Origin: Niveispirillum lacus
Lineage (GTDB): Bacteria; Pseudomonadota; Alphaproteobacteria; Azospirillales; Azospirillaceae
DNA length: 64,000 nt
Reading direction: 5' to 3'
NCBI RefSeq assembly: GCF_002251795.1
Contig: NZ_NOXU01000030.1
Coordinates: 434,001-498,000, forward strand
In this document: in pieces, positions 1 through 64,000 of the stretch
How the letters are laid out: each line of letters opens with the position of its first letter
Numbering within the stretch: position 1 is the first letter of the stretch
Notes under the pieces: generated by a model
Databases searched by the model: none
The model's input: only the letters and a program-made list of their open reading frames with translations
What the model was told of the DNA's origin: nothing
Translations under genes and position numbers: made by a program

Positions 1-480
1 ATCAGCCAGCCGCAAGTGGTGGGCCTGATGACGCAGGCCCTGGAACTGGGTGACCGGCACAAGGTACTGGAAATCGGAACCGGGTCCGGATATCAGGCGG
101 CAATCCTGGCCAAAATTGCCCGCCGGGTCTATACAATCGAACGTCACCGTCCGCTGGCGCAGGAGGCGGAGCAACGCTTTACCGCTCTGCGCCTGCATAA
201 CATGACGGCCAGGGTTGGGGATGGGATTCGGGGATGGCCAGAGGCAGCGCCCTTTGAGCGCATCCTGGTCACCGCAGGTTGCATAGGTAACCCGCCTCGT
301 GATCTAATGGACCAACTCGCGGTTGGTGGCATCATGGTGATCCCCTTGGGCCCGGATCACCGGGCATTGAATGTGGTGCGTATCCGCCGGGATCAGGATG
401 GATTGAAGCGAGAGGTACTGTGGCCCGTCAGGTTTGTCCCCCTGCTGCCGGATGTCGCCCCGGACCCGGTGTCGGCATGA
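1..480 (+). CDS. pcm: Protein-L-isoaspartate O-methyltransferase, 5' end cut by window
   Basis: This is the C-terminal part (159 residues visible) of protein-L-isoaspartate O-methyltransferase, which uses SAM to repair isoaspartyl damage in ageing proteins in the cytoplasm. The frame is open to base 1 and begins with ISQPQVVGLMTQALEL, the family's conserved N-terminal stretch, followed by the SAM-binding loop VLEIGTGSGYQAAILA. The GTG at 16 is an internal valine, not the start; roughly 50-60 residues lie outside the window. Its stop overlaps the next ATG (ATGA), so it is translationally coupled to the NlpD-like gene. The pcm-nlpD order is a well-known conserved arrangement. Confidence 0.95.
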   Translation: MSQPQVVGLMTQALELGDRHKVLEIGTGSGYQAAILAKIARRVYTIERHRPLAQEAEQRFTALRLHNMTARVGDGIRGWPEAAPFERILVTAGCIGNPPRDLMDQLAVGGIMVIPLGPDHRALNVVRIRRDQDGLKREVLWPVRFVPLLPDVAPDPVSA

Positions 481-1745
481 AGATGGCCTTCCGCCTCGCC
501 CTGGCCACGATGCTGTCGGGTCTGCTGCTTTCCGGCTGCTCGACAGAGGGTGACCTGCCCAGCAAAGCCGCGCGGGCGCCTGCAGCGCCGGTGAATTCCA
601 TTTTCGTTTCCCGCGGCGATACGCTGTACAAGCTGGCGCAGCAATATAACGTTCCGGTCCGTGACCTGATCGAGGCCAACGGGCTGACCGCGCCGTTTAT
701 GCTCCAGCCGGGACAGCGTCTGCTGCTGCCGCTGCCCAAACTCTATGTGGTGAAGGCGGGTGACACGCTGTACGGCCTGTCACGGCAATACCAGGTCGAC
801 ATGGCCGAACTGGTCCGTCTCAACGGGTTGCAGCATCCCTACACCCTGAAGGCTGGGCAGAGTTTGCGGTTGCCGGGGCAAAGCCCGATGGCCGGGGTAT
901 CGGTCGCGGCCGCCCCGCCGCCGCCAGCGTTGAAACCCGCCATTCCGGCGCCAAGTCGCAAACCGGAAGTGCCGCCGGCGGCCAGTTCCAGCCCGGCGGA
1001 GCGTACGCAGCGCCCGGCGGTGGAGGTGGCGACCCTGCCGCCGCCGCCTGCGGCAGCAACCGCACCGCCGCGTCCCGCCGCCGCCCCTCTGGCCCCGCCT
1101 GTCGCGGCGGCTGGCAAACGGGGGGTGGAGACGGAAAGCCTGCCCCCCGCACCCACTGCCGCTGCGCCGGCGCCGGCCCTGGCCCCGGCAGCACCTGTCA
1201 CACCTGACCGGCGCCCCGCTGCGACACCGGCGCCACAGGTCTCGCCACCACCGGCCCAGGTGGCTGCGCCACCACCGGCCCAGGTGGCTGCGCCACCAAC
1301 GGCCCAGGTGGCTGCGGTCACTCCGCCGCCGCCACCGCCACGGGATGATGTACCCCCAGCCCGCGCGGGAAACCGTTTCCTCTGGCCCGTGCGCGGGCCG
1401 ATCCTGTCAGGATTCGGTGAAAAACCGGGCGGCTTGCGCAATGATGGTATCAATATCGGGGCGCCAAAGGGCACGGCGGTGATGGCGGCGGAAAACGGGG
1501 TCGTTGCCTATGCCGGTAATCAATTGAAATCCTTCGGCAATCTGGTTCTGATCCGTCATGATGGCGGCTGGGTGACCGTCTATGCCCATCTGGATGCGTT
1601 GGCGGTTGAACAGGGGCAGCGCGTCACGCGCGGGCAGGGGATCGGCACGGTTGGCCAGACCGGAAATGTCCGTTCCTCGCAGTTGCATTTTGCCATTCGC
1701 AAGGGCGAACAGGTGTTGAACCCTGTTGACCAATTGGAAAAATAG
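477..1745 (+). CDS. nlpD: NlpD/EnvC-like LysM + LytM (M23) lipoprotein
   Basis: A 422-residue envelope lipoprotein that probably acts as a divisome LytM factor activating cell-wall amidases. A lipobox ends at Cys21 (LLSGC). Two LysM peptidoglycan-binding domains lie at about residues 41-84 and 88-132. A long Pro/Ala-rich linker with an 8-residue tandem repeat follows, then an M23 domain at about 320-420. The first zinc-ligand motif is degenerate: the usual H-x3-D is replaced by DGINIG, while YAHLD and SQLHF remain. This resembles non-catalytic NlpD rather than an active endopeptidase (inference). I chose ATG 477, overlapping the pcm stop, because it yields the signal peptide; the frame extends upstream to 420 but that part lies inside pcm. 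Confidence 0.9.
   Translation: MKMAFRLALATMLSGLLLSGCSTEGDLPSKAARAPAAPVNSIFVSRGDTLYKLAQQYNVPVRDLIEANGLTAPFMLQPGQRLLLPLPKLYVVKAGDTLYGLSRQYQVDMAELVRLNGLQHPYTLKAGQSLRLPGQSPMAGVSVAAAPPPPALKPAIPAPSRKPEVPPAASSSPAERTQRPAVEVATLPPPPAAATAPPRPAAAPLAPPVAAAGKRGVETESLPPAPTAAAPAPALAPAAPVTPDRRPAATPAPQVSPPPAQVAAPPPAQVAAPPTAQVAAVTPPPPPPRDDVPPARAGNRFLWPVRGPILSGFGEKPGGLRNDGINIGAPKGTAVMAAENGVVAYAGNQLKSFGNLVLIRHDGGWVTVYAHLDALAVEQGQRVTRGQGIGTVGQTGNVRSSQLHFAIRKGEQVLNPVDQLEK
1244..1315 (+). repeat. Three 24-bp tandem repeats in the nlpD linker
   Basis: Three consecutive 24-bp units with near-identical sequence encode (P)PPAQVAA repeats in the proline-rich linker of the NlpD-like protein. The third unit differs by one base (a Pro codon becomes Thr). 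Copy number in such in-frame repeats often varies by slippage, changing linker length. Confidence 0.85.
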
Positions 1746-1770
1746 CGGCTGCTGTCCTCATCAAAAACAA

Positions 1771-1808
1771 AGGGCCGGGCACCCCGACGGTACCCGGCCC
1801 TCCATTTA
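1771..1808 (+). terminator. Terminator of the pcm-nlpD operon
   Basis: A 9-bp GC-rich stem (AGGGCCGGG paired with CCCGGCCCT) lies 25 bp after the nlpD stop and is followed by a T-rich stretch (CCATTTATTT). It fits an intrinsic terminator on the plus strand. Confidence 0.7.
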
Positions 1809-1919
1809 TTTGCCGAAGATCCACTGCCCACGGCGACGGCGTTAACGCCAACCGGCCTCAGCTTTGTCCTGGGCAGTGTGCGGGCAGGCCGTAACCCGCC
1901 CGCACTCTTGCGGCAGCGT

Positions 1920-1957
1920 AAACCTGCCTTGATCGTCATCGACCAAGGCAGGTTTGT
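1920..1957 (-). terminator. Hairpin terminator after the small lipoprotein gene
   Basis: An 11-bp perfect inverted repeat (AACCTGCCTTG / CAAGGCAGGTT) lies directly beyond the stop of the minus-strand small lipoprotein gene. The arms are flanked by A and T runs, so it could stop transcription in both directions between these convergent genes. Confidence 0.6.
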
Positions 1958-1958
1958 C

Positions 1959-2207
1959 TTACTTGTTGCCTTCCGGCGGCGTGGTGCCTTCGGCCGGCGG
2001 GGTGGCCGGGGCCGCGCCATCAGCCGGAGCGGGGGTGGCTTCCGCGGGGGCGGCCGGGGCTTCTGCCGGGGCCGGCGCGGGTTCGGCGGCCGGGGCCGGC
2101 TGCTCAGCGGCCGGGGCCGGGGCGGGGGCCGCAGCCTCTTCCTTCTTGCCACAGGCGGCCAGACCGACAACCATCAGGCCGGCAAAAACCAGGGGAAGCA
2201 CGCGCAT
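1959..2207 (-). CDS. Small Ala/Pro-rich lipoprotein, unknown function
   Basis: An 82-residue predicted lipoprotein. It has a short basic start, a hydrophobic segment and a lipobox (GLAACG, Cys at about residue 19). The remainder is made almost wholly of Ala, Pro and Glu, a low-complexity region expected to be disordered in the periplasm. A good Shine-Dalgarno (GAAGGAG) stands 6 bases before the ATG, which supports a real gene despite the biased composition. No enzymatic domain is visible. The plus strand has long open frames here because of the GC-rich composition, but they lack ribosome binding sites. Confidence 0.7.
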   Translation of the reverse strand: MRVLPLVFAGLMVVGLAACGKKEEAAAPAPAPAAEQPAPAAEPAPAPAEAPAAPAEATPAPADGAAPATPPAEGTTPPEGNK

Positions 2208-2441
2208 TGTTCGCTCCTTCGCTTATTTGTGGTCGGAGCCAAGGGCCCATCCCCTTGACGCCGGGTATGCTTCAACGCTCCAACCTTGAAGCCTTGAGGT
2301 CCTGTTGACAACAGCGTCGATGCGGTTTTCTCCAGGTTTTGCGTATTTTCCTGGCGATCTGCTTCAACCGCTGCTGCCTGCATAGGCAATATCACAATCA
2401 ATTGCGGCAATGCCATGCCGCGCTGATGGATTTTCAGAGGC

Positions 2442-2843
2442 TTACCGTCCGTCCGCTTCGGTCAACCGGTTGCGCGCCTGCTCCAGCGCGGTTTTCAGTT
2501 GCTGGGCCGAATAGGGTTTTTGGACAAAACCGAGGGGCCGTGTCTGGGCCACCCGTGCCATCGTCTGGTCATCGGCGTAAGCCGACAGGAAAATGCAGCG
2601 GACCCGCGCTTCCTGCCACAGTCGCTGCGCCACCTGCACCCCGTCGCTGGCCCCCCGCAGCCTGATATCCATCAGGGCCAGTTGCGGCTTTTCCGCCTGT
2701 GCCACGGCCAGGGCTTCCAGTTCCGAGGCCGCGATTCCCACGACATCATGGCCAAGCTCGCTCAAGGTGAGGCGGACGCCCAGCGCAACCAGCGCGTCGT
2801 CCTCGACGATCATCACCTTCAGCGGGCTGATGGACACGGTCAC
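2442..2843 (-). CDS. Single-domain response regulator (receiver only)
   Basis: A 133-residue stand-alone receiver domain of the CheY type. It shows the acidic pocket (E14-D15-D16), the phospho-acceptor Asp59 (ALMDIRL), the switch Ser87 (FLSAY) and the conserved Lys109 (QKPY). No output domain follows, so it should act by protein-protein contact or in a phosphorelay. No histidine kinase lies nearby, so its partner cannot be read from context. An in-frame ATG ten codons downstream (MIVEDD) is a possible alternative start. Confidence 0.88.
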   Translation of the reverse strand: MTVSISPLKVMIVEDDALVALGVRLTLSELGHDVVGIAASELEALAVAQAEKPQLALMDIRLRGASDGVQVAQRLWQEARVRCIFLSAYADDQTMARVAQTRPLGFVQKPYSAQQLKTALEQARNRLTEADGR

Positions 2844-2991
2844 CGCTTTCCCTGTTCTCCAGAACGTTGCCTGGCGGGCAGGTACCAGGGTCTCTTCTTT
2901 GATAGCCCGGCGCCGGCCCCGGCGGCAACCCGGTCAATATGCTAGTCCAAGGTGACTGTCTATTGCCGAAAGGCATAAGTCATACGCAAAC

Positions 2992-3014
2992 AGGCCCCCC
3001 GGCCGGGGGGCCTT
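2992..3014 (-). terminator. Terminator after the ABC binding-protein gene
   Basis: A near-perfect GC palindrome (AGGCCCCCC-GGCC-GGGGGGCCT) lies 18 bp beyond the stop of the minus-strand binding-protein gene. It is followed on that strand by TGTTT, so it is a plausible intrinsic terminator. Confidence 0.6.
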
Positions 3015-3031
3015 ACCGGGGCCTTGGTCGG

Positions 3032-4141
3032 TTATTGACCGGGGATTGGCGTGTACTTGCCGTTGCTCCAGCGATAGACGATGTAATCGGTGACTTTGCG
3101 GTCACCCTTGGCGTCAAAGGAAAGCGGACCGATCACCGTTGTGTAGACACCGTCCCGGATGCTGGCAGCCACCTTGTCGGCATCGACCGTCTTTGCCTTC
3201 GTCGCGGCACCGGCCCAGACCTGAACGGCGGCGTAAGTGTACAGCGTATAGGCTTCCGGTTCGAATCCGGCGCTGCGGAAACGCTTCACCACATCAGCGG
3301 CTTCCGGCTTGTCACGATATTCATTGCCGAAGGTGACCAGGGCCCCTTCCGCCGAGGTACCAGCGATGTTCCAGAATTCCTGGTTGACCACCCCGTCACC
3401 CGACATGAATACAGCCTTCAGGCCGGCATCGGCCATTTGGCGGACCAGCAGGCCGGCCTCCGTATGCAGGCCGCCAAAATAGACCACATTGACGCCGGCA
3501 TCCTTCATCTTGGTAACCAGGGCCGACATATCGCGGTCGCCGACATTAACGGCGTCGAACATGACCTCCTTCTTGCCCCCTTTGTTCAGGGCGGCGCGCG
3601 TGGCCTCTGCCAGACCGCGGCCATAGGTGGTCTGGTCATGGATGACGGCGATTTTGCCATCCTTGTGGTTTTTCAGCAGCCAGGCCGCAGCGACATCCCC
3701 CTGCTGATCGTCGCGGCCACAGGTCCGGAAGACGGTGGTCAGGCCCTGTTCGGTCAATTGCGGGTTGGTCGATGCCGGGCTGATCATGACAATCCCCTCA
3801 TCGGCGAACACCTTGGAGGAGGGGATGGAAACGGCGGAGTTGAAGTTACCGAACGCTGCCACGCCGCCCTGGGTCGCCAGCTTGTTGGCGATGGCCACAC
3901 CCTGGCTTGGGTTGGATGCGTCATCCATATTGACCAGCACCAGCTTCTCGCCCAGCAGGCCACCCTTGGCGTTGATATCGGCTACGGCCATTTCAGCGCC
4001 CCGGCGCATCTGCTCCCCGAACACGGCGTTGGGGCCAGTCAGCGGCGCCACCAGACCAACGATCGTGTCGGCAAAGGCCGGCATGGCGGTCAACATGGTT
4101 GCGGCCGCCAGGGCAGCAGCGAAGCTCTTCTTCAAGTTCAT
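3032..4141 (-). CDS. Branched-chain amino acid ABC transporter substrate-binding protein (LivK-like)
   Basis: A 369-residue periplasmic binding protein of the leucine/isoleucine/valine (LivJ/LivK) family. A signal peptide runs MNLKKSF...AMPAFA, and the mature part starts DTIVGLVAPLTGPNAVFG, the typical first strand. Family features such as the ASTNPQLTE and FRTCGRDDQQG stretches are present. I start at ATG 4141, preceded by AGGAG ten bases upstream; a TTG nine bases earlier is less likely. No permease or ATPase genes (livHMGF) adjoin it, so it is an orphan or works with components encoded elsewhere. The ligand cannot be fixed from sequence. Confidence 0.92.
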   Translation of the reverse strand: MNLKKSFAAALAAATMLTAMPAFADTIVGLVAPLTGPNAVFGEQMRRGAEMAVADINAKGGLLGEKLVLVNMDDASNPSQGVAIANKLATQGGVAAFGNFNSAVSIPSSKVFADEGIVMISPASTNPQLTEQGLTTVFRTCGRDDQQGDVAAAWLLKNHKDGKIAVIHDQTTYGRGLAEATRAALNKGGKKEVMFDAVNVGDRDMSALVTKMKDAGVNVVYFGGLHTEAGLLVRQMADAGLKAVFMSGDGVVNQEFWNIAGTSAEGALVTFGNEYRDKPEAADVVKRFRSAGFEPEAYTLYTYAAVQVWAGAATKAKTVDADKVAASIRDGVYTTVIGPLSFDAKGDRKVTDYIVYRWSNGKYTPIPGQ

Positions 4142-4322
4142 TGTCGCCAATCTCCTGCGAGGGCGTTGTCCGTGTTGGTGAAGCTAACACGGGGACCCGG
4201 CCCGTCAAATCCGTACATCATCAAAGCGATGACGATTGGTGCTTGAAGCGGCGCCTGCGATTTGCTATCCACCCCGCACCGCCGACGGTGACAAACCAGA
4301 AGCGGTCTTCCGGCATGTGTTT

Positions 4323-4407
4323 GCGGCCGTGGCGGAATTGGTAGACGCGCAGCGTTGAGGTCGCTGTGGGGCAACCCGTGAAAGTTCGAGTCTTTTCGGC
4401 CGCACCA
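4323..4407 (+). tRNA. tRNA-Leu (anticodon GAG)
   Basis: An 85-nt class II tRNA. The 7-bp acceptor stem pairs GCGGCCG (4323-4329) with CGGCCGC (4397-4403), and CCA is encoded. The anticodon stem CAGCG/CGCTG holds loop TTGAGGT, with anticodon GAG at 4357-4359. The long variable arm (TGGGGCAACCCGT) and TTCGAGT T-loop are typical of tRNA-Leu. It should read CUC and CUU. Confidence 0.97.
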
Positions 4408-4421
4408 TGACCCAGTTGCGA

Positions 4422-4460
4422 AAGCCCCGGAACAGTGATGTTCCGGGGCTTCGTGTTTTT
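4422..4460 (+). terminator. tRNA-Leu terminator
   Basis: A 12-bp perfect stem (AAGCCCCGGAAC / GTTCCGGGGCTT) with a 6-nt loop is followed by CGTGTTTTT, 15 bp after the tRNA's CCA. It is a textbook intrinsic terminator. Confidence 0.9.
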
Positions 4461-4574
4461 GGGTCTCTGCGCTGATATCGAACGAACGATGTTGCAGGAC
4501 ATGTCCTGGCGCCGGAGGGGGGGCCGACGACCGCCGGCCCCGCACGGGGGTGCCATCAGGGCAGGTTTTGGCCG

Positions 4575-5339
4575 TTACGCCGCCGGCACCACGGCTGCCA
4601 CACCCTTTTGCAGGATGGCCTGTGTCAGGCTGTTGCTGCCATACAGGTCACAGAACACATCGAATCCTTCCGGGAACGCCGCCGATGCCAACGCGATGCC
4701 GGAGGGGGTGGCGAAGAAAATCTGTGTGGGAATGGGGTTGCGGCCGACCGCCGCCGACAGGCCTTCCACCATCTTATGGGCGAGCACATCATGGAAACCA
4801 TAGATCGTGCGCTCGTGGCCGAAGGGGCGCAGGCTGTCGAAATCCTTTTGCACCGCCTCATTGGTGTGCAGCCCGTCGACAAAGGCAAAATCGATGGATC
4901 CACCCAATTCACGTTCGATGATCTCGGCATTATTGTCCGGCGAACTGCCCTGCACGACTTTCACATTCAGCCCTTCGGCCTGGGCGATGATGTTGGTGGC
5001 CTCGATCCATTTTTCAGTGAATGGCTCCATCCCGATCTCGATGGCAACCACCTTGGCTTGCGGGTTCATCAGGGCCAGGGCCAGGGTGCTGAAACCAAAA
5101 CTATTGCCGATGATGAAGATATTCTTGAAGTCGGCCAGGCTGCTCAGCGACTCCAGAAAGGCGATTTCCCGCATGGCGATGCCCAGATGATAGGTCTGGT
5201 TCATATGGCCGATATACAGGCGTGTGAAGACGAACTTGTCCGTCTTCATATATTCAGGCTCCAGCTCAGAAGAGAGCATGAAACCATTCTTTTTGTAGAT
5301 TTCGAAAAGCCGCAGCGCTACCGATTTTGACTTGGCCAT
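4575..5339 (-). CDS. Class I SAM-dependent methyltransferase (Methyltransf_24-like)
   Basis: A 254-residue Rossmann methyltransferase. The SAM loop region is IFIIGNSFGFSTLALAL, followed by VVAIEIG (the acidic strand-2 end) and FAFVDGLH, as in class I enzymes that methylate small molecules or glycans. It lies 11 bp downstream of an FkbM methyltransferase gene on the same strand, so the two are probably cotranscribed. A weak Shine-Dalgarno (AAGGA) precedes ATG 5339. The substrate is unknown; FkbM partners commonly act on surface glycans or natural products, but nothing nearby confirms this. Confidence 0.75.
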   Translation of the reverse strand: MAKSKSVALRLFEIYKKNGFMLSSELEPEYMKTDKFVFTRLYIGHMNQTYHLGIAMREIAFLESLSSLADFKNIFIIGNSFGFSTLALALMNPQAKVVAIEIGMEPFTEKWIEATNIIAQAEGLNVKVVQGSSPDNNAEIIERELGGSIDFAFVDGLHTNEAVQKDFDSLRPFGHERTIYGFHDVLAHKMVEGLSAAVGRNPIPTQIFFATPSGIALASAAFPEGFDVFCDLYGSNSLTQAILQKGVAAVVPAA

Positions 5340-5350
5340 GATGTCGTTCC

Positions 5351-6229
5351 TTATTTCCAGAAGCCAAGGTCGACGCCGGGCCCCTTACCACGATTGAGAT
5401 ATCCCAGAACATCGCTGGTCGAGACGATGGTCTCCGGCCGGTCCAGGATGACCTTGTTTTCATACCGATCCAGGAAAGAGATGAATTTTTCCATCTCGAA
5501 AGCGGGCTTGTCGATATTCTCGATCTCGATAACCCCGCCGATGACCTGGTCCCAGATCTCATCCGGCAGCAATGTGATGATCTTCTCATCATACCCTTGC
5601 GTATCGGATTTATAGAAGATCGGCAGACCCGGTTCCTGCCAGCGACGCGCTTCGACAGCGGCGTTGATCACCCGGACCTCTGTTGCGCCCTTGTTTTGCG
5701 CCCCGGCCAGATCATCGGACACCAGGCTGTTATTGCCGCAATTCTGGAGGTCCAAAAACAGCCGGAAAACGCCGTCGGTCTCGGCCAACCCTACCATTTC
5801 CGGAACGACCATGTCGAAACAGGCCAGATTATGCAGCAGGCAGGCGAAATTCTCCGGTTCCGGCTCATAAGCGAAGGCGCGTTTAACATTGCCGCACCAG
5901 CCCAATACCTGCCGGGTAAACAGGCCCATATTGGCGCCCACATCGACCAGAACGGCCGCTGGCACCGTGTCCAGCACCTTCTTGGTGAATAGCAGTTCTT
6001 CGATCTGCCAGTGATGATTGGCCAGCGACATCGGGGTGATGGCGGAATCGCAGCGTGTACGGATTGTGGCGGTGTCGGGTGACGCGCTGTTCTGCGCATA
6101 AAGTCCGCGGCCCGGCTTCGGCTGGAATTCAATGTTCTGAACGCCAAGTTGCGTGCGCATGAAGTCAATATAGTATCGGAAATTGTTCCAGAAGCTCGCC
6201 GGATCAAGATTGCCATCGGGCAGGGACAT
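5351..6229 (-). CDS. FkbM family methyltransferase
   Basis: A 292-residue protein with the FkbM methyltransferase layout. The SAM motif VDVGANMGLFTRQVLGW is followed by FAYEPEPENFACLLHNL. A downstream IFYKSDTQGYDEKIITLLPDE segment matches the family's conserved D-x-Q/E-G-x-E region. I chose ATG 6229 because GAAGGAAG sits 7 bases upstream; a GTG one codon earlier is possible. It is first in a two-gene unit with the next methyltransferase. FkbM enzymes O-methylate sugars or similar acceptors; the acceptor here is unknown. Confidence 0.85.
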   Translation of the reverse strand: MSLPDGNLDPASFWNNFRYYIDFMRTQLGVQNIEFQPKPGRGLYAQNSASPDTATIRTRCDSAITPMSLANHHWQIEELLFTKKVLDTVPAAVLVDVGANMGLFTRQVLGWCGNVKRAFAYEPEPENFACLLHNLACFDMVVPEMVGLAETDGVFRLFLDLQNCGNNSLVSDDLAGAQNKGATEVRVINAAVEARRWQEPGLPIFYKSDTQGYDEKIITLLPDEIWDQVIGGVIEIENIDKPAFEMEKFISFLDRYENKVILDRPETIVSTSDVLGYLNRGKGPGVDLGFWK

Positions 6230-6433
6230 CACATCGCTTCCTTCGCGCGGGGGCTACGCTGGCCAAACGCTCGATATTCTAAAGAAATTCTCGGCGGCGT
6301 CCATCGCGGCGGAGCATGACATAAACGGCATGGTCAAGGGAACAGCCGGCCGGCTGTCGTCATCGGGGCTGATCCCTGCGGATCGCATCCCCCAATGGCT
6401 GGACAGGGGCCGCACTCCGGGCCTAACTAGGGA

Positions 6434-6461
6434 CCAACAAAAATCCGTTCAGGTTTGTTGG
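6434..6461 (+). promoter_or_regulatory. Inverted repeat abutting the malic enzyme ribosome-binding site
   Basis: Perfect 8-bp arms CCAACAAA and TTTGTTGG are separated by 12 nt. The right arm ends at the GGGAG that serves as Shine-Dalgarno for the malic enzyme gene (start 6476). It could be a protein operator or an mRNA hairpin limiting translation; no ligand or regulator is identifiable. Confidence 0.45.
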
Positions 6462-6475
6462 GAGTTCACCCTGAA

Positions 6476-8767
6476 ATGACCGATGCCTTCCGCGATGCGG
6501 CGTTGGATTACCACCGCCTTCCTGTTCCCGGCAAAATCGCCGTGACGCCGACCAAGCCGTTGGCCACACAGCGCGATCTGGCGCTGGCCTACTCCCCCGG
6601 CGTCGCCCATGCCTGCGAGGCGATTGTCGAGGATGAGGCCAATGCCGCGAAATATACCAGCCGCGGCAATTTGGTGGCGGTCATCACCAACGGCACGGCC
6701 GTCCTGGGCCTGGGGGATATTGGTCCTCTGGCCTCCAAGCCGGTGATGGAAGGCAAGGGTGTGCTGTTCAAGAAATTCGCCGGTATTGATGTCTTTGACA
6801 TCGAGATCAGCGAAAAAGACCCCGACAAACTGGTCGATGTCATCGCCGCCTTGGAACCGACCTTCGGCGGCATCAATCTGGAAGATATCAAGGCGCCGGA
6901 ATGCTTCTATGTTGAGAAGAAGCTTCGGGACCGGATGAAGATTCCCGTCTTCCATGATGATCAGCACGGCACCGCCATCATCGTGGCCGCCGCCATCACC
7001 AACGCGCTGAAACTGACGGGCCGCGATTTCGCGTCGGTGAAGCTGGTCTGCTCCGGTGCCGGAGCGGCGGCGTTGGCTTGCCTGGATCTGCTGGTCGATA
7101 TGGGTCTGCCGGTCGACAATGTCTGGGTAAATGACATCAAGGGTGTGGTCTATCAGGGCCGTACCGAACTGATGGACCCGCGCAAGGAACGCTATGCCAA
7201 GCCGACCAACGCCCGCACCCTGGACGACATTATCGGCGACGCTGACATTTTCTTGGGCCTGTCCGCTCCCCGTGTCCTGACCCAGGATATGGTGAAGAAG
7301 ATGGCGGCCAATCCGATCGTCATGGCGCTCGCCAACCCCACGCCGGAGATCATGCCGGATGAGGTTAAGGCGGTGCGTCCGGATGCTATCGTCGGTACCG
7401 GCCGGTCGGACTTTCCCAATCAGGTCAACAATGTCCTGTGCTTTCCCTTCATCTTCCGCGGCGCGCTGGATGTGGGGGCGACGACCATCAACGAGGCGAT
7501 GAAGATCGCCGCGGTCAACGCTATCGCACGGCTGGCCCAGGCGGAGGTGCATGATGTTGTCGCCATGGCTTATGGCGAGGCGCCGCCCAGCTTCGGCCCG
7601 GAATATCTGATCCCGCGCCCCTTCGATCCGCGTCTCATTCTGGAAATTGCCCCCGCCGTGGCCAAGGCCGCCATGGATAGCGGCGTGGCCACCCGCCCCA
7701 TCAGGGATTTTGACGCCTATCTCGAACAGTTGGGCCAGTTTGTTTTCCGCTCCGGCCTGCTGATGAAGCCGGTCTTTGCCAAGGCTAAGGCCGACCCGCG
7801 CCGCATCGCCTATGCCGAGGGTGAGGAGGAGCGGGTGCTGCGCGCTGCCCAGCAGGTGATGGATGACGGCATCGCCCAGCCGATCCTGATCGGCCGGCGC
7901 GAGGTTGTGGCCCGCCGCATCGAGAAGCTGGGCCTGCGGCTGCGGTTGGATGACAATGTACGTCTGATCGACCCGCAGAACGACCCTGCCTATAATGATT
8001 ACTGGCAGACCTATCACCGCAAGATGGAACGTGGCGGTGTTTCACCTGACCGCGCCCGTCAGGTGGTCCGCACCAACAGCACCGTGATCGGGGCGCTGAT
8101 GGTGGAAAAAGGCGATGCCGATGCCCTGATCTGCGGCACTGTCGGTCTTTATGACTGGCATTTGAAGCATGTGAATGACGTGATCGGCAAAAAGCCGGGT
8201 GCGCGCGTGATGGCCGCCCTGTCGGTGCTGATTCTCAATCGTGGCACATTCTTCCTGACCGACACCTACGTGAATGCTGTGCCCAGCGCTTCCGAACTGG
8301 CCGATATCACCGATCTGGCGGCCGAAGAGGTGCGGCGCTTTGGCCTGTCGCCCAAGATCGCGCTTCTGTCCCATTCCAGCTTCGGCAGCCATAACGACAC
8401 GTCTGCTGTAAAGATGCGCGAAGCGCTGCAGGCGATCACCGCGCGCTATCCAGACCTGGAGGTCGAAGGCGAAATGCATGCGGACGCGGCCATCAGCCCG
8501 GAAATCCGCAGCCGCATTTTCCCCAACAGCCGTCTGCACGGATCGGCCAACCTGCTGGTCATGCCGGACCGGGACTGCGCCAACGTGTCCTTCAATCTGT
8601 TGAAGGTGCTGGGTGACGGGCTGACGGTGGGGCCGGTGCTGCTGGGCACGGCGAAACCCGCTCATATCCTGACGCCCTCGGTCACGGTTCGTGGCATCGT
8701 CAACATGTCGGCGCTGGCCGTTATTGATGCGCAAATGCATAGTCTGGGCGCGGCACAGGAGCGTTGA
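6476..8767 (+). CDS. maeB: NADP-dependent malic enzyme with phosphotransacetylase-like C-terminal domain
   Basis: A 763-residue MaeB-type malic enzyme that decarboxylates malate to pyruvate with NADP reduction, linking the TCA cycle to pyruvate and acetyl-CoA supply. The N-terminal half carries [13 protein letters not shown], the metal/substrate region [10 protein letters not shown] and a Rossmann motif ([16 protein letters not shown]). Residues from about 430 form the phosphate acetyl/butyryltransferase-like domain typical of the long hybrid enzymes, usually thought to be regulatory rather than catalytic. I start at ATG 6476, whose product [14 protein letters not shown] matches family N-termini. 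The NADPH it makes could feed the PHA and lipid synthesis encoded elsewhere in the window (inference). Confidence 0.93.
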
Positions 8768-8776
8768 GGCTGGTTT

Positions 8777-8804
8777 AACGGGCCGCCCATCGGGCGGTCC
8801 GTTC
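8777..8804 (+). terminator. Hairpin after maeB
   Basis: An inverted repeat (AACGGGCCGCCC-ATC-GGGCGGTCCGTT, one mismatch) lies about 10 bp after the maeB stop. It lacks a clear T-tract, so it is only a possible terminator. Confidence 0.5.
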
Positions 8805-8827
8805 ATCTTCAGGATCGGGATGATGGT

Positions 8828-9448
8828 ATGACGGCTGGGTTAAAGACATTCCTTCATGCCGGATGCGGCGAGAAGCGGCGCCAGAATACGACCAAGGTCT
8901 TTGCTGGTGATGACTGGCAGGAGATCCGGCTCGACATCGACCCCGCAGTTGGTGCGGACATTGTGGGGCCGATGACCAAGATGGACATGATCGCCACCGG
9001 TTCCATCGACGCCGTCTATTCCTCGCACAGCTTGGAGCACCATTACGCCCATGAGGTGCCGGTCGCCCTGGCCGAATGCCGCAGAATTTTGAAGCCGGAT
9101 GGCTTCATGATCATTGTCTGCCCCGATCTGCAGGGGATTGCCACCCTGGTGGCGAAAGGCCGGTTGATGGAACCGTATGCCGTGTCGCCGGCAGGTCCCA
9201 TTGCCGCCATCGATGTTCTGTTCGGTTATCGTCCGTCGCTGGCGGCGGGAAACCAGTTCATGCTTCATCGTACGGGTTTCACCCGTGACAGCATGGCGGC
9301 GGCCTTGAAGGATGCCGGTTTCAAGGCGATTGCTGGCATCTCGCGTGGTTATCCATTCTTCGATCTGTGGATGGTCGCCTCCAACGCGGCCCTCAACGAT
9401 AATGCTCTGCGGGAACTGGCTGCGGCGCATTTTCCCGAAGAGCGATAG
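8828..9448 (+). CDS. Class I SAM-dependent methyltransferase
   Basis: A 206-residue small methyltransferase of the Methyltransf_11 type. The SAM loop is FLHAGCGEKR, the acidic residue lies in RLDIDP, and the post-I region is AVYSSHSLEHHYAHEVP followed by ILKPDGFMIIVCPD. Proteins of this size with HAGCG often modify surface sugars or lipids, but the substrate is not evident. It lies 38 bp before mgtE on the same strand, and there is no other functional link. Confidence 0.8.
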   Translation: MTAGLKTFLHAGCGEKRRQNTTKVFAGDDWQEIRLDIDPAVGADIVGPMTKMDMIATGSIDAVYSSHSLEHHYAHEVPVALAECRRILKPDGFMIIVCPDLQGIATLVAKGRLMEPYAVSPAGPIAAIDVLFGYRPSLAAGNQFMLHRTGFTRDSMAAALKDAGFKAIAGISRGYPFFDLWMVASNAALNDNALRELAAAHFPEER

Positions 9449-9486
9449 GGTCGCGTTCCGGTGCGGCATTGATTGAGGGGCGGGGT

Positions 9487-10848
9487 GTGACCGTGCAGGA
9501 CACTGACCGGGCGCAGATGCATGAGATCTCCGATTTCCTGGATGCCGGCGATGCACAAAGCGCTGCGGCGGCCCTGGCGGAACTGCACCCGTCCGATATT
9601 GCCGACCTGCTGGAGCAGGCGGATGAGGATCGGCGCGAACTGCTGATCGCGCTGCTGCGGCCGCAATTTGACGCGGAAATTCTGGCCTATCTCTCGATTG
9701 ATCTGCGTGACGAGGTGATCGAGCGGCTGGAGCCCAAGGCATTGGCTGCGGCCGTGGCCGAACTGGATACCGACGACGCTGTCGATGTGATTCAGGATTT
9801 GGATGAAGAGGCGCAGCGATCCATCCTCGCCAACCTGCCGCCCGAGGCCCGTGCCCTGGTTGAGGAGGGCTTGACCTACCCGGAATATTCCGCCGGTCGC
9901 CTGATGGGCCGGCAGTTTGTTTCGGTCCCGGAATTCTGGACCGTGGGCGGGTTGCTGGATTATCTGCGCGCCGCTGCCACTAGCGAAGACACTGATCTGC
10001 CCGAGGAGTTCTACGACATCTTTGTGGTCGACCCAATGCATCGGGTGGTCGGCAGTGTGCCGCTGTCGCGTGTGCTGCGGTCCAGACGCGGGGTGAAGCT
10101 GGTGGATATCCTGCATGAGGATATTCATCGTATTGCCGTCACCATGGACCAGGAGGAGGTGGCACGCCTGTTCCGCAATTATGGTCTGGTCTCGGCCCCC
10201 GTGGTTGATGCGGGCGGGCGGTTGGTTGGGGTCATCACCGTTGATGACGTGGTGGACGTGATTGAAGAGGAGGCGGAGGCCGACCTGCTGGCCATGGGCG
10301 GCGTGGGGGAGGATGACCTCTACCGTGCGGTGCTGTCCACGGCGCGCTCGCGTTTCCGCTGGTTGGCCTTCAATGTGGTGACGGCCCTGATTTCGGCCAC
10401 TGTCATCAACCAGTTCACCAACACCATTGCCCAGGTCGTGGCCCTGGCCGCCTTGATGCCCATTGTGGCCAGCATGGGCGGCAATGCCGGCACCCAGGCG
10501 CTGACGGTCGCGGTGCGGGCCTTGGCGACCAAGGAACTGACCACCGCCAATGCCGCCCGCGTTATCGGCAAAGAAGTGCTGGTGGGGCTGCTGAACGGAA
10601 TGGCCCTGGCCGGTATTGTCGGTGGGATCGCTTTCCTTTGGTTCGGTCAGTCACTGATCGGCCTGGTGATCGCCGGCGCCATGGTCATCAATCTGATCTG
10701 TGCCGGTTTGTTTGGCGGTCTGATCCCTTTTGTGCTGGACCGGATGAAAATCGACCCGGCCGTCGCTTCCGGTGTTTTCCTGACCATGGTCACCGATGTG
10801 GTCGGCTTTCTGGCTTTTCTGGGTCTGGCCACAGTCATTCTGCTGTGA
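9487..10848 (+). CDS. mgtE: Magnesium transporter MgtE
   Basis: A 453-residue inner-membrane Mg2+ channel. The N-terminal helical domain (about 25-125) carries the LHPSDIADLLEQ and VIERLEPKALAAAVAELDTDDAVDVIQDL repeats. A CBS pair follows (about 130-255), containing VVDPMHRVVGSVPL and GLVSAPVVDAGGRLVGVITVDDVVDVIEEEA. Five membrane helices occupy the C-terminus, with the pore segment MPIVASMGGNAGTQALTV. I chose GTG 9487 because GAGGGG stands 6 bases upstream; a TTG at 9469 lacks a Shine-Dalgarno. I see no M-box-like leader; gating by the cytosolic domains is the known control. Confidence 0.94.
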   Translation: MTVQDTDRAQMHEISDFLDAGDAQSAAAALAELHPSDIADLLEQADEDRRELLIALLRPQFDAEILAYLSIDLRDEVIERLEPKALAAAVAELDTDDAVDVIQDLDEEAQRSILANLPPEARALVEEGLTYPEYSAGRLMGRQFVSVPEFWTVGGLLDYLRAAATSEDTDLPEEFYDIFVVDPMHRVVGSVPLSRVLRSRRGVKLVDILHEDIHRIAVTMDQEEVARLFRNYGLVSAPVVDAGGRLVGVITVDDVVDVIEEEAEADLLAMGGVGEDDLYRAVLSTARSRFRWLAFNVVTALISATVINQFTNTIAQVVALAALMPIVASMGGNAGTQALTVAVRALATKELTTANAARVIGKEVLVGLLNGMALAGIVGGIAFLWFGQSLIGLVIAGAMVINLICAGLFGGLIPFVLDRMKIDPAVASGVFLTMVTDVVGFLAFLGLATVILL

Positions 10849-11140
10849 CAGGGGGCCCAGGCGCATTGGATGCCTTGGCCATACCAGGGGGGCTTCTGCA
10901 TAAAGCCGACCGCCGTTCGATATCATGCCTGCGCATGATGACTGGCCTGCGCCGAATCCTTCTCTGCGTTCTGTTCGTCGACAGCGCTGGTGTCTTCGGT
11001 CTGGCGGCAAGTTTTCATTTTAAAAACGGCCAGGACCCTTCAGCGGTTCTTAGTTTATTATTCTGGAGCAAAGGCTGAAATATAATTTTGATTATGCGTA
11101 TTATTTTGCAATAATATTGCCACAATTTTGCGCGGCCAGA

Positions 11141-11158
11141 GCGCAAATCTCTTTGCGC
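11141..11158 (+). promoter_or_regulatory. Inverted repeat upstream of the TonB receptor
   Basis: Perfect 7-bp arms GCGCAAA and TTTGCGC with a 4-nt spacer sit in the AT-rich leader of the receptor gene. This is a plausible operator for a dimeric regulator; the regulator is unknown. Confidence 0.45.
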
Positions 11159-11181
11159 AATGCCTGAAACGAAACATAGTA

Positions 11182-11195
11182 ACTATTGCAATAGT
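11182..11195 (+). promoter_or_regulatory. 14-bp perfect palindrome upstream of the TonB receptor
   Basis: ACTATTGCAATAGT is a perfect 14-bp palindrome within the AT-rich leader, about 230 bp before the receptor start. Its symmetry suggests a transcription factor operator. It does not match a Fur box that I recognise. Confidence 0.45.
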
Positions 11196-11411
11196 ATTTT
11201 GGTAATTAATAACCCCGTTTCAGCCAGCAATGCGATATAATGTTACAATTTTACAGGGGTATTGCAGACGTGCAACAGGTGCAGACCTCTTTACGGACGA
11301 TACGTACGCTCTCCTTGTCGCAAGAATTTCGGCGTCGTTAACTGCTGCTAACCTGTGAGGTCTCGGACATGCCGGATGGAGTGGGCCGCCGGTCGCCTTG
11401 TGGGGATAAAA

Positions 11412-14400
11412 ATGGGGTTAGAGATGAAAATTCAACAGAAGCTGCCGGGACGCGCTATTCGCGCGGCCCTCCTGACAGGCGTTGCCGCGACCTTCGTGAA
11501 CGGTTCCACCGCTATTGCCCAGAGCGCACCGGCTGCCGGTGCAGAACCTCTGGTGCTGGAAGAAATCATCGTCACGGGTTCGCGCATCGCGTCGCCGAAC
11601 GCGACCTCTCCGGTGCCCGTCACGAGCGTGACAGCGGAGCAGTTGGTGCTGAAGGGCAATGTGTCCTTGGGCGATGCAATGAACAAGCTGCCCTCCTTCC
11701 GCTCCACCTTCTCTCAGGCTAACTCAACAGCCTTTATCGGCACCGCTGGCCTCAACGTGCTGGATCTGCGGGGTCAGGGGACTGCTCGTACGCTGGTCAT
11801 GGTGAACGGGCGTCGTCACATCACCGCACAGCCCGGCTCCTTCACCGTTGATACCAACACCATTCCGTCCGATCTGCTGGAACGGGTTGATGTCGTGACG
11901 GGCGGCAATTCGGCTGTCTATGGTTCCGACGCCGTGGCCGGTGTCGTCAACTTCGTCACCAAGCGCAACTTTGAGGGCACCACGGCCCGCCTGCAGGTGG
12001 GCACGTCCGGCAAGGGCGACCGTGACTCCTACACTGCCAGCGTGGCAACGGGCATCAGTCTCGATGAAGGGCGTGGCAATTTCGCCATGTCGTTCGAGAT
12101 GGCGGACTCCGACACGCTTTATTTCACCGACCGTGACAGCCAGACCGGTGCTTTCTCTGGCCGCAGCCAGTTTAACCTCACCGAAAACGTGATCGGCGAG
12201 CCCTCGACGGGCAATGGTACGGCTGACCGTACCTTCCTGCGTGGTATCCGCAATATTACGATTTCCGAAGGTGGCCTCTACACCTCCACATGCCCGGCTT
12301 TGCCTGCGACGACGGCTGCCAACTATGCGGCAGTTGTTGCCCGCCGTGCCCTGAACTGTACGGGCCAGCGCAGCAATACCGGGGCTGAGTTGGGCAAGAC
12401 CTTTGTCTTTAATGATAGCGGTCAACTCGTCGAGAACGTGGTCACAACTGACTTCCGTCCGTTCGGGTCGGGTAACTCCATCGGCGGCCAGGGTTCCACC
12501 CTTCGCCTGACCGGCATGTTGCAGCCGGGCTTGGAGCGCAAGTCGTCGAACATCATCGCGCATTATGAAGTCGCCCCTGCATTCCGCCCGTTCATCGAGG
12601 CGAAATATGTTGAGGTGACGGCCAATCAGGAAGGCCAGCCGACCTTCCACAACAACAGCTTCAGCATCGATAACCCGTTCCTGTCTGCCGCGAGCCGCGC
12701 CCTGCTGGTGAACAGCTTGGCGCCTGGCGCGACGACCTTCACTGCACAACGCTTCAACGTTGACTTTGGTGGTCGCGGCGAACAGCATACACGCGATACC
12801 TATCGTATCGTTGTTGGTGCCGACGGCGAGTTCAATGATGATTGGCGCTATGAGGCGTCGATCAATTACGGCCACGTCGACACCTATTATGAAACCAATG
12901 GCAACATCATCACGGCCAAGTTCAACAATGCCCGTGATGCCGTCCGTAATGCCGCTGGGACCATCGTTTGCCGTGTCAATGCCGATGCGTCGACGACCAA
13001 CGACGATCCGTCCTGCGTGCCGGTCAACCTGTTCGGCAATGGTTCTGTCTCTCGTGAAGCCCTGAACTATTTCGGCTACACCTCCTCGCGCAAGCAGCAG
13101 GCGACCGAGTTTGTTGGCAGCGCCTTCGTGAGCGGTGACAGTTCGCAATTGTTTGAGCTGCCTGCCGGCCCGGCCAGCTTCGCCATTGGTGGTGAGTATC
13201 GCCGTGAAACCGCGTACTCCATCTACGACGATGTTACTGCCAGCGGTGTGACCTTCCTGAATGCCTTTGCTCCCTTCCGTCCGCCTGCGATGGAAGTGAC
13301 GGAAGGCTTCGCCGAACTGCGCGTGCCGTTGCTGGCCGATCTGCCATTCGCCGAGGAACTGTCGCTGAATGGTTCGGGTCGCCTGTCGCACTACAACAAT
13401 GATGTCGGCACGGTGTTCGCTTATAATTTCGGTGGCACTTACGCCCCGACCAGCGATATCCGTTTCCGCAGCGGATATGCACGGTCAGTGCGCGCACCGA
13501 CCCTGCTCAACCTGCACGGTGCTTCGACGCAGGGATTTGTGAACGGCCTGAATGACCCCTGCAGCGCCAACAACATCAATAACAACCCCAACCGCCGGAC
13601 CAACTGCGCTGCGGCGCGCGTGCCGACGACGGAAGTTGTCAACGGCGTGACCGTTCCCTGGACCAACACCCCGGCATCGGGCGTGTCTGGCGTCAGCTCC
13701 GGTAACCCCGACCTCACCGAAGAACGCGGCACCAGCATCACCATTGGTTTTGTCGCCACGCCGGACTTCATCGACGGTCTGACCCTGTCGGCCGACTATT
13801 ATTCGATCAAGATCAAGGACGTGATCAACACCCTGGGCGGTCAGACGATCATCGACCAGTGCTATGACAGCCCGAGCGGGATCAACAACGCCTATTGCGC
13901 TGCTGTGTTCCGTAACGCGGATGGCACGTTTGCGGGTCAGTCGAACCGTATCGTTGGTGGGGCCACCGTATCCTTCCCGACCACCGGTCCGGCTTATCGC
14001 GCGGGTCCGTTCAACTTCGCCAACCAGAAGACGGAAGGCATTGACGTTGACCTGACCTACGAGGTGATGCTGACGGATGACATCAAGGCGGATTTCCGCA
14101 CCCTGGTGTCGTATCTGATCAAGCGTGACGAATTCACCGACATCACGCTGCCCGACTACCGTACCCAGGTAAAGGGCACCTTGGGCGATCCGGAATGGTC
14201 GGGCACGTTTGACGCTGACTTTAAGTGGAAAGAGTTCAATATCGGTTATGGCCTGCGCTATATCGGTAAGCAGGCCATCACCGACTGGGAAGTTCAGCAC
14301 GCTGTCGACGGCCGTCCGGCCACCAACCCCGATGGTTGGCCGCGCAAGTACTACTCGGCCGCCTATCTGCACGATATCCGGTTTGGGTATGAAGTCACCG

Positions 14401-14537
14401 AGGAGATCCGTCTCTATGGTGGTGTCGATAACTTCACCAACAGCCTGCCCCCGTTTGACCTGCTGGGGACGACCGATGGTGAGGCCTATGACAATATCGG
14501 CCGTTACTTCTACTTGGGTGTTCAGGCTAAGTTCTAA
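11412..14537 (+). CDS. TonB-dependent receptor
   Basis: A 1041-residue outer-membrane receptor that would import a large or scarce substrate using TonB energy. It has a signal peptide (RAALLTGVAATF...AIAQ) and a TonB-box-like EEIIVTGSRI. The plug domain is typical: DLRGQGTARTLVMVNGRR and ERVDVVTGGNSAVYGSDAVAGVVNFVTKR. A large beta-barrel ends in the aromatic signature YFYLGVQAKF with terminal Phe. The length and many Asn/Thr-rich loops fit the big Caulobacter/sphingomonad-type receptors often used for glycans or other organic substrates (inference). ATG 11412 follows GGGGAT; ATG 11424 is an alternative. No transporter or catabolic genes adjoin it, so the ligand is unknown. Confidence 0.92.
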   Translation: MGLEMKIQQKLPGRAIRAALLTGVAATFVNGSTAIAQSAPAAGAEPLVLEEIIVTGSRIASPNATSPVPVTSVTAEQLVLKGNVSLGDAMNKLPSFRSTFSQANSTAFIGTAGLNVLDLRGQGTARTLVMVNGRRHITAQPGSFTVDTNTIPSDLLERVDVVTGGNSAVYGSDAVAGVVNFVTKRNFEGTTARLQVGTSGKGDRDSYTASVATGISLDEGRGNFAMSFEMADSDTLYFTDRDSQTGAFSGRSQFNLTENVIGEPSTGNGTADRTFLRGIRNITISEGGLYTSTCPALPATTAANYAAVVARRALNCTGQRSNTGAELGKTFVFNDSGQLVENVVTTDFRPFGSGNSIGGQGSTLRLTGMLQPGLERKSSNIIAHYEVAPAFRPFIEAKYVEVTANQEGQPTFHNNSFSIDNPFLSAASRALLVNSLAPGATTFTAQRFNVDFGGRGEQHTRDTYRIVVGADGEFNDDWRYEASINYGHVDTYYETNGNIITAKFNNARDAVRNAAGTIVCRVNADASTTNDDPSCVPVNLFGNGSVSREALNYFGYTSSRKQQATEFVGSAFVSGDSSQLFELPAGPASFAIGGEYRRETAYSIYDDVTASGVTFLNAFAPFRPPAMEVTEGFAELRVPLLADLPFAEELSLNGSGRLSHYNNDVGTVFAYNFGGTYAPTSDIRFRSGYARSVRAPTLLNLHGASTQGFVNGLNDPCSANNINNNPNRRTNCAAARVPTTEVVNGVTVPWTNTPASGVSGVSSGNPDLTEERGTSITIGFVATPDFIDGLTLSADYYSIKIKDVINTLGGQTIIDQCYDSPSGINNAYCAAVFRNADGTFAGQSNRIVGGATVSFPTTGPAYRAGPFNFANQKTEGIDVDLTYEVMLTDDIKADFRTLVSYLIKRDEFTDITLPDYRTQVKGTLGDPEWSGTFDADFKWKEFNIGYGLRYIGKQAITDWEVQHAVDGRPATNPDGWPRKYYSAAYLHDIRFGYEVTEEIRLYGGVDNFTNSLPPFDLLGTTDGEAYDNIGRYFYLGVQAKF

Positions 14538-15170
14538 TCCGCCTTTGCACCGATAGGTTTGAGTTGGCGGGTGTAGCAGACATTTGTCAGACGGCGTGGG
14601 GGCACCCCCTCGGGCCGACCTTACCGAAGTCCGCTGCACCTGCCAGACCGACCAGCTTGACTACCGATCTGCCAAGCCCCTGTGTTTTGGCCGATCGGTG
14701 TCTGGTTTCTTGGTACCCGGCACCGCTCTGGTGCTCAATATCATGGCGGCAAAGGGCCGCCGCCCGCCGCGACGGGCAGAGAACACGAAATCGGCTACTT
14801 GTGGTGATGGCCGCCCGCCGCCATTCTGTGACCGTCGCTCCCGGTGATGTTAGGGTAACGACGATGGGCTATGTGGCACGACAAGGTGACCTGCGTCCAA
14901 TCTGAAAGGATTGGATCATCGCAGGACCGGCCCGATTGTCGGGGAATGTGATTTGTCGTTTGTTGCTCGCCGCACAATCAATGCAGCAATCCCGGTATTA
15001 CCGGGAATGGGGCGCCGCGCGCGGCGATGGTGACCCTGATGGTTTGGTGGCTCGACCGCCGGCCACGCTCCACCGTTCTACACCAGGGTTCTTTCGCTCA
15101 ATGACGGTACTCGGGCGATGGGGACCGCCTTGACACTGACCATTGGTCAGCATCAAGGCGGGAAGGGCGC
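14538..15170 (+). other. 633-bp intergenic stretch without a supportable gene
   Basis: Short open frames exist on both strands (for example 14584-14847), but none has a ribosome binding site or recognisable product. Visible structure includes a perfect 7-bp hairpin at 14896-14915 (TCCAATC/GATTGGA), a CCCGGTA-TT-ACCGGG element near 14994-15010 and the nested hairpin at 15125-15161. The stretch could hide a small RNA, but I cannot show this. Confidence 0.4.
15125..15161 (-). terminator. Nested hairpin downstream of yajC
   Basis: Outer arms CCGCCTTGA / TCAAGGCGG enclose inner arms CTGACC / GGTCAG, giving a long interrupted stem 10 bp beyond the yajC stop. No T-tract follows, so it may be a terminator or an mRNA 3' end stabiliser. 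Confidence 0.5.
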
Positions 15171-15509
15171 TTAGCGTTCGTCGCCTGCCGGCTCTGTCTT
15201 GGCCAGCACGGCGGTGATGGTGGAGCGCAGGACGCGGACGCGGACATTTTCGGCGATTTCCACCGTTGCTTCGTCGTCGGCGACCTTGACGATGGTGCCG
15301 ACGATACCGCCGCCGGTGACGACCTTGTCACCCCGGCGCAGCGCTTCCAGCATCGCCTTGTGCTCTTTCAGCTTCTTTTGCTGCGGACGGATCAGCAGGA
15401 AATAGAAGACGACAAAAATCAGCACCAGCGGGGCCAGCGACATCAGGGATTCCATGCCGCCACCCGGCGCACCGGCAGCGGCCTGGGCATAGGCCGTGGA
15501 AATGAACAT
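15171..15509 (-). CDS. yajC: Preprotein translocase subunit YajC
   Basis: A 112-residue inner-membrane accessory of the Sec translocon (SecDF-YajC). A single membrane helix (LAPLVLIFVVFYFLLIRPQQKKLKEH) is followed by the conserved cytosolic domain LRRGDKVVTGGGIVGTIVKV. I start at ATG 15509, where GAGGAG lies 6 bases upstream and the product begins MFISTAYAQ, as in many alphaproteobacterial homologues. The frame's 44 extra upstream codons are not credible. The DUF815 ATPase gene diverges from it, as commonly seen in alphaproteobacteria. secD/secF are not in the window. Confidence 0.96.
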   Translation of the reverse strand: MFISTAYAQAAAGAPGGGMESLMSLAPLVLIFVVFYFLLIRPQQKKLKEHKAMLEALRRGDKVVTGGGIVGTIVKVADDEATVEIAENVRVRVLRSTITAVLAKTEPAGDER

Positions 15510-15714
15510 CAACTGCTCCTCGAATTCTGCTAAATGGCCGGCGGTGCCGGCAGCGGGACTATACAAGCCATCGGGGCCGTTGCAACTGAAACCGGCCAAC
15601 TGCCATGCGGCAACCGGGCTTCGGCACGCAGCCGGCCCCATGCTAGCGTGCGGCCATCACATCTGGTCCCAGCACCCTGGCCGTGCAAGGGGCAGCAACA
15701 TTATTTAGAGTGAT

Positions 15715-16578
15715 ATGATCATGGCTGAACCGGATCTCGTTGCCCTCCTGTCCCGTATCGCCGATGCTTTGGACCGGCTGGCTCCGCCGGCGCGACCCAC
15801 CGGCGATTTGTCGGCCGCCAATGCCTTTGTCTGGCATGCGGACAGCCTGTCCCTGACCCCGGTGGCCCGTGTCGCTTATGTTGAGTATGACCTGCTGAAA
15901 GGTATCGACCGGCAGAAGGCCCAGTTGCTGGAGAATACGGCGCGTTTCGCCCGCGGTCTGCCGGCCAACAACGCCCTGCTCTGGGGCGCACGCGGCATGG
16001 GCAAAAGCTCCATCGTCAAGGCGGTGCATGCTCGCGTGAACCGCGACGCCCCCGGCTCCCTGGCGCTGGTCGAAATTCACCGCGACGATATCCCGACGCT
16101 GGGCCGGCTGCTGGAGGTGCTGCGTGGCGCCGACCGCCGCTGCATCCTGTTCTGCGATGATCTTTCCTTCAGCCATGATGATGGCGACTACAAGTCACTG
16201 AAGGCCCTGTTGGAAGGCGGGATTGAGGGGCGGCCCGACAATGTCGTGCTCTACGCCACCTCCAACCGCCGCCACCTGATGCCGCGCGACATGATCGAGA
16301 ATGAGCGGTCGACCGCCATCAACCCGTCCGAGGCGGTCGAGGAAAAGATCAGCCTGTCTGACCGTTTCGGCCTGTGGCTGGGCTTCCATGCCTGTGATCA
16401 GGACAGCTATTTCGCCATGGTCGAAGGGTACGCTGCCGCCCATGGGCTGGACCTGACGGTGGAACAGTTGCGCGCCGCGGCCGTCGAATGGTCAGTCACG
16501 CGCGGTAACCGCTCCGGCCGTGTGGCCTGGCAGTTGATCCAGGATCTGGCGGGGGCAGCGGGCAAAAAACTGGTGTGA
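15715..16578 (+). CDS. DUF815 family AAA-type ATP-binding protein
   Basis: A 287-residue predicted P-loop ATPase. Walker A is GARGMGKSSIV, and Walker B is RCILFCDDLSF, where two Asp residues replace the usual DE pair. A sensor-like ATSNRRHLMP segment follows. These match the DUF815 family, found beside yajC in many alphaproteobacteria; its biological role is not established. Two ATG codons (15715 and 15721) are possible starts, each with a weak Shine-Dalgarno. The N-terminal 40 residues are helical and divergent. Confidence 0.85.
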   Translation: MIMAEPDLVALLSRIADALDRLAPPARPTGDLSAANAFVWHADSLSLTPVARVAYVEYDLLKGIDRQKAQLLENTARFARGLPANNALLWGARGMGKSSIVKAVHARVNRDAPGSLALVEIHRDDIPTLGRLLEVLRGADRRCILFCDDLSFSHDDGDYKSLKALLEGGIEGRPDNVVLYATSNRRHLMPRDMIENERSTAINPSEAVEEKISLSDRFGLWLGFHACDQDSYFAMVEGYAAAHGLDLTVEQLRAAAVEWSVTRGNRSGRVAWQLIQDLAGAAGKKLV

Positions 16579-16702
16579 CGGCCCAAGGCGGCACGCCACA
16601 GCGCGGGTCCTTATCCTGCCGAAGGGGGGGGGCTGCCCCCGCGCTGCCGGCATTTGAGGCCCCTGAAAGGCGGGAGCCTGTTCCCGTTCACGCAATCACG
16701 CG

Positions 16703-17743
16703 CTAGCGCACAAAAAGCGGACCGGTTTCAAAGCTGCTGCGCTGGCCCAGATCTTGTTCGTGCCGGGCCAGCCATTCATCGGCGGCGGCCCGGCCCGTAT
16801 CGCGCAGGTCGGTCAGAAAACCCCAGTCGGCATTGAGTTTGCTGGACACGCCCAGATGCCCCATGCGTTCCTCTGCTTCAATGCGATGCAGATAGACGGG
16901 GCGCATGCCCGATGCCTGCGTGGTCATCGCCCCGCGGGCCAACAGGCCATTCACCAGCTCAATGGACCGCAGCTCGCGCAGGAAGATGGAGTTAAAACTG
17001 ACCTCGTTGATCCGGTCGACAATCGCGGTCGGGTTGCGGGGCACATCCGGGCGTTCGATGGGCGTGACCTGAACGATCAGGATATCGTTGGTTCGACATT
17101 TCTTGATCAGCGGGTCCAGCACGGGATTGCCCATATAGCCGCCATCCCAATAATGCTCGCCATCAATCTGCACGGCCTGGAACAGGAAGGGCAGGCAGGC
17201 TGCGGCCAGCAGACAGTCGACCGACAGATCCTTGCCCTGGAAAAGGCGCAGCCGGCCACGGGCGACATTGGTGGCGCTGACAAACAGCCGCATGTCCGTC
17301 GCCTCGCGCAGCACCTTGAAATCAATCAGCCCTTCCAGAACATCGGCCAGCGGGTTCAACCCCAGCGGGTTGAACTGATAGGGCGACATCATCCGGATCA
17401 TCAGGTCGAACCCGGCATAGACCGGGTGCGCTTCGACATTGGGATTGCCTGTCAATTGTGTCAGGAACGAGGGGGAGAGCGGCCCGAAAGCATTGGCTTT
17501 GGCGACGCGGCGCCAGAATCGGTACAGCAGGTCACGGGCAGCCTGTGGTCCGCCGGTCAGCCAGCCATAGGCCATCAGCGCCCCGTTCATGGCCCCGGCG
17601 GAGGTGCCCGAAATCGCTTCCACCTCCAGCCGGTCCAACTCCAGCAACCGGTCCAGCACCCCCCAGGTGAAGGCCCCATGCGACCCACCCCCCTGCAAGG
17701 CGAGACCAACACGGGGGCGGGCGACAGTTCTGGATTGGGTCAT
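16703..17743 (-). CDS. Patatin-like phospholipase family protein
   Basis: A 346-residue serine hydrolase of the patatin family. The oxyanion loop is LALQGGGSHGAFTWGVLD, the nucleophile elbow is SGTSAG, and the catalytic Asp lies in YWDGGYMGNP, giving a complete Ser-Asp dyad. It lies 51 bp downstream of 3-hydroxybutyrate dehydrogenase on the same strand. That pairing suggests a role in PHB granule or ester turnover rather than general phospholipolysis (inference). No signal peptide is seen, so it is probably cytoplasmic. Confidence 0.9.
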   Translation of the reverse strand: MTQSRTVARPRVGLALQGGGSHGAFTWGVLDRLLELDRLEVEAISGTSAGAMNGALMAYGWLTGGPQAARDLLYRFWRRVAKANAFGPLSPSFLTQLTGNPNVEAHPVYAGFDLMIRMMSPYQFNPLGLNPLADVLEGLIDFKVLREATDMRLFVSATNVARGRLRLFQGKDLSVDCLLAAACLPFLFQAVQIDGEHYWDGGYMGNPVLDPLIKKCRTNDILIVQVTPIERPDVPRNPTAIVDRINEVSFNSIFLRELRSIELVNGLLARGAMTTQASGMRPVYLHRIEAEERMGHLGVSSKLNADWGFLTDLRDTGRAAADEWLARHEQDLGQRSSFETGPLFVR

Positions 17744-17794
17744 GATGGACTTTGTCTGGGGTGTGAAGAAGAAGCGTGCGGGCGGGGCTGGTGG

Positions 17795-18577
17795 TTACTG
17801 GGCGGTCCAGCCACCATCCACGGTCAGGGCAGCACCCTTGATATTGGCAGCAGCCGGGGATGAGAGGAACACGGCCAGATCGCCCAGCTCCTCGGGTGTG
17901 GTGAACTGCTTGGACGGCTGCTTTTCCGACAGCAGCTTCACCTTCGCTTCGGTTTCGCTGATGCCTTCACGCGCCGCCAGGGCGTCGATCTGCTTCTGCA
18001 CCAGGGGCGTCAGTACCCAGCCGGGGCAGATGGCGTTGCAGGTGATGGCACTTTCGGCATTTTCCAGTGCCACCACCTTGGTCAGGCCGATCACGCCATG
18101 TTTGGCCGCGACATAGGCGGCTTTGTTGACGCTGGCCACCAACCCATGCACCGATGCGATATTGATGATCCGGCCCCAGCCTTTGGCCTGCATATGCGGC
18201 AGGGCCGCCTGGATGCCATGGAACACGGCCGACAGGTTGATGGCGATGATGCTGTCCCACCGTTCGGCCGGAAAATCGGTGACCGGGGCCGTGTGCTGGA
18301 TGCCGGCATTGTTGACCAGGATATCGACCGAGCCCAGCGTCGCCGCCGTTTCGTCCACCATGGCCTTGATCTGGTCGGGTTTGGTCATGTCGGCGGCGGA
18401 ATAATGGGCTTTAACCCCGAATTCCGCCGCAATGCTGCTGCGCACCGCTTCGATCTCTGCGGTATCGCCGAAACCGTTCAGCACGACATCGGCGCCGGCA
18501 GCGGCCAGCTTGCGTGCCACGCCCAGGCCGATGCCGCTGGTGGAGCCGGTGATAATGGCGACCTTACCCTTCAACAT
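17795..18577 (-). CDS. bdhA: 3-hydroxybutyrate dehydrogenase
   Basis: A 260-residue short-chain dehydrogenase that interconverts D-3-hydroxybutyrate and acetoacetate with NAD, a step in PHB breakdown. It has the NAD loop TGSTSGIGLGVA, NNAGIQH, the catalytic Ser in INIASVHG and Tyr-Lys in AAYVAAKHG. The C-terminal half carries LLSEKQPSKQFTTPEELG, very typical of bacterial BdhA. I start at ATG 18577, which gives the family's usual 260-residue length and follows AGGGAG; the frame continues upstream without support. It is followed by a patatin gene and preceded by a large AsmA gene, all on the same strand. Confidence 0.93.
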   Translation of the reverse strand: MLKGKVAIITGSTSGIGLGVARKLAAAGADVVLNGFGDTAEIEAVRSSIAAEFGVKAHYSAADMTKPDQIKAMVDETAATLGSVDILVNNAGIQHTAPVTDFPAERWDSIIAINLSAVFHGIQAALPHMQAKGWGRIINIASVHGLVASVNKAAYVAAKHGVIGLTKVVALENAESAITCNAICPGWVLTPLVQKQIDALAAREGISETEAKVKLLSEKQPSKQFTTPEELGDLAVFLSSPAAANIKGAALTVDGGWTAQ

Positions 18578-18646
18578 GATGGCACTCACTCCCTGGTGGC
18601 TCGAGATTCTGCTGTCTGGGACTTGAATACCCATTCGACTTGTAAA

Positions 18647-21600
18647 TCAAGGGGTCCGTTTCAGCCGGTCGAGGATTCCCTGCACTGTTCCTTCCGGCGG
18701 GGGCGGTTTGGTGGCGGGGGTGGTGGGCGGCGGCCTGGGTGGGGGTGGGGCCGCCTGCGTGGTCCTGGCTTTCTCGGCGGCAGCGGCTTGTTTGGCCAGC
18801 CTTTCGGTCTCCCGTCTGGCCAGCCAGGCATCGGCGGCTGCAAGGTCCAGGGTGCGGATGCCCGTCTTTTCGGGCCCGGCCAATGTCAGGCCGATGGCCG
18901 GCGCTTCCCTGGGGGCGGCCGGTTGCAGGGTCAAGCCCAGATCCAGGGTTCGTTCCTGCCAGGACCAGCGTCCGGCGCCGGTGAGGGTGCCGGCATCGCT
19001 CCGGCCGTCGATCCCGCTCAGGGCCGCAGCATGGTCGGCCAGGGTGAAGGACAGGGCCAGGGTCCGCAGCGCTGTCTCGCCATTGGCGCGCAAGGCCGTC
19101 CGTAGCTGGGTCGGCCCCTTTGGCCCGCCCTCGGCAAGACGTTTGCCGACCAGTGCCATGTCCAGGCCGCTGAGGCGACTGTCCCGCATCGCGGCCTTGC
19201 CTTCACCTGCCAGGGCCGATAGCAGGGCGCGCGGGCTGGGGCCGGCCCCTGTCCCGCTCAGGCTCAGATCGAACCGGCCGCCCTTCAGACCAAGGCTGGT
19301 ATTGACCCAGCCTGCCGGCAACGTGGCATCCGTGATGGTCAGGGCGATACTGCCTGACAGCGGCGGTGTCCCCGTTTCCTCATCCGTGGCCAGGGCGGAT
19401 TTTTCCGTCTGTTCCAGGGCACCGGTGAGAGTGGCATCGCCGCCCTGCCAGCGGGCGGTGGCGCCCTCCACCCGGATCAGACCCTTGCCGATGGTCAGTG
19501 GCAGGCTGGCATTCAGCAGCGTTTCACCGCCCAGGGTCAGTTGCGGTACCGACAGGTCCAGCCGGCCGTTCAGTCTGCGGGTCCAGCCCAGATCCCATGG
19601 CCTGTCCCGGTGGGTCAGCACCGGCAACAGCCGGTCGGCATCCAGTACCGACAGCGATAAGCTGCCGTCCAGCCGGGCTGCCTCGTCGGCAGCCCCGCTG
19701 GGTGTCCAGATCAGCCTGCCGGTGGCATTGTGGCCTGCAAACTGGCCCTGGATCGTGTCCAGTGTCAGGGTGCCGCTGGCCGGGCCCGTAATGCTGCCAT
19801 ACAGGTCCAGCGGCCCCAGCCCACCGTCAATCTGCCAATCGGGCAGCAAAAGCCGCAGCAGATTGCCGGTATCGGGCAGGGTGCTGCGCAGCTTCACATC
19901 CAGTTGTGCATCGCCCTTGGCCGTGGGATTGCCGATGCTGCCGCCCATCTGGGTGTTGCCGCCCAGCGCGTCGACACGGATATCGGCAGCCAGCCGCGCG
20001 GCATCCCCGACCAGCCGGGCTTCCACCGACACCGGCCCCAACCGTTCGGCCAGCACCGGGTCCGGCCGACCCAGCGCCCGCAGCAATGGCGCCAGCGACG
20101 GTCCCGACCCGGTCAGCGTCAGATGGGAGCTTTCGCCTTCCGTGCCGGAGAGATGGCCGCTGGCCTTGATGTTGATACCGGCGATGGCGGTGGCGGCGAC
20201 ATTGCGCAGGGTCAGCGCCTGACCGGTCCAGTCGGCATCGAGCAGCAGCCCGTCGATGGGCAGGCCTTGCACCACCAGTTGCTGCGCCTTGCCCTCCAGC
20301 GTCAGGTCCAGCCCATCCAGCATGGGTTTCACAATGGGCCATAATGGCGGGGCGTCGGGGTTGCGATAGGCATCCAGGTCCAGCCGGTCCAGATCGATCC
20401 GCAGGCCGATGCCGGCCCGGTCGCGCCGTGACAGGGTGACCGCACCACTGAAACGGGTCGTATCCACTGTTCCTGTCGCATCAGTCAGGGCAAAGTCCAA
20501 CGGCTTTCCCGACAGTTTCCCGGCCAATCGGGCTTGGCGTAACCGTTCCAGCGGGACGGTATCCACCGCCACCCCGGTCCAGGCCAGCAGGTCGCGCAGA
20601 CTGTCGGATTTCAGATCGATATCAGCGGCCAGAACCGGCTGATCCCCGCTGAAATCGGCGGCCCCCTTCAGGGACAGGATGCTGACACCCGGCAGGGTGG
20701 CGGACAGGTCGGCCTCGCCCAGTACGCCGCCGCCCAGACGCCCGACCAGCCGCAGGTCCCGCAGGATCTCCCCGCGCCAGCGCCCCTGGTCGGCCAGCAG
20801 GTCCAGGCTCAGGTCGGCCTGCATCAGGGCTGGTTTTAGCCCCGGCAGACCGCCTCCCAGACCCTCCAGGTCCAGGGCGGTGAAGGCCAGGACCACCGAC
20901 CCGACGGTATCCTTCTGCCGCGGCAGGTCGACACTGCCTGTGGCCCGGCTGTCCCCCCATTGCAACTCAATCCCGTCCATGCCGATGCTCTGCCGTGTCA
21001 CGGACAGGCGACCGCGCAACGACAGGGCCGGTGCGGTACCCGCGGTACCCCCCTCCGGCAGATCAAGGCCTGCCAGATGCTGGGCCAGACGCAGCACCGG
21101 GGTCGCATCCGGGCTTTGCAGGGCAAGATCGCCTTCCAGCCTTGCCGGCCCGTCGGGCGGCGGCACGGTCCCGGTGAAACGCAGTTCCGCCTTGGCGTCG
21201 CTAAGCGACAGGACCGCCCGCACTGGGACGGCACCATTGGCCGACCGGCGCGCCGCGTTCAGGGTCAGGCGGGCTGGCCGTCCATCCAGGGCGCCGCTGG
21301 CCGTCACCTCGAACGGTCCCGTGGCGCCGCCGGCCGTCATTTCGCCCGACAAGCCTGACAATCGTATGATTGCACCGCCCGCGCGTTCCAGCGCCAGGGA
21401 GCCACTGCGCAGGGTGACACCTTCCACCTGTACCGATCCGCCCAGGGCGGAGGGGGCCAGGGGCCAGCGGGCCGGGCTGTCCGCCGGCAGGATGGCGCGC
21501 ATCTCGGCCATGTCCAGGGTCAGCCGTTCAATGGTCACCTTTCCCTGCATCAGGGACCAGGGCCGGACCCGCATGGCAACCCGGCCGATCCTGGCCAGCG

Positions 21601-21826
21601 GTTCCCCCTGGTCCAGCAGTCGGACATGATCGGCCGTCAGGGTGGGGCTGGGCAGCAGGGACAGGTTCAGATCGCCATCGATGACCACCTGCCGCCCTGT
21701 CAGCCCGGCCAGACCTTCGGCCACACGCGACCGGAACTCGTTCCAGGGCACCAGGGCCGGCCCGACCAGGACCACCAGGATCAGCAGGGCCAGCGTCAGC
21801 CCCAGGGTCACCGCGATCCGCTTCAC
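18647..21826 (-). CDS. AsmA family protein
   Basis: A 1059-residue AsmA-type envelope protein. A single N-terminal membrane anchor (about residues 5-27) is followed by the conserved WNEFRSRVAEGLAGLTGRQVVIDGDLNLSLLPSPTL and a very long repetitive beta-strand region. The C-terminal AsmA-like part contains ALAGEGKAAMRDSRLSGLDM. The tail is Pro-rich (about 1010-1050). AsmA-like proteins are thought to form periplasm-spanning lipid-transfer bridges, so it may help move glycerophospholipids or other lipids to the outer membrane (inference). It diverges from the DUF4169 gene and precedes bdhA by 69 bp. Confidence 0.88.
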   Translation of the reverse strand: MKRIAVTLGLTLALLILVVLVGPALVPWNEFRSRVAEGLAGLTGRQVVIDGDLNLSLLPSPTLTADHVRLLDQGEPLARIGRVAMRVRPWSLMQGKVTIERLTLDMAEMRAILPADSPARWPLAPSALGGSVQVEGVTLRSGSLALERAGGAIIRLSGLSGEMTAGGATGPFEVTASGALDGRPARLTLNAARRSANGAVPVRAVLSLSDAKAELRFTGTVPPPDGPARLEGDLALQSPDATPVLRLAQHLAGLDLPEGGTAGTAPALSLRGRLSVTRQSIGMDGIELQWGDSRATGSVDLPRQKDTVGSVVLAFTALDLEGLGGGLPGLKPALMQADLSLDLLADQGRWRGEILRDLRLVGRLGGGVLGEADLSATLPGVSILSLKGAADFSGDQPVLAADIDLKSDSLRDLLAWTGVAVDTVPLERLRQARLAGKLSGKPLDFALTDATGTVDTTRFSGAVTLSRRDRAGIGLRIDLDRLDLDAYRNPDAPPLWPIVKPMLDGLDLTLEGKAQQLVVQGLPIDGLLLDADWTGQALTLRNVAATAIAGINIKASGHLSGTEGESSHLTLTGSGPSLAPLLRALGRPDPVLAERLGPVSVEARLVGDAARLAADIRVDALGGNTQMGGSIGNPTAKGDAQLDVKLRSTLPDTGNLLRLLLPDWQIDGGLGPLDLYGSITGPASGTLTLDTIQGQFAGHNATGRLIWTPSGAADEAARLDGSLSLSVLDADRLLPVLTHRDRPWDLGWTRRLNGRLDLSVPQLTLGGETLLNASLPLTIGKGLIRVEGATARWQGGDATLTGALEQTEKSALATDEETGTPPLSGSIALTITDATLPAGWVNTSLGLKGGRFDLSLSGTGAGPSPRALLSALAGEGKAAMRDSRLSGLDMALVGKRLAEGGPKGPTQLRTALRANGETALRTLALSFTLADHAAALSGIDGRSDAGTLTGAGRWSWQERTLDLGLTLQPAAPREAPAIGLTLAGPEKTGIRTLDLAAADAWLARRETERLAKQAAAAEKARTTQAAPPPPRPPPTTPATKPPPPEGTVQGILDRLKRTP

Positions 21827-21906
21827 GCCTTGCCCATCCCTCTTGCCTTTGCTCTGCTACCCGGTCTTAACCTATAGAACCGGTGCGCCGCAGCATAGGG
21901 AATGAA

Positions 21907-22080
21907 ATGGGCGAAATCGTGAATCTGAACCGTGCGCGCAAGGCCAAGGCAAAAGCCGCGCAGGAGACGCAGGCCGCAGAAAACCGTGTGCGTTTCGGCC
22001 TGACCAAGGAAGAAAAGCGCAAACGCGCGGCGCAGGACGCTGCGGCGAAGAAGCATCTGGATGGGCATAAGCTGGACTGA
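21907..22080 (+). CDS. DUF4169 family small protein
   Basis: A 57-residue, highly charged helical protein. It begins MGEIVNLNRARKAKAKAAQ, contains NRVRFGLTKEEKRKR and ends DGHKLD. This matches the DUF4169 family, small alphaproteobacterial proteins of unknown function. I chose ATG 21907 because it gives the family's conserved N-terminus and AGGGA lies just upstream; the frame extends eight codons earlier. It diverges from the AsmA gene. Confidence 0.85.
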   Translation: MGEIVNLNRARKAKAKAAQETQAAENRVRFGLTKEEKRKRAAQDAAAKKHLDGHKLD

Positions 22081-22292
22081 CCGGCCCTCCCATCTGGAAT
22101 CCGGTTCGGATCATGCCGGCCCGCCGGCCTGCCGGACACAAAAGTGCTTTGTCATTCCCGACTTGCGCCGCCCGGTCAGGGCCGCCCCGACCTTCGGTGC
22201 GATTGCGCCCTTGGCGCGGCGCGCGTAATTTCCGACCGCCAGGCCCGGCAAACCCCGCTGAAGGGGACGGGCATTGACGAAAGGAAATTCAC

Positions 22293-23744
22293 ATGACCGA
22301 ACCTACCCCCATTACCATCGCGCGCGGCGACGGCATCGGCCCGGAAATCATGGACGCCACCCTGGAGGTGCTCCAGGCCTCGGGCGCCAATCTGGCCTTT
22401 GAAGAGATCCAGATCGGCGAAAGCGTCTATAAGCGCGGCATCATGAATGGCATGGAGCCCAGCGCCTGGGACAGCCTGCGCCGCACCAAGGTCTTCTTGA
22501 AGGCGCCGATCACCACGCCGCAGGGGGGCGGGTATAAGTCGTTGAACGTCACGATCCGGGGCGCGTTGGGCCTCTATGCCAATATTCGTCCCTGCGTTTC
22601 TTATCACCCCTACGTCTCGACCAAGCACCCGACCATGGATGTGGTCATCGTGCGCGAGAATGAAGAAGACCTGTATGCCGGTATCGAATACCGCCAGACA
22701 CAGGAAGTGACCCAGGCAGTTAAGCTGATCACCCGTCCGGGGTCGGAAAAGATTATCCGCTATGCCTTTGAATATGCCCGCGCGAACCATCGCCGCAAGG
22801 TGACGGCTTTCGTGAAGGACAATATCATGAAGATCAGCGATGGCCTGTTCCATCGCGTCTTTGATGAAATTGCCGCCGAATATCCGGATATCGAACATGA
22901 AAGCATGATCGTCGATATCGGTGCCGCCCGTCTGGCCGACACGCCAGAGCAGTTTGACGTTATCGTGACGTTGAACCTTTATGGCGACATCATCTCCGAT
23001 ATTGCAGCCCAGATCACGGGTTCGGTCGGTCTGGCCGGGTCGTCGAACATCGGCGACCAGTGTGCCATGTTCGAGGCGATCCATGGTTCCGCCCCGACCA
23101 TCGCCGGTAAGAACATCGCCAACCCGTCGGGCTTGATCCTGGCCTCGGTGATGATGCTGGTCCATATCGGTCAGGCCGAAGCGGCAGAGAAGATCCACAA
23201 TGCCTGGCTGCGCATGATCGAGGATGGCATCCACACCGTTGATATCTTCAAGCGCGGTGTGTCCAAGGCCCGCGTCGGCACCCGTGACTTTGCCCAGAAC
23301 CTGATCGACCGGCTGGGCGAACGCCCCAACCAGTTGATCCCCGCCTCCTATCAGGTGGGCGAGAAGTCGAGCTTTGCCGGTATTGCTCTGAAAGATTATG
23401 CGCGTCAGGAAAAGAAACTGATCGGCGTCGACGTGTTTCTGGACCATAAGGGCGGCAATGGCGACGATATGGCCGCCCGCGTCGCTGGGTTGATCGGTGA
23501 CGACCTGAAACTGTCGATGATCTCTAACCGTGGTCAAAAGGTCTGGCCCGACGGCGCGCCGGAAACCTTCTGCACCGATCATTGGCGCCTGCGCCTGCTG
23601 GGCGATGGTAAGGCGGCGGTCTTGCCGGCCACCATCGTGGCCTTGCTGGGCCGTTTTGCCGATGCCGGTCTGGACGTGGTGCAGACCGCCAGCCTGTATA
23701 GTTTTGACGGGGCTAACGGGTTCTCCGCAGCAGCCGGACAATAG
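22293..23744 (+). CDS. icd: NADP-dependent isocitrate dehydrogenase, long form
   Basis: A 483-residue isocitrate dehydrogenase of the Rickettsia/Thermus-like long type. It oxidatively decarboxylates isocitrate to 2-oxoglutarate in the TCA cycle. It shows ARGDGIGPEIMD, the substrate site with ANIRPCVSYHP and VIVRENEEDLYAGIEYR, the metal-binding NLYGDIISDIAAQITG and FEAIHGSAPTIAGKNIANP. About 140 further C-terminal residues form the extension of this class. A good Shine-Dalgarno (AAAGGAAA) precedes the ATG. NADP rather than NAD preference is inferred from the class. Confidence 0.92.
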   Translation: MTEPTPITIARGDGIGPEIMDATLEVLQASGANLAFEEIQIGESVYKRGIMNGMEPSAWDSLRRTKVFLKAPITTPQGGGYKSLNVTIRGALGLYANIRPCVSYHPYVSTKHPTMDVVIVRENEEDLYAGIEYRQTQEVTQAVKLITRPGSEKIIRYAFEYARANHRRKVTAFVKDNIMKISDGLFHRVFDEIAAEYPDIEHESMIVDIGAARLADTPEQFDVIVTLNLYGDIISDIAAQITGSVGLAGSSNIGDQCAMFEAIHGSAPTIAGKNIANPSGLILASVMMLVHIGQAEAAEKIHNAWLRMIEDGIHTVDIFKRGVSKARVGTRDFAQNLIDRLGERPNQLIPASYQVGEKSSFAGIALKDYARQEKKLIGVDVFLDHKGGNGDDMAARVAGLIGDDLKLSMISNRGQKVWPDGAPETFCTDHWRLRLLGDGKAAVLPATIVALLGRFADAGLDVVQTASLYSFDGANGFSAAAGQ

Positions 23745-23758
23745 CCGTTCGGTCGGGT

Positions 23759-23863
23759 GACTCAGCCGGAAGGGGGAGGGGATAACATGTCCTCTCCCCC
23801 CTTTGGATAGGTAACGCAGTTACCCACAGGAATCCGTGAGGCGCCCCCTACACAAGTCGAGTC
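23759..23863 (+). promoter_or_regulatory. Three GANTC sites upstream of gcrA
   Basis: GACTC at 23759, GAATC at 23830 and GAGTC at 23859 match the CcrM methylation motif GANTC. In Caulobacter such sites in promoter regions mediate GcrA/CcrM-dependent, methylation-sensitive transcription. Their grouping here ahead of gcrA suggests cell-cycle control (inference). Confidence 0.5.
23769..23805 (+). terminator. Terminator after icd
   Basis: A purine-rich arm AGGGGGAGGGG pairs, with one bulge, with CCTCTCCCCCCT across a 9-nt loop, then TTTGG follows. It fits an intrinsic terminator about 26 bp past the icd stop. Confidence 0.65.
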
Positions 23864-24011
23864 AAATTTGGTAGGTTGAAATCCAACAGGCCACCATATT
23901 TAGTGGCTTGGGAACGGAAGGACAGCGATCCGCGGGGTTGGGGACGGCCTTGGGCACGGTGAACTGTTTGATCCAGCGCGGTAATTGCCATACCATTAAG
24001 GGGATCTGTAC

Positions 24012-24386
24012 GTGGAAGCGACGGAAAGCACCTGGAGCGAAGAGCGCGTTGAAAAGCTGCGCCAGCTTTGGGGTCAAGGCATGAGTGCCAGCGAGATCGC
24101 CGAGCTGCTGGGCAACGTGACCCGTAATGCTGTGATCGGTAAGGCCCATCGTCTGGGCCTGTCAGGTCGGCCGTCGCCCATCAAGAAAAAGCCAACCAAG
24201 GGCGCGACGATCCTCTCCTTGACGGAGCGGATGTGCAAATGGCCGGTTGGTGATCCGAAGTCCCCGGACTTTCACTTCTGTGGCAAGCCGTCGCTGAATG
24301 GTCTGCCCTATTGCGCTGAACATGCGGCCATCGCCTATCAGCCCGCCCGCAAGCGTGACGATGACCGGAAGCTGGGCGTGGCCTGA
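24012..24386 (+). CDS. gcrA: GcrA cell cycle regulator
   Basis: A 124-residue GcrA protein, the alphaproteobacterial regulator that binds sigma70-RNA polymerase and methylated GANTC promoters to drive cell-cycle genes. The N-terminal helix-turn-helix region contains WSEERVEKLRQLWGQGMSAS and GNVTRNAVIGKAHRLGLSGR. The C-terminal domain has CKWPVGDPKSPDFHFCG and GLPYCAEHAAIAYQP, including conserved Cys/His. It is shorter than Caulobacter GcrA (about 170 residues) because the linker is reduced. The start is GTG 24012 with AAGGGGA 8 bases upstream. Confidence 0.94.
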   Translation: MEATESTWSEERVEKLRQLWGQGMSASEIAELLGNVTRNAVIGKAHRLGLSGRPSPIKKKPTKGATILSLTERMCKWPVGDPKSPDFHFCGKPSLNGLPYCAEHAAIAYQPARKRDDDRKLGVA

Positions 24387-24407
24387 GCCGGCGCTTCAAT
24401 CCCGCTG

Positions 24408-24443
24408 AAAAGCCCCGGTACCGGATGGTGCCGGGGCTTTTTT
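24408..24443 (+). terminator. gcrA terminator
   Basis: A stem AAAAGCCCCGGTACC / GGTGCCGGGGCTTTT with a 4-nt loop ends in a T run, about 20 bp after the gcrA stop. It is a strong intrinsic terminator. Confidence 0.9.
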
Positions 24444-24602
24444 GCGATGGCACCGCTGCATGCAAATGGCAGTCTTTGCAGTGCAAACGGATAGTTTCCG
24501 TTTTGTCCACTCGGTGGACCCTTTTTGTTAAAAGTCAATTAGCAATTGCGGCCCACGCTTTCACTCAGGCGAAAAATCGCCGGGGTAAAAACGGAGCGTG
24601 TC

Positions 24603-26570
24603 ATGTCTGTGCGCCTTTCCGATATTCCCGTGATGGGCAAACTCAACTTGGCCTTTGCTGTTCTCGTCACGGTCGTGGTGGTCTCTGGCTTGGGGATCAC
24701 GAGCTTTCTTAACCGTACCCATGGGGCGGTCGATCTGAATGCTCAAAGCCATCAGGTCCTTGACCGGGTTTCGGTTCTGCGGATCGCTGTCCAGCAGCAG
24801 GAAAGCAGCCTGCGCGGTTTTTTGGTGACCGGTGACCCCGGCTTTCTGGATGCGATGGCCCCCGCACGGGTCAGTTTTGACCGGGCGATGACAGAGGCCA
24901 TTGCCCTCACCGCCGATCAACCCAGCACCCAGGCGCTGCTGCGCACTGTGGGCACGGTCGCTGCCGAGTGGCGCAGCCAGGTGGCTGACCGCGAAATCGC
25001 CCTTGCCCAACAACCGGGTGGGCTTCAGGCCGCGCGCGAGATGGTGGCACAGCATGTCAGTGCCCCGATCATGGAAAAGCTGCGCAAAGCGCTGGAGGCG
25101 GCCGAGACCGATGAACGTGCCCAGTTGCAGGAGCGGTCCCTGATTGCCGACGAAGGCTGGAGCGGGATGTTCGCGATGCTCTGGTCGGTCAATGCAGCTT
25201 TGACCGTGGTGGCGGTGATCTGTGCCTTTGTCCTGGCCCGTACAATCCTGATTACGCTGAACCGGGTATCCACCGCCATTGCCACCCTGTCGGAAGGCAA
25301 GGTGACGCAAGCATTGTCCTGGACACGCCGGGATGAGATTGGCCGTTTGGCCACGGCTTTCGACCGGTTGCGTGCCACGGTCACCCAGGCCTTCGCTCAG
25401 GCGCAGATGATCGCGGATGCGCCACTGGGGGTGATGACCTGCGATCCGAATGACGATTTCCGCATCACTTACATGAACAAGCGCAGCGAGGAAGTGCTGA
25501 AGACCGTGGAACATCTGCTGCCCTGCAAGGTCGACGAGATGCTGGGCAAGTCCATCGACATCCTGCACAAACATCCCGAACATCAGCGCCGTCTCTTGTC
25601 CAACCCCGCCAATCTTCCCCATCGCACCAAGATCAAGCTGGGGGGAGAGGTGATGGATCTGCGCGTCACCGCCATCCGCGATAGTGAAGACCGCTATGTC
25701 GGGCCGATGCTTACCTGGTCACTGGTCACCCGTCAGGTCAACCTGACCAATGATTTCGAAACCAATGTGAAGGGAGTTGTTGATCTGGTCACCCAGGCGG
25801 CGGAAGAAATGGCGCGGGCCGCCGATGCCCTGTCCGCAACGGCCAGCAATGCCAGCGGCCGGTCCACGGCGGTGGCGGCCGCAGCCGAGGAGGCCAGCGC
25901 CAATGTTGCCGCCGTGGCCAGCGCGACCGAGCAACTGGCGGCGTCCATCCAGGAAATTGGTCGCCAGGCGGAAGCCTCGAACACCCGGACCAGTCAGGCC
26001 GTCGACGAAGCCACACAGGCCGACCATTTGATGCGTCAACTGGCTGAAAGTGCGCAGGAAGTGGGCGAGGTGGTGGAACTGATCACGGCCATTGCCAGTC
26101 AGACCAACCTCCTGGCGCTCAATGCCACGATTGAGGCCGCGCGGGCCGGGGAGGCCGGCAAGGGTTTTGCCGTGGTCGCTGGCGAGGTGAAGGGTCTGGC
26201 CAGCCAGACGGCTCGGGCAACGGACCGGATCCGCATGAAGGTCGAGGAGATTCAGGCGGCGTCCGGTCGGGCGGGTAATGCGCTGCGCGGCATGACGGAT
26301 CTGATCCGCGATCTGCATACGACGGCTGCTGCCATTTCTGCTGCCGTCGAACAGCAGCAGGCCGCCACCAGCGAAATCGCCAGCAACATCGCTCAGGCTG
26401 CCCAGGGCACGCGCGATGTCACCGAAAATATCGGCGGTGTGGAACATGCCACCGGTGAGACAGGGGCGGCGGCCGCACAGGTGCGCGGCTCGGCCGCCGA
26501 ACTCAGCAAAGGGGCCGGCAACCTGTCGGTGCAGGTCGAACGGTTCCTGGTGGAGGCACGGGCTGCCTGA
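24603..26570 (+). CDS. Methyl-accepting chemotaxis protein with PAS domain
   Basis: A 655-residue transmembrane chemoreceptor. TM1 spans about residues 14-35, and a four-helix-bundle periplasmic sensor of the CHASE3 kind ([15 protein letters not shown]) runs to about 190. TM2 is at about 190-215, HAMP at about 217-262, a PAS-like domain at about 265-375 ([24 protein letters not shown]), and the methyl-accepting domain at about 400-640. The CheW/CheA tip is [21 protein letters not shown] start at ATG 24603 (CGGAG upstream), which gives a short cytosolic N-terminus. A PAS placed between HAMP and the signalling domain suggests integration of a cytosolic cue with the periplasmic one. No che genes lie nearby. 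Confidence 0.9.
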
Positions 26571-26602
26571 TCGGATACACGCTCCCGTTCAGGTTTACAC
26601 TG

Positions 26603-26635
26603 GGCCGGACGCGGGTGACCGTCCGGCCATTTTTT
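26603..26635 (+). terminator. Terminator after the chemoreceptor gene
   Basis: Perfect 8-bp arms GGCCGGAC / GTCCGGCC with a 10-nt loop are followed by ATTTTTT. This intrinsic terminator isolates the small SOS-type gene downstream. Confidence 0.9.
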
Positions 26636-26647
26636 GGTGTTATGCGT

Positions 26648-26662
26648 GAACGGAATGGGAAC
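26648..26662 (-). promoter_or_regulatory. LexA (SOS) box 1
   Basis: GAAC-GGAATGG-GAAC, which on the minus strand reads GTTC-N7-GTTC, the established alphaproteobacterial LexA-binding motif. It is the most distal of three boxes ahead of the 32-residue ORF. Confidence 0.6.
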
Positions 26663-26677
26663 GGCAGAGAGGAATGC

Positions 26678-26692
26678 GAACAAAGACGGAAC
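26678..26692 (-). promoter_or_regulatory. LexA (SOS) box 2
   Basis: GAAC-AAAGACG-GAAC reads GTTC-N7-GTTC on the minus strand, 30 bp downstream of box 1. It is a second match to the alphaproteobacterial LexA motif. Confidence 0.65.
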
Positions 26693-26704
26693 AAAGCCCT
26701 TGAT

Positions 26705-26719
26705 GTTCATTTTTTGTTC
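26705..26719 (+). promoter_or_regulatory. LexA (SOS) box 3
   Basis: GTTC-ATTTTTT-GTTC on the plus strand, 37 bp before the ATG of the small ORF. It falls between a possible -35 (TTGATG, 26699) and a weak -10 (CATTGT, 26722), where LexA would block RNA polymerase. Confidence 0.7.
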
Positions 26720-26755
26720 TGACATTGTGGCCTCACGAGAACAATGGAGGCTGAC

Positions 26756-26854
26756 ATGAACCGCGCTGCTTACGTTCGTGATTTCCTGGCCATCACCGGC
26801 TTCTTTGGCACCATGTACGCATGGTTCGTCGTCGGCGCCGCGCTGGGCGTCTGA
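26756..26854 (+). CDS. 32-residue membrane microprotein, probably SOS-controlled
   Basis: A 33-codon frame starting ATG with a strong Shine-Dalgarno (TGGAGG, 6 bases upstream). The product has a short charged N-terminus (MNRAAYVRDF) and one hydrophobic helix (about residues 10-32, ending VVGAALGV), so it should sit in the inner membrane. Three LexA-type boxes lie within 110 bp upstream. Caulobacter SidA is a known SOS-induced 29-residue inner-membrane division inhibitor. Size, topology and control match that idea, but I cannot show sequence homology. It lies between terminator-bounded units and faces a uracil-DNA glycosylase gene. Confidence 0.65.
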   Translation: MNRAAYVRDFLAITGFFGTMYAWFVVGAALGV

Positions 26855-26920
26855 CCTGGCGTCCGGTGACAGGCACCCCATTGCCTCACGGATGGGGGGT
26901 TCCGGGTTGGACGGTCGCCG

Positions 26921-27607
26921 TCACCCTGTCCGGTCAATATGCTCCCGCACAGCGGCAAAGACCGCCTGGAACATCTCGGTCGTCAAACGCCCGGTATTGG
27001 TGTTGTAGCGGGAGCAATGATAGCTGTCGAAAAGCCGCAGATTGTCCCGCACATCATGGCGGGCACCATGGCCGAACGCAAAATGGGCAGGCCGCCGGCC
27101 AAGTGCCGTCAGGGTACTGGCATGCGAAACCGTACCCAGCGCCACAATGGCCCGCAGGTTGGGCATGGCGGCGATTTCCTGGGCCAGGAACGGGCGGCAG
27201 GTGGCGATCTCGGCGGGTGTCGGTTTGTTTTCGGGCGGAACGCAGCGCGCCGCATTGGTCAGGCGTGTGTCCAGCAGGTCCATCCCGTCATCGGGGCGCC
27301 GTCCATAGCTGCCGCGGGCGAAACCAAAGCGGATCAGTGTGTCATACAGAAGGTCGCCGGCATAATCGCCGGTGAAGGGGCGTCCGGTCTGGTTCGCACC
27401 ATGCAGGCCGGGCGCCAGCCCCACAATCAGCAAGCGTCCCGCCAAGGTCCCAAAGGCCGGGACGGGTCCATTGTGATAGGCGGGGAAGGCCAGCCTGTTT
27501 TGCCGGCGGAAATCCGCCAGTCGGGGGCAGAGGCCGCAATCAGGGGTCGGAACGGCCAGCGTGGCAGTGCCGGTTGGCGTCTCTGTGTTGCGTTGTGGCC
27601 CTGCCAT
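26921..27607 (-). CDS. Uracil-DNA glycosylase, family 5-like (UdgB)
   Basis: A 228-residue DNA repair glycosylase that removes uracil and related deaminated bases. Four Cys residues (CGLCPRLADFRR near the N-terminus, then AARCVPP and ATCRPF) fit the iron-sulfur ligands of family 4/5 enzymes. Motif A is GLAPGLHGANQTGRPFTGDYAG, with an Ala-Pro where other families have an acidic residue or Asn, as in family 5. The C-terminal motif is DSYHCSRYNTNTGRLT. I start at ATG 27607 (CAGGAT upstream). It converges on the SOS-type microgene, but no LexA box is seen in its own promoter. Confidence 0.85.
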   Translation of the reverse strand: MAGPQRNTETPTGTATLAVPTPDCGLCPRLADFRRQNRLAFPAYHNGPVPAFGTLAGRLLIVGLAPGLHGANQTGRPFTGDYAGDLLYDTLIRFGFARGSYGRRPDDGMDLLDTRLTNAARCVPPENKPTPAEIATCRPFLAQEIAAMPNLRAIVALGTVSHASTLTALGRRPAHFAFGHGARHDVRDNLRLFDSYHCSRYNTNTGRLTTEMFQAVFAAVREHIDRTG

Positions 27608-27718
27608 GATCCTGTTCCCTGTCCTTGCTGGGGGAAGGGGTATGGGCTGCACTTCTTCCGGTCAAGGGGAACTGGTCACCGCATGAATTTCCGCCGGGCC
27701 GCTCTGCGTGCCCGGCTG

Positions 27719-27746
27719 TTGTGCCATGGGGAGGGGTGCCTATAAT
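27719..27746 (+). promoter_or_regulatory. Sigma70-type promoter of purEK
   Basis: TTGTGC (27719) and a perfect TATAAT (27741) are separated by 16 bp, about 50 bp before the purE GTG. The position argues against any purE start upstream of 27750. Confidence 0.65.
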
Positions 27747-27794
27747 CCGGCGCTTTCCGGGATCGTCGCCAGGATACGACAGGAGAGCCCACCC

Positions 27795-28319
27795 GTGAGT
27801 TTTGATGTCACCCGCGACAGCCAGGGCGCGCCCGTACCCGTTGGCATCATCATGGGCAGCCAGTCGGACTGGGTCACCATGAAACATGCGGCCACGATCC
27901 TGACGGATCTGGGCGTGCCGTTTGAGACGCGGATCGTTTCCGCCCACCGCACCCCGCAGCGACTCTATGATTATGCCAGCTCGGCCAAGGGCCGGGGCCT
28001 GAAGGTGATCATTGCCGGTGCGGGTGGGGCGGCCCATTTGCCGGGCATGGCCGCGTCGATGACGACTTTGCCGGTGCTGGGTGTACCGGTGGAAAGCCAC
28101 GCGCTGAAGGGGCAGGACAGTCTTCTCTCCATCGTCCAGATGCCGGGCGGTGTGCCTGTCGGTACCCTGGCCATCGGCAAGGCCGGCGCGATCAATGCCG
28201 GTTTGCTGGCTGCGGGTATTCTGGCCCTGTCCGATGCCCGGCTGGATGCCGCGCTGACGGCATGGCGGGCCCGGCAGACCGATGGCGTGGCGCTGGTTCC
28301 GGTGGATGACCCTGCCTGA
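27795..28319 (+). CDS. purE: 5-(carboxyamino)imidazole ribonucleotide mutase PurE
   Basis: A 174-residue class I PurE that converts N5-CAIR to CAIR in de novo purine synthesis. The conserved [35 protein letters not shown] and [28 protein letters not shown] segments are all present. I chose GTG 27795 since CAGGAGAG precedes it and the TATAAT promoter lies only about 50 bp upstream; longer starts would lie in promoter DNA. PurK follows 37 bp downstream, so the two sequential steps are co-expressed. Confidence 0.96.
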
Positions 28320-28356
28320 TCCGGTGCGAACCGAAATGTGAAAAGGAAGCGCGACC

Positions 28357-29430
28357 ATGACCGTGATCCCCCCCGGCTCCATCATCGGCATCCTGGGTGC
28401 CGGTCAATTGGGTCGTATGACGGCGCTGGCCGCCGCGCGCCTGGGCTATAAGGTGCATGTCTTCGCGCCCGAAAGCATGGACAGTGCCTGTGGGCAGGTG
28501 GTGGCCCATCATACCCAGGCTGGCTGGCATGATCTGCGGGCGCTGGCCCGGTTTGCCGATGATGTCGATGTCATCACCCTGGAATGGGAAAATGTGCCAA
28601 CCTATGCCGTGGATTTTCTGGCCCGGCATGTCGGGGTGCATCCGGGGGCGCATGTTCTGGCGGTTGCCCAGGACCGGGTTGCGGAAAAAAGTTTCGCCAA
28701 CAAGCTGGGTATCGGCACGGCCCCGTTCCGGGCTGTGCGGTCCCTGGATGAACTGAACCGGGCAGCGACGGAGATCGGGCTGCCAGCCATCTTGAAATCC
28801 ACCCGCATGGGGTATGATGGCAAAGGGCAGTTGCGCCTTAATCCCGGCGACGATCTCACCGGTGCCTTTGATGCCATTGGCAGCGATGAGGCGATCCTGG
28901 AGGGGTTTGTCGATTTCGAGCGGGAGATTTCGGTGGTGACCGCCCGCCGCAGCGATGGCACCATGTTGTCTTACCCGCCGGTGGAGAATCGGCACAGATC
29001 CGGCATCCTGGACACAACCACCGTGCCGGCCACCCTCACCCCGGCCATCGCCGCAGAGGCGGTGCGGATCGCAGAGACGTTGGCGACGGAACTGCATGTC
29101 GTTGGTCTGCTGGCCGTGGAAATGTTCGTGACGCGGGATGGCCGTGTCCTGGTCAATGAAATGGCCCCGCGCCCGCATAATTCGGGCCACTGGACTTTGG
29201 ATTTCGCAGCAACCAGTCAATTTGAACAATTGGTCCGTGCTGTCTGCGACCTGCCGCTGGGCGCGGTTGAGGTGACGGCCCCCTGCGTCATGACCAATCT
29301 GATCGGCGACGATGTCGACACCTGGCCGGCCATCCTGGCCGATCCTCAGGCCCGGCTGCATCTGTATGGCAAGGGTGACGCGCGCCCTGGCCGTAAAATG
29401 GGCCATGTGACCCGGCCGCTGTCACCTTGA
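28357..29430 (+). CDS. purK: N5-carboxyaminoimidazole ribonucleotide synthase PurK
   Basis: A 357-residue ATP-grasp enzyme that makes N5-CAIR from AIR, bicarbonate and ATP, feeding PurE. The start IIGILGAGQLGRMTALAAARLGY, the ATP-grasp residues in PAILKSTRMGYDGKGQ and EGFVDFEREISVVTARR, and the terminal VNEMAPRPHNSGHWT and TSQFEQLVRAVCDLPLG are diagnostic. A Shine-Dalgarno (AAAAGGAAG) precedes the ATG. It is the second gene of the purEK unit and ends at a strong bidirectional terminator facing phaR. Confidence 0.96.
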   Translation: MTVIPPGSIIGILGAGQLGRMTALAAARLGYKVHVFAPESMDSACGQVVAHHTQAGWHDLRALARFADDVDVITLEWENVPTYAVDFLARHVGVHPGAHVLAVAQDRVAEKSFANKLGIGTAPFRAVRSLDELNRAATEIGLPAILKSTRMGYDGKGQLRLNPGDDLTGAFDAIGSDEAILEGFVDFEREISVVTARRSDGTMLSYPPVENRHRSGILDTTTVPATLTPAIAAEAVRIAETLATELHVVGLLAVEMFVTRDGRVLVNEMAPRPHNSGHWTLDFAATSQFEQLVRAVCDLPLGAVEVTAPCVMTNLIGDDVDTWPAILADPQARLHLYGKGDARPGRKMGHVTRPLSP

Positions 29431-29465
29431 AACCGGCAACAGCCTGGTCATCACGTTGATCGGTC

Positions 29466-29504
29466 AACAAAAAGGGGCGCCGCATGCGACGCCCCTTTTT
29501 GTTG
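29466..29504. terminator. Bidirectional terminator between purK and phaR
   Basis: AACAAAAAGGGGCG pairs with CGCCCCTTTTTGTT around a short loop that is itself palindromic (CCGCATGCG). A and T runs on both sides allow termination from either direction between these convergent genes. Confidence 0.9.
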
Positions 29505-29522
29505 TTAGAGGTGAACCCGACC

Positions 29523-30131
29523 TCACTCCTTGCGTTTGGTCAGGCTTTCCATCTGGGTCTGCAACTCGTCCAGCCGCTTCTGCAACTCGGAAAACTTGTC
29601 CTCGGCCTTGGGTTTCACCTCGGGCGTGGCCGCCGGGGTGCCCGCCTCGGGCGTGGCCACACCATCGGGGTTGAACGGGCTGAACATGCGCATGGCCCGT
29701 TCAAACAAGGCGATATTCTGCTTGCTCATTTCCTCGAACCCGCCGAACGGGAACATGCCGCCGAACGTGTTCTGGAAATAATCCTTCATCTTCTCCTGGT
29801 TACCCGTGAAGGACTTCATCGAGTGTTCCAGGTAGCGTGGCACCAGCCACTGCATATTGTCGCCGTAAAAGCTGATCAACTGGCGCAGGAACGGAATGGG
29901 CAGCAGGTTCTGGCCCTTCGATTCCTCTTCCACGATGATCTGGGTCAACACCGAGCGGGTGATATCGTCACCGGTCTTGGCGTCATAAACCACAAAATCC
30001 GTCCCGTCCTTCACCATTTGGCAAAGGTGGTCCAGGGTCACATAGCTGCTGGTCGCTGTGTTGTACAGCCGGCGATTGGCGTACTTCTTGATAGTGACCG
30101 GCGCGGGCTTGGTGTCTTCTTTTTCAGCCAT
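29523..30131 (-). CDS. phaR: Polyhydroxyalkanoate synthesis repressor PhaR
   Basis: A 202-residue PhaR, a DNA-binding repressor that also senses PHA polymer and controls phasin and PHA genes. The N-terminal PHB/PHA accumulation DNA-binding domain has VTIKKYANRRLYNTATSSYVTLDHLCQMVKDG, followed by VYDAKTGDDITRSVLTQIIVEEE. The middle region QNLLPIPFLRQLISFYGDNMQ is also conserved. A C-terminal coiled-coil (about 170-198) includes FSELQKRLDELQTQMESLTKR. It diverges from the PhaE-like/PhaC-like pair, so the shared 190-bp gap is the likely operator region. Confidence 0.96.
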   Translation of the reverse strand: MAEKEDTKPAPVTIKKYANRRLYNTATSSYVTLDHLCQMVKDGTDFVVYDAKTGDDITRSVLTQIIVEEESKGQNLLPIPFLRQLISFYGDNMQWLVPRYLEHSMKSFTGNQEKMKDYFQNTFGGMFPFGGFEEMSKQNIALFERAMRMFSPFNPDGVATPEAGTPAATPEVKPKAEDKFSELQKRLDELQTQMESLTKRKE

Positions 30132-30237
30132 TTGGCGTCGCTTCCCCCGGACGATGCTGCGGATCGTTATATCAAGAAGTACGTCATTACGCGGTCGCAG
30201 CGCAAGCCTTCCGCAATGCCGAACGTTGAAAGCGTAA

Positions 30238-30266
30238 CTATTGTTCTGCGGCTGTACCGCTATAAT
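30238..30266 (+). promoter_or_regulatory. Promoter for the PHA synthase pair
   Basis: A perfect TATAAT (30261-30266) lies 17 bp after CTATTG, a weak -35. Transcription would start near 30273, leaving a leader for the ATG at 30322 and making the earlier TTG (30241) start impossible. Confidence 0.5.
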
Positions 30267-30321
30267 CTATGCTGCAAGCATGGCGGGTCCGACCGGGGCC
30301 TGCCCGTTTGATGGGGTGGCG

Positions 30322-30834
30322 ATGGTGACAGAGCGCGATGAACCGCCCGCGATGGAGGACCTGGCCAAGCGGTATCTGGACCTGTGGCAGGACCAGTGGG
30401 CGGCCGTTTGTGCCGACCCGACAGTGGCCGACAGCATGGCGCGGACCATGACCGCCTTTGGACAGACGGCGCTGACCATCAATGGCATGCTTGAACAGAC
30501 CCTGGGATCGGCGGCTGCCGTGAACCCCTGGGCAGACCTGATGACGTCGCTGTGGCCGATGCCTGCTGCGGCAAAGGGGGCGGAAACCGATGATCAACGC
30601 CAGGACAAGGCCGGAACCGCTGGGCCCGAAACCGCTGCGCCAGGGGCCACGCCCCTTCGGCCTGCATCTGGGGATGGGGACGGCGATCTTGCTGAGCTCG
30701 CCGGCCGCATTGCCGCTCTTGAACGCGAACTGGCCACATTGGCACCCGACGGTGAAGGCGACGGCGGAAAACCTGCGCCGGGACCTGCGCCAGCGGCTAG
30801 GCGCCGCCGGCGACCCGTCCGCAAATCCGCCTGA
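30322..30834 (+). CDS. PhaE-like PHA synthase subunit (putative)
   Basis: A 170-residue protein in the position of a class III PHA synthase second subunit. Its N-terminal part is helical and Trp-rich (LAKRYLDLWQDQWAAVCADP, TINGMLEQTLG, NPWADLMTSLWPMP). A short predicted coiled coil follows (LAELAGRIAALERELATL), then a Pro/Arg-rich basic tail ending RRRRRPVRKSA. PhaE proteins share this weakly conserved layout, so the call rests mainly on the PhaC-like gene that follows and on phaR upstream. The last 245 bp overlap the PhaC-like frame. ATG 30322 is preferred over ATG 30280 because of GGGGTGG just upstream. Confidence 0.55.
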   Translation: MVTERDEPPAMEDLAKRYLDLWQDQWAAVCADPTVADSMARTMTAFGQTALTINGMLEQTLGSAAAVNPWADLMTSLWPMPAAAKGAETDDQRQDKAGTAGPETAAPGATPLRPASGDGDGDLAELAGRIAALERELATLAPDGEGDGGKPAPGPAPAARRRRRPVRKSA

Positions 30835-31909
30835 CGTACCCCTGGCAGCAGAGGCGTTTGCCCCCTTCAGCCGGGCGGTGGACCGGGAGATGCGGCGCCG
30901 ACTCGACCGGTTCCTGACCGGGCTGGAACGTTATCGCCACCATCCCTATCAACGCGATATCACCGATGCCGACCCCGTCTGGCAGGAGGGCAGGGCACGC
31001 CTGCTGGAGGTGGGTACGACCGGCAGGCCGGTGCTGTTTGTGCCCTCTCTGGTCAATCGCGGCTATATCCTGGACCTGTCCTGGCGCAAAAGCCTGCTGC
31101 GCTGGCTGGCGGGGCAGGGGGGGGATGCGGCGGGCGGCGGCGGCATCCGGCCTTTCCTGCTGGAATGGGGCTATCCGGGGCCGATGGAACGGCGCTTTGG
31201 CCTGTCCGATGTCGTTGCGGGCCGTTTGGTCCGCGCCCTGGAAGCCACCTGTGCGCGGGCCGGCGGCCCGGTAACCCTGGTCGGATACTGCATGGGTGGA
31301 CTGCTGGCGCTGGGGGCGGCCCTGCGGCGGCCCGATCTGGTCAGCGGCTACGTGGCCCTTGCCACGCCCTGGGATTTCCATGCCGATGATGCGGCGGCGG
31401 CCCAGCGCACGGCCGCCCTGATCAACCCGTTCGACCCGGTGATGCGCCTGTTGGGGGAATTGCCGGTCGATGGGGTGCAGACCTTGTTCGCCACCCTGGA
31501 CCCGCTGCTGGCCTATAAGAAATTCAGTCGTTTTGCGTCCATGGATATGGCCAGCGATGAGGCGGACGATTTTGTGGCTTTGGAGGATTGGCTGAATGAT
31601 GGGGTCAGCCTGCCGGCCGCCATTGCCCGCGAATGTCTGACCGGCTGGTATGGCGACAATACACCCGGTCGGGGTGAATGGCGGGTTGCCGACGTGCCCG
31701 TTCGGCCGGCTGACCTGCGCTGTCGGTCGCTGGTCATTGTACCGGCGCGGGACCGGATTGTGCCGCCTGCCTCGGCCGCGGCACTGGGCTCACTGCTGCC
31801 CGGCGCGACTGTCTGGCAGCCGGCTTTGGGCCATATTGGCATGGTGGTCAGCGGCGGGGCCAAGGCCAAGGTCTGGGCCCCGCTGCGTGACTGGCTGCTG
31901 GCCGACTGA
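30590..31909 (+). CDS. PHA synthase-like alpha/beta hydrolase (PhaC-like)
   Basis: A 439-residue alpha/beta-fold protein with the PhaC-type box GYCMGG (Cys234 as nucleophile, where lipases carry Ser). LLEVGTTGRPVLFVPSLVNRGYILDLS matches the region in PHA synthases that positions the cap, and FLLEWGYPG matches the short class I/III pattern. An Asp in VPARDRIVPP and a His in ALGHIGMV complete the triad. It would polymerise 3-hydroxyacyl-CoA at granules. The start overlaps the upstream gene by 245 bp in another frame; the early GPRPFGLHLG stretch looks genuinely coding, so I keep ATG 30590. It ends directly against the uvrA stop. Confidence 0.8.
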   Translation: MINARTRPEPLGPKPLRQGPRPFGLHLGMGTAILLSSPAALPLLNANWPHWHPTVKATAENLRRDLRQRLGAAGDPSANPPDVPLAAEAFAPFSRAVDREMRRRLDRFLTGLERYRHHPYQRDITDADPVWQEGRARLLEVGTTGRPVLFVPSLVNRGYILDLSWRKSLLRWLAGQGGDAAGGGGIRPFLLEWGYPGPMERRFGLSDVVAGRLVRALEATCARAGGPVTLVGYCMGGLLALGAALRRPDLVSGYVALATPWDFHADDAAAAQRTAALINPFDPVMRLLGELPVDGVQTLFATLDPLLAYKKFSRFASMDMASDEADDFVALEDWLNDGVSLPAAIARECLTGWYGDNTPGRGEWRVADVPVRPADLRCRSLVIVPARDRIVPPASAAALGSLLPGATVWQPALGHIGMVVSGGAKAKVWAPLRDWLLAD

Positions 31910-34756
31910 TCAGCCCGCCTTGCGTTTGGGCTGGTTGACATAGGGAGCCAGATAATGCCCCGTATGGCTGCGCGGCGCTTTGGCCACCTGTTCGGGCGTG
32001 CCGGCGGCCACAATCTCGCCGCCGCCATTGCCGCCCTCCGGCCCCATATCGATGATCCAGTCGGCGGTTTTGATCACCTCCAGATTATGCTCGATCACCA
32101 GCACCGTATTGCCCTGGTCCACCAGGGCATGCAGCACTTCCAGCAGTTTGCGTACATCCTCGAAATGCAGACCGGTGGTGGGCTCGTCCAGGATATAGAT
32201 GGTGCGGCCGGTGGACCGGCGGGCCAGTTCCTTGGCCAATTTCACCCGCTGCGCCTCACCGCCTGACAGGGTGGTGGCCGGTTGCCCGACCTTGATGTAA
32301 CCAAGGCCGACACGGTCCAGCGTTTCCAGCTTGTCGCGGATCGACGGCACTGCGCGGAAAAACTCCGCCCCTTCCTCCACCGTCATGTCCAGCACGTCGG
32401 CAATACTCTTGCCCTTGTACAGGACCTCCAGCGTTTCGCGGTTATAGCGTTTGCCGTGACAGACATCGCAGGTGACATAGACATCGGGCAGGAAATGCAT
32501 CTCGATCTTGATAACGCCATCGCCCTGGCACGCCTCACATCGCCCGCCCTTGACGTTGAAGCTGAACCGGCCCGCCCCATAACCGCGCGCCTTCGCCTCC
32601 GGCAGGCCCGCGAACCAGTCGCGAATGGGCGTGAAACAGCCGGTATAGGTGGCAGGATTGGATCGCGGCGTGCGGCCAATGGGCGACTGGTCGATATCAA
32701 TGACCTTGTCGATATTCTCCAGCCCATGGATGGCGTCATGTTCGCCCGGATGTTCGCGCGCGCCCATCAGTTTTTTGGCCAGCGCCTTGTACAGCGTTTC
32801 GATCACCAGGGTCGACTTGCCGCCGCCCGACACGCCGGTGACACAGGTGAAGGTGCCCAGCGGCACCTTGGCCGACACGTCACGCAGATTGTTGGTGCGG
32901 CAGCCCGTGACTTCCAGGAACTGTCCCGGATGGCCAGGCCGGCGCTGCTTGGGGATCTCGATACGGCGGCGGCCCGACAAATATTGCGCCGTCAGGCTCG
33001 TCGGATGGGCCATCACCTCCGCCGGTGTGCCCTGCGCCACCACGGTGCCCCCATGTACCCCGGCTCCCGGTCCCATATCGACCAGGTAATCGGCCACCCG
33101 GATCGCATCCTCGTCATGCTCGACGACAATCACGGTGTTGCCGATATCGCGTAGACGTTTCAAGGTCGTCAGCAACCGGTCATTATCGCGCTGATGCAGA
33201 CCGATTGAGGGTTCATCCAGCACATACAGCACGCCCGTCAGGCCGGACCCGATCTGCGAGGCCAGTCGGATACGCTGGCTTTCCCCGCCCGACAAGGTCC
33301 CCGAGGCACGGTCCAGCGCCAGATATTCCAGGCCGACATTGTTGAGGAAGCCCAGCCGTTCGTTGATTTCCTTTAAAATCCGTACCGCAATGTCGCGCTG
33401 CTTCTGCGTTAAATGCGGGTCCAGCGCCAGGAACCATTCGCCGGCCTCGCGGATGGACATGCGGCTGATATCGGCGATGGACAGGCCCTTGATCTTGACG
33501 GCCAGGGCTTCTGGCTTCAGACGGGCGCCATGACAGGTCTCGCAGGGCTGCGACGACTGGTATTTGGACAATTCCTCGCGCACCAGCGCGCTTTCGGTTT
33601 CTTTCCAGCGGCGCTGGAGATTATTGACCACACCCTCAAACGGCTTCTTCGTTTCATAGGCGCGCAGACCATCATCATACCGCATGGTGATGGCCACTTT
33701 GCCCGACCCGAACAGGATGCAGTGGCGCAGCTCCTCCGGCTGCTTCTCCCAGGCCTTGTCGATGCTACTGCCATAATGGGCGCAGATGCTTTCCAGGGTC
33801 TGCAGGTAATATTGCGAGCTGGAATTGGCCCAGGGGGCGACGGCACCCTCCCGCAGGCTCAACCGCTCATCCGGGATCACCAGCATCGGGTCGAAATAAT
33901 GCTTGGACCCCAGCCCGTCACAGGCCGGGCAGGCGCCGAACGGATTGTTGAAGCTGAACAGGCGCGGCTCTACCTCTTCGATGGTGAAACCGCTGACGGG
34001 GCAGGCGAACTTGGCAGAAAACACGGTGCGTTCACCGGTATCGGCATTTTCGGCAAAGATCAGTCCGTCGGACAGGTCCAGACCCGTCTCAATCGAGTCC
34101 GCCAACCGGTTGCCCAGATCGGCCTGCACCTTCAACCGGTCGACCACCACCTCGATATCATGCTTCAGCTTCTTGTCGAGGGTGGGGGCCTCCTCGATCT
34201 CATACATCTCGCCATTAATCTTCACCCGCTGGAACCCGCGCTTGCGCAGTTCCGCCAGCTCCTTCTTGAATTCCCCCTTCTTGCCGCGCGCGATGGGGGC
34301 CAGAAGATACAGCCGCGTGCCTTCCGGCATGGCCAGGATACGGTCCACCATCTGGCTGACCGTCTGGCTTTCAATGGGCAGGCCCGTGACGGGGGAGTAG
34401 GGGATGCCGATACGCGCGAAGAGCAGGCGCATATAATCATAAATCTCCGTCACCGTACCGACGGTGGAGCGGGGATTGCGGCTGGTCGTTTTCTGTTCGA
34501 TGGAAATGGCGGGCGACAGACCCTCGATACTGTCCACTTCGGGTTTCTGCATCAATTCCAGGAACTGGCGCGCATAGGCCGACAGACTTTCCACATAGCG
34601 CCGTTGCCCCTCGGCATAGATCGTGTCGAAGGCCAGCGAGGATTTGCCCGACCCCGACAGGCCGGTGATGACCACCAGACTGTCGCGCGGCAGATCGACA
34701 TCAACATTCTTCAAATTATGTTCGCGGGCGCCACGGACGGAAATATGCTTGTTCAT
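31910..34756 (-). CDS. uvrA: UvrABC excinuclease subunit A
   Basis: A 948-residue UvrA, the damage-recognising ATPase of nucleotide excision repair. It has both ATP sites ([34 protein letters not shown] and [11 protein letters not shown]), two ABC signatures (LSGGESQRI and LSGGEAQRV) and zinc-binding cysteines (CPVSG...[20 protein letters not shown]...[10 protein letters not shown]). The length is normal for the family. I find no GTTC-N7-GTTC box just upstream of its own start, although one lies about 530 bp away in front of ssb. It is convergent with the PhaC-like gene, with stop codons abutting. Confidence 0.98.
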
Positions 34757-34862
34757 CGGTTTTGATCTTCGGCTTTCTGTCCCGTGGGGCGGGCGGATGC
34801 TGCGGTGCGGTTAAGGATAGACGGTGGGGCCGGTTTGAAAAGGGCGCCTGAACGCGGCCCCG

Positions 34863-35225
34863 TCATGTGGGCAGAAGGGCTGATAACCGTTTGGGCGCCA
34901 CCGCGCGATAGCTCTCCAAGGTCCAGTGGCACAGCCGCTCCACATCAATCTCGTCCCCGGCCTTGAACTTGAACGTGACCCAGCCAGCCTTGCCCAGTCC
35001 ATAGCCGGTGGGTTGAGTGCCCGGCAAATCCAGCGCGAAATCGCGGGACTGCGGCAGTTTCAGGGTGACACGGAACACGCCCTCATAATGGTGGACGAAG
35101 ATGAAGATCTTGCCCCGCACCTTGATGACCCGTTCCCCCCAGGGAAAATCCTCCGCCGCTTCCGGCAGGGTCAGGGCATGGGTGCGCAGCGTCTGCTCGG
35201 CATCGGCAAAAGGAAGCATGGTCAT
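34863..35225 (-). CDS. MmcQ/YjbR family DNA-binding protein
   Basis: A 120-residue small alpha/beta protein of the MmcQ/YjbR family. The N-terminal part contains LRTHALTLPEAAEDFPWGERVIKVRGKIFIFV and a later segment is KAGWVTFKFKAGDEIDVERLCHWTLESYRAVAPKRL, both typical. Members have a double-wing-like fold suggested to bind DNA; function is unproven. I start at ATG 35225 (an ATG six bases later is also possible). Further upstream the frame stays open through the ssb gene on the other strand, which is an artefact. It sits between uvrA and ssb, with the LexA box in the divergent gap. Confidence 0.8.
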   Translation of the reverse strand: MTMLPFADAEQTLRTHALTLPEAAEDFPWGERVIKVRGKIFIFVHHYEGVFRVTLKLPQSRDFALDLPGTQPTGYGLGKAGWVTFKFKAGDEIDVERLCHWTLESYRAVAPKRLSALLPT

Positions 35226-35287
35226 GGTTGCGTCCGGCTGGTCATGGGACACGGACGAGAATGCCCCGTCCATTAGTGGAAAGCAAT

Positions 35288-35302
35288 GTTCTTGTATTGT
35301 TC
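35288..35302 (+). promoter_or_regulatory. LexA (SOS) box upstream of ssb
   Basis: GTTC-TTGTATT-GTTC, an exact match to the alphaproteobacterial LexA motif GTTC-N7-GTTC, 95 bp before the ssb start and 62 bp before the divergent yjbR-like start. ssb is a classic SOS gene, so this supports LexA control here. Confidence 0.75.
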
Positions 35303-35396
35303 CCATTAAAAATGTAGAAAGCAGCGTGTAGGGTGCCAAACATCCGGCGGCGGGCAGCTTCCGCCGACGATCCCTTTTTGCGAAAGAGCGACAGCT

Positions 35397-35960
35397 ATGG
35401 CGGGCAGCGTCAACAAGGTCATCCTGATCGGCAACCTGGGTAAGGAGCCGGAGGTCCGGTCGTTGCAGAATGGCGGCAAGGTCTGCACCTTGCGCATCGC
35501 AACGTCGGAGACCTGGAAGGACCGCGGCACGGGTGAGCGGCAGGAACGCACGCAGTGGCACAGCGTCGTGATCTTTAACGAGAATCTGGTGGGCGTTGCC
35601 GAACGCTTCCTGAAAAAGGGCAGCAAGGTCTATATCGAAGGCCAGTTGGAAACCCGCAAATGGCAAGACCAGCAGGGCCAAGAACGCTACACAACCGAGG
35701 TGGTGCTGCGCCAATATCGGGGTGAACTGACCCTGCTGGACGGCCGCGAAGGCGGCATGGGCGGCGGCGGCGGTTATGATGACCGTGGCGCCGATTACGG
35801 CGGCGGCGGCGGGGGTGGTGGCTACGGCGGTGGCGGCTCTTACGGCGGCGGCGGCGGCGATTATGGCAGCAGCAGCCGTGGTGGTTCCCCGCGCGGTGGT
35901 GCCGGCGGTGGCTCCCGTCCGAGCCCGGCCGCTGACCTGGATGACGAAATCCCGTTCTGA
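35397..35960 (+). CDS. ssb: Single-stranded DNA-binding protein
   Basis: A 187-residue SSB that coats single-stranded DNA during replication, repair and recombination. The OB fold occupies residues 1-112 ([52 protein letters not shown]). A Gly-rich linker with repeated [10 protein letters not shown]-like runs spans about 118-178, and the protein-docking tail is DLDDEIPF. A LexA box lies upstream, fitting SOS induction. An intrinsic terminator follows. Confidence 0.98.
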
Positions 35961-35997
35961 TCCGGGCCGTCTGACCCCTTCACCATTGGCCATCAAG

Positions 35998-36030
35998 ACC
36001 ACGCCAGCGGCTGCTCGGCGTGGTTTTTTT
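35998..36030 (+). terminator. ssb terminator
   Basis: An 8-bp stem ACCACGCC / GGCGTGGT with an 11-nt loop is followed by seven T residues, 38 bp after the ssb stop. Confidence 0.9.
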
Positions 36031-36166
36031 CTGTCGGGAGGGATGACGGGCATCACCTATCCTCTTCCCCTTTCTGCACCACCACCGGGCCGCGTCATCT
36101 CGCCACGATGACGGGCAACTGTTTTCCTTCTACATCTTTCAGAAATTTCTGAAACTAGAGGAAATC

Positions 36167-36739
36167 ATGAAGCTGCCACCCCTGGTCCAGGCCTTCGTGC
36201 TGCATTTCGGTGAGATGGGGAGCCGCTGGGGCATCAACCGGACCGTCGGTCAGATCTATGCGCTGCTCTATATCGCGCCGGAGCCGCTCTGTGCCGATGA
36301 TATGGTGGAACAGTTGGGGTTCTCGCGCTCCAACGTGTCCATCGGCCTCAAGGAACTGCAATCCTGGAATCTGGTACGGCTGCTGCACCGGCCGGATGAC
36401 CGGCGTGATTTTTACACCACGCCTGACGATATCTGGCAGATCGTCCGCACCCTGGTGGAAGAGCGCAAAAAGCGGGAGGTCGATCCCACCTTGTCGATCC
36501 TTCGGGAATTGCTGATGCAGACCCCTGGCACGGCCGAGGAACGCCATGCGCAGGATCGGATGCGCGAGATGCATGAACTGATCGAGCTGTTATGCGGCTG
36601 GTACGACGATGTCCGCCGGATGGAGACAGAGCGTCTGGTGCAGTTGTTGAGCATGGGTGCCAAGGTTCAGAAGATCCTGGAAATGAAGGACCGGCTGTTC
36701 ACCCTTCCCGGTGGCAGACGCACAGAAAAGGAGGGCTGA
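36167..36739 (+). CDS. GbsR/MarR family transcriptional regulator
   Basis: A 190-residue winged-helix regulator of the GbsR branch of MarR proteins. It carries FGEMGSRWGINRTVGQIYALLYIAPEPLCADDMVEQLGFSRSNVSIGLKELQSWNLVRLLHRPDDRRDFYTT, covering the helix-turn-helix and wing. A helical C-terminal dimerisation part follows. It stands directly upstream of cydA (4 bp from stop to start) with AGAGGAA before its own ATG. It is therefore almost certainly co-transcribed with, and a regulator of, the bd-type oxidase genes (inference). The signal sensed is unknown. Confidence 0.88.
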   Translation: MKLPPLVQAFVLHFGEMGSRWGINRTVGQIYALLYIAPEPLCADDMVEQLGFSRSNVSIGLKELQSWNLVRLLHRPDDRRDFYTTPDDIWQIVRTLVEERKKREVDPTLSILRELLMQTPGTAEERHAQDRMREMHELIELLCGWYDDVRRMETERLVQLLSMGAKVQKILEMKDRLFTLPGGRRTEKEG

Positions 36740-36743
36740 CATT

Positions 36744-38102
36744 ATGGATGCCGTTATCCTTGCTCGCATTCAATTTGCGGCCAATATCTCCTTCCACATC
36801 CTGTTTCCCACCATCACCATCGCCCTGGCCTGGATTCTGCTGTTCTTCAAGCTGCGCTTCAATGCGACGGGCGATACCAAATGGATGGATGCCTATTTCC
36901 AGTGGGTGAAGGTGTTTGCTGTCACCTTTGCGCTGGGGGTCGTCTCTGGCATCACCATGAGCTTTCAGTTCGGCACCAACTGGCCGGGCTTCATGGAGAA
37001 GGTGGGCAACATCGCCGGGCCTCTCCTGGCCTATGAGGTGCTGACGGCGTTTTTCCTGGAAGCGACATTCATCGCCATCATGCTGTTCGGCTTCCGGAAG
37101 GTGCGTAACTGGGTCCATACCCTGGCCACGGCGCTGGTTGCTTTCGGCACCACCATGTCGGCCTTCTGGATCTTGGTGTTGAACAGTTGGATGCACACAC
37201 CGGCCGGGTTTGAAATGCGCGATGGCGTGGCCCATGCCACCGACTGGTTTGCCATCATCTTCAACCCTTCCATGCCTTATCGTCTGGTCCATATGCTGCT
37301 GGCTTCGGGCCTGACGGCGGCGTTCCTGGTGGCGGGCCTTTCTGCCTGGCGCTGGCTGAAGGGGGACCGCGCGCCGGTGGTGCTGGCCAGCCTGCGTACC
37401 GGTGTCTATGTCGCTGCCGCCCTGATCCCGGTGCAGATCCTGGCGGGTGACCTGCACGGGCTGAACACGCTGGAACATCAGCCGGCCAAGGTAGCCGCGA
37501 TGGAGGGGCATTGGGAAACCGGCGGTAACGTGCCGTTGCTGCTGTTTGCGGTCCCGGATGAACAGGCGCAGACCAATCATTTTGAACTGGGAATTCCCAG
37601 CGGCGCCAGCCTGATCTTGAAGCATGATCCCGATGGCGTGATCCAGGGCCTGAAGGATTTTGACGGCGCCCATCCGCCTGTGGCCCCGGTCTTCTATGCC
37701 TTCCGTGTCATGGTGGGCGTGGGCATGCTGATGCTGCTGGTGTCCTGGGCCTGCGCCTGGACGTTGCGGCGGCGGGGTACCCTGGGCATCTGGCATGCCC
37801 GTGCCCTGGTGGGCATGACCTTCTCCGGCTGGGTTGCCACCCTGGCTGGCTGGTACGTGACCGAGATCGGGCGCCAGCCCTGGCTGGTCACCGGCGTGAT
37901 GAAAACCTGGGAGGCGGCCAGCGCTGTCCCCGCGCCACAGATCGGTCTGTCGCTGACCATGTATCTGCTGGTCTATGCCGGCCTGCTGATCGCCTATATC
38001 GCCGTGCTGTTTAAGCTGGCGGCCAAGGCGATGCAGGGGGCCGGGGCCACGGCGGGGGCTGGGCTGCCCGTGACGGCGGGCGCCACCGCCGCGGCAGAAT
38101 AA
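36744..38102 (+). CDS. cydA: Cytochrome bd-type ubiquinol oxidase subunit I
   Basis: A 452-residue inner-membrane oxidase subunit that binds the haems and oxidises quinol to reduce oxygen. The N-terminus has RIQFAANISFHILFPTITIALAW with the axial His18, HMLLASGLTAAF includes the second haem His, and GDLHGLNTLEHQPAKVAAMEGHWE is a family hallmark. At 452 residues it is about 70 shorter than E. coli CydA, so it has a short Q-loop, as in cyanide-insensitive (Cio) oxidases (inference). AAAGGAGGG precedes ATG 36744. It forms a unit with the GbsR-type regulator and cydB. Confidence 0.95.
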   Translation: MDAVILARIQFAANISFHILFPTITIALAWILLFFKLRFNATGDTKWMDAYFQWVKVFAVTFALGVVSGITMSFQFGTNWPGFMEKVGNIAGPLLAYEVLTAFFLEATFIAIMLFGFRKVRNWVHTLATALVAFGTTMSAFWILVLNSWMHTPAGFEMRDGVAHATDWFAIIFNPSMPYRLVHMLLASGLTAAFLVAGLSAWRWLKGDRAPVVLASLRTGVYVAAALIPVQILAGDLHGLNTLEHQPAKVAAMEGHWETGGNVPLLLFAVPDEQAQTNHFELGIPSGASLILKHDPDGVIQGLKDFDGAHPPVAPVFYAFRVMVGVGMLMLLVSWACAWTLRRRGTLGIWHARALVGMTFSGWVATLAGWYVTEIGRQPWLVTGVMKTWEAASAVPAPQIGLSLTMYLLVYAGLLIAYIAVLFKLAAKAMQGAGATAGAGLPVTAGATAAAE

Positions 38103-38113
38103 GGAAATCCGTG

Positions 38114-39121
38114 ATGGAGTTCATGAACGACGCACACTGGCTGCCGGTTGCATTTGCCGCCCTGATGGGATTGTCGATCCTGGCTTATGTGGTGCTGGAT
38201 GGGTACGATCTGGGGGTCGGGATTTTGATGGCGCGGGCAGGCGATGCCGAACGCGACCGCATGATCGCCAGCATCGGCCCTTTCTGGGACGCGAACGAGA
38301 CCTGGCTGGTGCTGGCGGTGGGGCTGCTGTTGGTGGCCTTTCCCATGGCCCATGGCATGATCCTCAGCCATCTCTACCTGCCGGCGGCCGTGCTCTTGCT
38401 GGGGCTGATTCTGCGTGGGGTCAGCTTTGAATTTCGGGCCAAGACCGATGGCGGCCAGCGCCGCTGGTGGAACCGGGCCTTTATCGGCGGGTCACTGCTG
38501 GCGGCCCTGTCACAGGGCTATATGCTGGGTGTCTATATCCTGGGTCTTGAAACCGGGTTGTCGGCGGTGCTGTTCGGCCTGCTGACGGGGGTATGCCTGA
38601 CGGCCGCCTACGCCTTCATCGGGGCCGGATGGCTGATCTTGAAGACCGACGGTGGCTTGCAGGCCAAGGCCGTGATCTGGGCGCGCCACACCTTGTGGCT
38701 GGCGGCCCTGGGCATGGCCGCCATCTCCATCGCCACCCCGCTGGTCAGTGATCGGATCGCGGCCAAGTGGTTTGATCTGCCTTATCTTATCCTGCTGGCG
38801 CCGGTGCCCTTGATGACGCTGCTGCTGTTTGTCGGGGTAAAACTGGCGCTGGACCGGCTGCCCAATGCCGGGGACCGCTGGGCCTGGATGCCCTTTGCCG
38901 GGGCGGTGGGCATTTTTGCCCTGGGTTTCAACGGTCTGGCCTATAGTTTCTATCCGTATGTCGTGCCGGAGAAACTGACCGTCTGGCAGGCCGCCGCCGC
39001 CCCCGAAAGCCTGATGATCATTTTTGTCGGCACCTGTGTGGTCTTGCCGGTGATTGTGGGCTACACGGCCTTTGCCTATCGGGTGTTCCGGGGCAAGGCG
39101 GGGGAGCTGCGGTACGATTGA
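38114..39121 (+). CDS. cydB: Cytochrome bd-type ubiquinol oxidase subunit II
   Basis: A 335-residue membrane partner of CydA. It contains the conserved ILAYVVLDGYDLGVGIL, FWDANETWLVLAVGLLLVAFPMAH and LILRGVSFEFRAK stretches and about eight to nine membrane helices. ATG 38114 has AAGGAA 6 bases upstream; an adjacent GTG at 38111 is less well spaced. It starts 11 bp after cydA. No separate cydX-like or cydDC gene is seen beside it. Confidence 0.95.
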   Translation: MEFMNDAHWLPVAFAALMGLSILAYVVLDGYDLGVGILMARAGDAERDRMIASIGPFWDANETWLVLAVGLLLVAFPMAHGMILSHLYLPAAVLLLGLILRGVSFEFRAKTDGGQRRWWNRAFIGGSLLAALSQGYMLGVYILGLETGLSAVLFGLLTGVCLTAAYAFIGAGWLILKTDGGLQAKAVIWARHTLWLAALGMAAISIATPLVSDRIAAKWFDLPYLILLAPVPLMTLLLFVGVKLALDRLPNAGDRWAWMPFAGAVGIFALGFNGLAYSFYPYVVPEKLTVWQAAAAPESLMIIFVGTCVVLPVIVGYTAFAYRVFRGKAGELRYD

Positions 39122-39153
39122 CGCTGCTGGCGTTTGGCCAGAACCGGGGCTGT

Positions 39154-40494
39154 TCAGGCTGGCACCGGTTCTGCCTTTTTGCCGAGGGTCGGGCAGATCA
39201 GGGCCGCGAACAGGCACAGCACACCCGCCACATAAAAGGCCGGCATATAGCTGTCGAGATAGGTGCGCGAAAAGCCACCACCGAAAGCGGCAACCGCCGC
39301 ACCCAACTGATGACCGGCGAAAATCCATCCAAAGACCAGGTTGGCCTGTTCGCGCCCGAACCGTTCGGCCGTCAGCTTGACCGTCGGGGGCACGGTTGCC
39401 ACCCAGTCCAACCCATAAAACACCGCGAACAGGGCCAGACCATAGAAGGTGAAGTCGGAGAAGGGCAGGTACAACAGGGACAGGCCACGCAGCCCGTAAT
39501 ACCAGAATAGCAGCCAGCGATTGTCATACCGATCGGACAACCAGCCCGACACGACCGTCCCGATAAAGTCGAACAGACCGATCAGGGCCAGCATGCCCGC
39601 CGCCTGGACCACGGGCATGCCGAAATCCACACACATCGGCACCAGATGGGTCTGGATCAGGCCGTTGGTGCTGGCCCCGCAGACAAAAAAAGTAACGAAC
39701 AGTACCCAGAACACCCTGGACTTTGCGGCCATGCGCAAGGCGTCGATGGCAGCAAAGGCCACGGACCCGGCCGGTGCTGGCGGTGCCGGTTCCGGAAGGC
39801 CGGGGGCCTCGCCATAGGCGCGCAGGCCGACATCGCCCGGCCGGTCGCGCATCAGCAGCAGCACGGCAAGCGCGGCCACCGTCAGCATGGCACAGATCAC
39901 CGACAGGGCGGTGCGCCAACCAATTTCCTCGGCCAGCCAGGCAGTCATCGGGATGAACACCAGTTGACCTGTGGCCGAACTGGCCGTCAGCAACCCCACC
40001 ACCAGGCCGCGACGATGGGTGAACCAACGGGTGGCCACGGTCGCCCCCAGGACCAGGGCTGTCATGCCGGTGCCAAGCCCCACCACCACGCCCCACAGCA
40101 GGATCAGTTCCCACAGGCTGCTCATGCCCAACGACAGGACCATGCCGCCGGCAATGATGGACAGCGAGGTGAGGGTCATACGTCGGACACCGAACCGGTT
40201 GATCAACGCGGCGGCGAACGGTCCCATCAGCCCGAAAAGCACCATGCGGATGGCCAATGCCGTTGAGATCTCCGACGTGGTCCAGCCGAATTCTTTCTGT
40301 AGCTGGATCATCAGCACACCGGGCGCGCCCATGGCGCCGGCGGCGGTGATCGCCGTCAGGAAAGTGGCCGCGACGACAACCCAGCCATAATGGATGTTGC
40401 GCACGGCCAAACGGGCCGCCAGACGATCAGACAGGAACAAACCGCACCTCCTGTCAGCAGCCCCGAAATGGTCGCTGGTATTCATGATGATCAT
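39154..40494 (-). CDS. Major facilitator superfamily transporter
   Basis: A 446-residue 12-helix MFS carrier. The first helix region is HYGWVVVAATFLTAITAAGAMGAPGVLMIQL, and the loop 2-3 motif is NRFGVRRM. The WFTHRRGLVVGLLTASSATGQL segment matches the monocarboxylate/oxalate-formate type MFS branch. The substrate is unknown. A TetR-family gene diverges from it across a short AT-rich, palindromic gap, so that regulator probably controls it. ATG 40494 and ATG 40485 are both possible starts; neither has a strong Shine-Dalgarno. Confidence 0.85.
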   Translation of the reverse strand: MIIMNTSDHFGAADRRCGLFLSDRLAARLAVRNIHYGWVVVAATFLTAITAAGAMGAPGVLMIQLQKEFGWTTSEISTALAIRMVLFGLMGPFAAALINRFGVRRMTLTSLSIIAGGMVLSLGMSSLWELILLWGVVVGLGTGMTALVLGATVATRWFTHRRGLVVGLLTASSATGQLVFIPMTAWLAEEIGWRTALSVICAMLTVAALAVLLLMRDRPGDVGLRAYGEAPGLPEPAPPAPAGSVAFAAIDALRMAAKSRVFWVLFVTFFVCGASTNGLIQTHLVPMCVDFGMPVVQAAGMLALIGLFDFIGTVVSGWLSDRYDNRWLLFWYYGLRGLSLLYLPFSDFTFYGLALFAVFYGLDWVATVPPTVKLTAERFGREQANLVFGWIFAGHQLGAAVAAFGGGFSRTYLDSYMPAFYVAGVLCLFAALICPTLGKKAEPVPA

Positions 40495-40516
40495 AATGAT
40501 AACTCAGTCATGATAG
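40483..40516. promoter_or_regulatory. Putative TetR operator between the MFS and TetR genes
   Basis: The divergent gap holds overlapping symmetric elements: the perfect palindrome ATGATCAT and ATCAT-A-ATGAT, followed by TCATGAT. The AT-rich symmetry between a transporter and a TetR gene suggests the regulator's operator. Confidence 0.45.
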
Positions 40517-40569
40517 GTAACATGCACCGGGTCAAGCATGATGGGCGGCGTTTTTGCGGGGGGTGGGTT

Positions 40570-41130
40570 GTGCGTGTGTCGAAACAGAAGGCGGGGCAAC
40601 ATCGGGACGCCATTCTGTCGGCGGCCTCGCGCCTGTTCCGTGCGCGTGGGATCGACAAGGTGGGTGTGGCAGAGGTGACCGAGGCGGCCGGTCTGACCCA
40701 TGGCGGCTTTTACGGCCATTTCGCCTCGAAGGAGGCGCTGGCGGCTGAGGTCTGCGATCTCAGCTTTGGCAACGCGGTGGAGCGGGTGCGGGGTGCGGCC
40801 AGCCTGGAGGATTATATCGACCAATATGTCTCGGCCGATCACCGCGACCGCGAGGGACCATGCCCCATGGTGGCACTGGGCGCGGATGTTTCCCGTTTGT
40901 CCGGGCCAGTACGTGATCAGTTCACGGCCGGGGTGGCACGCTATATTGCGGCCATCCGTGCCCATCTGCCGCCCGATGATCCGCTGGCGGAAGGGCGGGC
41001 CGCCGCCCTGGTTTCTGTTCTGGTCGGGGGCATGAACCTGGCCCGCGCTGTGGCCGTCGCGGACCCGGCGCTGTCGGACCAGATCCTGGCGGGTGTCCGG
41101 CAGCAGGCCCGCGCTGCGATCGGCAGATAG
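40570..41130 (+). CDS. TetR/AcrR family transcriptional regulator
   Basis: A 186-residue repressor-type regulator. The helix-turn-helix region reads RDAILSAASRLFRARGIDKVGVAEVTEAAGLTHGGFYGHFASKEALAAEV, the TetR N-terminal signature. The C-terminal ligand domain has REGPCPMVALGADVSRL, as in the TetR branch that often controls exporter genes. I prefer GTG 40570 (GGGGGG upstream) because it starts just before the DNA-binding domain; ATG 40522 or 40510 would overlap the operator. It diverges from the MFS transporter. Confidence 0.88.
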   Translation: MRVSKQKAGQHRDAILSAASRLFRARGIDKVGVAEVTEAAGLTHGGFYGHFASKEALAAEVCDLSFGNAVERVRGAASLEDYIDQYVSADHRDREGPCPMVALGADVSRLSGPVRDQFTAGVARYIAAIRAHLPPDDPLAEGRAAALVSVLVGGMNLARAVAVADPALSDQILAGVRQQARAAIGR

Positions 41131-41147
41131 GGGCGGGGGGCTGGTGG

Positions 41148-41849
41148 ATGTCCTATGATACCGAACAGATGCAACGGCGCGTGCTCTATCAGGATGACCG
41201 TGTCATCATCCTGGATAAACCCTACGGGTTGCCGGTTCATTTCGGAACCAGAACAAAGGATCACTTGGAACTCTACCTGCCCCTGATCCAGGGTGACCGG
41301 CCGGAACCGCCGCGGCTGGCCCATCGGTTGGACAAGGATACCGCCGGGTGTCTGGTCCTGGCGCGTGATGCCGAGGCGGCGGCGCGGCTGGGCGCGATGT
41401 TTCTAGAGGGGCGGGTGCACAAAACATATTGGGCCGTTGTACAGTCCGGGCCCCGGACCGATGGTGGGGTGATTGACCTACCCTTGGGCAAGGTCTGGGT
41501 GCCGGGTGGGTCAAAGGTGGTGGTCGATGTAACGGCCAAGCCGGCGCTGACCCGCTGGAAAACCCTGGGCTGGGCCGATGATCGGGCGTTGCTGGAACTG
41601 TCGCCACGGACCGGCCGCATGCATCAGTTGCGGGCGCATTGTGCTTATATGGCGATGCCGATCCTGGGAGATCCCATTTATGGTGCCGACCGTCCGGCCC
41701 CGGTGCCGCTGCACCTGTTGGCCCGCTCCATTCGGTTCCCCAATCTGGATGGCTCCGGTACCGAAATAACAGCAACCGCTCCCCTGCCGCCGCATATGAC
41801 GGCCACGCTTCTGGCGATGGGGTTGGCAGAGGCGGGTGATTCCGCCTAG
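41148..41849 (+). CDS. RluA family pseudouridine synthase
   Basis: A 233-residue RNA pseudouridine synthase. The catalytic motif is LAHRLDKDTAGCLVLAR, whose Asp is the nucleophile, and ELSPRTGRMHQLRAHCAYMAMPILGDPIYG completes the family pattern. It lacks an S4 domain and is short, as in RluA/TruC-type enzymes that modify rRNA or tRNA. The exact target uridine cannot be assigned. It lies 17 bp after the TetR gene but is probably functionally separate. Confidence 0.92.
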   Translation: MSYDTEQMQRRVLYQDDRVIILDKPYGLPVHFGTRTKDHLELYLPLIQGDRPEPPRLAHRLDKDTAGCLVLARDAEAAARLGAMFLEGRVHKTYWAVVQSGPRTDGGVIDLPLGKVWVPGGSKVVVDVTAKPALTRWKTLGWADDRALLELSPRTGRMHQLRAHCAYMAMPILGDPIYGADRPAPVPLHLLARSIRFPNLDGSGTEITATAPLPPHMTATLLAMGLAEAGDSA

Positions 41850-41869
41850 GTTGAACAACAGGAGGCGCC

Positions 41870-42625
41870 ATGCTCGAAGATATCCTGTTGTTCGTTGCCG
41901 TCGGTTTCGCGGCCCAGATGGTGGACGGCGCCATCGGCATGGCCTATGGCGTCACGGCCAGCACCGTCATGATGTCGATGGGTGTGCCCCCGGCCACCGC
42001 CAGTGCCAGTGTTCATGTGGCGGAGATGTTCACCACAGGCGCCTCTGGCTTCGCGCATTGGCGGGCCAGGAATGTGCGGTTGGATCTTGTCTGGCGACTG
42101 GCCCTGCCGGGCATGCTGGGGGGCGCACTGGGCGCCTATCTTCTGTCTGGGGTGGAAGGTGATTTTATCCGCCCGCTGGTGGCGGTGTATCTGCTGGCGA
42201 TGGGCGGCCTGATTCTGTGGAAGGCGCTGCATCCGCCGCCGCCGCATGAATTATCCACGCGGAAGGTCACGGGCCTGGGCTTGACCGGGGGTTTTCTGGA
42301 TGCGGTCGGCGGCGGTGGCTGGGGGCCAATGGTGGCCAGCACCCTGATCGGCGGCGGTACCACGCCGCGCTATGCCATCGGCTCCACCAATCTGGCAGAG
42401 TTTTTCGTCACAACGACGATTTCCTTCACCTTCATTTTTACCATAGGCCTGGATCTCTGGCCGGCCATTCTGGGTCTGATCATCGGTGGTGTGGTGGCGG
42501 CGCCATTTGCCGCCATGGTGACACAGAAGCTGCCCGATAAACCGATGATGATCCTGGTCGCGGTTGTCATCATGCTGCTCAGCCTGCGCAACATTGTCGA
42601 TGTTGTGGACAAGTGGCTGGCCTGA
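41870..42625 (+). CDS. TauE/SafE family sulfite/anion exporter-like membrane protein
   Basis: A 251-residue membrane protein with about eight helices in two repeats. It starts LLFVAVGFAAQMVDGAIGMAYGVTAST and has a second repeat TGLGLTGGFLDAVGGGGWGPMVASTLIGGG. Both D-(G/A)-x-x-G-G-G-like motifs are typical of TauE/SafE (DUF81) transporters of sulfite, sulfonates or other organic anions. A perfect Shine-Dalgarno (AGGAGG) lies upstream. The substrate is unknown; no sulfur genes adjoin it. Confidence 0.9.
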   Translation: MLEDILLFVAVGFAAQMVDGAIGMAYGVTASTVMMSMGVPPATASASVHVAEMFTTGASGFAHWRARNVRLDLVWRLALPGMLGGALGAYLLSGVEGDFIRPLVAVYLLAMGGLILWKALHPPPPHELSTRKVTGLGLTGGFLDAVGGGGWGPMVASTLIGGGTTPRYAIGSTNLAEFFVTTTISFTFIFTIGLDLWPAILGLIIGGVVAAPFAAMVTQKLPDKPMMILVAVVIMLLSLRNIVDVVDKWLA

Positions 42626-42649
42626 CCTGCGGTCAACAGGCGCCGCTGA

Positions 42650-43471
42650 TCACTCGTAATCGGGAATGTCGGGCATCTGTTCCACATCGGGCTTGCCGTC
42701 GCGGATCCAGCCGTCGCGGCGCTGACGGTACAATGACCGCATTGACGCGTAATAGTCGAAGCTGTTGCGCTTCACATCGTCCAGCGCTTCGATATATTCC
42801 GCCCGCGTATCCAGCGCCGTCAGGGTGCCGCGGCTCAGGGTGATCCAGTCCTGGTTGGTATTGCTGGCATAGTTGGAGACGGGATCGGCAAAAAACTCGC
42901 CGGCAAAACCCGTCGCGTCGCGGACTGAGGAGGGGCCCAGCAACGGCAAGACCAGATACGGCCCCTCCGGAATACCCCAGACAGCCAGCGTCTGATCCAG
43001 ACTTTCATATTCGTAGGGCATGCCATGATCGGCGGCCACATCCATCAGGCCGCCCAGCCCGATCGTGCTGTTGATCGTGAAGCGGCGCAGCACATCGCCG
43101 GCCCCCTGCCAGTCGCCTTGCAAAAGCTGGTTGGTCAAATCCAGGGGCGAACGCAGGTTGCGCAGCACATTGCGCACGCCCTTTTGCACCGGATTGGGCA
43201 GCACCGTGCGATAAACCTTGGCCGCCGGGCGGATCAGCACGACGTCCAGTCCTTCATTCACCCAGAAAATGGCGCGGTTCACGGGCTCCAGCGGATCATT
43301 CATATCCTCCGCCGGGCCGGCCGCCATTTGCAGATCGCTCACGCGGCTCTCGTCCCCATTCGGCGCCGGGGCGCCGTCTTGTGCCGCTGCCGGCAGGGTG
43401 GCAACCGACAGCGCCAGCAGCGTTGCCATCGCCGTGCGGCGCAGTAAGGGGAAAGTGGACGGACGGGACAT
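42650..43471 (-). CDS. mlaA: MlaA/VacJ family outer-membrane lipid asymmetry protein
   Basis: A 273-residue MlaA homologue, the outer-membrane component that removes misplaced phospholipids for retrograde transport. The core contains DPLEPVNRAIFWVNEGLDVVLIRPAAKVYRTVLPNPVQKGVRNVLRNLRSP, RFTINSTIGLGGLMDVA, and WGIPEGPYLVLPLLGPSSVRDATG. It begins with a signal peptide ending ATLPAAAQDG and has no lipobox Cys, unlike E. coli MlaA. ATG 43471 is preferred; the longer frame to 43528 adds an unlikely leader. The other mla genes are not in the window. It adjoins the sphingolipid locus. Confidence 0.93.
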   Translation of the reverse strand: MSRPSTFPLLRRTAMATLLALSVATLPAAAQDGAPAPNGDESRVSDLQMAAGPAEDMNDPLEPVNRAIFWVNEGLDVVLIRPAAKVYRTVLPNPVQKGVRNVLRNLRSPLDLTNQLLQGDWQGAGDVLRRFTINSTIGLGGLMDVAADHGMPYEYESLDQTLAVWGIPEGPYLVLPLLGPSSVRDATGFAGEFFADPVSNYASNTNQDWITLSRGTLTALDTRAEYIEALDDVKRNSFDYYASMRSLYRQRRDGWIRDGKPDVEQMPDIPDYE

Positions 43472-43686
43472 GTGGAGCCTCGAAAAATCCTGGGCACACG
43501 CGGTGCAGCACCTGCGAACTCTGTTCATTTAGGCCGCGCTGCCGCGATGCAAAGTGATAACTGTCACAGTTAACGGGCCGAATGCCAACGCTGCAATTTG
43601 TCTAACCCGGCATGCATGGCCTATGCGCCGCCGTTGCATGCTGCTAAATGGGCGTGCCCTGAACCGTCCGCCTGACTGCATCGCCC

Positions 43687-45048
43687 GTGACGCCCCAGAA
43701 ATCTCGTTCCTCCCTCCGTGCCTGGTTCGGTGACGATCGTCTGCGCCGGCTGTTCGCGAATGCGGGCATTCTGCTGGGCGGCAAGACGGTGAATGCCATC
43801 GCCGGACTGGCCGGTCTGGCCATTGCGGCGCGTGCGCTGGGCGTGGAACAGTTCGGTGTGCTGGTCTTGATACATACCTTCACCCAGACCATCGGCGAGA
43901 TCGCCAAGTTCCAGAGCTGGCAGGCCGTCCTGCGCTATGGCACACCGGCGTTGAATGAGGGACGGATCGGTGATTTCCAGCGCCTGCTGCGCTTTACAGC
44001 ATATCTGGATGGGTGGAGCGCGGTGGCCGGCACTGTCCTGTCTGTGGCGCTGGCATGGATGCTGGGTGCATCCTTGGGCTGGCCGGCGGACCTGATGCCG
44101 GCAGCGCTGGTTTATGTGACCTCGGTCCTGTTCATGGTGCAGGCCACGCCCACGGGCATCCTGCGCCTGATCGACCGGTTCGACATCTTGTCGGTACAAA
44201 GCACCCTGGGGGCCATCATCCGCATGCTGGGCGGCGGCATCGCCTGGGTCATGGGCGGCGGTATCGTCGCTTTCCTGGTGGCCTGGTATGTCGCCACGGC
44301 CATTGCCGGCCTCTACCTGATCATCAAGGGCTGGTCGGAACTGCGCAAACGCGGCCTGCTGGACGGGTATCGCTGGCGCGGCGACGGCAAACCCATGAGC
44401 CATGGATTCGATGGGGTTTGGGGCTTCGTCTGGTCCACCAACTTTTCCTCTACGCTGGAACTGGCCTATACCCATATCGGCACGCTGGCGGTGGGCTGGA
44501 TGCTGGGCCCGCGTGAGGCCGCCCTGTTTCGCATCGCCCGGCAATTGGGAGAGGCATTGGCCAAGCCCGCCAAGCTGCTGATCCCTGCCATCTATCCCGA
44601 ATTGTCCCGCATGATCGAGGCACGGCAATTCGCAGAGATGCGGTCCCTGATCCAGCGCTCTGCCCTTCTGGCCGGGGCCGGGGCCATGCTGGCCCTGGTG
44701 ATCTGTTGGTTCATCGGGGAAATCGGCCTGCGCCTGATCGTGGGCGAAGAGTTTGTGCCCGCCTGGCCCGTCATGATGTGGCTGGTGGCTGCGGCCGTGG
44801 TGGGGATCTGGTCCTTCCCCCTGGAACCGGTGATGGTGTCGGCGGGAGAGGCGCACAAGGCGCTGATTGTCCGCATCTGGACAACGGCCCTCTACATCCC
44901 GGTGCTACTGGCGTGCATCCACTGGTTTGACTTGCTCGGTGCCGGGTGGGCCCGCATGTTCTCCGCCATACTGGTGCTGGTGGCGTTCCTGATCCCTGTG
45001 GTGCGCTGGTTCCGGCAGCGCATGGCGGAGGAGCGTCAGAAGGCATGA
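43687..45048 (+). CDS. Wzx-like flippase / polysaccharide biosynthesis membrane protein
   Basis: A 453-residue protein with about 12-14 membrane helices of the MOP/oligosaccharide flippase superfamily. The early pattern GILLGGKTVNAIAGLAGLAIAARALGVEQFGVLVLI is typical, as are the helices around 260-300 with HIGTLAVGWMLGPREAALFRIARQLGEALAKP. It would flip a lipid-linked molecule across the inner membrane. The start is GTG 43687. Its stop overlaps the next gene (ATGA), an enzyme resembling CDP-glycerol glycerophosphotransferases, so the pair probably acts on one product, perhaps a sphingolipid headgroup (inference). Confidence 0.85.
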   Translation: MTPQKSRSSLRAWFGDDRLRRLFANAGILLGGKTVNAIAGLAGLAIAARALGVEQFGVLVLIHTFTQTIGEIAKFQSWQAVLRYGTPALNEGRIGDFQRLLRFTAYLDGWSAVAGTVLSVALAWMLGASLGWPADLMPAALVYVTSVLFMVQATPTGILRLIDRFDILSVQSTLGAIIRMLGGGIAWVMGGGIVAFLVAWYVATAIAGLYLIIKGWSELRKRGLLDGYRWRGDGKPMSHGFDGVWGFVWSTNFSSTLELAYTHIGTLAVGWMLGPREAALFRIARQLGEALAKPAKLLIPAIYPELSRMIEARQFAEMRSLIQRSALLAGAGAMLALVICWFIGEIGLRLIVGEEFVPAWPVMMWLVAAAVVGIWSFPLEPVMVSAGEAHKALIVRIWTTALYIPVLLACIHWFDLLGAGWARMFSAILVLVAFLIPVVRWFRQRMAEERQKA

Positions 45049-46178
45049 GGATCGGTTTCCTCTATAACAGCCAGAACCATCAGATCCTGCACTCCCTGCC
45101 GATGGCGCTGGAACTCTCCATCCTGCGTCCGGATTGGCAGGTCGAAATCCTGGCCCCGTCACCGGGGCATCTTGACTATATCCGCCGTTTTATTCCGCTT
45201 TATCCGGGCGCCAACGTCGTTTTGCGGCTGTTGCGGGTGCCGCTGGCTGTGGCGGCGTACAGGTGTTTCCGCCCTTTGCCCCTGCCGCCCAAGGTCTGGT
45301 CATTGCTGCATAACCGGGCCTTCCTGAACCGGTTCGATGTGCTGGTCACCACCGAAAAGACCAGCCTGTGGATGCGCCGTTTCGGGGTGACGCGTCCAAA
45401 GCTGGTGAATACCGAACATGGGGCCGGCGACCGGGATGTCACCTTTGATCCGCGTGTGGCCCGATTTGACTTTAACCTGATCCCCAGCCCGAAAACGGTG
45501 CGTCGGCTGCTTGAGAAAGGCTATCTGCGTGACGGCCAGTATGCGCTGGCCGCCTATGCCAAGTTCGACATTGTCCGCCGACTGGAGAACGATCGACCGC
45601 CGCTGTTCGCCAATGGCCGGCCCACGATTCTCTATAACCCGCATTTTGCACCGTCCCTGTCCTCATGGCCGGTGGTGGGGATGCAGGTGCTGGAGCTGCT
45701 GGCAACACAAGACCGATATAATCTGATCTTCGCCCCGCATATGCGGCTGTTCCATCCGGGGGGATCGGCCCAGATGGCGCCGTTTGTGCGGTTTCAGGGC
45801 CTGTCCCATTTACGCATTGATCTGGGTTCTGACGCCAGCAGCGACATGACCTATACGCTGGCGGCCGATCTCTATCTGGGGGATGTCAGCAGCCAGGTCT
45901 ATGAATTTCTCTGCCGGCCCCGGCCCTGCCTTTTTTTGAATGCCCATGATGTCGCCTGGCAGGATGATGCCAATTACCGGTTCTGGACCCTGGGTCCTGT
46001 CCTGTCAAACGCACAGGTTCCGGCCTTGCTGACCCATCTGGATGCCGCCTTTGCGCAGCATGCTGACTGGCGCGAACGGCAGGAAGCGGCCTTTGCCGCC
46101 AACTTTGACCTGTCGATCCCCGATCCCGGCCGCCACAATGCTGCGTTGCTGGCCGACTGGCTGGTCCGGGCGGTCTGA
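45045..46178 (+). CDS. CDP-glycerol glycerophosphotransferase-like GT-B enzyme (putative)
   Basis: A 377-residue protein with a GT-B-like layout. The N-terminus is RIGFLYNSQNHQILHSLPMA. A central KLVNTEHGAGDRDVTFDPR is followed by TILYNPHFAPSLSSWPVVG, LIFAPHMRLF and LYLGDVSSQVYEFLCRPRPCLFLN. The last element resembles the D-x-S-S-x-x-x-(D/E) donor site of TagF/CDP-glycerol glycerophosphotransferases. I therefore suspect transfer of glycerol-phosphate or a sugar, but the family assignment is tentative. The ATG overlaps the flippase stop, and the frame's upstream extension lies in that gene. Confidence 0.6.
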   Translation: MRIGFLYNSQNHQILHSLPMALELSILRPDWQVEILAPSPGHLDYIRRFIPLYPGANVVLRLLRVPLAVAAYRCFRPLPLPPKVWSLLHNRAFLNRFDVLVTTEKTSLWMRRFGVTRPKLVNTEHGAGDRDVTFDPRVARFDFNLIPSPKTVRRLLEKGYLRDGQYALAAYAKFDIVRRLENDRPPLFANGRPTILYNPHFAPSLSSWPVVGMQVLELLATQDRYNLIFAPHMRLFHPGGSAQMAPFVRFQGLSHLRIDLGSDASSDMTYTLAADLYLGDVSSQVYEFLCRPRPCLFLNAHDVAWQDDANYRFWTLGPVLSNAQVPALLTHLDAAFAQHADWRERQEAAFAANFDLSIPDPGRHNAALLADWLVRAV

Positions 46179-46294
46179 CCGGCGGCAAGGGTGCCCCGAC
46201 ATGCGGACCGATTGCCCCAGACCGTGCGCTCTGGTATGGACCGGCATGGACGGGCCTTCTTCTGCTGGAGGCGCGATGCCGCTTCTATGGTCGG

Positions 46295-48064
46295 ATGAAC
46301 GGCTTTCAAACCTTGTTGGAACAGTACGCCATGGTCACGCCCACCCCCTCTAAGCATGCGCTTTCCTCCCGTCTGGCGGATTTCGCCACGGTGCCGGAAG
46401 CGATCACTTATGCCGCTAAGGGGGAGACCGGTCTGAATTTCTATTCCGGCAAGGGTGAACTGACCGAAGCGCTGCCTTACAGTCAGATGTATGACCAGGG
46501 TGTTGATCTGGCGAGGCGCATGCTGGCCAAGGGGCTGGTGAAGGGCGATCGTGTCGCCATCATCGCAGAAAGCGATGGCGATTTCATGCGGGCCTTCACC
46601 GCCTGCCAGTTTGCCGGCCTGGTTCCGGCCCCGCTACCGCTGCCAGCAGCGTTTGGCGGCAAGGATGCCTATATCGACCATATCCGCCGCATGATGCAGG
46701 GGGCGGATGCTGCTGCCGTCTTGTCGCCGGCGTCTTTGAAGGATTGGGTGCTGACGGCGGCTGATGGGTTGGGGATGAAGGCGGTGGGCACGCTTGCCGT
46801 GTTCGACGATGTCGATGGGGCCGGGATTACCCTGCCGACCGTGGGCCCTGACGATCTCTGCTATCTGCAATTCTCTTCCGGCAGCACCCGCTTTCCGCTG
46901 GGCGTGGCGGTGACGCAGAAGGCGCTGATGGCCAATGCCCATGCCATTACCCATCACGGGCTGAAGATCACGGCGGCCGACCGCTGTGTTTCGTGGCTGC
47001 CGCTCTATCACGATATGGGGCTGGTCGGCTTTTTGCTGACTCCGCTGGTCTGCCAGGTTTCCATTGATTATCTGCCGACCCGTGAGTTTGCCCGCCGGCC
47101 GCTGTTGTGGCTGCACCTGATCACCCGCAATGGTGGCACCCTGTCCTATAGTCCCAGCTTCGGGTACGAACTGGCCGCCCGGCGGGCGGAAACCGCATCG
47201 ACGGAAGGGATTGACCTGTCCACATGGCGCGGGGCTGGTATCGGCGGTGATATGGTTCGTCCCCGCGTGCTGCGTAAATTTGTCGACGCCTTTGCCCCCC
47301 GCGGCTTTCGTCCCGGTGCACTTGTTCCCTCTTATGGCATGGCCGAAGCGGCGCTGGCCTTGTCCTTCGCGCCGCTGGGCGTTGGTCTTGTCACCGACCG
47401 CGTTGATCTGGACAGGTTGGAAGGCGACGCGGTGGCCGTGCCGCCAGGGCCGCAGACGGCGCGTGAACGGGAATTTGTCCTCAACGGCCCGATCCTGCCC
47501 GGTCACGCGATTGAGGTGCGGGACCCCGACGGCAGTTTGCTGGGCGAAAAACAGGTGGGGCGCCTGTTCGTCCGGGGGCCCTCGCTGATGCGGGAATATT
47601 TCAACCGGCTGGAAGAAACCGCTGCTGTGCTGTCGGCCGATGGCTGGCTGGATACGGGTGACCTCGGCTATCTCTGCCAGGGCCAGATTGTGATCACGGG
47701 TCGGGCCAAGGATCTGATCCTGGTTAATGGCCGCAACATCTGGCCACAGGATCTGGAATGGTCGGCCGAACATTCCATCGACAGTTTGCGCAGCGGTGAC
47801 GTTGTCGCCTTTTCCGTCGATGGCGATGGCGGGGAACAGGTGGTGGTGCTGGTGCAGTGCCGCCCGACCCAGGAAGAGGCGCGCGCCGCCCTGGCGGCAC
47901 AGGTACAAGGTGTACTGCGCGCCGCTCACGGGCTGGAGGTGAAGGTGGTGCTGGTCCCCACCCATTCGCTGCCCCAGACATCATCCGGCAAACTGTCACG
48001 CACCAAGGCACGGCAGATGCTGCTGGCTGGTGAGTTCGGCGCCAACGCCATGCTGTCCGCCTGA
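46295..48064 (+). CDS. Fatty acyl-AMP ligase / acyl-ACP synthetase
   Basis: A 589-residue adenylate-forming enzyme of the FAAL type that activates a fatty acid with ATP, here probably to load the dedicated ACP downstream for sphingolipid synthesis. It has YLQFSSGSTRFPLGVAVTQ (P-loop), SWLPLYHDMGLVGFLL, PSYGMAEAALAL, DGWLDTGDLGYL, GRAKDLILVNGRNIWPQDLE and the C-terminal Lys in TSSGKLSRTKAR. Caulobacter carries an acyl-CoA/ACP synthetase in its ceramide locus. A different-frame ATG with a stronger Shine-Dalgarno (46276, 25 codons) overlaps this start. ATG 46331 is an alternative start. Confidence 0.88.
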   Translation: MNGFQTLLEQYAMVTPTPSKHALSSRLADFATVPEAITYAAKGETGLNFYSGKGELTEALPYSQMYDQGVDLARRMLAKGLVKGDRVAIIAESDGDFMRAFTACQFAGLVPAPLPLPAAFGGKDAYIDHIRRMMQGADAAAVLSPASLKDWVLTAADGLGMKAVGTLAVFDDVDGAGITLPTVGPDDLCYLQFSSGSTRFPLGVAVTQKALMANAHAITHHGLKITAADRCVSWLPLYHDMGLVGFLLTPLVCQVSIDYLPTREFARRPLLWLHLITRNGGTLSYSPSFGYELAARRAETASTEGIDLSTWRGAGIGGDMVRPRVLRKFVDAFAPRGFRPGALVPSYGMAEAALALSFAPLGVGLVTDRVDLDRLEGDAVAVPPGPQTAREREFVLNGPILPGHAIEVRDPDGSLLGEKQVGRLFVRGPSLMREYFNRLEETAAVLSADGWLDTGDLGYLCQGQIVITGRAKDLILVNGRNIWPQDLEWSAEHSIDSLRSGDVVAFSVDGDGGEQVVVLVQCRPTQEEARAALAAQVQGVLRAAHGLEVKVVLVPTHSLPQTSSGKLSRTKARQMLLAGEFGANAMLSA

Positions 48065-48066
48065 TC

Positions 48067-49011
48067 ATGGCGCTGGCCGCCATCACCGGTGGCACCGGCT
48101 TTCTGGGCCGCTACATTGTGGCGGCCCTGCACCGCGCCGGTTTTGGCGTGCGGATGCTGGTGCGTCAGGACTCTGTGCATCCGCTGCTGGCCGATCTGCG
48201 GCCAGAACTGGTGCTGGGTGACCTGCATGATGACGCGGCCCTGGCCCGGCTGGTAACGGGGGCGGATGTCATCATCCACGCCGCGGGCCTGATCAAGGCC
48301 AGGGACCGGGCGCAGTTCTTCGCTGTGAATGAAGGCGGGTCTGCCCGCGTGGGCCGGGCGGTCGCGGCCCATGCCCCCGGCGCCCGCCTGCTGGTGATCT
48401 CCAGTCAGGCCGCGACACAGCCGCACCTGTCCCACTATGCCGCCAGCAAGCGGGCAGGAGAGGTTGCCGCCATTGCTGCCTATGGTGGGGACGACTGGTG
48501 CATTGTGCGCCCGCCGGCCATCTACGGTCCCTGGGACCGCGAAACCCTGTCCCTGTTCAAGGCGGCGGCTGGCCCCGTGGTGCCGGTCCTGGGGGGGCGC
48601 GATGCGCGGCTGGCCATGATACAGGTCGACGATGCCGCCGCCGCCATCGCCGCCCTGGCCGCCCCTGGTGGGCCCTGTGGGCAGTCATTTGGCCTGTGTG
48701 ACGGGGTGACGGGCGGTTACGACTGGACCAATATCCTGGATTGTGCCGCCGATGCCCTGGGGCACCGTGCAGCCCGTGTCCGGGTTCCCGTGCTGCTGTT
48801 GCGGGCCATCGGGCTGGGCGGCAGCATCACCGCGGCGCTGACAGGTAAAGCCGTCATGCTGACCTTGCCCAAGACGCGGGAGATCACCCATGCGGACTGG
48901 TCCCTCGCGTCGCAGCAGATGCCGCCTGAATCGCTGTGGAAACCCCGCGTGGGGCTGCGGGAAGGCTTTGCCGGTGCGGCAAAATGGTACCGTGATCATC
49001 GCTGGATATAG
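48067..49011 (+). CDS. cerR: NAD(P)-dependent epimerase/dehydratase, ceramide reductase (CerR)-like
   Basis: A 314-residue extended short-chain dehydrogenase. It has the Rossmann motif ITGGTGFLGRYIVAALHRAGF, ADVIIHAAGLIKA, and the catalytic pair Tyr124-Lys128 (HYAASK). It starts 2 bp after the acyl ligase stop and precedes acp-spt. In Caulobacter the equivalent gene, cerR, reduces the keto group of N-acylated 3-ketosphinganine to give dihydroceramide. I assign the same role by context plus family; sequence alone would only say SDR. Confidence 0.85.
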   Translation: MALAAITGGTGFLGRYIVAALHRAGFGVRMLVRQDSVHPLLADLRPELVLGDLHDDAALARLVTGADVIIHAAGLIKARDRAQFFAVNEGGSARVGRAVAAHAPGARLLVISSQAATQPHLSHYAASKRAGEVAAIAAYGGDDWCIVRPPAIYGPWDRETLSLFKAAAGPVVPVLGGRDARLAMIQVDDAAAAIAALAAPGGPCGQSFGLCDGVTGGYDWTNILDCAADALGHRAARVRVPVLLLRAIGLGGSITAALTGKAVMLTLPKTREITHADWSLASQQMPPESLWKPRVGLREGFAGAAKWYRDHRWI

Positions 49012-49222
49012 CGATCTGAACAAAGTTCGCTTCAAACTGTTGCGAATTTACCCGTCCCTGTGTCATCTGTCACAGGTGTTTCATGCATTTTGTGGTTTGC
49101 TCTTGCTTCCTACTGCGTTGCAACTACCTTACCGGAACGTGACGCTTTAAGGACAGATGTCGGGGGGCACCGGCATCTTCGCAACTTCAACAATCTGTAC
49201 GACTGGTTACCGGGGCGCTTTA

Positions 49223-49474
49223 ATGACTACCGACGTCAACGACATCGTCGAAACCATCATCGCCGCCCTTGTAAAGACCTTGCCAACGCCGGTCACCGTT
49301 ACGACGGAGACCAGCATCACGCGTGATCTCGGCCTGGACAGTCTGGCCGTTATGGATTTCGTGATGGTGCTTGAGGATCAGTTCGATGTCTCGATCCCGA
49401 TGGAACGGATCGCAGAGGTCGAAACCATCGGCGACTTGGCCAGGACCATATCGGAACTCCGGGGGCACGCCTGA
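49223..49474 (+). CDS. Acyl carrier protein dedicated to sphingolipid synthesis
   Basis: An 83-residue ACP with the phosphopantetheine site DLGLDSLAVMDF (Ser40). It starts 210 bp after cerR and ends 3 bp before spt. In Caulobacter an ACP beside spt supplies the acyl thioester to serine palmitoyltransferase, so this should carry the fatty acyl group loaded by the upstream ligase. ATG 49223 follows GGGGCG; the frame's upstream codons do not resemble an ACP. Confidence 0.92.
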   Translation: MTTDVNDIVETIIAALVKTLPTPVTVTTETSITRDLGLDSLAVMDFVMVLEDQFDVSIPMERIAEVETIGDLARTISELRGHA

Positions 49475-49477
49475 GCC

Positions 49478-50695
49478 ATGACGATCCTTGCCAAGTACAC
49501 AAAACTCCGTGAGCATTACCACCGCATCGCCGGCGCTGGCCGTGATCCGTTCACGGTGAAGTTCGACGCCATGCTCTCCCCGACGGAGGGTATGCTGAAC
49601 GGTCGCCGCACGATCCTGCTCGGCACCAACAATTATCTGGGCCTGACCTTCGATCAGAGCTGCATCGACAAGGGTGTCGAAGCGCTGAAATCGTTCGGCA
49701 CCGGCACCACCGGTTCGCGGATCGCCAATGGCAGTTACGATGGCCATGCGGCGCTGGAACGTGAACTGGCCGCTTTTTATGGCCGTGAAAGCTGCATGGT
49801 CTTCACGACCGGCTATCAGGCCAATCTCGGCATTATTTCTACGCTGGTTGGTAAGGATGACCTGCTGTTCCTGGACAGCGACAGCCATGCCAGCATTTAT
49901 GATGCGGCCAAAATGACCCCGGCCCAGGTCATTCGGTTCCGTCACAATGATCCCGAAGACCTGAATAAGCGTCTGCGCCGCGTCGCCGATCATCCCGGCA
50001 ACAAGCTGGTGGTGGTCGAAGGCATCTATTCGATGCTGGGCGATGTGGCTCCGCTGAAGGAATTCGCCCAGGTCAAGCGGGAGAATGGCGTTTATCTGCT
50101 GGTGGACGAAGCCCATTCCATGGGTGTGCTGGGGGAAACCGGCCGTGGTCTGGCGCAGGAAGTGGGCGTTGAGGATGATGTCGATTTCATCGTCGGCACC
50201 TTCTCCAAGAGCTTGGGTGCGGTCGGCGGTTTCTGCGTCTCCGACCTGCCGGACTTTGACGTGATGCGGGTGGCCTGCCGCCCCTACATGTTCACGGCCT
50301 CGCTGCCGCCCTCGGTCATCGCCACCTGCCTGCGCTCGCTGGAGCGGTTGCAGGAAGAGCCGGGTCTGCGCCACAAGCTGATGGCCAATTCCAAGCGTCT
50401 CTATGACGGCCTGCGTAATCTGGGTTTCCAGGTGGGGCCGGATGTCAACCCGATCGTGGCGGTGTCCTTGCCGTCGATCGAATTGGCGATCACCTTCTGG
50501 AACCGTCTGCTGGAAGAGGGGCTGTATCTGAACCTCGCCTTGCCGCCGGCGACCCCCAACAGCCAGTCGCTGCTGCGCACCTCTGTCAGTGCAGCCCACA
50601 CGACCAAGCAGATCGACACGGCCATCGAACTGTTCGCTAAGGTGGCCCGGCAGTTGGGCGTGCAGCCGGCCCTGGTCCAGACTGCGGCCGAGTAA
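49478..50695 (+). CDS. spt: Serine palmitoyltransferase
   Basis: A 405-residue PLP enzyme of the alpha-oxoamine synthase family that condenses serine with an acyl thioester to 3-ketosphinganine, the first committed step of sphingolipids. Conserved features include LLGTNNYLGLT, SRIANGSYDGHAALE (His stacking on PLP), VDEAHSMGVLGETGRG and the PLP Lys244 in GTFSKSLGAVGG. The family also includes KBL and AONS, but the adjoining ACP, ceramide-reductase and ceramide synthase genes fix the role as SPT. It starts 3 bp after the ACP. Confidence 0.95.
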   Translation: MTILAKYTKLREHYHRIAGAGRDPFTVKFDAMLSPTEGMLNGRRTILLGTNNYLGLTFDQSCIDKGVEALKSFGTGTTGSRIANGSYDGHAALERELAAFYGRESCMVFTTGYQANLGIISTLVGKDDLLFLDSDSHASIYDAAKMTPAQVIRFRHNDPEDLNKRLRRVADHPGNKLVVVEGIYSMLGDVAPLKEFAQVKRENGVYLLVDEAHSMGVLGETGRGLAQEVGVEDDVDFIVGTFSKSLGAVGGFCVSDLPDFDVMRVACRPYMFTASLPPSVIATCLRSLERLQEEPGLRHKLMANSKRLYDGLRNLGFQVGPDVNPIVAVSLPSIELAITFWNRLLEEGLYLNLALPPATPNSQSLLRTSVSAAHTTKQIDTAIELFAKVARQLGVQPALVQTAAE

Positions 50696-50714
50696 GCAAT
50701 AGCCAACGCCATTG

Positions 50715-50759
50715 CAAAAACCCCGCTGGGACCGAAAGGTTCCGGCGGGGTTTTGTTTT
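50715..50759. terminator. Bidirectional terminator between spt and the methyltransferase gene
   Basis: AAAACCCCGC pairs with GCGGGGTTTT, with an inner GG-ACC / GGT-CC stem, and T runs flank it. It lies between convergent genes and should serve both. Confidence 0.9.
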
Positions 50760-50760
50760 G

Positions 50761-51384
50761 TCAGGTCGGTACCCGCCACAAGGTGGCCAGCCAGTTCTGC
50801 TGATACCGGGGCTGCCCCTCCGGGCGGCGCCATTCGTCGATCAGGCAAAAACCCGCTGCCTTGACCGCGGCTTTCCAGCTTTGTGGACGGCGGAAGGCCA
50901 GATAACGCCCGTCCGGGGCCATGCCCTCCAGACCGTCGCCCACCGGATCACAGGCATAGAAAACCCCGCCTGGCCGCAACCAGCCGTGAAGGCGCGACAG
51001 GACAAAGGGCAGGGCGGCGCTGGGCAGATGGAAAAACAGATGATGGGCCCAGACCCCGTCAAACGCGGCCGCCTCCCAGGGGACGGGATCGGTTGACAGC
51101 AGGTCTACCACCTCCACGCTGCATCCTGTGCGCTCAGCCGCGATCAGGGCCAGGGCGGCGCTGCCATCGGCGCCGATGACCTCTGCTCCGGCATCGCGGA
51201 ACCCGATCAGGTCGCGCCCGCCACCGCAGCCCAGGTCGAGAAGGCGCAATGCCGTACCGCCCACCTGGGCCAGAAACCGGTGACGGGCGGTGGCGCTGTC
51301 ATGATCGGCCAAAAGATCGGCATAGTGCGCGGCATGCGCCTGATAGTGGGCAAGTGTGGGGTTCGCTGTGACCCGTCCCGTCAC
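50761..51384 (-). CDS. Class I SAM-dependent methyltransferase in the sphingolipid locus
   Basis: A 207-residue methyltransferase. The SAM loop is LRLLDLGCGGGRDLIGF, the acidic strand is EVIGADGSAA, then AFDGVWAHHLFFHLP and LRPGGVFYACD. I chose GTG 51384 because it overlaps the upstream stop (GTGA), while the longer frame lies inside the neighbouring gene. It is last in a minus-strand unit with the nucleotidyltransferase, kinase and CDP-alcohol transferase genes. It may methylate a headgroup, but many such small enzymes have other targets. Confidence 0.78.
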   Translation of the reverse strand: MTGRVTANPTLAHYQAHAAHYADLLADHDSATARHRFLAQVGGTALRLLDLGCGGGRDLIGFRDAGAEVIGADGSAALALIAAERTGCSVEVVDLLSTDPVPWEAAAFDGVWAHHLFFHLPSAALPFVLSRLHGWLRPGGVFYACDPVGDGLEGMAPDGRYLAFRRPQSWKAAVKAAGFCLIDEWRRPEGQPRYQQNWLATLWRVPT

Positions 51385-52316
51385 CGGATGGCCCCCATCC
51401 GTTTCAGCTTCCACAGGATATAGGGGGCACACAGGATCGGGTGGCGTCGTTGCCAGGGGGTGAGGTCCAGACGTACGCCGGAATGGCGGTGCAGTTTCCA
51501 CAGCAGGTAATCCACGCCGCCGGTGAAGGTAAAGGCGGCCTTGACCAGACGGGCGATGTTCAACCCCTTGCCGAACCGGCCGCGCCAGCGCCAGGCGCGG
51601 TCTCCTCGGGCACGGCGGGCCGGCGACAGCAGGGGCCGCAGACGCCCGTCGCCGATCTCCTCAAAGGCGACGCTGGCCGATGCCCAGGCCGGTGGCAGCA
51701 GGGCGGCATAGCGGTCGGCGGCGTGGTCGACGATGCTGATCCCGCGCGACGCCTTCTCCACCCGCAATTCGGCGCTGTAGGTGGCCTTGAACAGGGCCTC
51801 CCAATAATCCCTCGCCATACCCTCCGCCGGACCTAGAATCGCGGCCCAGCGCGCGGCGGTGGTCACGGCTTGCGCCACGGCATCGCGTACTGTCTGCCGT
51901 GCCGTTCCATCGCGTGCATGCGCCAGCATCACCGGTTGGGTGAACCGGGCCCAGATGGTGGTGTCGATGCAATCGAACCGGGTGGCGTTGGCGAACTGGT
52001 CGATACCCATCACCGCCACCTTGGCGCGCAGCGTATGGCCCTGCCAGGGAATTTCCCAATATTCCACACTGGGCGGCAACAGCCTGGTGGCCAGTGCCAG
52101 CGGCCGACTGCCCCGCCACCCGGTCAGACTGTCAACCAGCACATAGAAATCCAGCACCCCCTCCACATCCCCCGACCGCAGGTTGGAGCCATAGAACAGG
52201 ATGGCCGCCACATGCGCGCCGCCATGCGCCACCAGGGCGGCGACCAGGGCGGCGGCGGGGTCGGGCAGGCTGGTGTTCCATTCCTGCTCGATCAGGGTGG
52301 AAAGCGGCTCGGTCAC
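51381..52316 (-). CDS. Tam41-like nucleotidyltransferase (putative CDP-lipid synthase)
   Basis: A 311-residue protein with a nucleotidyltransferase-like site: ILFYGSNLRSG (Gly43-Ser44) followed by LDFYVLVD (Asp56...Asp62). This order resembles Tam41/Mmp37, the mitochondrial phosphatidate cytidylyltransferase (YGSG...DF-x-x-x-VD), and the following EYWEIPWQGHTLRAKVAVMGIDQF parallels Tam41's substrate region. It lies between a lipid kinase gene (GTGA overlap) and a methyltransferase gene (GTGA overlap). I infer CTP-dependent activation of a phospholipid acceptor, perhaps ceramide-1-phosphate. The family call is from pattern recognition and needs a profile search. Confidence 0.55.
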   Translation of the reverse strand: MTEPLSTLIEQEWNTSLPDPAAALVAALVAHGGAHVAAILFYGSNLRSGDVEGVLDFYVLVDSLTGWRGSRPLALATRLLPPSVEYWEIPWQGHTLRAKVAVMGIDQFANATRFDCIDTTIWARFTQPVMLAHARDGTARQTVRDAVAQAVTTAARWAAILGPAEGMARDYWEALFKATYSAELRVEKASRGISIVDHAADRYAALLPPAWASASVAFEEIGDGRLRPLLSPARRARGDRAWRWRGRFGKGLNIARLVKAAFTFTGGVDYLLWKLHRHSGVRLDLTPWQRRHPILCAPYILWKLKRMGAIR

Positions 52317-53263
52317 GGCTGGACGAAACGGATGCGGTCTGGGGCTGACAGGATGACACGGCCCGCCGGATAGGTCTCCCCATCCATGATCAGCGGCCGG
52401 GTCAGGCGCAGTTCGATCTGGTCTGCCCCGCCGGACCGGTAGGCACCGGTGCGGCGCATCGCCATACTGGGCCGCCCCGTCATCAGGCGCGGCAGCGCAC
52501 CCAGCAGGCCGGGCGGGTTCGCCGCCACATCCAGAAAGCGCAAGGGTTTGGTCCCCTCGTCCCAGAAGGGCCATAGGCCCAGGATCAGCTTGTCGAGTGT
52601 CGTGGCCAGGAACAGGAAACGGTTGCCGTCCTCGGCCGGAAGCTGATCGACAGTCGCACCCAACACTTCACCCGCCAGCCAGCCATGGCTGTCATTGCCG
52701 ATCAGGGCGCGGCCCAGAACACCGGCCATGGTCAGAGCCACGGCGATCTCCTGGGTGAAACCCGCCTTGTGGATGGCGGCATTGGCCAGATCGGTACCAC
52801 GGGTGAAGGCGCCAGCCCCCATGAACATGCCGCGCACGGGCCTGTGTTCGCCGTCCGGCCAATGCAGCGACAGGACAGGGCGTTGTGTCATGCGTGTGCC
52901 TAGTGTCCCCTCATGGGCTGCCCGCACCAGTCCGGCCAATCCCCGCGGCCCATATCCGGTGGTGCCGACATCGGCGGCAATCAGATTGGTTTTGCCTGCC
53001 GCCAGTATGGCCAGCGCGGGTGGTGCGGCACCATAGGCCGGCGGAAGGGCCGTCAGCACTTCCCGCACGGTCCCGTCGCCACCATCGACCGCGATGATGT
53101 CCACCCCGCTGTCGGCAAAGCCGCGCAAGACCTGCACCAGCTTTTCCGGCGTATCGGGGGCGGCCACATGGGCCCCGAACAGGCGCGCAGCATCGGCGGG
53201 CAGGGTATCGTTGCCTGCCTTGTTTCGATGGCTGAACGGGTTCCGGATGAGGCCGGGGATCAT
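52313..53263 (-). CDS. Diacylglycerol kinase-family lipid kinase, CpgB-type ceramide kinase candidate
   Basis: A 316-residue DAGK_cat-family enzyme. The nucleotide site is VDGGDGTVREVL (GGDGT, residues 61-65), with NPFSHRNK at the N-terminus, LAILAAGKTNLIAADVG and a late DGETYPAG. Caulobacter makes ceramide phosphates with CpgB, a kinase of this family in its sphingolipid locus. The position here among ceramide genes makes ceramide the likely substrate (inference). I start at ATG 53263; the frame to 53356 is not convincing. It follows the CDP-alcohol transferase by 143 bp and overlaps the next gene by 4 bp. Confidence 0.82.
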   Translation of the reverse strand: MIPGLIRNPFSHRNKAGNDTLPADAARLFGAHVAAPDTPEKLVQVLRGFADSGVDIIAVDGGDGTVREVLTALPPAYGAAPPALAILAAGKTNLIAADVGTTGYGPRGLAGLVRAAHEGTLGTRMTQRPVLSLHWPDGEHRPVRGMFMGAGAFTRGTDLANAAIHKAGFTQEIAVALTMAGVLGRALIGNDSHGWLAGEVLGATVDQLPAEDGNRFLFLATTLDKLILGLWPFWDEGTKPLRFLDVAANPPGLLGALPRLMTGRPSMAMRRTGAYRSGGADQIELRLTRPLIMDGETYPAGRVILSAPDRIRFVQP

Positions 53264-53406
53264 GATTGATGGCCCCCGGTGCGATTTCGCGCGGATGGTG
53301 GTGCCGAGCCTGCGGATGCAGGCCCCGGCACTGGCGGGGCGGAAGATGCTGACCAAGGGTCAAGATCTTCCGGCGATGATACAAGACCCAGGCGCGCCAT
53401 GACGGA

Positions 53407-54594
53407 TCAGGCAGACAGGTAAGACGTGATGGGGCCCTTTTTGGAGGCCTGCTCCGCCTGGATGATCTGCGCCATATGCACACCGAAACAGGCAACGATC
53501 CAAACGATCATCAGGGCCATGCCGATATCCGGGCGGCCCAGCAGGGTGGCCAGGGTCAGGATCACCAGATTGGGGTTACGCCGCGCCGTAATCAGTCGGA
53601 AAAAACTGTCGAACGGCCGCCAGGTATGCATGTCCAGATTGAAGCGCTTCAGGAAATAGCCTTCCTGCAGACGTTGGGACACATAGCCTACCCAGATAAT
53701 GACAATGGCGGCCGTTTCCCAGCCCCAGAGTGTCAGGCCCGCTGCCGACAGACCGGCAACCCAGGCCCACCACCAGAACGGTGGATGCACCAGATCAATG
53801 CCATGGTCGAAAATATTGCCCCATTTGCTGCTGGTCAGGGTGACGCGCGCCAGCTTGCCATCCACCGTATCCAGAAAGGTCATGATCCAGCCGGCAGCCA
53901 GACCCGGCAGGTAATGCCCTTCCGCGAACAGCCAGAGCGCCAATAGCATCAAGATGGCGCCGATACCGGTGACCATGTTCGGTGACAGGCCGATCACGGC
54001 GCACAGCTTGGTCACATGGCGGGCCGGCAGCGGCCAGACATATTTTGTCACCACATCGGTGACGCCCTTGTAACTGCCGGCGAACATGCGCTGCTCGATC
54101 CTGGGCAGTGCTTCCGGTGTCAGGCGCAGCAGGAACGGTGTCTCCCGTTTGCGCAGGGCGTGGTTATAGGACGATGACAGGTCATCGGGCACCAGCACGC
54201 GCAACCGTTCCGCCATTTCAGCCGGGACGACTCGGCTGTTGTTCAGCATCTGGGCAACCTCTGCCGCCTCGTCCGCGGCGACATGGGCTGCTACCGGTTC
54301 TTGGTTGCGGCTGTCCACCAGGATGGTGCCGGGGCGCTTGGCGAGATCGCGCACCAGAACTTCATCAAACACCCAGTCGGTGCGCAGCAAAAGATGGGCA
54401 CGGCCCTGGTCCTGCCCGTCCCAGGCCCGCACCTCCGTCACCCCGTTGCGCACACATTGGCGGCGCAGGCGTTCGGCGGATGTCATACCCCATAGGCGGA
54501 CCGGGTTATCGCCGATGGTGGCGGCCAGGGGCGGGGGGGTGTGTGCGGGATTGTTCTGGGCGGCGTGCGTGTCGGCGGACAAGGTATGAACCAT
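53407..54594 (-). CDS. CDP-alcohol phosphatidyltransferase with N-terminal nucleotidyltransferase-like domain
   Basis: A 395-residue membrane enzyme. The C-terminal part (about 190-390) carries an intact CDP-alcohol signature: D242-x2-D245-G-x2-A249-R250-x8-G259-x3-D263-x3-D267, with about six helices. Residues 25-150 form a soluble domain (GMTSAERLRRQCVRNGVTEV, LLLRTDWVFDEVLVRDLA) resembling a degenerate sugar-nucleotidyltransferase. Fusions of the two domains are known in inositol-phosphate lipid synthases. It would join a phosphorylated headgroup to a CDP-activated lipid, or the reverse. It heads the minus-strand unit and diverges from the phosphoesterase gene. Confidence 0.85.
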   Translation of the reverse strand: MVHTLSADTHAAQNNPAHTPPPLAATIGDNPVRLWGMTSAERLRRQCVRNGVTEVRAWDGQDQGRAHLLLRTDWVFDEVLVRDLAKRPGTILVDSRNQEPVAAHVAADEAAEVAQMLNNSRVVPAEMAERLRVLVPDDLSSSYNHALRKRETPFLLRLTPEALPRIEQRMFAGSYKGVTDVVTKYVWPLPARHVTKLCAVIGLSPNMVTGIGAILMLLALWLFAEGHYLPGLAAGWIMTFLDTVDGKLARVTLTSSKWGNIFDHGIDLVHPPFWWWAWVAGLSAAGLTLWGWETAAIVIIWVGYVSQRLQEGYFLKRFNLDMHTWRPFDSFFRLITARRNPNLVILTLATLLGRPDIGMALMIVWIVACFGVHMAQIIQAEQASKKGPITSYLSA

Positions 54595-54677
54595 GATCAG
54601 GTGATTTTCTTGACCGTCTACATACTCCCTGACGCGGGCTTTGCCTATCGCCCGTAAGGCATTGTAGCTTGCCTTTC

Positions 54678-55592
54678 ATGCAGCCCTATCGTTTTGCCCA
54701 TCTGTCCGACCCGCATTTGCCGCTGGCACCCGACCGACCACGGGGGCTGCAATGGCTGTCCAAGCGGACCTTGTCTTATCAATCCTGGCAGCGCCGACGC
54801 CGCTATGCCCACACACCCGCCATGTTGGGCGCCATCGTGGATGATATCCGGGCACATCAGGTGGATCATTGGGCGGTAACAGGGGATATCGCCAATATCT
54901 CCTTGCCCGGCGAGTTCCGGCGGGGGGCCGATTGGCTGCGTTCCCTGGGGGATGGGCGTCAGGTGTCTTATGTGCCCGGCAACCATGACGCCATGGTGCC
55001 CGTGGACTTCGCCGATGGTCTTGGCCTGTGGGCCGACTATCTGCGCGGGGATGGGCAGGGGGAAGTGTCGTTTCCCTACCTGCGACAACGCGGGCCGGTT
55101 GCCTTCATCGGGGCCAATTCCGGCGTGCCGACCGCGCCTTTGCTGGCGCAAGGCCATCTGGGTCCTGAACAGCGGGAGCGGCTGGGCGACATGCTGGCTG
55201 ATGCGGCGCGGCGCGGGCTGTTCCGGGTGCTGATGGTGCATCATCCCGTGGCTGAAGGGGTGGTTTCCAGCCGCAAGGGCTTGACCGACCGCCACAATCT
55301 GCGCGACCTGCTGGCCCGGACGGGGGCAGAACTGCTGCTGCATGGTCATGCCCACAGGGCCAACCTTTCCATGATCCGGGGGCCGCTGGGTCCGATCCCC
55401 AGTCTCACCGCCCCGTCGGCATCGGCCATCGGCTATCATCATGATATGCCGGCCCGCTGGCACCTTGTGACGGTGGACACAGACGGGCCGGACTGGCAGG
55501 TGCAGGTGGAAGTGCGCGGCGTTGAAAGCCAGGGCACGCCAGTCAAGGCCCTGGGCGGTTGGCGCCTGCGGCTGCCCGTCGCGGGGGCCTGA
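54678..55592 (+). CDS. Calcineurin-like metallophosphoesterase
   Basis: A 304-residue phosphoesterase with all metal motifs: FAHLSDPH (Asp11, His13), VTGDIANIS, VPGNHD, MVHHPV and LHGHAHRA. It diverges from the CDP-alcohol transferase and heads the plus-strand group that includes ceramide synthase. A plausible job is dephosphorylating a lipid intermediate such as a phosphoglycerol-phosphate headgroup, or a regulatory nucleotide (inference). ATG 54678 is preferred; a TTG nine bases earlier is possible, and neither has a strong Shine-Dalgarno. Confidence 0.88.
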   Translation: MQPYRFAHLSDPHLPLAPDRPRGLQWLSKRTLSYQSWQRRRRYAHTPAMLGAIVDDIRAHQVDHWAVTGDIANISLPGEFRRGADWLRSLGDGRQVSYVPGNHDAMVPVDFADGLGLWADYLRGDGQGEVSFPYLRQRGPVAFIGANSGVPTAPLLAQGHLGPEQRERLGDMLADAARRGLFRVLMVHHPVAEGVVSSRKGLTDRHNLRDLLARTGAELLLHGHAHRANLSMIRGPLGPIPSLTAPSASAIGYHHDMPARWHLVTVDTDGPDWQVQVEVRGVESQGTPVKALGGWRLRLPVAGA

Positions 55593-55676
55593 CTGGCGGG
55601 GCAATAATGGTGGTTCCGGTCACCTTCGTTCCGCTCTAAAGTGCCCGTCCTGTTCACCTGTCGAGTAGCGCAACCG

Positions 55677-56123
55677 ATGACCCTGCCCAATGCCACCATG
55701 CTGAAATTCGGCTATCCGGCCAGCACCGTGGCGGAAACGGCACTGTGGTCGGTTCAGGTGCGGCCGCAGCAGCCGACTTTGGGGGCCCTGGTTCTGGTCT
55801 GCAAAGAACCGGTCACTGCCTTCGGCCAGCTCAGTCCCGCTGCCTTTGCCGAACTGCAAACCGTGGTGGCGCGGGTGGAACGGGTGCTGGCCCGCTTTAC
55901 CGCCTATCAGAAGATCAATTACCTGATGCTGATGATGGTGGACCCTGACGTGCATTTCCATGTCATCCCCCGGTATGAGGGGGTGCGGGACTATGCGGGC
56001 ATCCCCTTTGCCGATGCCGGCTGGCCGGGACCGCCTGCCCTTGCGCAGGCCGTGACCCTGGATAGCGGTGCCATAGCGGGCATCACCGCCGATCTCAAGG
56101 CCCTGTGGGTGGATGTGCCGTGA
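55677..56123 (+). CDS. HIT family protein
   Basis: A 148-residue histidine-triad nucleotide hydrolase/transferase-type protein. The motif is DPDVHFHVIPRYEG, with two of the triad histidines in HFH, and the preceding KINYLMLMMVDPD fits the family. HIT proteins cleave or transfer nucleoside phosphates; in this locus it could turn over a nucleotide-lipid or nucleotide-alcohol by-product (inference). I chose ATG 55677 over a GTG at 55641. Its stop overlaps the LptF-like GTG start (GTGA). Confidence 0.85.
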   Translation: MTLPNATMLKFGYPASTVAETALWSVQVRPQQPTLGALVLVCKEPVTAFGQLSPAAFAELQTVVARVERVLARFTAYQKINYLMLMMVDPDVHFHVIPRYEGVRDYAGIPFADAGWPGPPALAQAVTLDSGAIAGITADLKALWVDVP

Positions 56124-57370
56124 ACGGTGTCGTACCGCCGCCTGACCGGCATTACAAACTGCATTCCACCCGGCTGATCGACCGCTATATCCTGGCCGAG
56201 ACGCTGAAACCGCTGTTTGCATCGCTGCTGGTGGTACTGGTTGCGTTGCTGATGGAACGGCTGTTGCGGCTGTTCGACCTGCTGGCCAATCATGGCGGCC
56301 CGTTCGATATGGTCATCCGGCTGGTAGCCAATCTGGTGCCGCATTATCTGGGTCTGGCCCTGCCAGCGGCCTTTTTCATCTCCATGTTCATCATTGTCGC
56401 CCGGATGGGGGAAGATAATGAACTGGATGCGCTGCAATCCGCTGGTCTGTCGGTGCCGCGCATCGCACGGTCCTTTGTCGCCCTGGGCATGGCGCTGATG
56501 GTATTTTCCATCATCCTGTTCGGTTATCTGCAACCCTATGGCCGATATGGCTACAGCGCGATTTACCACATGGTGGTCAATGCCGCCTGGAACGCCACCG
56601 TACCGCAGGCCAGCTTTGTCGACGCCGGTGAGGGGGTGACCATTTCTGCCGATATGGTCGATGTCACCGGCCGTCGGCTGGAAAAGGTCTTTGTGCAGCA
56701 GGACCGTGACAATGGCGAACGCTGGGTGACCACCGCCGTCACCGGCGCCCTTGCCGCCAGCCCCGATCGGCAGCGCGTCCTGTTGACCTTGCATGATGGT
56801 GTGCAGGTGCGTTTGCTGCCGGATGGTCGGCGGCAGGTGATGGAATTCGCAGAACTGACCCTGGACAAGCCATTCCGCATGGTCACCGAACCGTTCCGTG
56901 AACGCGGCGGCAGCGAACGTGAACTGACCCTGCATGAGCTATGGTCGGAAATGCACGACCCGCAATCGATCCTGCCCCATGCCAAGGTTGCTTCCGAACT
57001 GCATGCGCGGTTGGCGCGGGCTCTGTCATTGCCGCTGCTGCCGTTGCTGGCGGTGCCCATGGGCATGGCGGCCAAACGTGCCCGGCGCGGGCAGGGGATC
57101 GCACTGGCCACTGTCATTTTGATCCTGTACCACCATCTGGTGCAATTGGGGGAAAGTCTGGGCGATGTCGGCCGCCTGTCGCCGGTCGTCGGGATCTGGG
57201 TGCCCTTTGCGCTGTTTTCCCTGCTCTGTGCTTGGTTATTCCATCGTGCCGATATCCGGCCGGGTGAGAATCCCTTTGCCGCCATGTTCGATACCATTGA
57301 TGCGGCTACCGGATTTGTGAAACGCCTGTTCCGGCGCCGCCGGAAAAAGCCGGAAGGGGGCAGGCCATGA
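56120..57370 (+). CDS. LptF/LptG-family permease (first of a pair)
   Basis: A 416-residue YjgP/YjgQ permease. The N-terminus is RLIDRYILAETLKPLFASLLVVLVALLMERLLRLFDLL, LPAAFFISMFIIVARMGEDNELDALQSAGLSVPRI matches LptF, a periplasmic jelly-roll middle follows, and C-terminal helices include LSLPLLPLLAVPMGMAAKRARRGQG. In the Lpt machine, LptF and LptG with LptB extract LPS from the inner membrane. Here the pair is embedded in a ceramide gene cluster without lptD or surA, so it may move sphingolipids instead (inference). GTG 56120 overlaps the HIT stop; the upstream frame lies inside it. Confidence 0.92.
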   Translation: MNGVVPPPDRHYKLHSTRLIDRYILAETLKPLFASLLVVLVALLMERLLRLFDLLANHGGPFDMVIRLVANLVPHYLGLALPAAFFISMFIIVARMGEDNELDALQSAGLSVPRIARSFVALGMALMVFSIILFGYLQPYGRYGYSAIYHMVVNAAWNATVPQASFVDAGEGVTISADMVDVTGRRLEKVFVQQDRDNGERWVTTAVTGALAASPDRQRVLLTLHDGVQVRLLPDGRRQVMEFAELTLDKPFRMVTEPFRERGGSERELTLHELWSEMHDPQSILPHAKVASELHARLARALSLPLLPLLAVPMGMAAKRARRGQGIALATVILILYHHLVQLGESLGDVGRLSPVVGIWVPFALFSLLCAWLFHRADIRPGENPFAAMFDTIDAATGFVKRLFRRRRKKPEGGRP

Positions 57371-58446
57371 ATCGCAGCACGATCACCCGCTACCTGACCC
57401 GTACCTTCCTGATGCGTGTGCTGTCGGTGCTGATTGCCCTGTCGGCCCTGTTGCAGTTGCTGGACCTGCTCGATGCTGCCTCTACCGTGCTGGAACGTGG
57501 GCTGGGTGGTAGTGGCCTGATCTATTACACCATGATCCGCCTGCCCATGGTTGTGGAACGGGTGGTGCCGCTGGCCGTGCTGATCGGTTCGCTATCCACC
57601 TTGTGGACCTTTGCATCAACCAATGAAATCGTGGCCATGCGTTCGGTCGGCATGACGCCGTACCAGATCATGGGCGCGCTGCTGCCAGCCGCCCTGGTCG
57701 TGGCCCTGGCCCATTTCATCCTGGCCGATCAGGTGGCGCCGCGTGCCGAGCGCAGTTTTGTCACCTGGTGGGCTGCGACCGAGCTGCCATCAGAGGCGAA
57801 GAAGGACGATCCGGTGAAACCGGTCTGGTTCCGGCTCGGGGATGATGTGGTCCGCATCGCCGCCATTGCCGATGATGGCCGCACGATCGAGGGGCTGGAA
57901 ATGGTCAGCCGCGATGCGCAGGGACGGGCCATTGGCCTGCTTTCGGCTGCACGCGGTGAACACCGTGCCGATGGCTGGCATCTGACCGATGTGGTCCGCA
58001 CCCGCATCGGTGAACCGCTGACTGTGACGCGGCAGGCCACGACCTTGTGGGATGTCGATCTCTCGCCCAACAATATGGTCGATCTGCGCAAACCGACGGA
58101 AAATATCTCTGTCCATCGGCTGCTGCGGATTGTGCGCGGCAACTGGGCGGGTGGCGAAAGCCCGGCCTTCTATGCCACGCGGCTGCATTCCACCTATGCC
58201 GCGCCCCTGGCCTCGCTGGTCATGCTGCTGCTGGCGGCCCCGGTTGCGCATGGCATGCGCCGGCGGGGTGGCGCTATGGGCAGTCTGGCGCTGGGCACCG
58301 TCATCGGGCTGGTCTTCCTGCTCTCCTCGGGCATCCTCAGTTCGATGGGCCAGGCGGGTGCCTTGCCAGCAGTGGTGGCCGTCTGGTCGCCCCTGATCTT
58401 CTTTGCGGCCATCGGCGGGGCCATCATGGTTTATGTGGAGGGGTAG
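57367..58446 (+). CDS. LptF/LptG-family permease (second of the pair)
   Basis: A 359-residue LptG-like permease. It begins STITRYLTRTFLMRVLSVLIALSALLQLLDLLDAAS, with IRLPMVVERVVPLAVLIGSLSTLWTFASTNEIVAMRSVGMTPYQI in the first membrane half and RLHSTYAAPLASLVMLLLAAPVAHGMRRRGG in the second. Its ATG overlaps the LptF-like stop (ATGA). The two should form a heterodimer. A 128-bp gap with two palindromes separates it from the next gene, the only sizeable break in this operon-like run. Confidence 0.93.
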   Translation: MNRSTITRYLTRTFLMRVLSVLIALSALLQLLDLLDAASTVLERGLGGSGLIYYTMIRLPMVVERVVPLAVLIGSLSTLWTFASTNEIVAMRSVGMTPYQIMGALLPAALVVALAHFILADQVAPRAERSFVTWWAATELPSEAKKDDPVKPVWFRLGDDVVRIAAIADDGRTIEGLEMVSRDAQGRAIGLLSAARGEHRADGWHLTDVVRTRIGEPLTVTRQATTLWDVDLSPNNMVDLRKPTENISVHRLLRIVRGNWAGGESPAFYATRLHSTYAAPLASLVMLLLAAPVAHGMRRRGGAMGSLALGTVIGLVFLLSSGILSSMGQAGALPAVVAVWSPLIFFAAIGGAIMVYVEG

Positions 58447-58464
58447 GTGCCATGCGCACCCACA

Positions 58465-58497
58465 ATGCCGCAATGCGGCATGGCTCTTGAAGCCATG
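58465..58497 (+). promoter_or_regulatory. Two back-to-back palindromes in the lptG-hydroxylase gap
   Basis: ATGCCGCA-A-TGCGGCAT (58465-58481) is immediately overlapped by CATGGCT-CTTGA-AGCCATG (58479-58497). Both have perfect arms. They may be an operator for a second promoter or an intercistronic mRNA structure that sets different levels of transport and synthesis genes. Confidence 0.45.
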
Positions 58498-58574
58498 GCC
58501 TGTCAGGCCTAATTTGACGCCACGATCAACCGGCCCGCAAGGCCGCATGAACGACTTTCGGAAAGGGTAGGGGC

Positions 58575-59357
58575 ATGTGGGGCGATGCCTGGCGCGGCCG
58601 CAGCTATGACCTCGGCAAGATGAACCTGCGGGATTTGGCGATTGCCTATTCCACATACCCGGCGATCCAGGCCTATGCGGCCCTGGCGCTGGTATCGGCG
58701 GTGCTGGCCGTGATCTGGACGGAGAATTGGGGCCGGATGGCGCTGACCGTGCTGGTGGCGACCCTGATCTATCCGATGGCCTGGTATCTGATCCATCGTT
58801 TCATTCTGCATGGCCGCTGGTTATACCGCATGAAATGGTCTGCCGCCCTGTGGAAGCGTATCCATTTCGATCATCATCAGGACCCGCATAAGCTGGAAGT
58901 GCTGTTCGGCAGCTTGGCCAACACCCTGCCGACGATTGCCCTGGTCACCGTGCCTGTCGGTTACCTGGTTGATGGCAAGGCGGCTGCGGCGACGGCGCTG
59001 GCCACCGGTCTGGTCACCACCTGCATCTATGAGTTTTTTCACTGCATTCAGCATCTGAACTACAAGCCGACCTGGAACTGGGTGGCCCGGATCAAACAGT
59101 TGCACCTCTATCATCACTTCCACAATGAAGACGGCAATTTCGGCATCATTTCTTATGGTCCCGACATGTTGCTGGGCACCTTCTATCGCGAAGCCCGGCA
59201 AAAGCCGCGCAGCCCGACGGTGTTCAACCTGGGTTATGATGTGGAAGAGGCAAAACGCTATCCCTGGGTGATGAACCTGACCGGCGCGCCGCCGCGTGAC
59301 CGTCCGCCGCGCCCGCCGGCCAGCGGCAACAGCGACAGTGTGAAGGCTGCATCTTGA
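58575..59357 (+). CDS. Fatty acid hydroxylase / sterol desaturase superfamily protein
   Basis: A 260-residue membrane di-iron oxygenase with four His clusters: LIHRFILHGR, IHFDHHQDPH, EFFHCIQHLNY and LHLYHHFHNE. This is the fatty acid hydroxylase superfamily, whose members hydroxylate or desaturate lipid chains using oxygen. Its place directly before the ceramide synthase (TTGA overlap) argues for hydroxylation of the long-chain base or acyl chain of ceramide (inference). The start is ATG 58575 with AAAGGG upstream. The tail is Pro-rich. Confidence 0.88.
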   Translation: MWGDAWRGRSYDLGKMNLRDLAIAYSTYPAIQAYAALALVSAVLAVIWTENWGRMALTVLVATLIYPMAWYLIHRFILHGRWLYRMKWSAALWKRIHFDHHQDPHKLEVLFGSLANTLPTIALVTVPVGYLVDGKAAAATALATGLVTTCIYEFFHCIQHLNYKPTWNWVARIKQLHLYHHFHNEDGNFGIISYGPDMLLGTFYREARQKPRSPTVFNLGYDVEEAKRYPWVMNLTGAPPRDRPPRPPASGNSDSVKAAS

Positions 59358-60508
59358 CCGCGGCGGCGGGCGGGGACGCCACGATCCGTATCGAACAGGT
59401 CGAACCCGGTTCCAAGGCGATGGATCGGTTCATCGCCCTGCCGTACCGCCTGCATGCCAGCGACCCGAACTGGGTGCCGCCCTTGTTGATGGAGCGACGG
59501 GAGACCCTGTCGCCCAAGACCAATCCCTATTTTCTGCATGCCGACGTCATGTATTTTCTGGCGTTGCGCGGTGACAATGTGGTGGGGCGCATCTCCGCCC
59601 AGATTGACCATGCCGGTCTGGAACTCCGCCAGGACGCCACTGGCCATTTCGGCCTGCTGGCCGCAGAGGATGACCAGGGCGTGGTCGATGCCCTGTTCGC
59701 GGCAGCCGCCGACTGGCTGCGGTCCCGTGGCATGGTGCGGATGGTCGGGCCCTTTAACCTCTCGATCAATGAGGAAACCGGCCTGCTGGTTGAGGGCTGG
59801 GACCGGCCGCCCATGCTGATGATGGGCCATGACCTGGCCTATCTGGGCCCGCGTGTCGAAGCGGCGGGTCTGGTCAAGGCCAAGGATGTCTATGCCTATC
59901 TCTATGATATCCAGGATCAGTTGCCCAAGGCGGTCCGCACCATGATCGAACGGCCTTTGCCGGCGGATCTGCGGGTGCGGATGCTGGATATGGCGCGCTA
60001 TGACCAGGAACTGGAAAGCATCACCAGCATTTTCAACAATGCCTGGTCTGGCAACTGGGGGTTCGTGCCCTTATCGGCGGCGGAAACCAAGCAGATGGCC
60101 AAGTCGCTGAAACTGCTCATCAACCCCAGGCTGGCCTGGATTGCGGAAGTCGGGGGTCGGCCCGTTGCTTTTGGTGTCTGCCTGCCCAACCTGAACGAAG
60201 CCATTGCCGATCTGGGGGGCAAACTGTTCCCACTTGGCATCATCAAGCTGCTCTGGCGGTTGAAGGTGAAGGGAGTGAAGACGGCGCGGGTGCCGCTGAT
60301 GGGTGTGCGCCGGGATGTCGGCGGTTGGCTGCAGGCGGTATTGCCCTTCCTGATCGTCGACAATATGCGCCTGGAAGCCCGCAAGCTGGGGTACCAGTGG
60401 ATAGAGCTGTCCTGGATTCTGGAAGATAACCGCCCCATGCGCCGTATCATTGAGGCGATCGGCTCCAACCGGTACAAGACCTACCGGCTTTACGAGCGCG
60501 CAGTGTGA
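59354..60508 (+). CDS. bcerS: Bacterial ceramide synthase (bCerS), GNAT-fold acyltransferase
   Basis: A 384-residue protein of the family typified by Caulobacter bCerS, which N-acylates 3-ketosphinganine or sphinganine in bacterial ceramide synthesis and is unrelated to eukaryotic ceramide synthases. The sequence starts with VEPGSKAMDRFIALPYRLHASDPNWVPPLLMERRE, and FNLSINEETGLLVEGWDRPPMLMM and NNAWSGNWGFVPLS follow; the end (YQWIELSWILEDNRPMRRIIEAIG) is GNAT-like. It starts with TTG overlapping the hydroxylase stop (TTGA), which would lower its translation relative to an ATG. It is coupled to the following nucleotidyltransferase gene. Confidence 0.88.
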   Translation: MTAAAGGDATIRIEQVEPGSKAMDRFIALPYRLHASDPNWVPPLLMERRETLSPKTNPYFLHADVMYFLALRGDNVVGRISAQIDHAGLELRQDATGHFGLLAAEDDQGVVDALFAAAADWLRSRGMVRMVGPFNLSINEETGLLVEGWDRPPMLMMGHDLAYLGPRVEAAGLVKAKDVYAYLYDIQDQLPKAVRTMIERPLPADLRVRMLDMARYDQELESITSIFNNAWSGNWGFVPLSAAETKQMAKSLKLLINPRLAWIAEVGGRPVAFGVCLPNLNEAIADLGGKLFPLGIIKLLWRLKVKGVKTARVPLMGVRRDVGGWLQAVLPFLIVDNMRLEARKLGYQWIELSWILEDNRPMRRIIEAIGSNRYKTYRLYERAV

Positions 60509-61275
60509 GCCCGATGGACACCCTTGTTCTGGCCGGTTCTCGTGGACCGGATGACCCGGTGGCCCGGCTGCGCGGGGTCAGCCATAAGGCCTTTGCGCCG
60601 ATCGCCGGGGTACCGATGCTGGTACGGGTGGTGCGGGCGCTGATTGCGGCGCCCGGTATCGGCATGATCCACATCGCCATCGAGCGGCCGGAACTGGTGG
60701 AACAACATCCGGAGTTGGGTCTGCTGCTGGCGGGCGGGCGCATCGCGCTGCTGCCGGCGGAGGGCAGCCCCAGCCGCACCGTCGCGGCGGCGCTTGATCT
60801 GCTGGGCACACCGCTGTTTGTGACAACGGCGGACCATGCCCTGCTGCGTCCGGAATGGGTGGATTATTTCCTGACCCATTTGCCGGAGAACAGCGATGTT
60901 TGTGTTGGCCTGGCCCGTGACAGCGTGGTGCAGGCTGCGGTGCCGGACACAAAACGCACCTGGTTGCGTTTTGCCGACGGGTCCTTTTCCGGCTGTAACA
61001 TGTTTGCCTTCCGCACCCCGGCGGCCCGCGCTGTGGCCCAGACCTGGCGGCAGGTGGAAGCCCAGCGCAAAAGCCCGCTGCGCATGATCCGCTTGCTGGG
61101 CCCGTTATCCATCCTGCGTTTTCTGTTGGGGCGTCTGACCCTGACAGCGGCCCTGGACCGGCTGGGTCGCATCACCGGTGCGCGCGCCGGGGTGGTGGAA
61201 ATGCCCTACGGTCTGGCGGCGGTTGATGTGGACAAGGCGGCGGACATTGATCTGGCCGAACGCCTGCTCACCTGA
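60505..61275 (+). CDS. Nucleotidyltransferase (GT-A/MobA-like), putative CTP:phosphoalcohol cytidylyltransferase
   Basis: A 256-residue NTP-transferase-fold protein. It starts MDTLVLAGSRGPDDPVARLRGVSHKAFAPIAGVPMLVRVVRAL, the usual sugar-nucleotidyltransferase nucleotide loop and Lys, and continues FVTTADHALLRPEWVDYFL for the metal-binding Asp. GTG 60505 overlaps the ceramide synthase stop. In this locus it might make a CDP- or other nucleotide-activated headgroup precursor. The activating-loop GG is altered to AGSRGP, so activity is uncertain. It resembles the N-terminal domain of the CDP-alcohol transferase in the same locus. Confidence 0.78.
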   Translation: MSPMDTLVLAGSRGPDDPVARLRGVSHKAFAPIAGVPMLVRVVRALIAAPGIGMIHIAIERPELVEQHPELGLLLAGGRIALLPAEGSPSRTVAAALDLLGTPLFVTTADHALLRPEWVDYFLTHLPENSDVCVGLARDSVVQAAVPDTKRTWLRFADGSFSGCNMFAFRTPAARAVAQTWRQVEAQRKSPLRMIRLLGPLSILRFLLGRLTLTAALDRLGRITGARAGVVEMPYGLAAVDVDKAADIDLAERLLT

Positions 61276-61277
61276 GC

Positions 61278-63014
61278 CTACCCCATCGGCAGCAGCGACT
61301 TATCCACCAGGCCGGATTCCAGCATGGCGTTGCACAGCTTGAAATAGGCATCACGCCGTTCCTGCGCACCGGGAAACCGTTCCAGGTAATTCAGGATGAA
61401 TTCCGGGCGTTTCAGCGCCAGGCTCAACTGATCGGCGGCCAGTTGCCGGGCCCGGCCTTCCGGCAGGCCACCACACAGGCGCACGATGTTCAAGATGCGG
61501 TCGGCAAACGGCATGGCCTGATTGGCCAGAATCTCTGTCCGGATACTGTCAAAAATCGCGCTGTCCAGGATTTCCGCCATTTCCCGTTTGGGGCCGGGCG
61601 GCATGCCCGACATCACGATGCGCCGTGCGATACCGCCCAGCGTCTTGATGGCTTCCATCCGGTTGCCGACCTCGCGGATAAAATCCTCCGGCACGATCAG
61701 GCTGCGCAGATAGGTGGCGATCTTGGCCTTCGGTGCATCGCCCGGTGCGGTTTCCGCGAGCGACAGCACGGTTTCCGCCTTGCCCATCGTGCTGCGGATT
61801 GGTCCGATCAGTTCGGACATCGCTTCCGGTTGGATCAGGCGGTCGGCGCGCTGGGCCAGCGCTTCCAGCACTTCCTCGTCACGGGCCAATGGTGGGGCCT
61901 GTTTGCGCAGATAGGCGATGACCTCGACCGTGGCTTCCATTTCGTCGCGGATGCCCCGGTCGCTGCGCAGCGGCAGGCGGGAATAAAGATGGCGCAGCAG
62001 GCCCAGGCGCAGTTCGGCCAGCGTGCGCGGCAGCACCCCTTCCGCCAGCAGCATGGACAGGGCTTTCACGCCCGCAGGCTGCTCTCCGTCGCCGGCCCCA
62101 AGATTGCCGACATAAAGATCGATTGCGTTCAGCACCAGGTCCAGGCGCAGCTTCTCCTGCCCGGCCAGTTCCTTTAGCGCCAGCGGGGAGGCCAGGATTT
62201 CGGCCGCCAGACTGTCCAGCACCCGCATTTCGGTCAGGGTTAACGCCGGGGTGAACAGTTGGAACAGCCGGTCCAGCTTCTCCACCCAGCTTTTGGCATC
62301 GGCCAGATGCGCGGCGACGGCGCGGTACAGCGCCCGGTCCCGCCCTTCCGCCGGCCCCTTATAGGCGCTGGCCACCTCTAACAGGCCACCCGGCCCAATC
62401 TTCAAGGGAGGATTGCCCTTGGCCTCCTTGACCAGCGCGGCCAGACCATTATCGGCGATGGCCATCAGTTCCTTCATACGCGACACAGCGGTTTGTTTGG
62501 TGCCCCGCACCTGGACCGATGCCAGGCGCTGCAACGCGCCCTGGACCGTCGTGCCGGCTTGGTCCAGCACGCGGGCATGCACCTCATAATTCAGGATTTC
62601 CAGGGGCGTCAGGCGCCGTTCATCCAGATATTTGGCAAAGAAGCTGCGAAACATCTGTCGCTGGACATCGCCCATCAGGTCTTCCGGCTTGTCACACCAC
62701 GACGCATCGCGCCCCGGATTGGCACGGGCCAGCGGGTCAACCTCCTGCACACCGCTGCGCAGGCGTTTGACCATGGTGACCGTTGTAACAAAATCATGGT
62801 CTTTGTAATCAGAACGTCGAACAAGCCGGATACCATCGACCTCATTGCGCTGCACCAGCATGGCCGCTGACGGTTCCAATTGCCGCAGGTCGGGCGATTC
62901 CCGCACCACCAGCCACAGGTCCGTATGGAAACTGTGCAGTTCATAGACCGTCTGGACGGTGCCAATGAGTTTCTGTTTGTCCACAGGTCTGGGCTCGATG
63001 AAACCGTCTGGCAC
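61278..63014 (-). CDS. Large helical protein of unknown function
   Basis: About 578 residues, rich in Leu, Ala and Arg and likely almost all helical, with no signal peptide, membrane segment or recognised motif. Regions such as RMKELMAIADNGLAALVKEA and FILNYLERFPGAQERRDAYFKLC look like stacked helical repeats. The start is uncertain. I use GTG 63014, where coding-like sequence begins; the frame is open to GTG 63155, but that part looks non-coding. A strong Shine-Dalgarno-like GGAAGGAG (near 63087-63094) has no suitable in-frame start codon right after it. It is convergent with the nucleotidyltransferase gene, 2 bp apart. Confidence 0.65.
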   Translation of the reverse strand: MPDGFIEPRPVDKQKLIGTVQTVYELHSFHTDLWLVVRESPDLRQLEPSAAMLVQRNEVDGIRLVRRSDYKDHDFVTTVTMVKRLRSGVQEVDPLARANPGRDASWCDKPEDLMGDVQRQMFRSFFAKYLDERRLTPLEILNYEVHARVLDQAGTTVQGALQRLASVQVRGTKQTAVSRMKELMAIADNGLAALVKEAKGNPPLKIGPGGLLEVASAYKGPAEGRDRALYRAVAAHLADAKSWVEKLDRLFQLFTPALTLTEMRVLDSLAAEILASPLALKELAGQEKLRLDLVLNAIDLYVGNLGAGDGEQPAGVKALSMLLAEGVLPRTLAELRLGLLRHLYSRLPLRSDRGIRDEMEATVEVIAYLRKQAPPLARDEEVLEALAQRADRLIQPEAMSELIGPIRSTMGKAETVLSLAETAPGDAPKAKIATYLRSLIVPEDFIREVGNRMEAIKTLGGIARRIVMSGMPPGPKREMAEILDSAIFDSIRTEILANQAMPFADRILNIVRLCGGLPEGRARQLAADQLSLALKRPEFILNYLERFPGAQERRDAYFKLCNAMLESGLVDKSLLPMG

Positions 63015-63178
63015 ACCTGCCGTGAACCGGCGCGGCAGAGGCCAGCGATGGGAAGGTGTGAAAGCGGGGCTATCTTGCTCAATTCTCCTTCCGGGGTAAA
63101 CAGCGGAATAACGGATGTGCGCGATAGGCCAAAAGATATAGATAACTTCTACCACCTATGGGGGCATTCCTGCCGTGA

Positions 63179-63619
63179 TTATCCGGCTGAGGCCGCCCGC
63201 ACCATGGCCCTTTCCGGCATTTCCAGGCCACGGAAACCGAACTTGGCGTACAACCCATGCGCGTCGGCGGTGAAGAGCAGGAATCGGCGCAGCCCGGACC
63301 ATTCCGGGCGCATCACGACACTCTCAACCAGAAAGGTTCCCAGCCCGCCGCCCCGCCGCTGCGGGTCCACCCATACATCGGCCAGATAGGCAAAACTCAC
63401 ATGGTCGGTGATGACCCGGCAATAGCCAATTTGGAAACAATTGAAATCATATAACCCGATTGCCACGGAATGGCGGGCCGCTTTTTCCACCATCTCGCGG
63501 CTGATGCCCGCAGACCAGTAACTGCCGGTCAATGATGCGTGGATGAAGTCGAAATCCAGGCGCGCGGGGTCGTTGGTGACAAAGGCCCCATCCGCGCGGC
63601 AAACCGTCCAGATATGCAT
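63179..63619 (-). CDS. GNAT family N-acetyltransferase
   Basis: A 146-residue acyltransferase. It has FAYLADVWVDPQRRGGGLGTFLVESVV, containing the acetyl-CoA pyrophosphate loop R-R-G-G-G-L-G, and LLFTADAHGLYAKFGFRGLE, the GNAT C-terminal strand pattern with AHGLYAKFGF. I chose ATG 63619 with GGAGAC upstream; the frame's 18 earlier codons are unlikely. Small stand-alone GNATs modify proteins or metabolites; the substrate is unknown. Confidence 0.9.
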   Translation of the reverse strand: MHIWTVCRADGAFVTNDPARLDFDFIHASLTGSYWSAGISREMVEKAARHSVAIGLYDFNCFQIGYCRVITDHVSFAYLADVWVDPQRRGGGLGTFLVESVVMRPEWSGLRRFLLFTADAHGLYAKFGFRGLEMPERAMVRAASAG

Positions 63620-63751
63620 TGACCTGTCTCCCTGTCGGTATCGTCTTTGCGGGGCATGGAAGCACGCCGCCAAGGGCCGGCGATGGTTGACACGGCTGGT
63701 TGGGGGGCCGTGAAGTCAGGGTCACCCACCTGCCGGCCATCGGTGCGGGGC

Positions 63752-64000
63752 TCAGCGGCCCATCGCCATATGGGCAGCCAGCCCGGCCAGCACCGATCCC
63801 ATCACCATCCGCTGAACGCGGGCCCAGAGCGGCCGGCTGTCCAGGAACCGGGCTATGCCACCGCCGATCATGACAAACACGGCATTGACCGACAGGCTGA
63901 TGGTGATCTGGATGGCGCCCAGCATCAGCCCCTGAACCAGCACGGACCCCCGTGCCGGGTCGATGAATTGCGGCAGAAGGGACAGGTACAGCATCGCCGC
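63752..64000 (-). CDS. LysE/RhtB-family exporter, 5' part beyond window end
   Basis: The C-terminal 82 residues of a LysE-type amino acid exporter. AMLYLSLLPQFIDPARG matches the family's NPKAxLFFLAFLPQF region, and two membrane helices follow (LMLGAIQITISLSVNAVFVMIGG, GSVLAGLAAHMAMGR). The frame is open to base 64000, so the ATG at 63994 is internal. Most of the protein lies outside the window, and the substrate is unknown. Confidence 0.85.
   Translation of the reverse strand, partial: AAMLYLSLLPQFIDPARGSVLVQGLMLGAIQITISLSVNAVFVMIGGGIARFLDSRPLWARVQRMVMGSVLAGLAAHMAMGR

Follow-up and report, generated by a model that had tools for sequence, protein, structure and literature searches.

The window, the whole 64,000-nucleotide stretch of Niveispirillum lacus DNA that was analysed, contains a minus-strand unit of four genes within 54594-50761, and open reading frames, Pfam matches and motifs confirm that the genes of the three enzymes proposed there from the sequence alone are real and correctly placed. 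The unit begins with a two-domain CDP-alcohol phosphotransferase (53407-54594, 395 aa, PF01066), the counterpart of CpgA (CC_1159) of Caulobacter, followed by a ceramide kinase, the counterpart of CpgB (CC_1160; 52313-53263, 316 aa, PF00781 DAGK_cat). The third gene (51381-52316, 311 aa) encodes a Tam41-like nucleotidyltransferase, the counterpart of CpgC (CC_1161) and a predicted CTP:ceramide-1-phosphate cytidylyltransferase, and the last (50761-51384, PF13649/PF08241) an accessory class I SAM methyltransferase. The GTGA overlaps between kinase and nucleotidyltransferase and between nucleotidyltransferase and methyltransferase are exact, just as first described, while the CDP-alcohol transferase stands outside this coupling, with 143 nt from its own stop to the kinase ATG. 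Together these genes make up a cpgA-cpgB-cpgC head-group operon, belonging to a bacterial phosphosphingolipid cluster and extended by a methyltransferase.

The remainder of the cluster lies on the plus strand. The backbone genes, named by synteny with the published cluster (PMC11324152), are a fatty acyl-AMP ligase (AasR, 46295-48064), CerR (48067-49011), an acyl carrier protein ending at 49474, and serine palmitoyltransferase (49478-50695), and their order matches CC_1162-CC_1164 in Caulobacter relatives. On the other side of the operon are a CC_1158-like metallophosphoesterase (54669-55592) and a CC_1157-like HIT protein (55641-56123), both assigned from Pfam and syntenic position, LptF2 (56105-57370) and LptG2 (57367-58446), assigned from syntenic position, a fatty-acid hydroxylase (58575-59357, Pfam), and a GNAT-like ceramide synthase (59354-60508, Pfam and syntenic position). 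Directly after the ceramide synthase is a MobA-like nucleotidyltransferase (60505-61275, PF12804) with 45% identity to the CC_1153-position gene. This gene was considered as CpgD and rejected, since synteny makes it the CC_1153 counterpart and CpgD is a separate gene, located on another contig of the same genome (G000:C26:325477-326208; E 9.9e-76, 52% identity to Roseomonas CpgD).

Three Caulobacter-like loci, located via the published cpgD primer sequence, share the order CpgD, CC_1153-like gene, CerS, LptG, LptF, HIT, phosphoesterase, CpgA, kinase, nucleotidyltransferase, Spt, ACP, and CerR. The cpgABC genes of the window have the order and orientation found in these loci, with identities of 54% for CpgA, 36% for the kinase, and 47% for the nucleotidyltransferase to the genes in the CC_1159, CC_1160, and CC_1161 positions of a Caulobacter relative. 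The likeness to the CPG/CPG2 cluster of Caulobacter crescentus (CC_1152-CC_1168, including cpgA-cpgD, spt, cerR, cerS, and lptF2/G2) extends over thirteen genes, corresponding to the CC_1152 to CC_1164 positions in near relatives, and all except CpgD are in the window with their relative order kept. The window differs from that cluster in having CpgD outside it, in the methyltransferase that overlaps the end of the operon, in the inclusion of the fatty-acid hydroxylase, and in the gap of 143 nt between cpgA and the kinase. The pairing of kinase and nucleotidyltransferase is not due to chance, because the two are on the same strand within 300 nt in 61 of 80 loci from relatives; the 19 exceptions include several short contigs and Burkholderiales-type clusters, where the gene preceding the nucleotidyltransferase is the CDP-alcohol transferase instead.

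The kinase matches PF00781 with 41.6 bits (cut-off 23.6) and has GGDG at residue 61, and its 316 residues contain neither CxxxCxxC nor a 19-residue window with hydropathy above 1.6. Caulobacter CpgB is reported to have the same traits, with GGDG and without the eukaryotic CxxxCxxC or such a hydrophobic window. Since CpgB has been purified and assayed as a ceramide kinase, the initial proposal that a DAGK-family kinase converts ceramide to ceramide-1-phosphate here is backed by an assayed orthologue. CpgB also phosphorylates diacylglycerol in vitro, and phosphatidate levels are unchanged when cpgB is deleted.

No Pfam or NCBIfam family matches the nucleotidyltransferase, and PDB sequence searches with the protein itself, with homologue profiles A1 and A2, and with a divergent homologue gave no route to Tam41. 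The Tam41 family PF09139 has no match in the window protein, in any of the 65 members of homologue set A2, or in 17 of A1; it matches two of 15 divergent homologues (set A4), one of them above the curated cut-off (29.0 vs 24 bits), and in 150 Pseudomonadota genomes its one sub-threshold match is a CpgC homologue adjoining a kinase. The AlphaFold model (pLDDT 90.4) matches Tam41 structure 6ig4 in Foldseek (E 4.4e-8, probability 1.00), and in VIA it matches a bacterial Tam41 with CTP-Mg (7ecd) with Z 19.0 over 229 residues at 3.1 Å and 6ig4 with Z 16.7. The Tam41 matches (Z 19.0, 16.7, and 16.3) extend over 217-229 residues, while the best non-Tam41 fold reaches Z 7.8 and the next-best folds are aminoglycoside nucleotidyltransferases. 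Sequence identity to the Tam41 structures is 12-13%, and the shared fold itself shows no substrate. All of 74 homologues have YGS and, in the first NTase motif, only one acidic residue (D56); Tam41 is likewise reported to have one acid there (PMC11646218). The C-terminal 81 residues contain 19 K/R and 3 D/E. CpgC shares with the Tam41/TAMM41 CDP-diacylglycerol synthases (PDB 6ig2, 6ig4, 7ecd) the fold, a first motif with glycine-serine and a single acid, and a basic C-terminal tail, but differs in its low identity, in the lack of a PF09139 match in the window protein, and in the expected acceptor, which is ceramide-1-phosphate rather than phosphatidate. The protein is not of the integral-membrane CdsA type, as no Pfam family is found in it, and only four 19-residue windows have hydropathy above 1.6, with the highest at residue 23.

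Judged from the model, the nucleotidyltransferase looks like a distant relative of Tam41 outside the membership of PF09139. Because the structural match is far above those to other folds and a divergent homologue exceeds the PF09139 cut-off, the description as Tam41-like in the sequence-only reading holds, and CDP-ceramide is the likeliest product of CpgC, judging by its fold, its homology, and the step at which mutants are blocked. That reading also knew of no established bacterial CDP-ceramide pathway; the term "CDP-ceramide" is indeed absent from the literature searched, but activation of ceramide-1-phosphate by CC_1161 was put forward in 2024, as a proposal only, under the name "NDP-activated ceramide" (PMC11324152). 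The Caulobacter CC_1161 mutant accumulates ceramide moderately, while neither a build-up of ceramide-1-phosphate in this mutant nor an enzyme assay of CpgC was found in the literature consulted, and a 2025 paper describes the mechanism of CpgC as not identified.

It is possible, though unlikely, that CpgC instead activates a soluble partner such as glycerate or phosphoglycerate, or places glycerate directly on ceramide-1-phosphate, without CDP-ceramide. Published schemes still draw the conversion of ceramide-1-phosphate to CPG as a single reaction of CpgC, "through a yet unidentified mechanism," no separate transferase has been found, and the second-ranked folds are the aminoglycoside enzymes. 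However, the Tam41 matches far exceed these folds in Z and span 217-229 residues, the basic tail fits a membrane-bound lipid phosphate, CpgD already covers soluble activation, and direct condensation was judged energetically not very favourable in the 2024 paper (PMC11324152). Quite improbable is a role for CpgC as a second CDP-diacylglycerol synthase for phosphatidate-derived lipids, with an indirect link to sphingolipids. The matched Tam41 structures are named as such synthases and CpgB accepts diacylglycerol in vitro, but CpgC lies beside the ceramide kinase in 61 of the 80 loci and inside sphingolipid clusters, its loss in Caulobacter abolishes both CPG and CPG2 (PMC11324152), and the cpgB deletion leaves phosphatidate as before.

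The CpgA counterpart matches PF01066 (36.0 bits, cut-off 22) and has the complete motif DTVDGKLARVTLTSSKWGNIFDHGID at residue 242 (pattern DxxDGxxARx(8)GxxxDxxxD), in agreement with the intact motif noted earlier. Its model (pLDDT 88.2) aligns with AF2299 along 315 residues at Z 24.2, and with IPCT-DIPPS 4mnd at Z 22.2. AF2299 and IPCT-DIPPS (PDB 4o6m/n, 4mnd) have the same two domains as CpgA, an NTP-transferase-like N-terminal domain and a CDP-alcohol phosphotransferase, while for CpgA the expected donor is CDP-glycerate and the expected acceptor a lipid. In Caulobacter mutants, CC_1160 and CC_1161 are needed for CPG, CC_1159 and CC_1152 are needed for CPG2 only, and complementation without CC_1159 restored CPG (PMC11324152).

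Among 289 alphaproteobacterial genomes, the nucleotidyltransferase is present in 33, and CpgA and CpgD are each present in 19. These two sets of 19 are identical and nested within the 33, and the remaining 14 genomes have neither gene, with no CpgA match at E <= 0.001. The Fisher value of 1.2e-9 for CpgA and CpgD overstates the association, as the genomes are not independent; by family label, the 19 CpgA genomes fall in 14 families and the 14 CpgA-less genomes in 8, with one common to both. Of the 80 loci, 26 have no local CpgA, and the genome-wide test covered 21 of these, leaving out L026, L059, L068, L075, and L093. In 40 of the genomes that hold the 80 loci, with thresholds chosen after the gaps in E-values were seen, 22 of 22 with clear CpgA have clear CpgD (E <= 1e-36). 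Where clear CpgA is lacking (16 genomes, G084 being counted among them with 24 bits only), none of the 16 has a CpgD better than 4.7e-18. The exceptions are a myxobacterial bin (G121) with CpgA and a CpgD of only 32% identity (8.6e-23), and G106, whose CpgA is cut off by the end of its contig and whose CpgD scores 2.3e-10. Because CpgA and CpgD occur in the very same genomes, and the nucleotidyltransferase occurs in 14 others that lack both, CpgA belongs with CDP-glycerate, adding the second phosphoglycerate, in line with the published mutants.

A linear route, in which the kinase and a CDP-ceramide synthase are followed by the CDP-alcohol transferase of the operon to give ceramide-phospho-alcohol, would suit the adjacency of the genes, the full motif, and the 16 of 80 loci, for the most part from Burkholderiales, in which no more than 300 nt separate the CDP-alcohol transferase from the nucleotidyltransferase, but is highly improbable given the genomes without CpgA, its exact coincidence with CpgD, the kinase-nucleotidyltransferase-methyltransferase loci without CpgA in two isolates near the window organism (L028, L030), and the dispensability of CC_1159 for CPG (PMC11324152). 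The transferase almost certainly acts in a different and later step than the third one first assigned to it, directly after CDP-ceramide. The alternative raised at the same time, a CDP-headgroup joined to ceramide, was right in giving CpgA a CDP-headgroup donor, but the acceptor would be ceramide-phosphoglycerate and not ceramide.

The best explanation, and a likely one, is a cpgABC head-group operon in which CpgC produces CDP-ceramide and CpgA acts with CpgD in a later step. CpgB would phosphorylate ceramide, an activity known for the Caulobacter orthologue, and CpgC, as a peripheral enzyme, would transfer CMP from CTP to ceramide-1-phosphate. A separate transferase, possibly a housekeeping CDP-alcohol phosphotransferase, would then form ceramide-phosphoglycerate by replacing CMP with glycerate or phosphoglycerate; the analysis found no transferase dedicated to CDP-ceramide. 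Finally, CpgA would use CDP-glycerate from CpgD, whose activity has been demonstrated in vitro in Caulobacter, to add the second phosphoglycerate, a step supported by the Caulobacter mutants and by co-occurrence in the genomes surveyed. More generally, and with somewhat less assurance, we favor the CpgC family as a Tam41-type bacterial CDP-ceramide synthase, with the kinase and CpgC kept more widely as a module than the CpgA/CpgD(/HIT) head-group module, and together with a putative CDP-ceramide:glycerate transferase.

Ceramide-phosphoglycerates support survival of Caulobacter without lipopolysaccharide and set its polymyxin sensitivity (PMC12275187, PMC11324152). The Tam41 fold reduces the gap in the mechanism of CpgC to one assay, with CTP and ceramide-1-phosphate, and co-occurrence argues against CpgA as the partner to try. 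If the proposal is true, the sphingolipids of many Proteobacteria and some myxobacteria would be built via a CDP-activated lipid, like glycerophospholipids.

Of the 33 nucleotidyltransferase genomes, 32 have the CC_1153-like gene, for which the proposed scheme gives no explanation. The HIT gene is found in 14 of the 19 CpgA genomes and in none of the 14 CpgA-less nucleotidyltransferase genomes; a strict tie to CpgA was rejected, as three Phenylobacterium genomes (G090, G091, and G095) carry HIT at the locus but neither CpgA nor CpgD. A strict tie between methyltransferase and nucleotidyltransferase was likewise rejected, as G055 has the methyltransferase but lacks the nucleotidyltransferase, and about 10 kb around the gene hold nothing related to sphingolipids. 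Within the order, 14 genomes have the methyltransferase, and in 13 of them it adjoins the nucleotidyltransferase; in five of the 18 with the nucleotidyltransferase, no methyltransferase was found beside it. The methyltransferase may decorate the head group or modify a related substrate.

Four genes lie on the minus strand of the window from 54594 to 50761 (window ORFs, Pfam, NCBIfam), in the order CDP-alcohol phosphotransferase (53407-54594), DAGK-type kinase (52313-53263), a protein without a Pfam or NCBIfam family (51381-52316), and methyltransferase (50761-51384). The sequence-only reading, which had placed three enzymes in one minus-strand unit with GTGA overlaps on the last three genes, was sound in this; the overlaps are exact, and 143 nt separate the coupled trio from the CDP-alcohol phosphotransferase. 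The unit is flanked on one side by the ceramide backbone operon (46295-50695), and on the other by phosphoesterase, HIT, LptF, LptG, hydroxylase, ceramide synthase, and MobA-like genes (54669-61275). The genome is 4.97 Mb, with the window on contig C14, and most of its nearest named relatives belong to Niveispirillum. Pfam and NCBIfam give no family for the 377-amino acid protein at 45045-46178, and a PDB sequence search gave no convincing match, but it recurs near ceramide clusters in several proteobacterial classes.

The unit is a member of a known cluster, CC_1152-CC_1168 of Caulobacter, plus one extra gene. The published cpgD primer, searched in 199 genomes from the family of a Phenylobacterium locus, matched three, and all three loci have the order CpgD, CC_1153-like, ceramide synthase, LptG, LptF, HIT, phosphoesterase, CpgA, kinase, nucleotidyltransferase, serine palmitoyltransferase, ACP, CerR, which is that published for CC_1152-CC_1164 (PMC11324152). 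The window and one of these loci, L126, are 54% identical in CpgA, 36% in the kinase, and 47% in the nucleotidyltransferase (CpgC). With exact matches to five of nine primer strings, L126 is closely related to the strain in the published work, though not necessarily that strain itself. The extra gene encodes the methyltransferase. Among the 82 genomes in the order, 14 carry it at E ≤ 1.5e-48, not counting two weaker matches, and in 13 of these it adjoins the nucleotidyltransferase; it also occurs in 9 of 80 named loci. At a guess, its substrate may be a head-group carboxyl or hydroxyl.

Purified CpgB is reported to have ceramide kinase activity (PMC10331486), CDP-glycerate is the reported product of CpgD (PMC12275187), and crystal structures exist for CpgD (PMC13228409). 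Ceramide-phosphoglycerate (CPG) is reported to require CC_1160 and CC_1161, while efficient addition of a second phosphoglycerate (CPG2) requires CC_1159, CC_1158, CC_1153, and CC_1152; the same 2024 paper noted an InterPro domain in CC_1161 suggesting CDP-DAG synthase, and proposed an intermediate, "NDP-activated ceramide", whose condensation would need another, unknown enzyme (PMC11324152). As far as the literature searched shows, ceramide activation is thus already in print as a hypothesis, with no experimental test found; the term CDP-ceramide was not found there.

The window nucleotidyltransferase had no match in profile or PDB sequence searches. Its AlphaFold model, built from 65 sequences (named loci and window only), has a mean pLDDT of 90.4, and Foldseek ranks four Tam41 chains highest in the PDB (E 4.4e-8 to 3.4e-7, probability 1.00). 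In a second structural comparison, bacterial Tam41 with CTP-Mg ranked first (7ecd, Z 19.0, 229 residues, 3.1 Å), followed by mitochondrial Tam41 (Z 16.7 and 16.3) and then aminoglycoside nucleotidyltransferases (Z 7.8 and below). Sequence, too, bridges the family to Tam41: the Tam41 profile PF09139 matches none of the 65 aligned homologues, and matches two of 15 divergent ones at E ≤ 0.05, one in G579/L134 (38% identical to the window protein) at 29.0 bits against a cut-off of 24, while that in L122 reaches 21.8 bits, below the cut-off. All 74 homologues compared share Y42-G43-S44, D56, K99, W122, R124, Q127, and P128 without exception. Their first NTase motif contains a single acid (D56-x-Y58), in line with Tam41, reported to retain one of three acids (PMC11646218), and the basic C-terminal 81 residues (19 K/R against 3 D/E) fit a peripheral membrane enzyme, as Tam41 is described (PMC7018664). 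From fold, sequence, motif, and tail, together with the mutant block, we infer that the product is CDP-ceramide. The CpgC mechanism was still called unidentified in 2025; with its Tam41 fold, the protein is directly testable as a CDP-ceramide synthase.

The route proposed from sequence ran from kinase to Tam41-like nucleotidyltransferase to the operon's CDP-alcohol transferase; its first two steps are well placed, but the third is not. Among 289 alphaproteobacterial genomes, the nucleotidyltransferase occurs in 33 (a match in G519 at 3.9e-4 dropped), CpgA in 19 (leaving out 40 more whose matches reach 2.2e-11 at best), and CpgD in 19 (leaving out 29 more, 7.8e-25 at best). The CpgA and CpgD sets are identical and lie within the nucleotidyltransferase set. 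The transferase is therefore rejected as the next step, being absent from 14 of the 33 nucleotidyltransferase genomes (12 at ≥97% completeness), none of which has a CpgA match at E ≤ 0.001, and no dedicated CDP-ceramide transferase emerges. Five loci were viewed among the 14: the ceramide clusters of L131, L133, and L135 are complete or nearly so but lack CpgA, L134 has a cluster without a kinase in the stretch, and L132 has kinase and nucleotidyltransferase only. Two isolates near the window organism (L028, L030) have kinase, nucleotidyltransferase, and methyltransferase, with CpgA absent genome-wide. The CpgA model matches AF2299 and IPCT-DIPPS across both domains, the latter named as a user of CDP-L-myo-inositol, a water-soluble CDP-alcohol. 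Co-occurrence, loci, and these structural matches agree with CpgA acting on CPG with CDP-glycerate. In clusters of the Burkholderiales type (L020, L041, L043, L044, L047, L051, L062, L066, L073, L081, L087, L101), ceramide synthase and LptG flank a second CpgA-like CDP-alcohol transferase (31-39% identical), which is a candidate for another head-group step.

The CC_1153-like gene (MobA-like, 60505-61275) occurs in 32 of the 33 nucleotidyltransferase genomes, some matches being only 29-37% identical. It tracks the nucleotidyltransferase, not CpgA and CpgD, which sits uneasily with a published role only in CPG2. The HIT gene (55641-56123), counterpart of CC_1157, accompanies CpgA and CpgD in 14 of their 19 genomes and occurs in none of the 14 that lack them; three Phenylobacterium genomes are exceptions to this distribution. 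The literature describes CC_1157 as probably unrelated. The HIT protein may have a nucleotide intermediate of CPG2 as its substrate.

A Myxococcales contig carries a compact cassette (L083:4257-9406) in the order CC_1153-like, kinase, CpgC, CpgA, and divergent CpgD. The sphingolipid trait may move between species, since large parts of the cluster lie on two IncP-type plasmids, Diaphorobacter pDCB2 (L020, typed conjugative) and Pseudomonas pPNP1 (L023, typed non-mobilizable).

Follow-up and report, generated by a model that had tools for sequence, protein, structure and literature searches.

Canonical LptB2FG, the LPS exporter of E. coli, Klebsiella and Shigella (PDB 6mhu, 5l75 and 6s8h), pairs the permeases LptF and LptG with the ATPase LptB. 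How bacterial sphingolipids are transported is not known (PMC11324152), and no flippase or lipid transporter has been identified for them (PMC11087976). In Caulobacter crescentus, the products of CC_1156, CC_1155 and CC_1168 have been named LptF2, LptG2 and LptC2, and transport of phosphosphingolipid to the outer membrane has been proposed for them, as a proposal only (PMC11324152). E. coli BL21(DE3) also carries an LptF-LptG pair (ECD_RS14855/ECD_RS14850), annotated as LPS export, beside genes for serine palmitoyltransferase (spt), an acyl carrier protein, an epimerase, an acyl-AMP ligase and a flippase; Spt and YghO of BL21 have been assigned to sphingolipid and dihydroceramide synthesis, with YghO as the acyltransferase (PMC9386255). 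PMC11324152 was the only relevant report on LptF together with Spt or sphingolipid in the literature searched, a body of text that mostly excludes subscription journals and preprints, and no study of the BL21 lptF/lptG genes beside spt was found there. The idea of a sphingolipid-handling LptFG was thus already proposed for Caulobacter. The genome-wide rule, the comparison with LPS-less genomes and the second recruitment of LptFG to ceramide loci described below are new in the sense that no report of them was found in the same literature.

The pair analysed here lies in a stretch of 64,000 nt, referred to as the window, from Niveispirillum lacus (assembly GCF_002251795.1, contig NZ_NOXU01000030.1, positions 434001-498000 of the forward strand). 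It shares with canonical LptB2FG the family PF03739, the predicted fold, adjacent F and G genes, the coupling-helix glutamates and a single LptB. However, it is a second pair, located in a ceramide cluster and about 21 % identical to the canonical pair of its own genome, and its type lacks the positive gate charge for lipid A and is found alone in genomes without LPS. The feature in common with Caulobacter CC_1156/CC_1155 is a second LptF/LptG in a ceramide/phosphosphingolipid cluster; orthology rests on this cluster and on the presence of Euryhalocaulis (Caulobacterales, locus L145) in the clade of the window pair. As in the LptF2/LptG2 group of PMC11324152, the window genes are located with ceramide genes and fall in a separate clade, but the LptC2 companion proposed for Caulobacter was not found in N. 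lacus. The BL21(DE3) pair has a similar setting but is of another type (type 3, below), closer to gammaproteobacterial LptFG.

Table 1. Genes of the ceramide cluster in the window, in order of position
Feature	Position	Strand	Basis
Candidate flippase (polysaccharide-export/MATE-like)	43687..45048	+	PF01943; 31 % identical to BL21 same-cluster protein
Protein without Pfam match, between candidate flippase and AasR		+	
AasR, acyl-ACP synthetase	46295..48064	+	PF00501, 2.7e-43
CerR, ceramide reductase (NAD-dependent epimerase family)	48067..49011	+	PF01370
AcpR, specialised acyl carrier protein	49157..49474	+	PF00550
Serine palmitoyltransferase (Spt)	49478..50695	+	NF047599, 677.5 bits (cut-off 500); 51 % identical to BL21 Spt
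Methyltransferase of the cluster, between Spt and the 51381..52286 gene		-	
Conserved cluster protein, start codon uncertain	51381..52286	-	No Pfam match; adjoins kinase in type-2 loci
DAG-kinase-like protein, probable ceramide kinase	52313..53356	-	PF00781, 1.4e-10
CDP-alcohol phosphatidyltransferase, probable head-group gene	53407..54594	-	PF01066, 1.1e-8
Metallophosphoesterase	54669..55592	+	PF00149
HIT-domain protein, translationally coupled to LptF2	55641..56123	+	PF01230, 25.9 bits (cut-off 21.5)
LptF2, second-copy LptF permease	56120..57370	+	PF03739; TIGR04407 best; type-2 LptF clade; AlphaFold
LptG2, second-copy LptG permease	57367..58446	+	PF03739; TIGR04408 over cut-off; AlphaFold
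Fatty-acid hydroxylase	58575..59357	+	PF04116, 7.6e-18
Ceramide synthase (GNAT-like N-acyltransferase)	59354..60508	+	42 % identical to BL21 YghO over 376 aa
MobA-like nucleotidyltransferase, probable head-group gene	60505..61275	+	PF12804, 3.3e-11; conserved at cluster end

The ceramide cluster spans about 43.7 to 61.3 kb of the window (Table 1). A first-pass annotation, made from the sequence of the window, had described an LptF/LptG-type pair with a HIT gene coupled to it and genes for a ceramide hydroxylase and a ceramide synthase after it; both ORFs and all of these neighbours were confirmed. Matches to PF03739 spanned the full profile for both LptF2 (3.6e-73, 247 bits, for the 408-aa translation from 56144) and LptG2 (3.5e-72, 244 bits), against a cut-off of 27.9 bits. 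The NCBIfam model for LptF (TIGR04407) was the best for LptF2, at 225.7 bits and slightly below its cut-off of 230, and LptG2 scored 251.4 bits with the LptG model (TIGR04408), above the cut-off of 240. AlphaFold models (pLDDT 86 for LptF2 and 91 for LptG2) showed transmembrane helices and, between TM3 and TM4, a beta domain on the periplasmic side, and their nearest PDB chains were, respectively, the LptF and LptG chains of solved LptB2FG complexes. The GTG at 56120 overlaps the stop codon of the HIT gene (ccGTGA) and the LptF2/LptG2 junction is an ATGA overlap, an arrangement that suggests translational coupling of all three genes; this GTG is the likely start of LptF2, with 56105 as a possible start. 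A gap of 128 bases separates LptG2 from the hydroxylase gene. The HIT gene adjoins LptF2 in most type-2 loci. An MlaA gene (42650-43528) lies beside the candidate flippase, as it does in several relatives.

A profile search of the contigs of the genome gave four matches to PF03739, two from the window and two from adjacent genes on contig C9 that sit between pepA and surA in a canonical pepA-lptF-lptG-surA locus. The window pair is therefore a second copy, and the first-pass annotation's provision for it being the only pair in the genome was rejected. Its remark that such genes usually sit near pepA, lptD or surA holds for the C9 pair, although lptD has been relocated: the single LptD of the genome is found alone beside groEL. 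Genes for LptC, LptA and LptB are together on contig C26. Only one ATPase, at 371 bits, exceeded the LptB cut-off of 240 (the runner-up reached 160), and the single LptC match (PF06835) was at the lptC-lptA-lptB locus. No second LptC or LptC2 was found by a Pfam search of the genome or by a home-made profile run over the fetched type-2 loci, a search that a very divergent LptC2 would escape. Within this genome, LptF2 is 21 % identical to LptF1 and LptG2 is likewise 21 % identical to LptG1. LpxC and LpxB are both present, indicating that N. lacus makes LPS.

Among genomes of the family, two pairs (four PF03739 matches) coincided with the presence of Spt (18/18) and one pair (two matches) with its absence (17/17). 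Spt was identified in 17 of the 18 by profile at E<=1e-100, and in the remaining genome (G023) spt was a fragment at a contig end. The association is strong (Fisher 2e-10), but the P values for the family and for the wider matrix below are indicative only and overstate the evidence because neither the genomes nor the residues compared are phylogenetically independent. In a wider matrix of 134 alphaproteobacterial genomes, each at least 95 % complete, the number of pairs followed the presence of LpxC plus the presence of Spt. Genomes with LpxC but no Spt almost never had two pairs (1/105), while two pairs were present in eight of the nine with both, the exception being G100, an LPS-producing genome with Spt and only one pair. 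None of the 13 genomes with Spt but no LpxC had two pairs; 12 had exactly one and one had none. The first-pass annotation had also suggested, for the case of a sole pair in the genome, that LPS and sphingolipid might share one machine. This does not fit the separate pair in eight of the nine genomes that make LPS and have Spt, nor the typed LPS-less genomes, which keep only type 2.

The 13 genomes with Spt but no LpxC allow the second pair to be viewed apart from LPS, with LPS absence judged by missing LpxC and LpxB, a genomic proxy. LpxB was also absent from 12 of the 13, G084 having a weak match, and LptD was retained in 12. All 22 proteins of the 11 typed genomes scored as type 2 by margins of 63-279 bits, in agreement with the trees; the typing models were trained only on LpxC-positive Azospirillaceae genomes. 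In each of these 11 genomes type 2 was thus the only pair; ten of them lacked LpxB as well as LpxC, and in ten the pair lay within about 15 kb of spt. The lone type-2 pair therefore appears, from gene content, to accompany a retained Lpt machine in organisms apparently without LPS. The one genome without a pair, G091, had Spt but neither LptFG nor LptD was found, indicating that the LptFG route is not universal among Spt producers. Four other genomes were rejected as LPS-less: G016 had LpxB despite giving no LpxC match, and G085, G088 and G144 likewise had LpxB, for which reason the absence of LpxC from these genomes was not read as loss of LPS.

Phylogenetic trees, for which support is given as FastTree values, placed the window pair in its own type-2 clades. 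Type-2 LptF was separated from canonical alphaproteobacterial LptF with node supports of 1.0 and 1.0 in a joint LptF and LptG tree; the type-2 LptF node had a support of 1.0 with 47 sequences and of 0.971 with 50 in an extended tree, the latter without the divergent G056 sequence. LptG2 was also separate from canonical LptG, with weaker basal support and with agreement from HMM typing. All of the 32 LptF2 relatives from GTDB genomes lie among ceramide-cluster genes. The nearest named relatives among GTDB genomes are Niveispirillum-type Azospirillaceae, and hosts include Azospirillaceae and members of the Rhodobacterales, Caulobacterales (Euryhalocaulis) and Geminicoccaceae; Caulobacter itself was not among the relatives recovered in the genome scan. 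Comparable clusters with the pair occur on a Diaphorobacter conjugative IncP plasmid and on a Roseomonas plasmid. Wherever both genes of a locus were readable, LptF2 and LptG2 lay side by side.

Four genomes of a sister genus in the same family (G011, G023, G028 and G031) have a different second pair, designated type 3, in the ceramide locus. In the trees this pair falls with gammaproteobacterial LptFG, together with a pair that adjoins ceramide genes on a Pseudomonas plasmid and the E. coli pair beside spt; a type-3 pair is present at ceramide loci in about 76 % of E. coli, BL21 included. This separate lineage indicates that LptFG has been recruited to ceramide loci at least twice. In type-2 and type-3 loci alike, the genes that recur with the pair are those for ceramide, whereas the head-group genes vary by locus.

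Residues with a described role in E. coli were compared between types. The glutamates that link the permeases to LptB (LptF E84 and LptG E88; PMC5082905) have invariant counterparts in the coupling helices of type 2 (47/47 LptF2 and 45/45 LptG2). At the gate, LptG K40/K41 and LptF K317 are among the lipid A and core contacts (PMC6744409). Positions 40/41 of LptG are Arg-Arg in canonical alphaproteobacterial pairs but usually uncharged or acidic in LptG2, where position 40 is non-basic in at least 43 of 45 sequences, and position 317 of LptF is glutamate in 35 of 47 LptF2; positions 30 and 33 of LptF remain basic. Single gate residues should not be over-read because K40E/K41E had no effect on growth (PMC5548808). 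LptG K34 of E. coli was rejected as a specificity marker, the position being Asp in canonical alphaproteobacterial and type-2 LptG alike. The charge of whole regions was used in place of LptG R133/R136 because the end of TM3 aligns ambiguously in canonical alphaproteobacterial LptG. Mean net charge changes from +0.9 in canonical to -1.8 in type-2 proteins at the LptG TM1 end, and from +0.8 to -1.3 at the LptF TM5 end. Type 2 thus lacks the basic lipid-A contacts of the TM1G/TM5F gate that mark a canonical LPS exporter, and its occurrence alone in LPS-less genomes departs from the expectation that such an exporter is found where LPS is made. An acidic gate is not obviously suited to an anionic phosphosphingolipid.

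Taken from gene content and sequence, these comparisons suggest, with good confidence, that the window pair is a module of the Lpt machine dedicated to extracting sphingolipid, operating on a shared LptB and a shared LptC-A-D trunk. The neighbouring enzymes would make ceramide and add a head group, and the ceramide lipid would be flipped outward, perhaps by the MATE-like protein of the cluster. LptF2 and LptG2 would form the transmembrane channel and engage the single LptB dimer of the cell by way of their coupling helices. ATP hydrolysis would then lift the sphingolipid from the outer leaflet of the inner membrane onto the periplasmic jelly-roll domains, from which it would reach the cell surface over a common LptC-LptA-LptD bridge, with LptF1/LptG1 of the pepA locus doing the same job for LPS. 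We infer the substrate, the role of the flippase, the sharing of LptB and the use of a common bridge. The first-pass annotation had raised a second copy specialised for sphingolipid and possibly powered by LptB. Phylogeny, copy number, neighbourhood and the LPS-less genomes support the specialisation, with the transport itself inferred, and LptB is the favoured ATPase given a single protein over the curated cut-off and the invariance of the LptB-contacting glutamates.

The least probable alternative, and one we strongly disfavour, is that the pair exports LPS, redundantly or under certain conditions, and simply hitch-hikes with the ceramide operon. Family membership and the passing of the curated LptG cut-off by LptG2 would suit such an exporter, but type 2 is the only pair in genomes without LpxC and LpxB, LPS producers without Spt almost never have an extra pair, and the gate charges for lipid A phosphates have been lost. 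Hardly more credible is a mixing of LptF2/LptG2 with LptF1/LptG1 in hybrid LptB2-F-G complexes, a single transporter pool for both lipids: a shared LptB makes mixing possible, yet the low identity of each protein to its counterpart, the unbroken adjacency of LptF2 and LptG2 and the sufficiency of type 2 alone in LPS-less genomes all argue against it. It is also improbable, if a little less so, that the cargo is not the finished sphingolipid but another product of the cluster, or that the pair moves lipid in a different direction. The exact head group on the lipid of this species and the roles of several cluster genes are putative, which leaves some room for this reading, but ceramide genes, and not head-group genes, are the constant partners of both types.

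The alternative with most weight, though still unlikely, is that the second pair extracts sphingolipid but passes it to a separate carrier or bridge (LptC2-like, MlaA-linked or other) instead of LptC-LptA-LptD. The LptC2 proposed in Caulobacter (PMC11324152) and the MlaA gene next to the candidate flippase in the window and several relatives are in its favour. Against it, the genome has one LptC and no LptC-like gene was seen in any type-2 locus examined, while the retention of LptD in nearly all genomes with Spt but no LpxC is hard to explain if sphingolipid takes another route; the one genome lacking LptD is also the one lacking LptFG. This retention of LptD, and its absence together with LptFG in G091, support a role for the common bridge. 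As no LptC2 was detectable in N. lacus, LptC is probably shared, unlike in the Caulobacter proposal, and the bridge may differ between species.

Extended beyond N. lacus, a dedicated extraction module on a shared trunk leads to a broader proposal, which we favour by a narrow margin. LptFG pairs may be interchangeable, lipid-specific extractors on one LptB/LptC-A-D trunk, one for each outer-leaflet lipid, with a sphingolipid version of at least two origins (type 2, found in alphaproteobacteria and on plasmids, and type 3, found in gammaproteobacteria, most E. coli among them); in LPS-less alphaproteobacteria the whole bridge would be a sphingolipid conduit. Through these comparisons a proposal made for one species becomes a genome-wide rule with sharp predictions, and E. 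coli BL21 is a strain in which the lipid specificity of LptFG is directly testable. The rule explains the retention of LptD in LPS-less alphaproteobacteria, and a sphingolipid role of the pair would account for the export of bacterial sphingolipids, a step so far missing.

A second LptF/LptG pair next to the gene for serine palmitoyltransferase (spt) is widespread in Escherichia coli: an lptF-lptG-spt-acp query was matched in 4111 of 5426 complete genomes, with at least 80 % of the query covered in 4041 of them. BL21(DE3) is among the carriers, and its pair beside spt is annotated as functioning in LPS export. An entire ceramide-like cluster, including its LptFG pair, was also present on the Diaphorobacter plasmid pDCB2 (L183/L189). 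This plasmid is conjugative, belongs to the IncP group and confers mercury resistance; one NRPS-like and one cytochrome P450 gene accompany the cluster.

Features and their coordinates (nt, counted within each stretch)
Feature	Stretch	Position	Remarks
MlaA gene	window	42650-43528	beside and divergent from candidate flippase of ceramide cluster
G011 type-3 LptFG locus	L079	9219-14181	CDP-alcohol transferase, nucleotidyltransferase, inositol-phosphate-synthase-like gene (named by eye)
G056 extra LptFG pair locus	L087	3997-14369	neighbours named by eye from translations
E. coli lptF-lptG-spt-acp locus	L187; L193 (BL21)	12838-16440; 5283-15843	flanks yghO/glcC and yghS/pitB
K-12 MG1655 equivalent site	L192	9044-12409	IS5 element between yghO and shortened yghQ

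The arrangement of MlaA and flippase genes recurs in several relatives (L074, L078/L126). At the type-3 locus of the sister-genus member G011, the three genes listed replace the head-group genes of the window; inositol phosphate is a possible head group there. Among 105 alphaproteobacterial genomes with LpxC and no Spt, only G056 had two LptFG pairs. Its extra pair is very divergent and adjoins PLP oxoamine-synthase-like, myo-inositol-phosphate-synthase-like and CdsA-like genes and a CDP-alcohol transferase; possibly a further lipid is served by an LptFG of its own here.

Genome G091 (L174) carries Spt, AasR, CerR, AcpR and CerS, and no match to LpxC, LpxB, LptFG or LptD was detected in it; on gene content, it is a predicted sphingolipid producer without a recognisable Lpt route. 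Four genomes (G016, G085, G088 and G144), 95–100 % complete, matched LpxB yet not LpxC, reflecting either assembly gaps or an unrecognised deacetylase.

The ceramide genes and lptFG are absent from K-12 MG1655 at the yghO-yghQ site, and this absence may be why the second E. coli pair went unnoticed.
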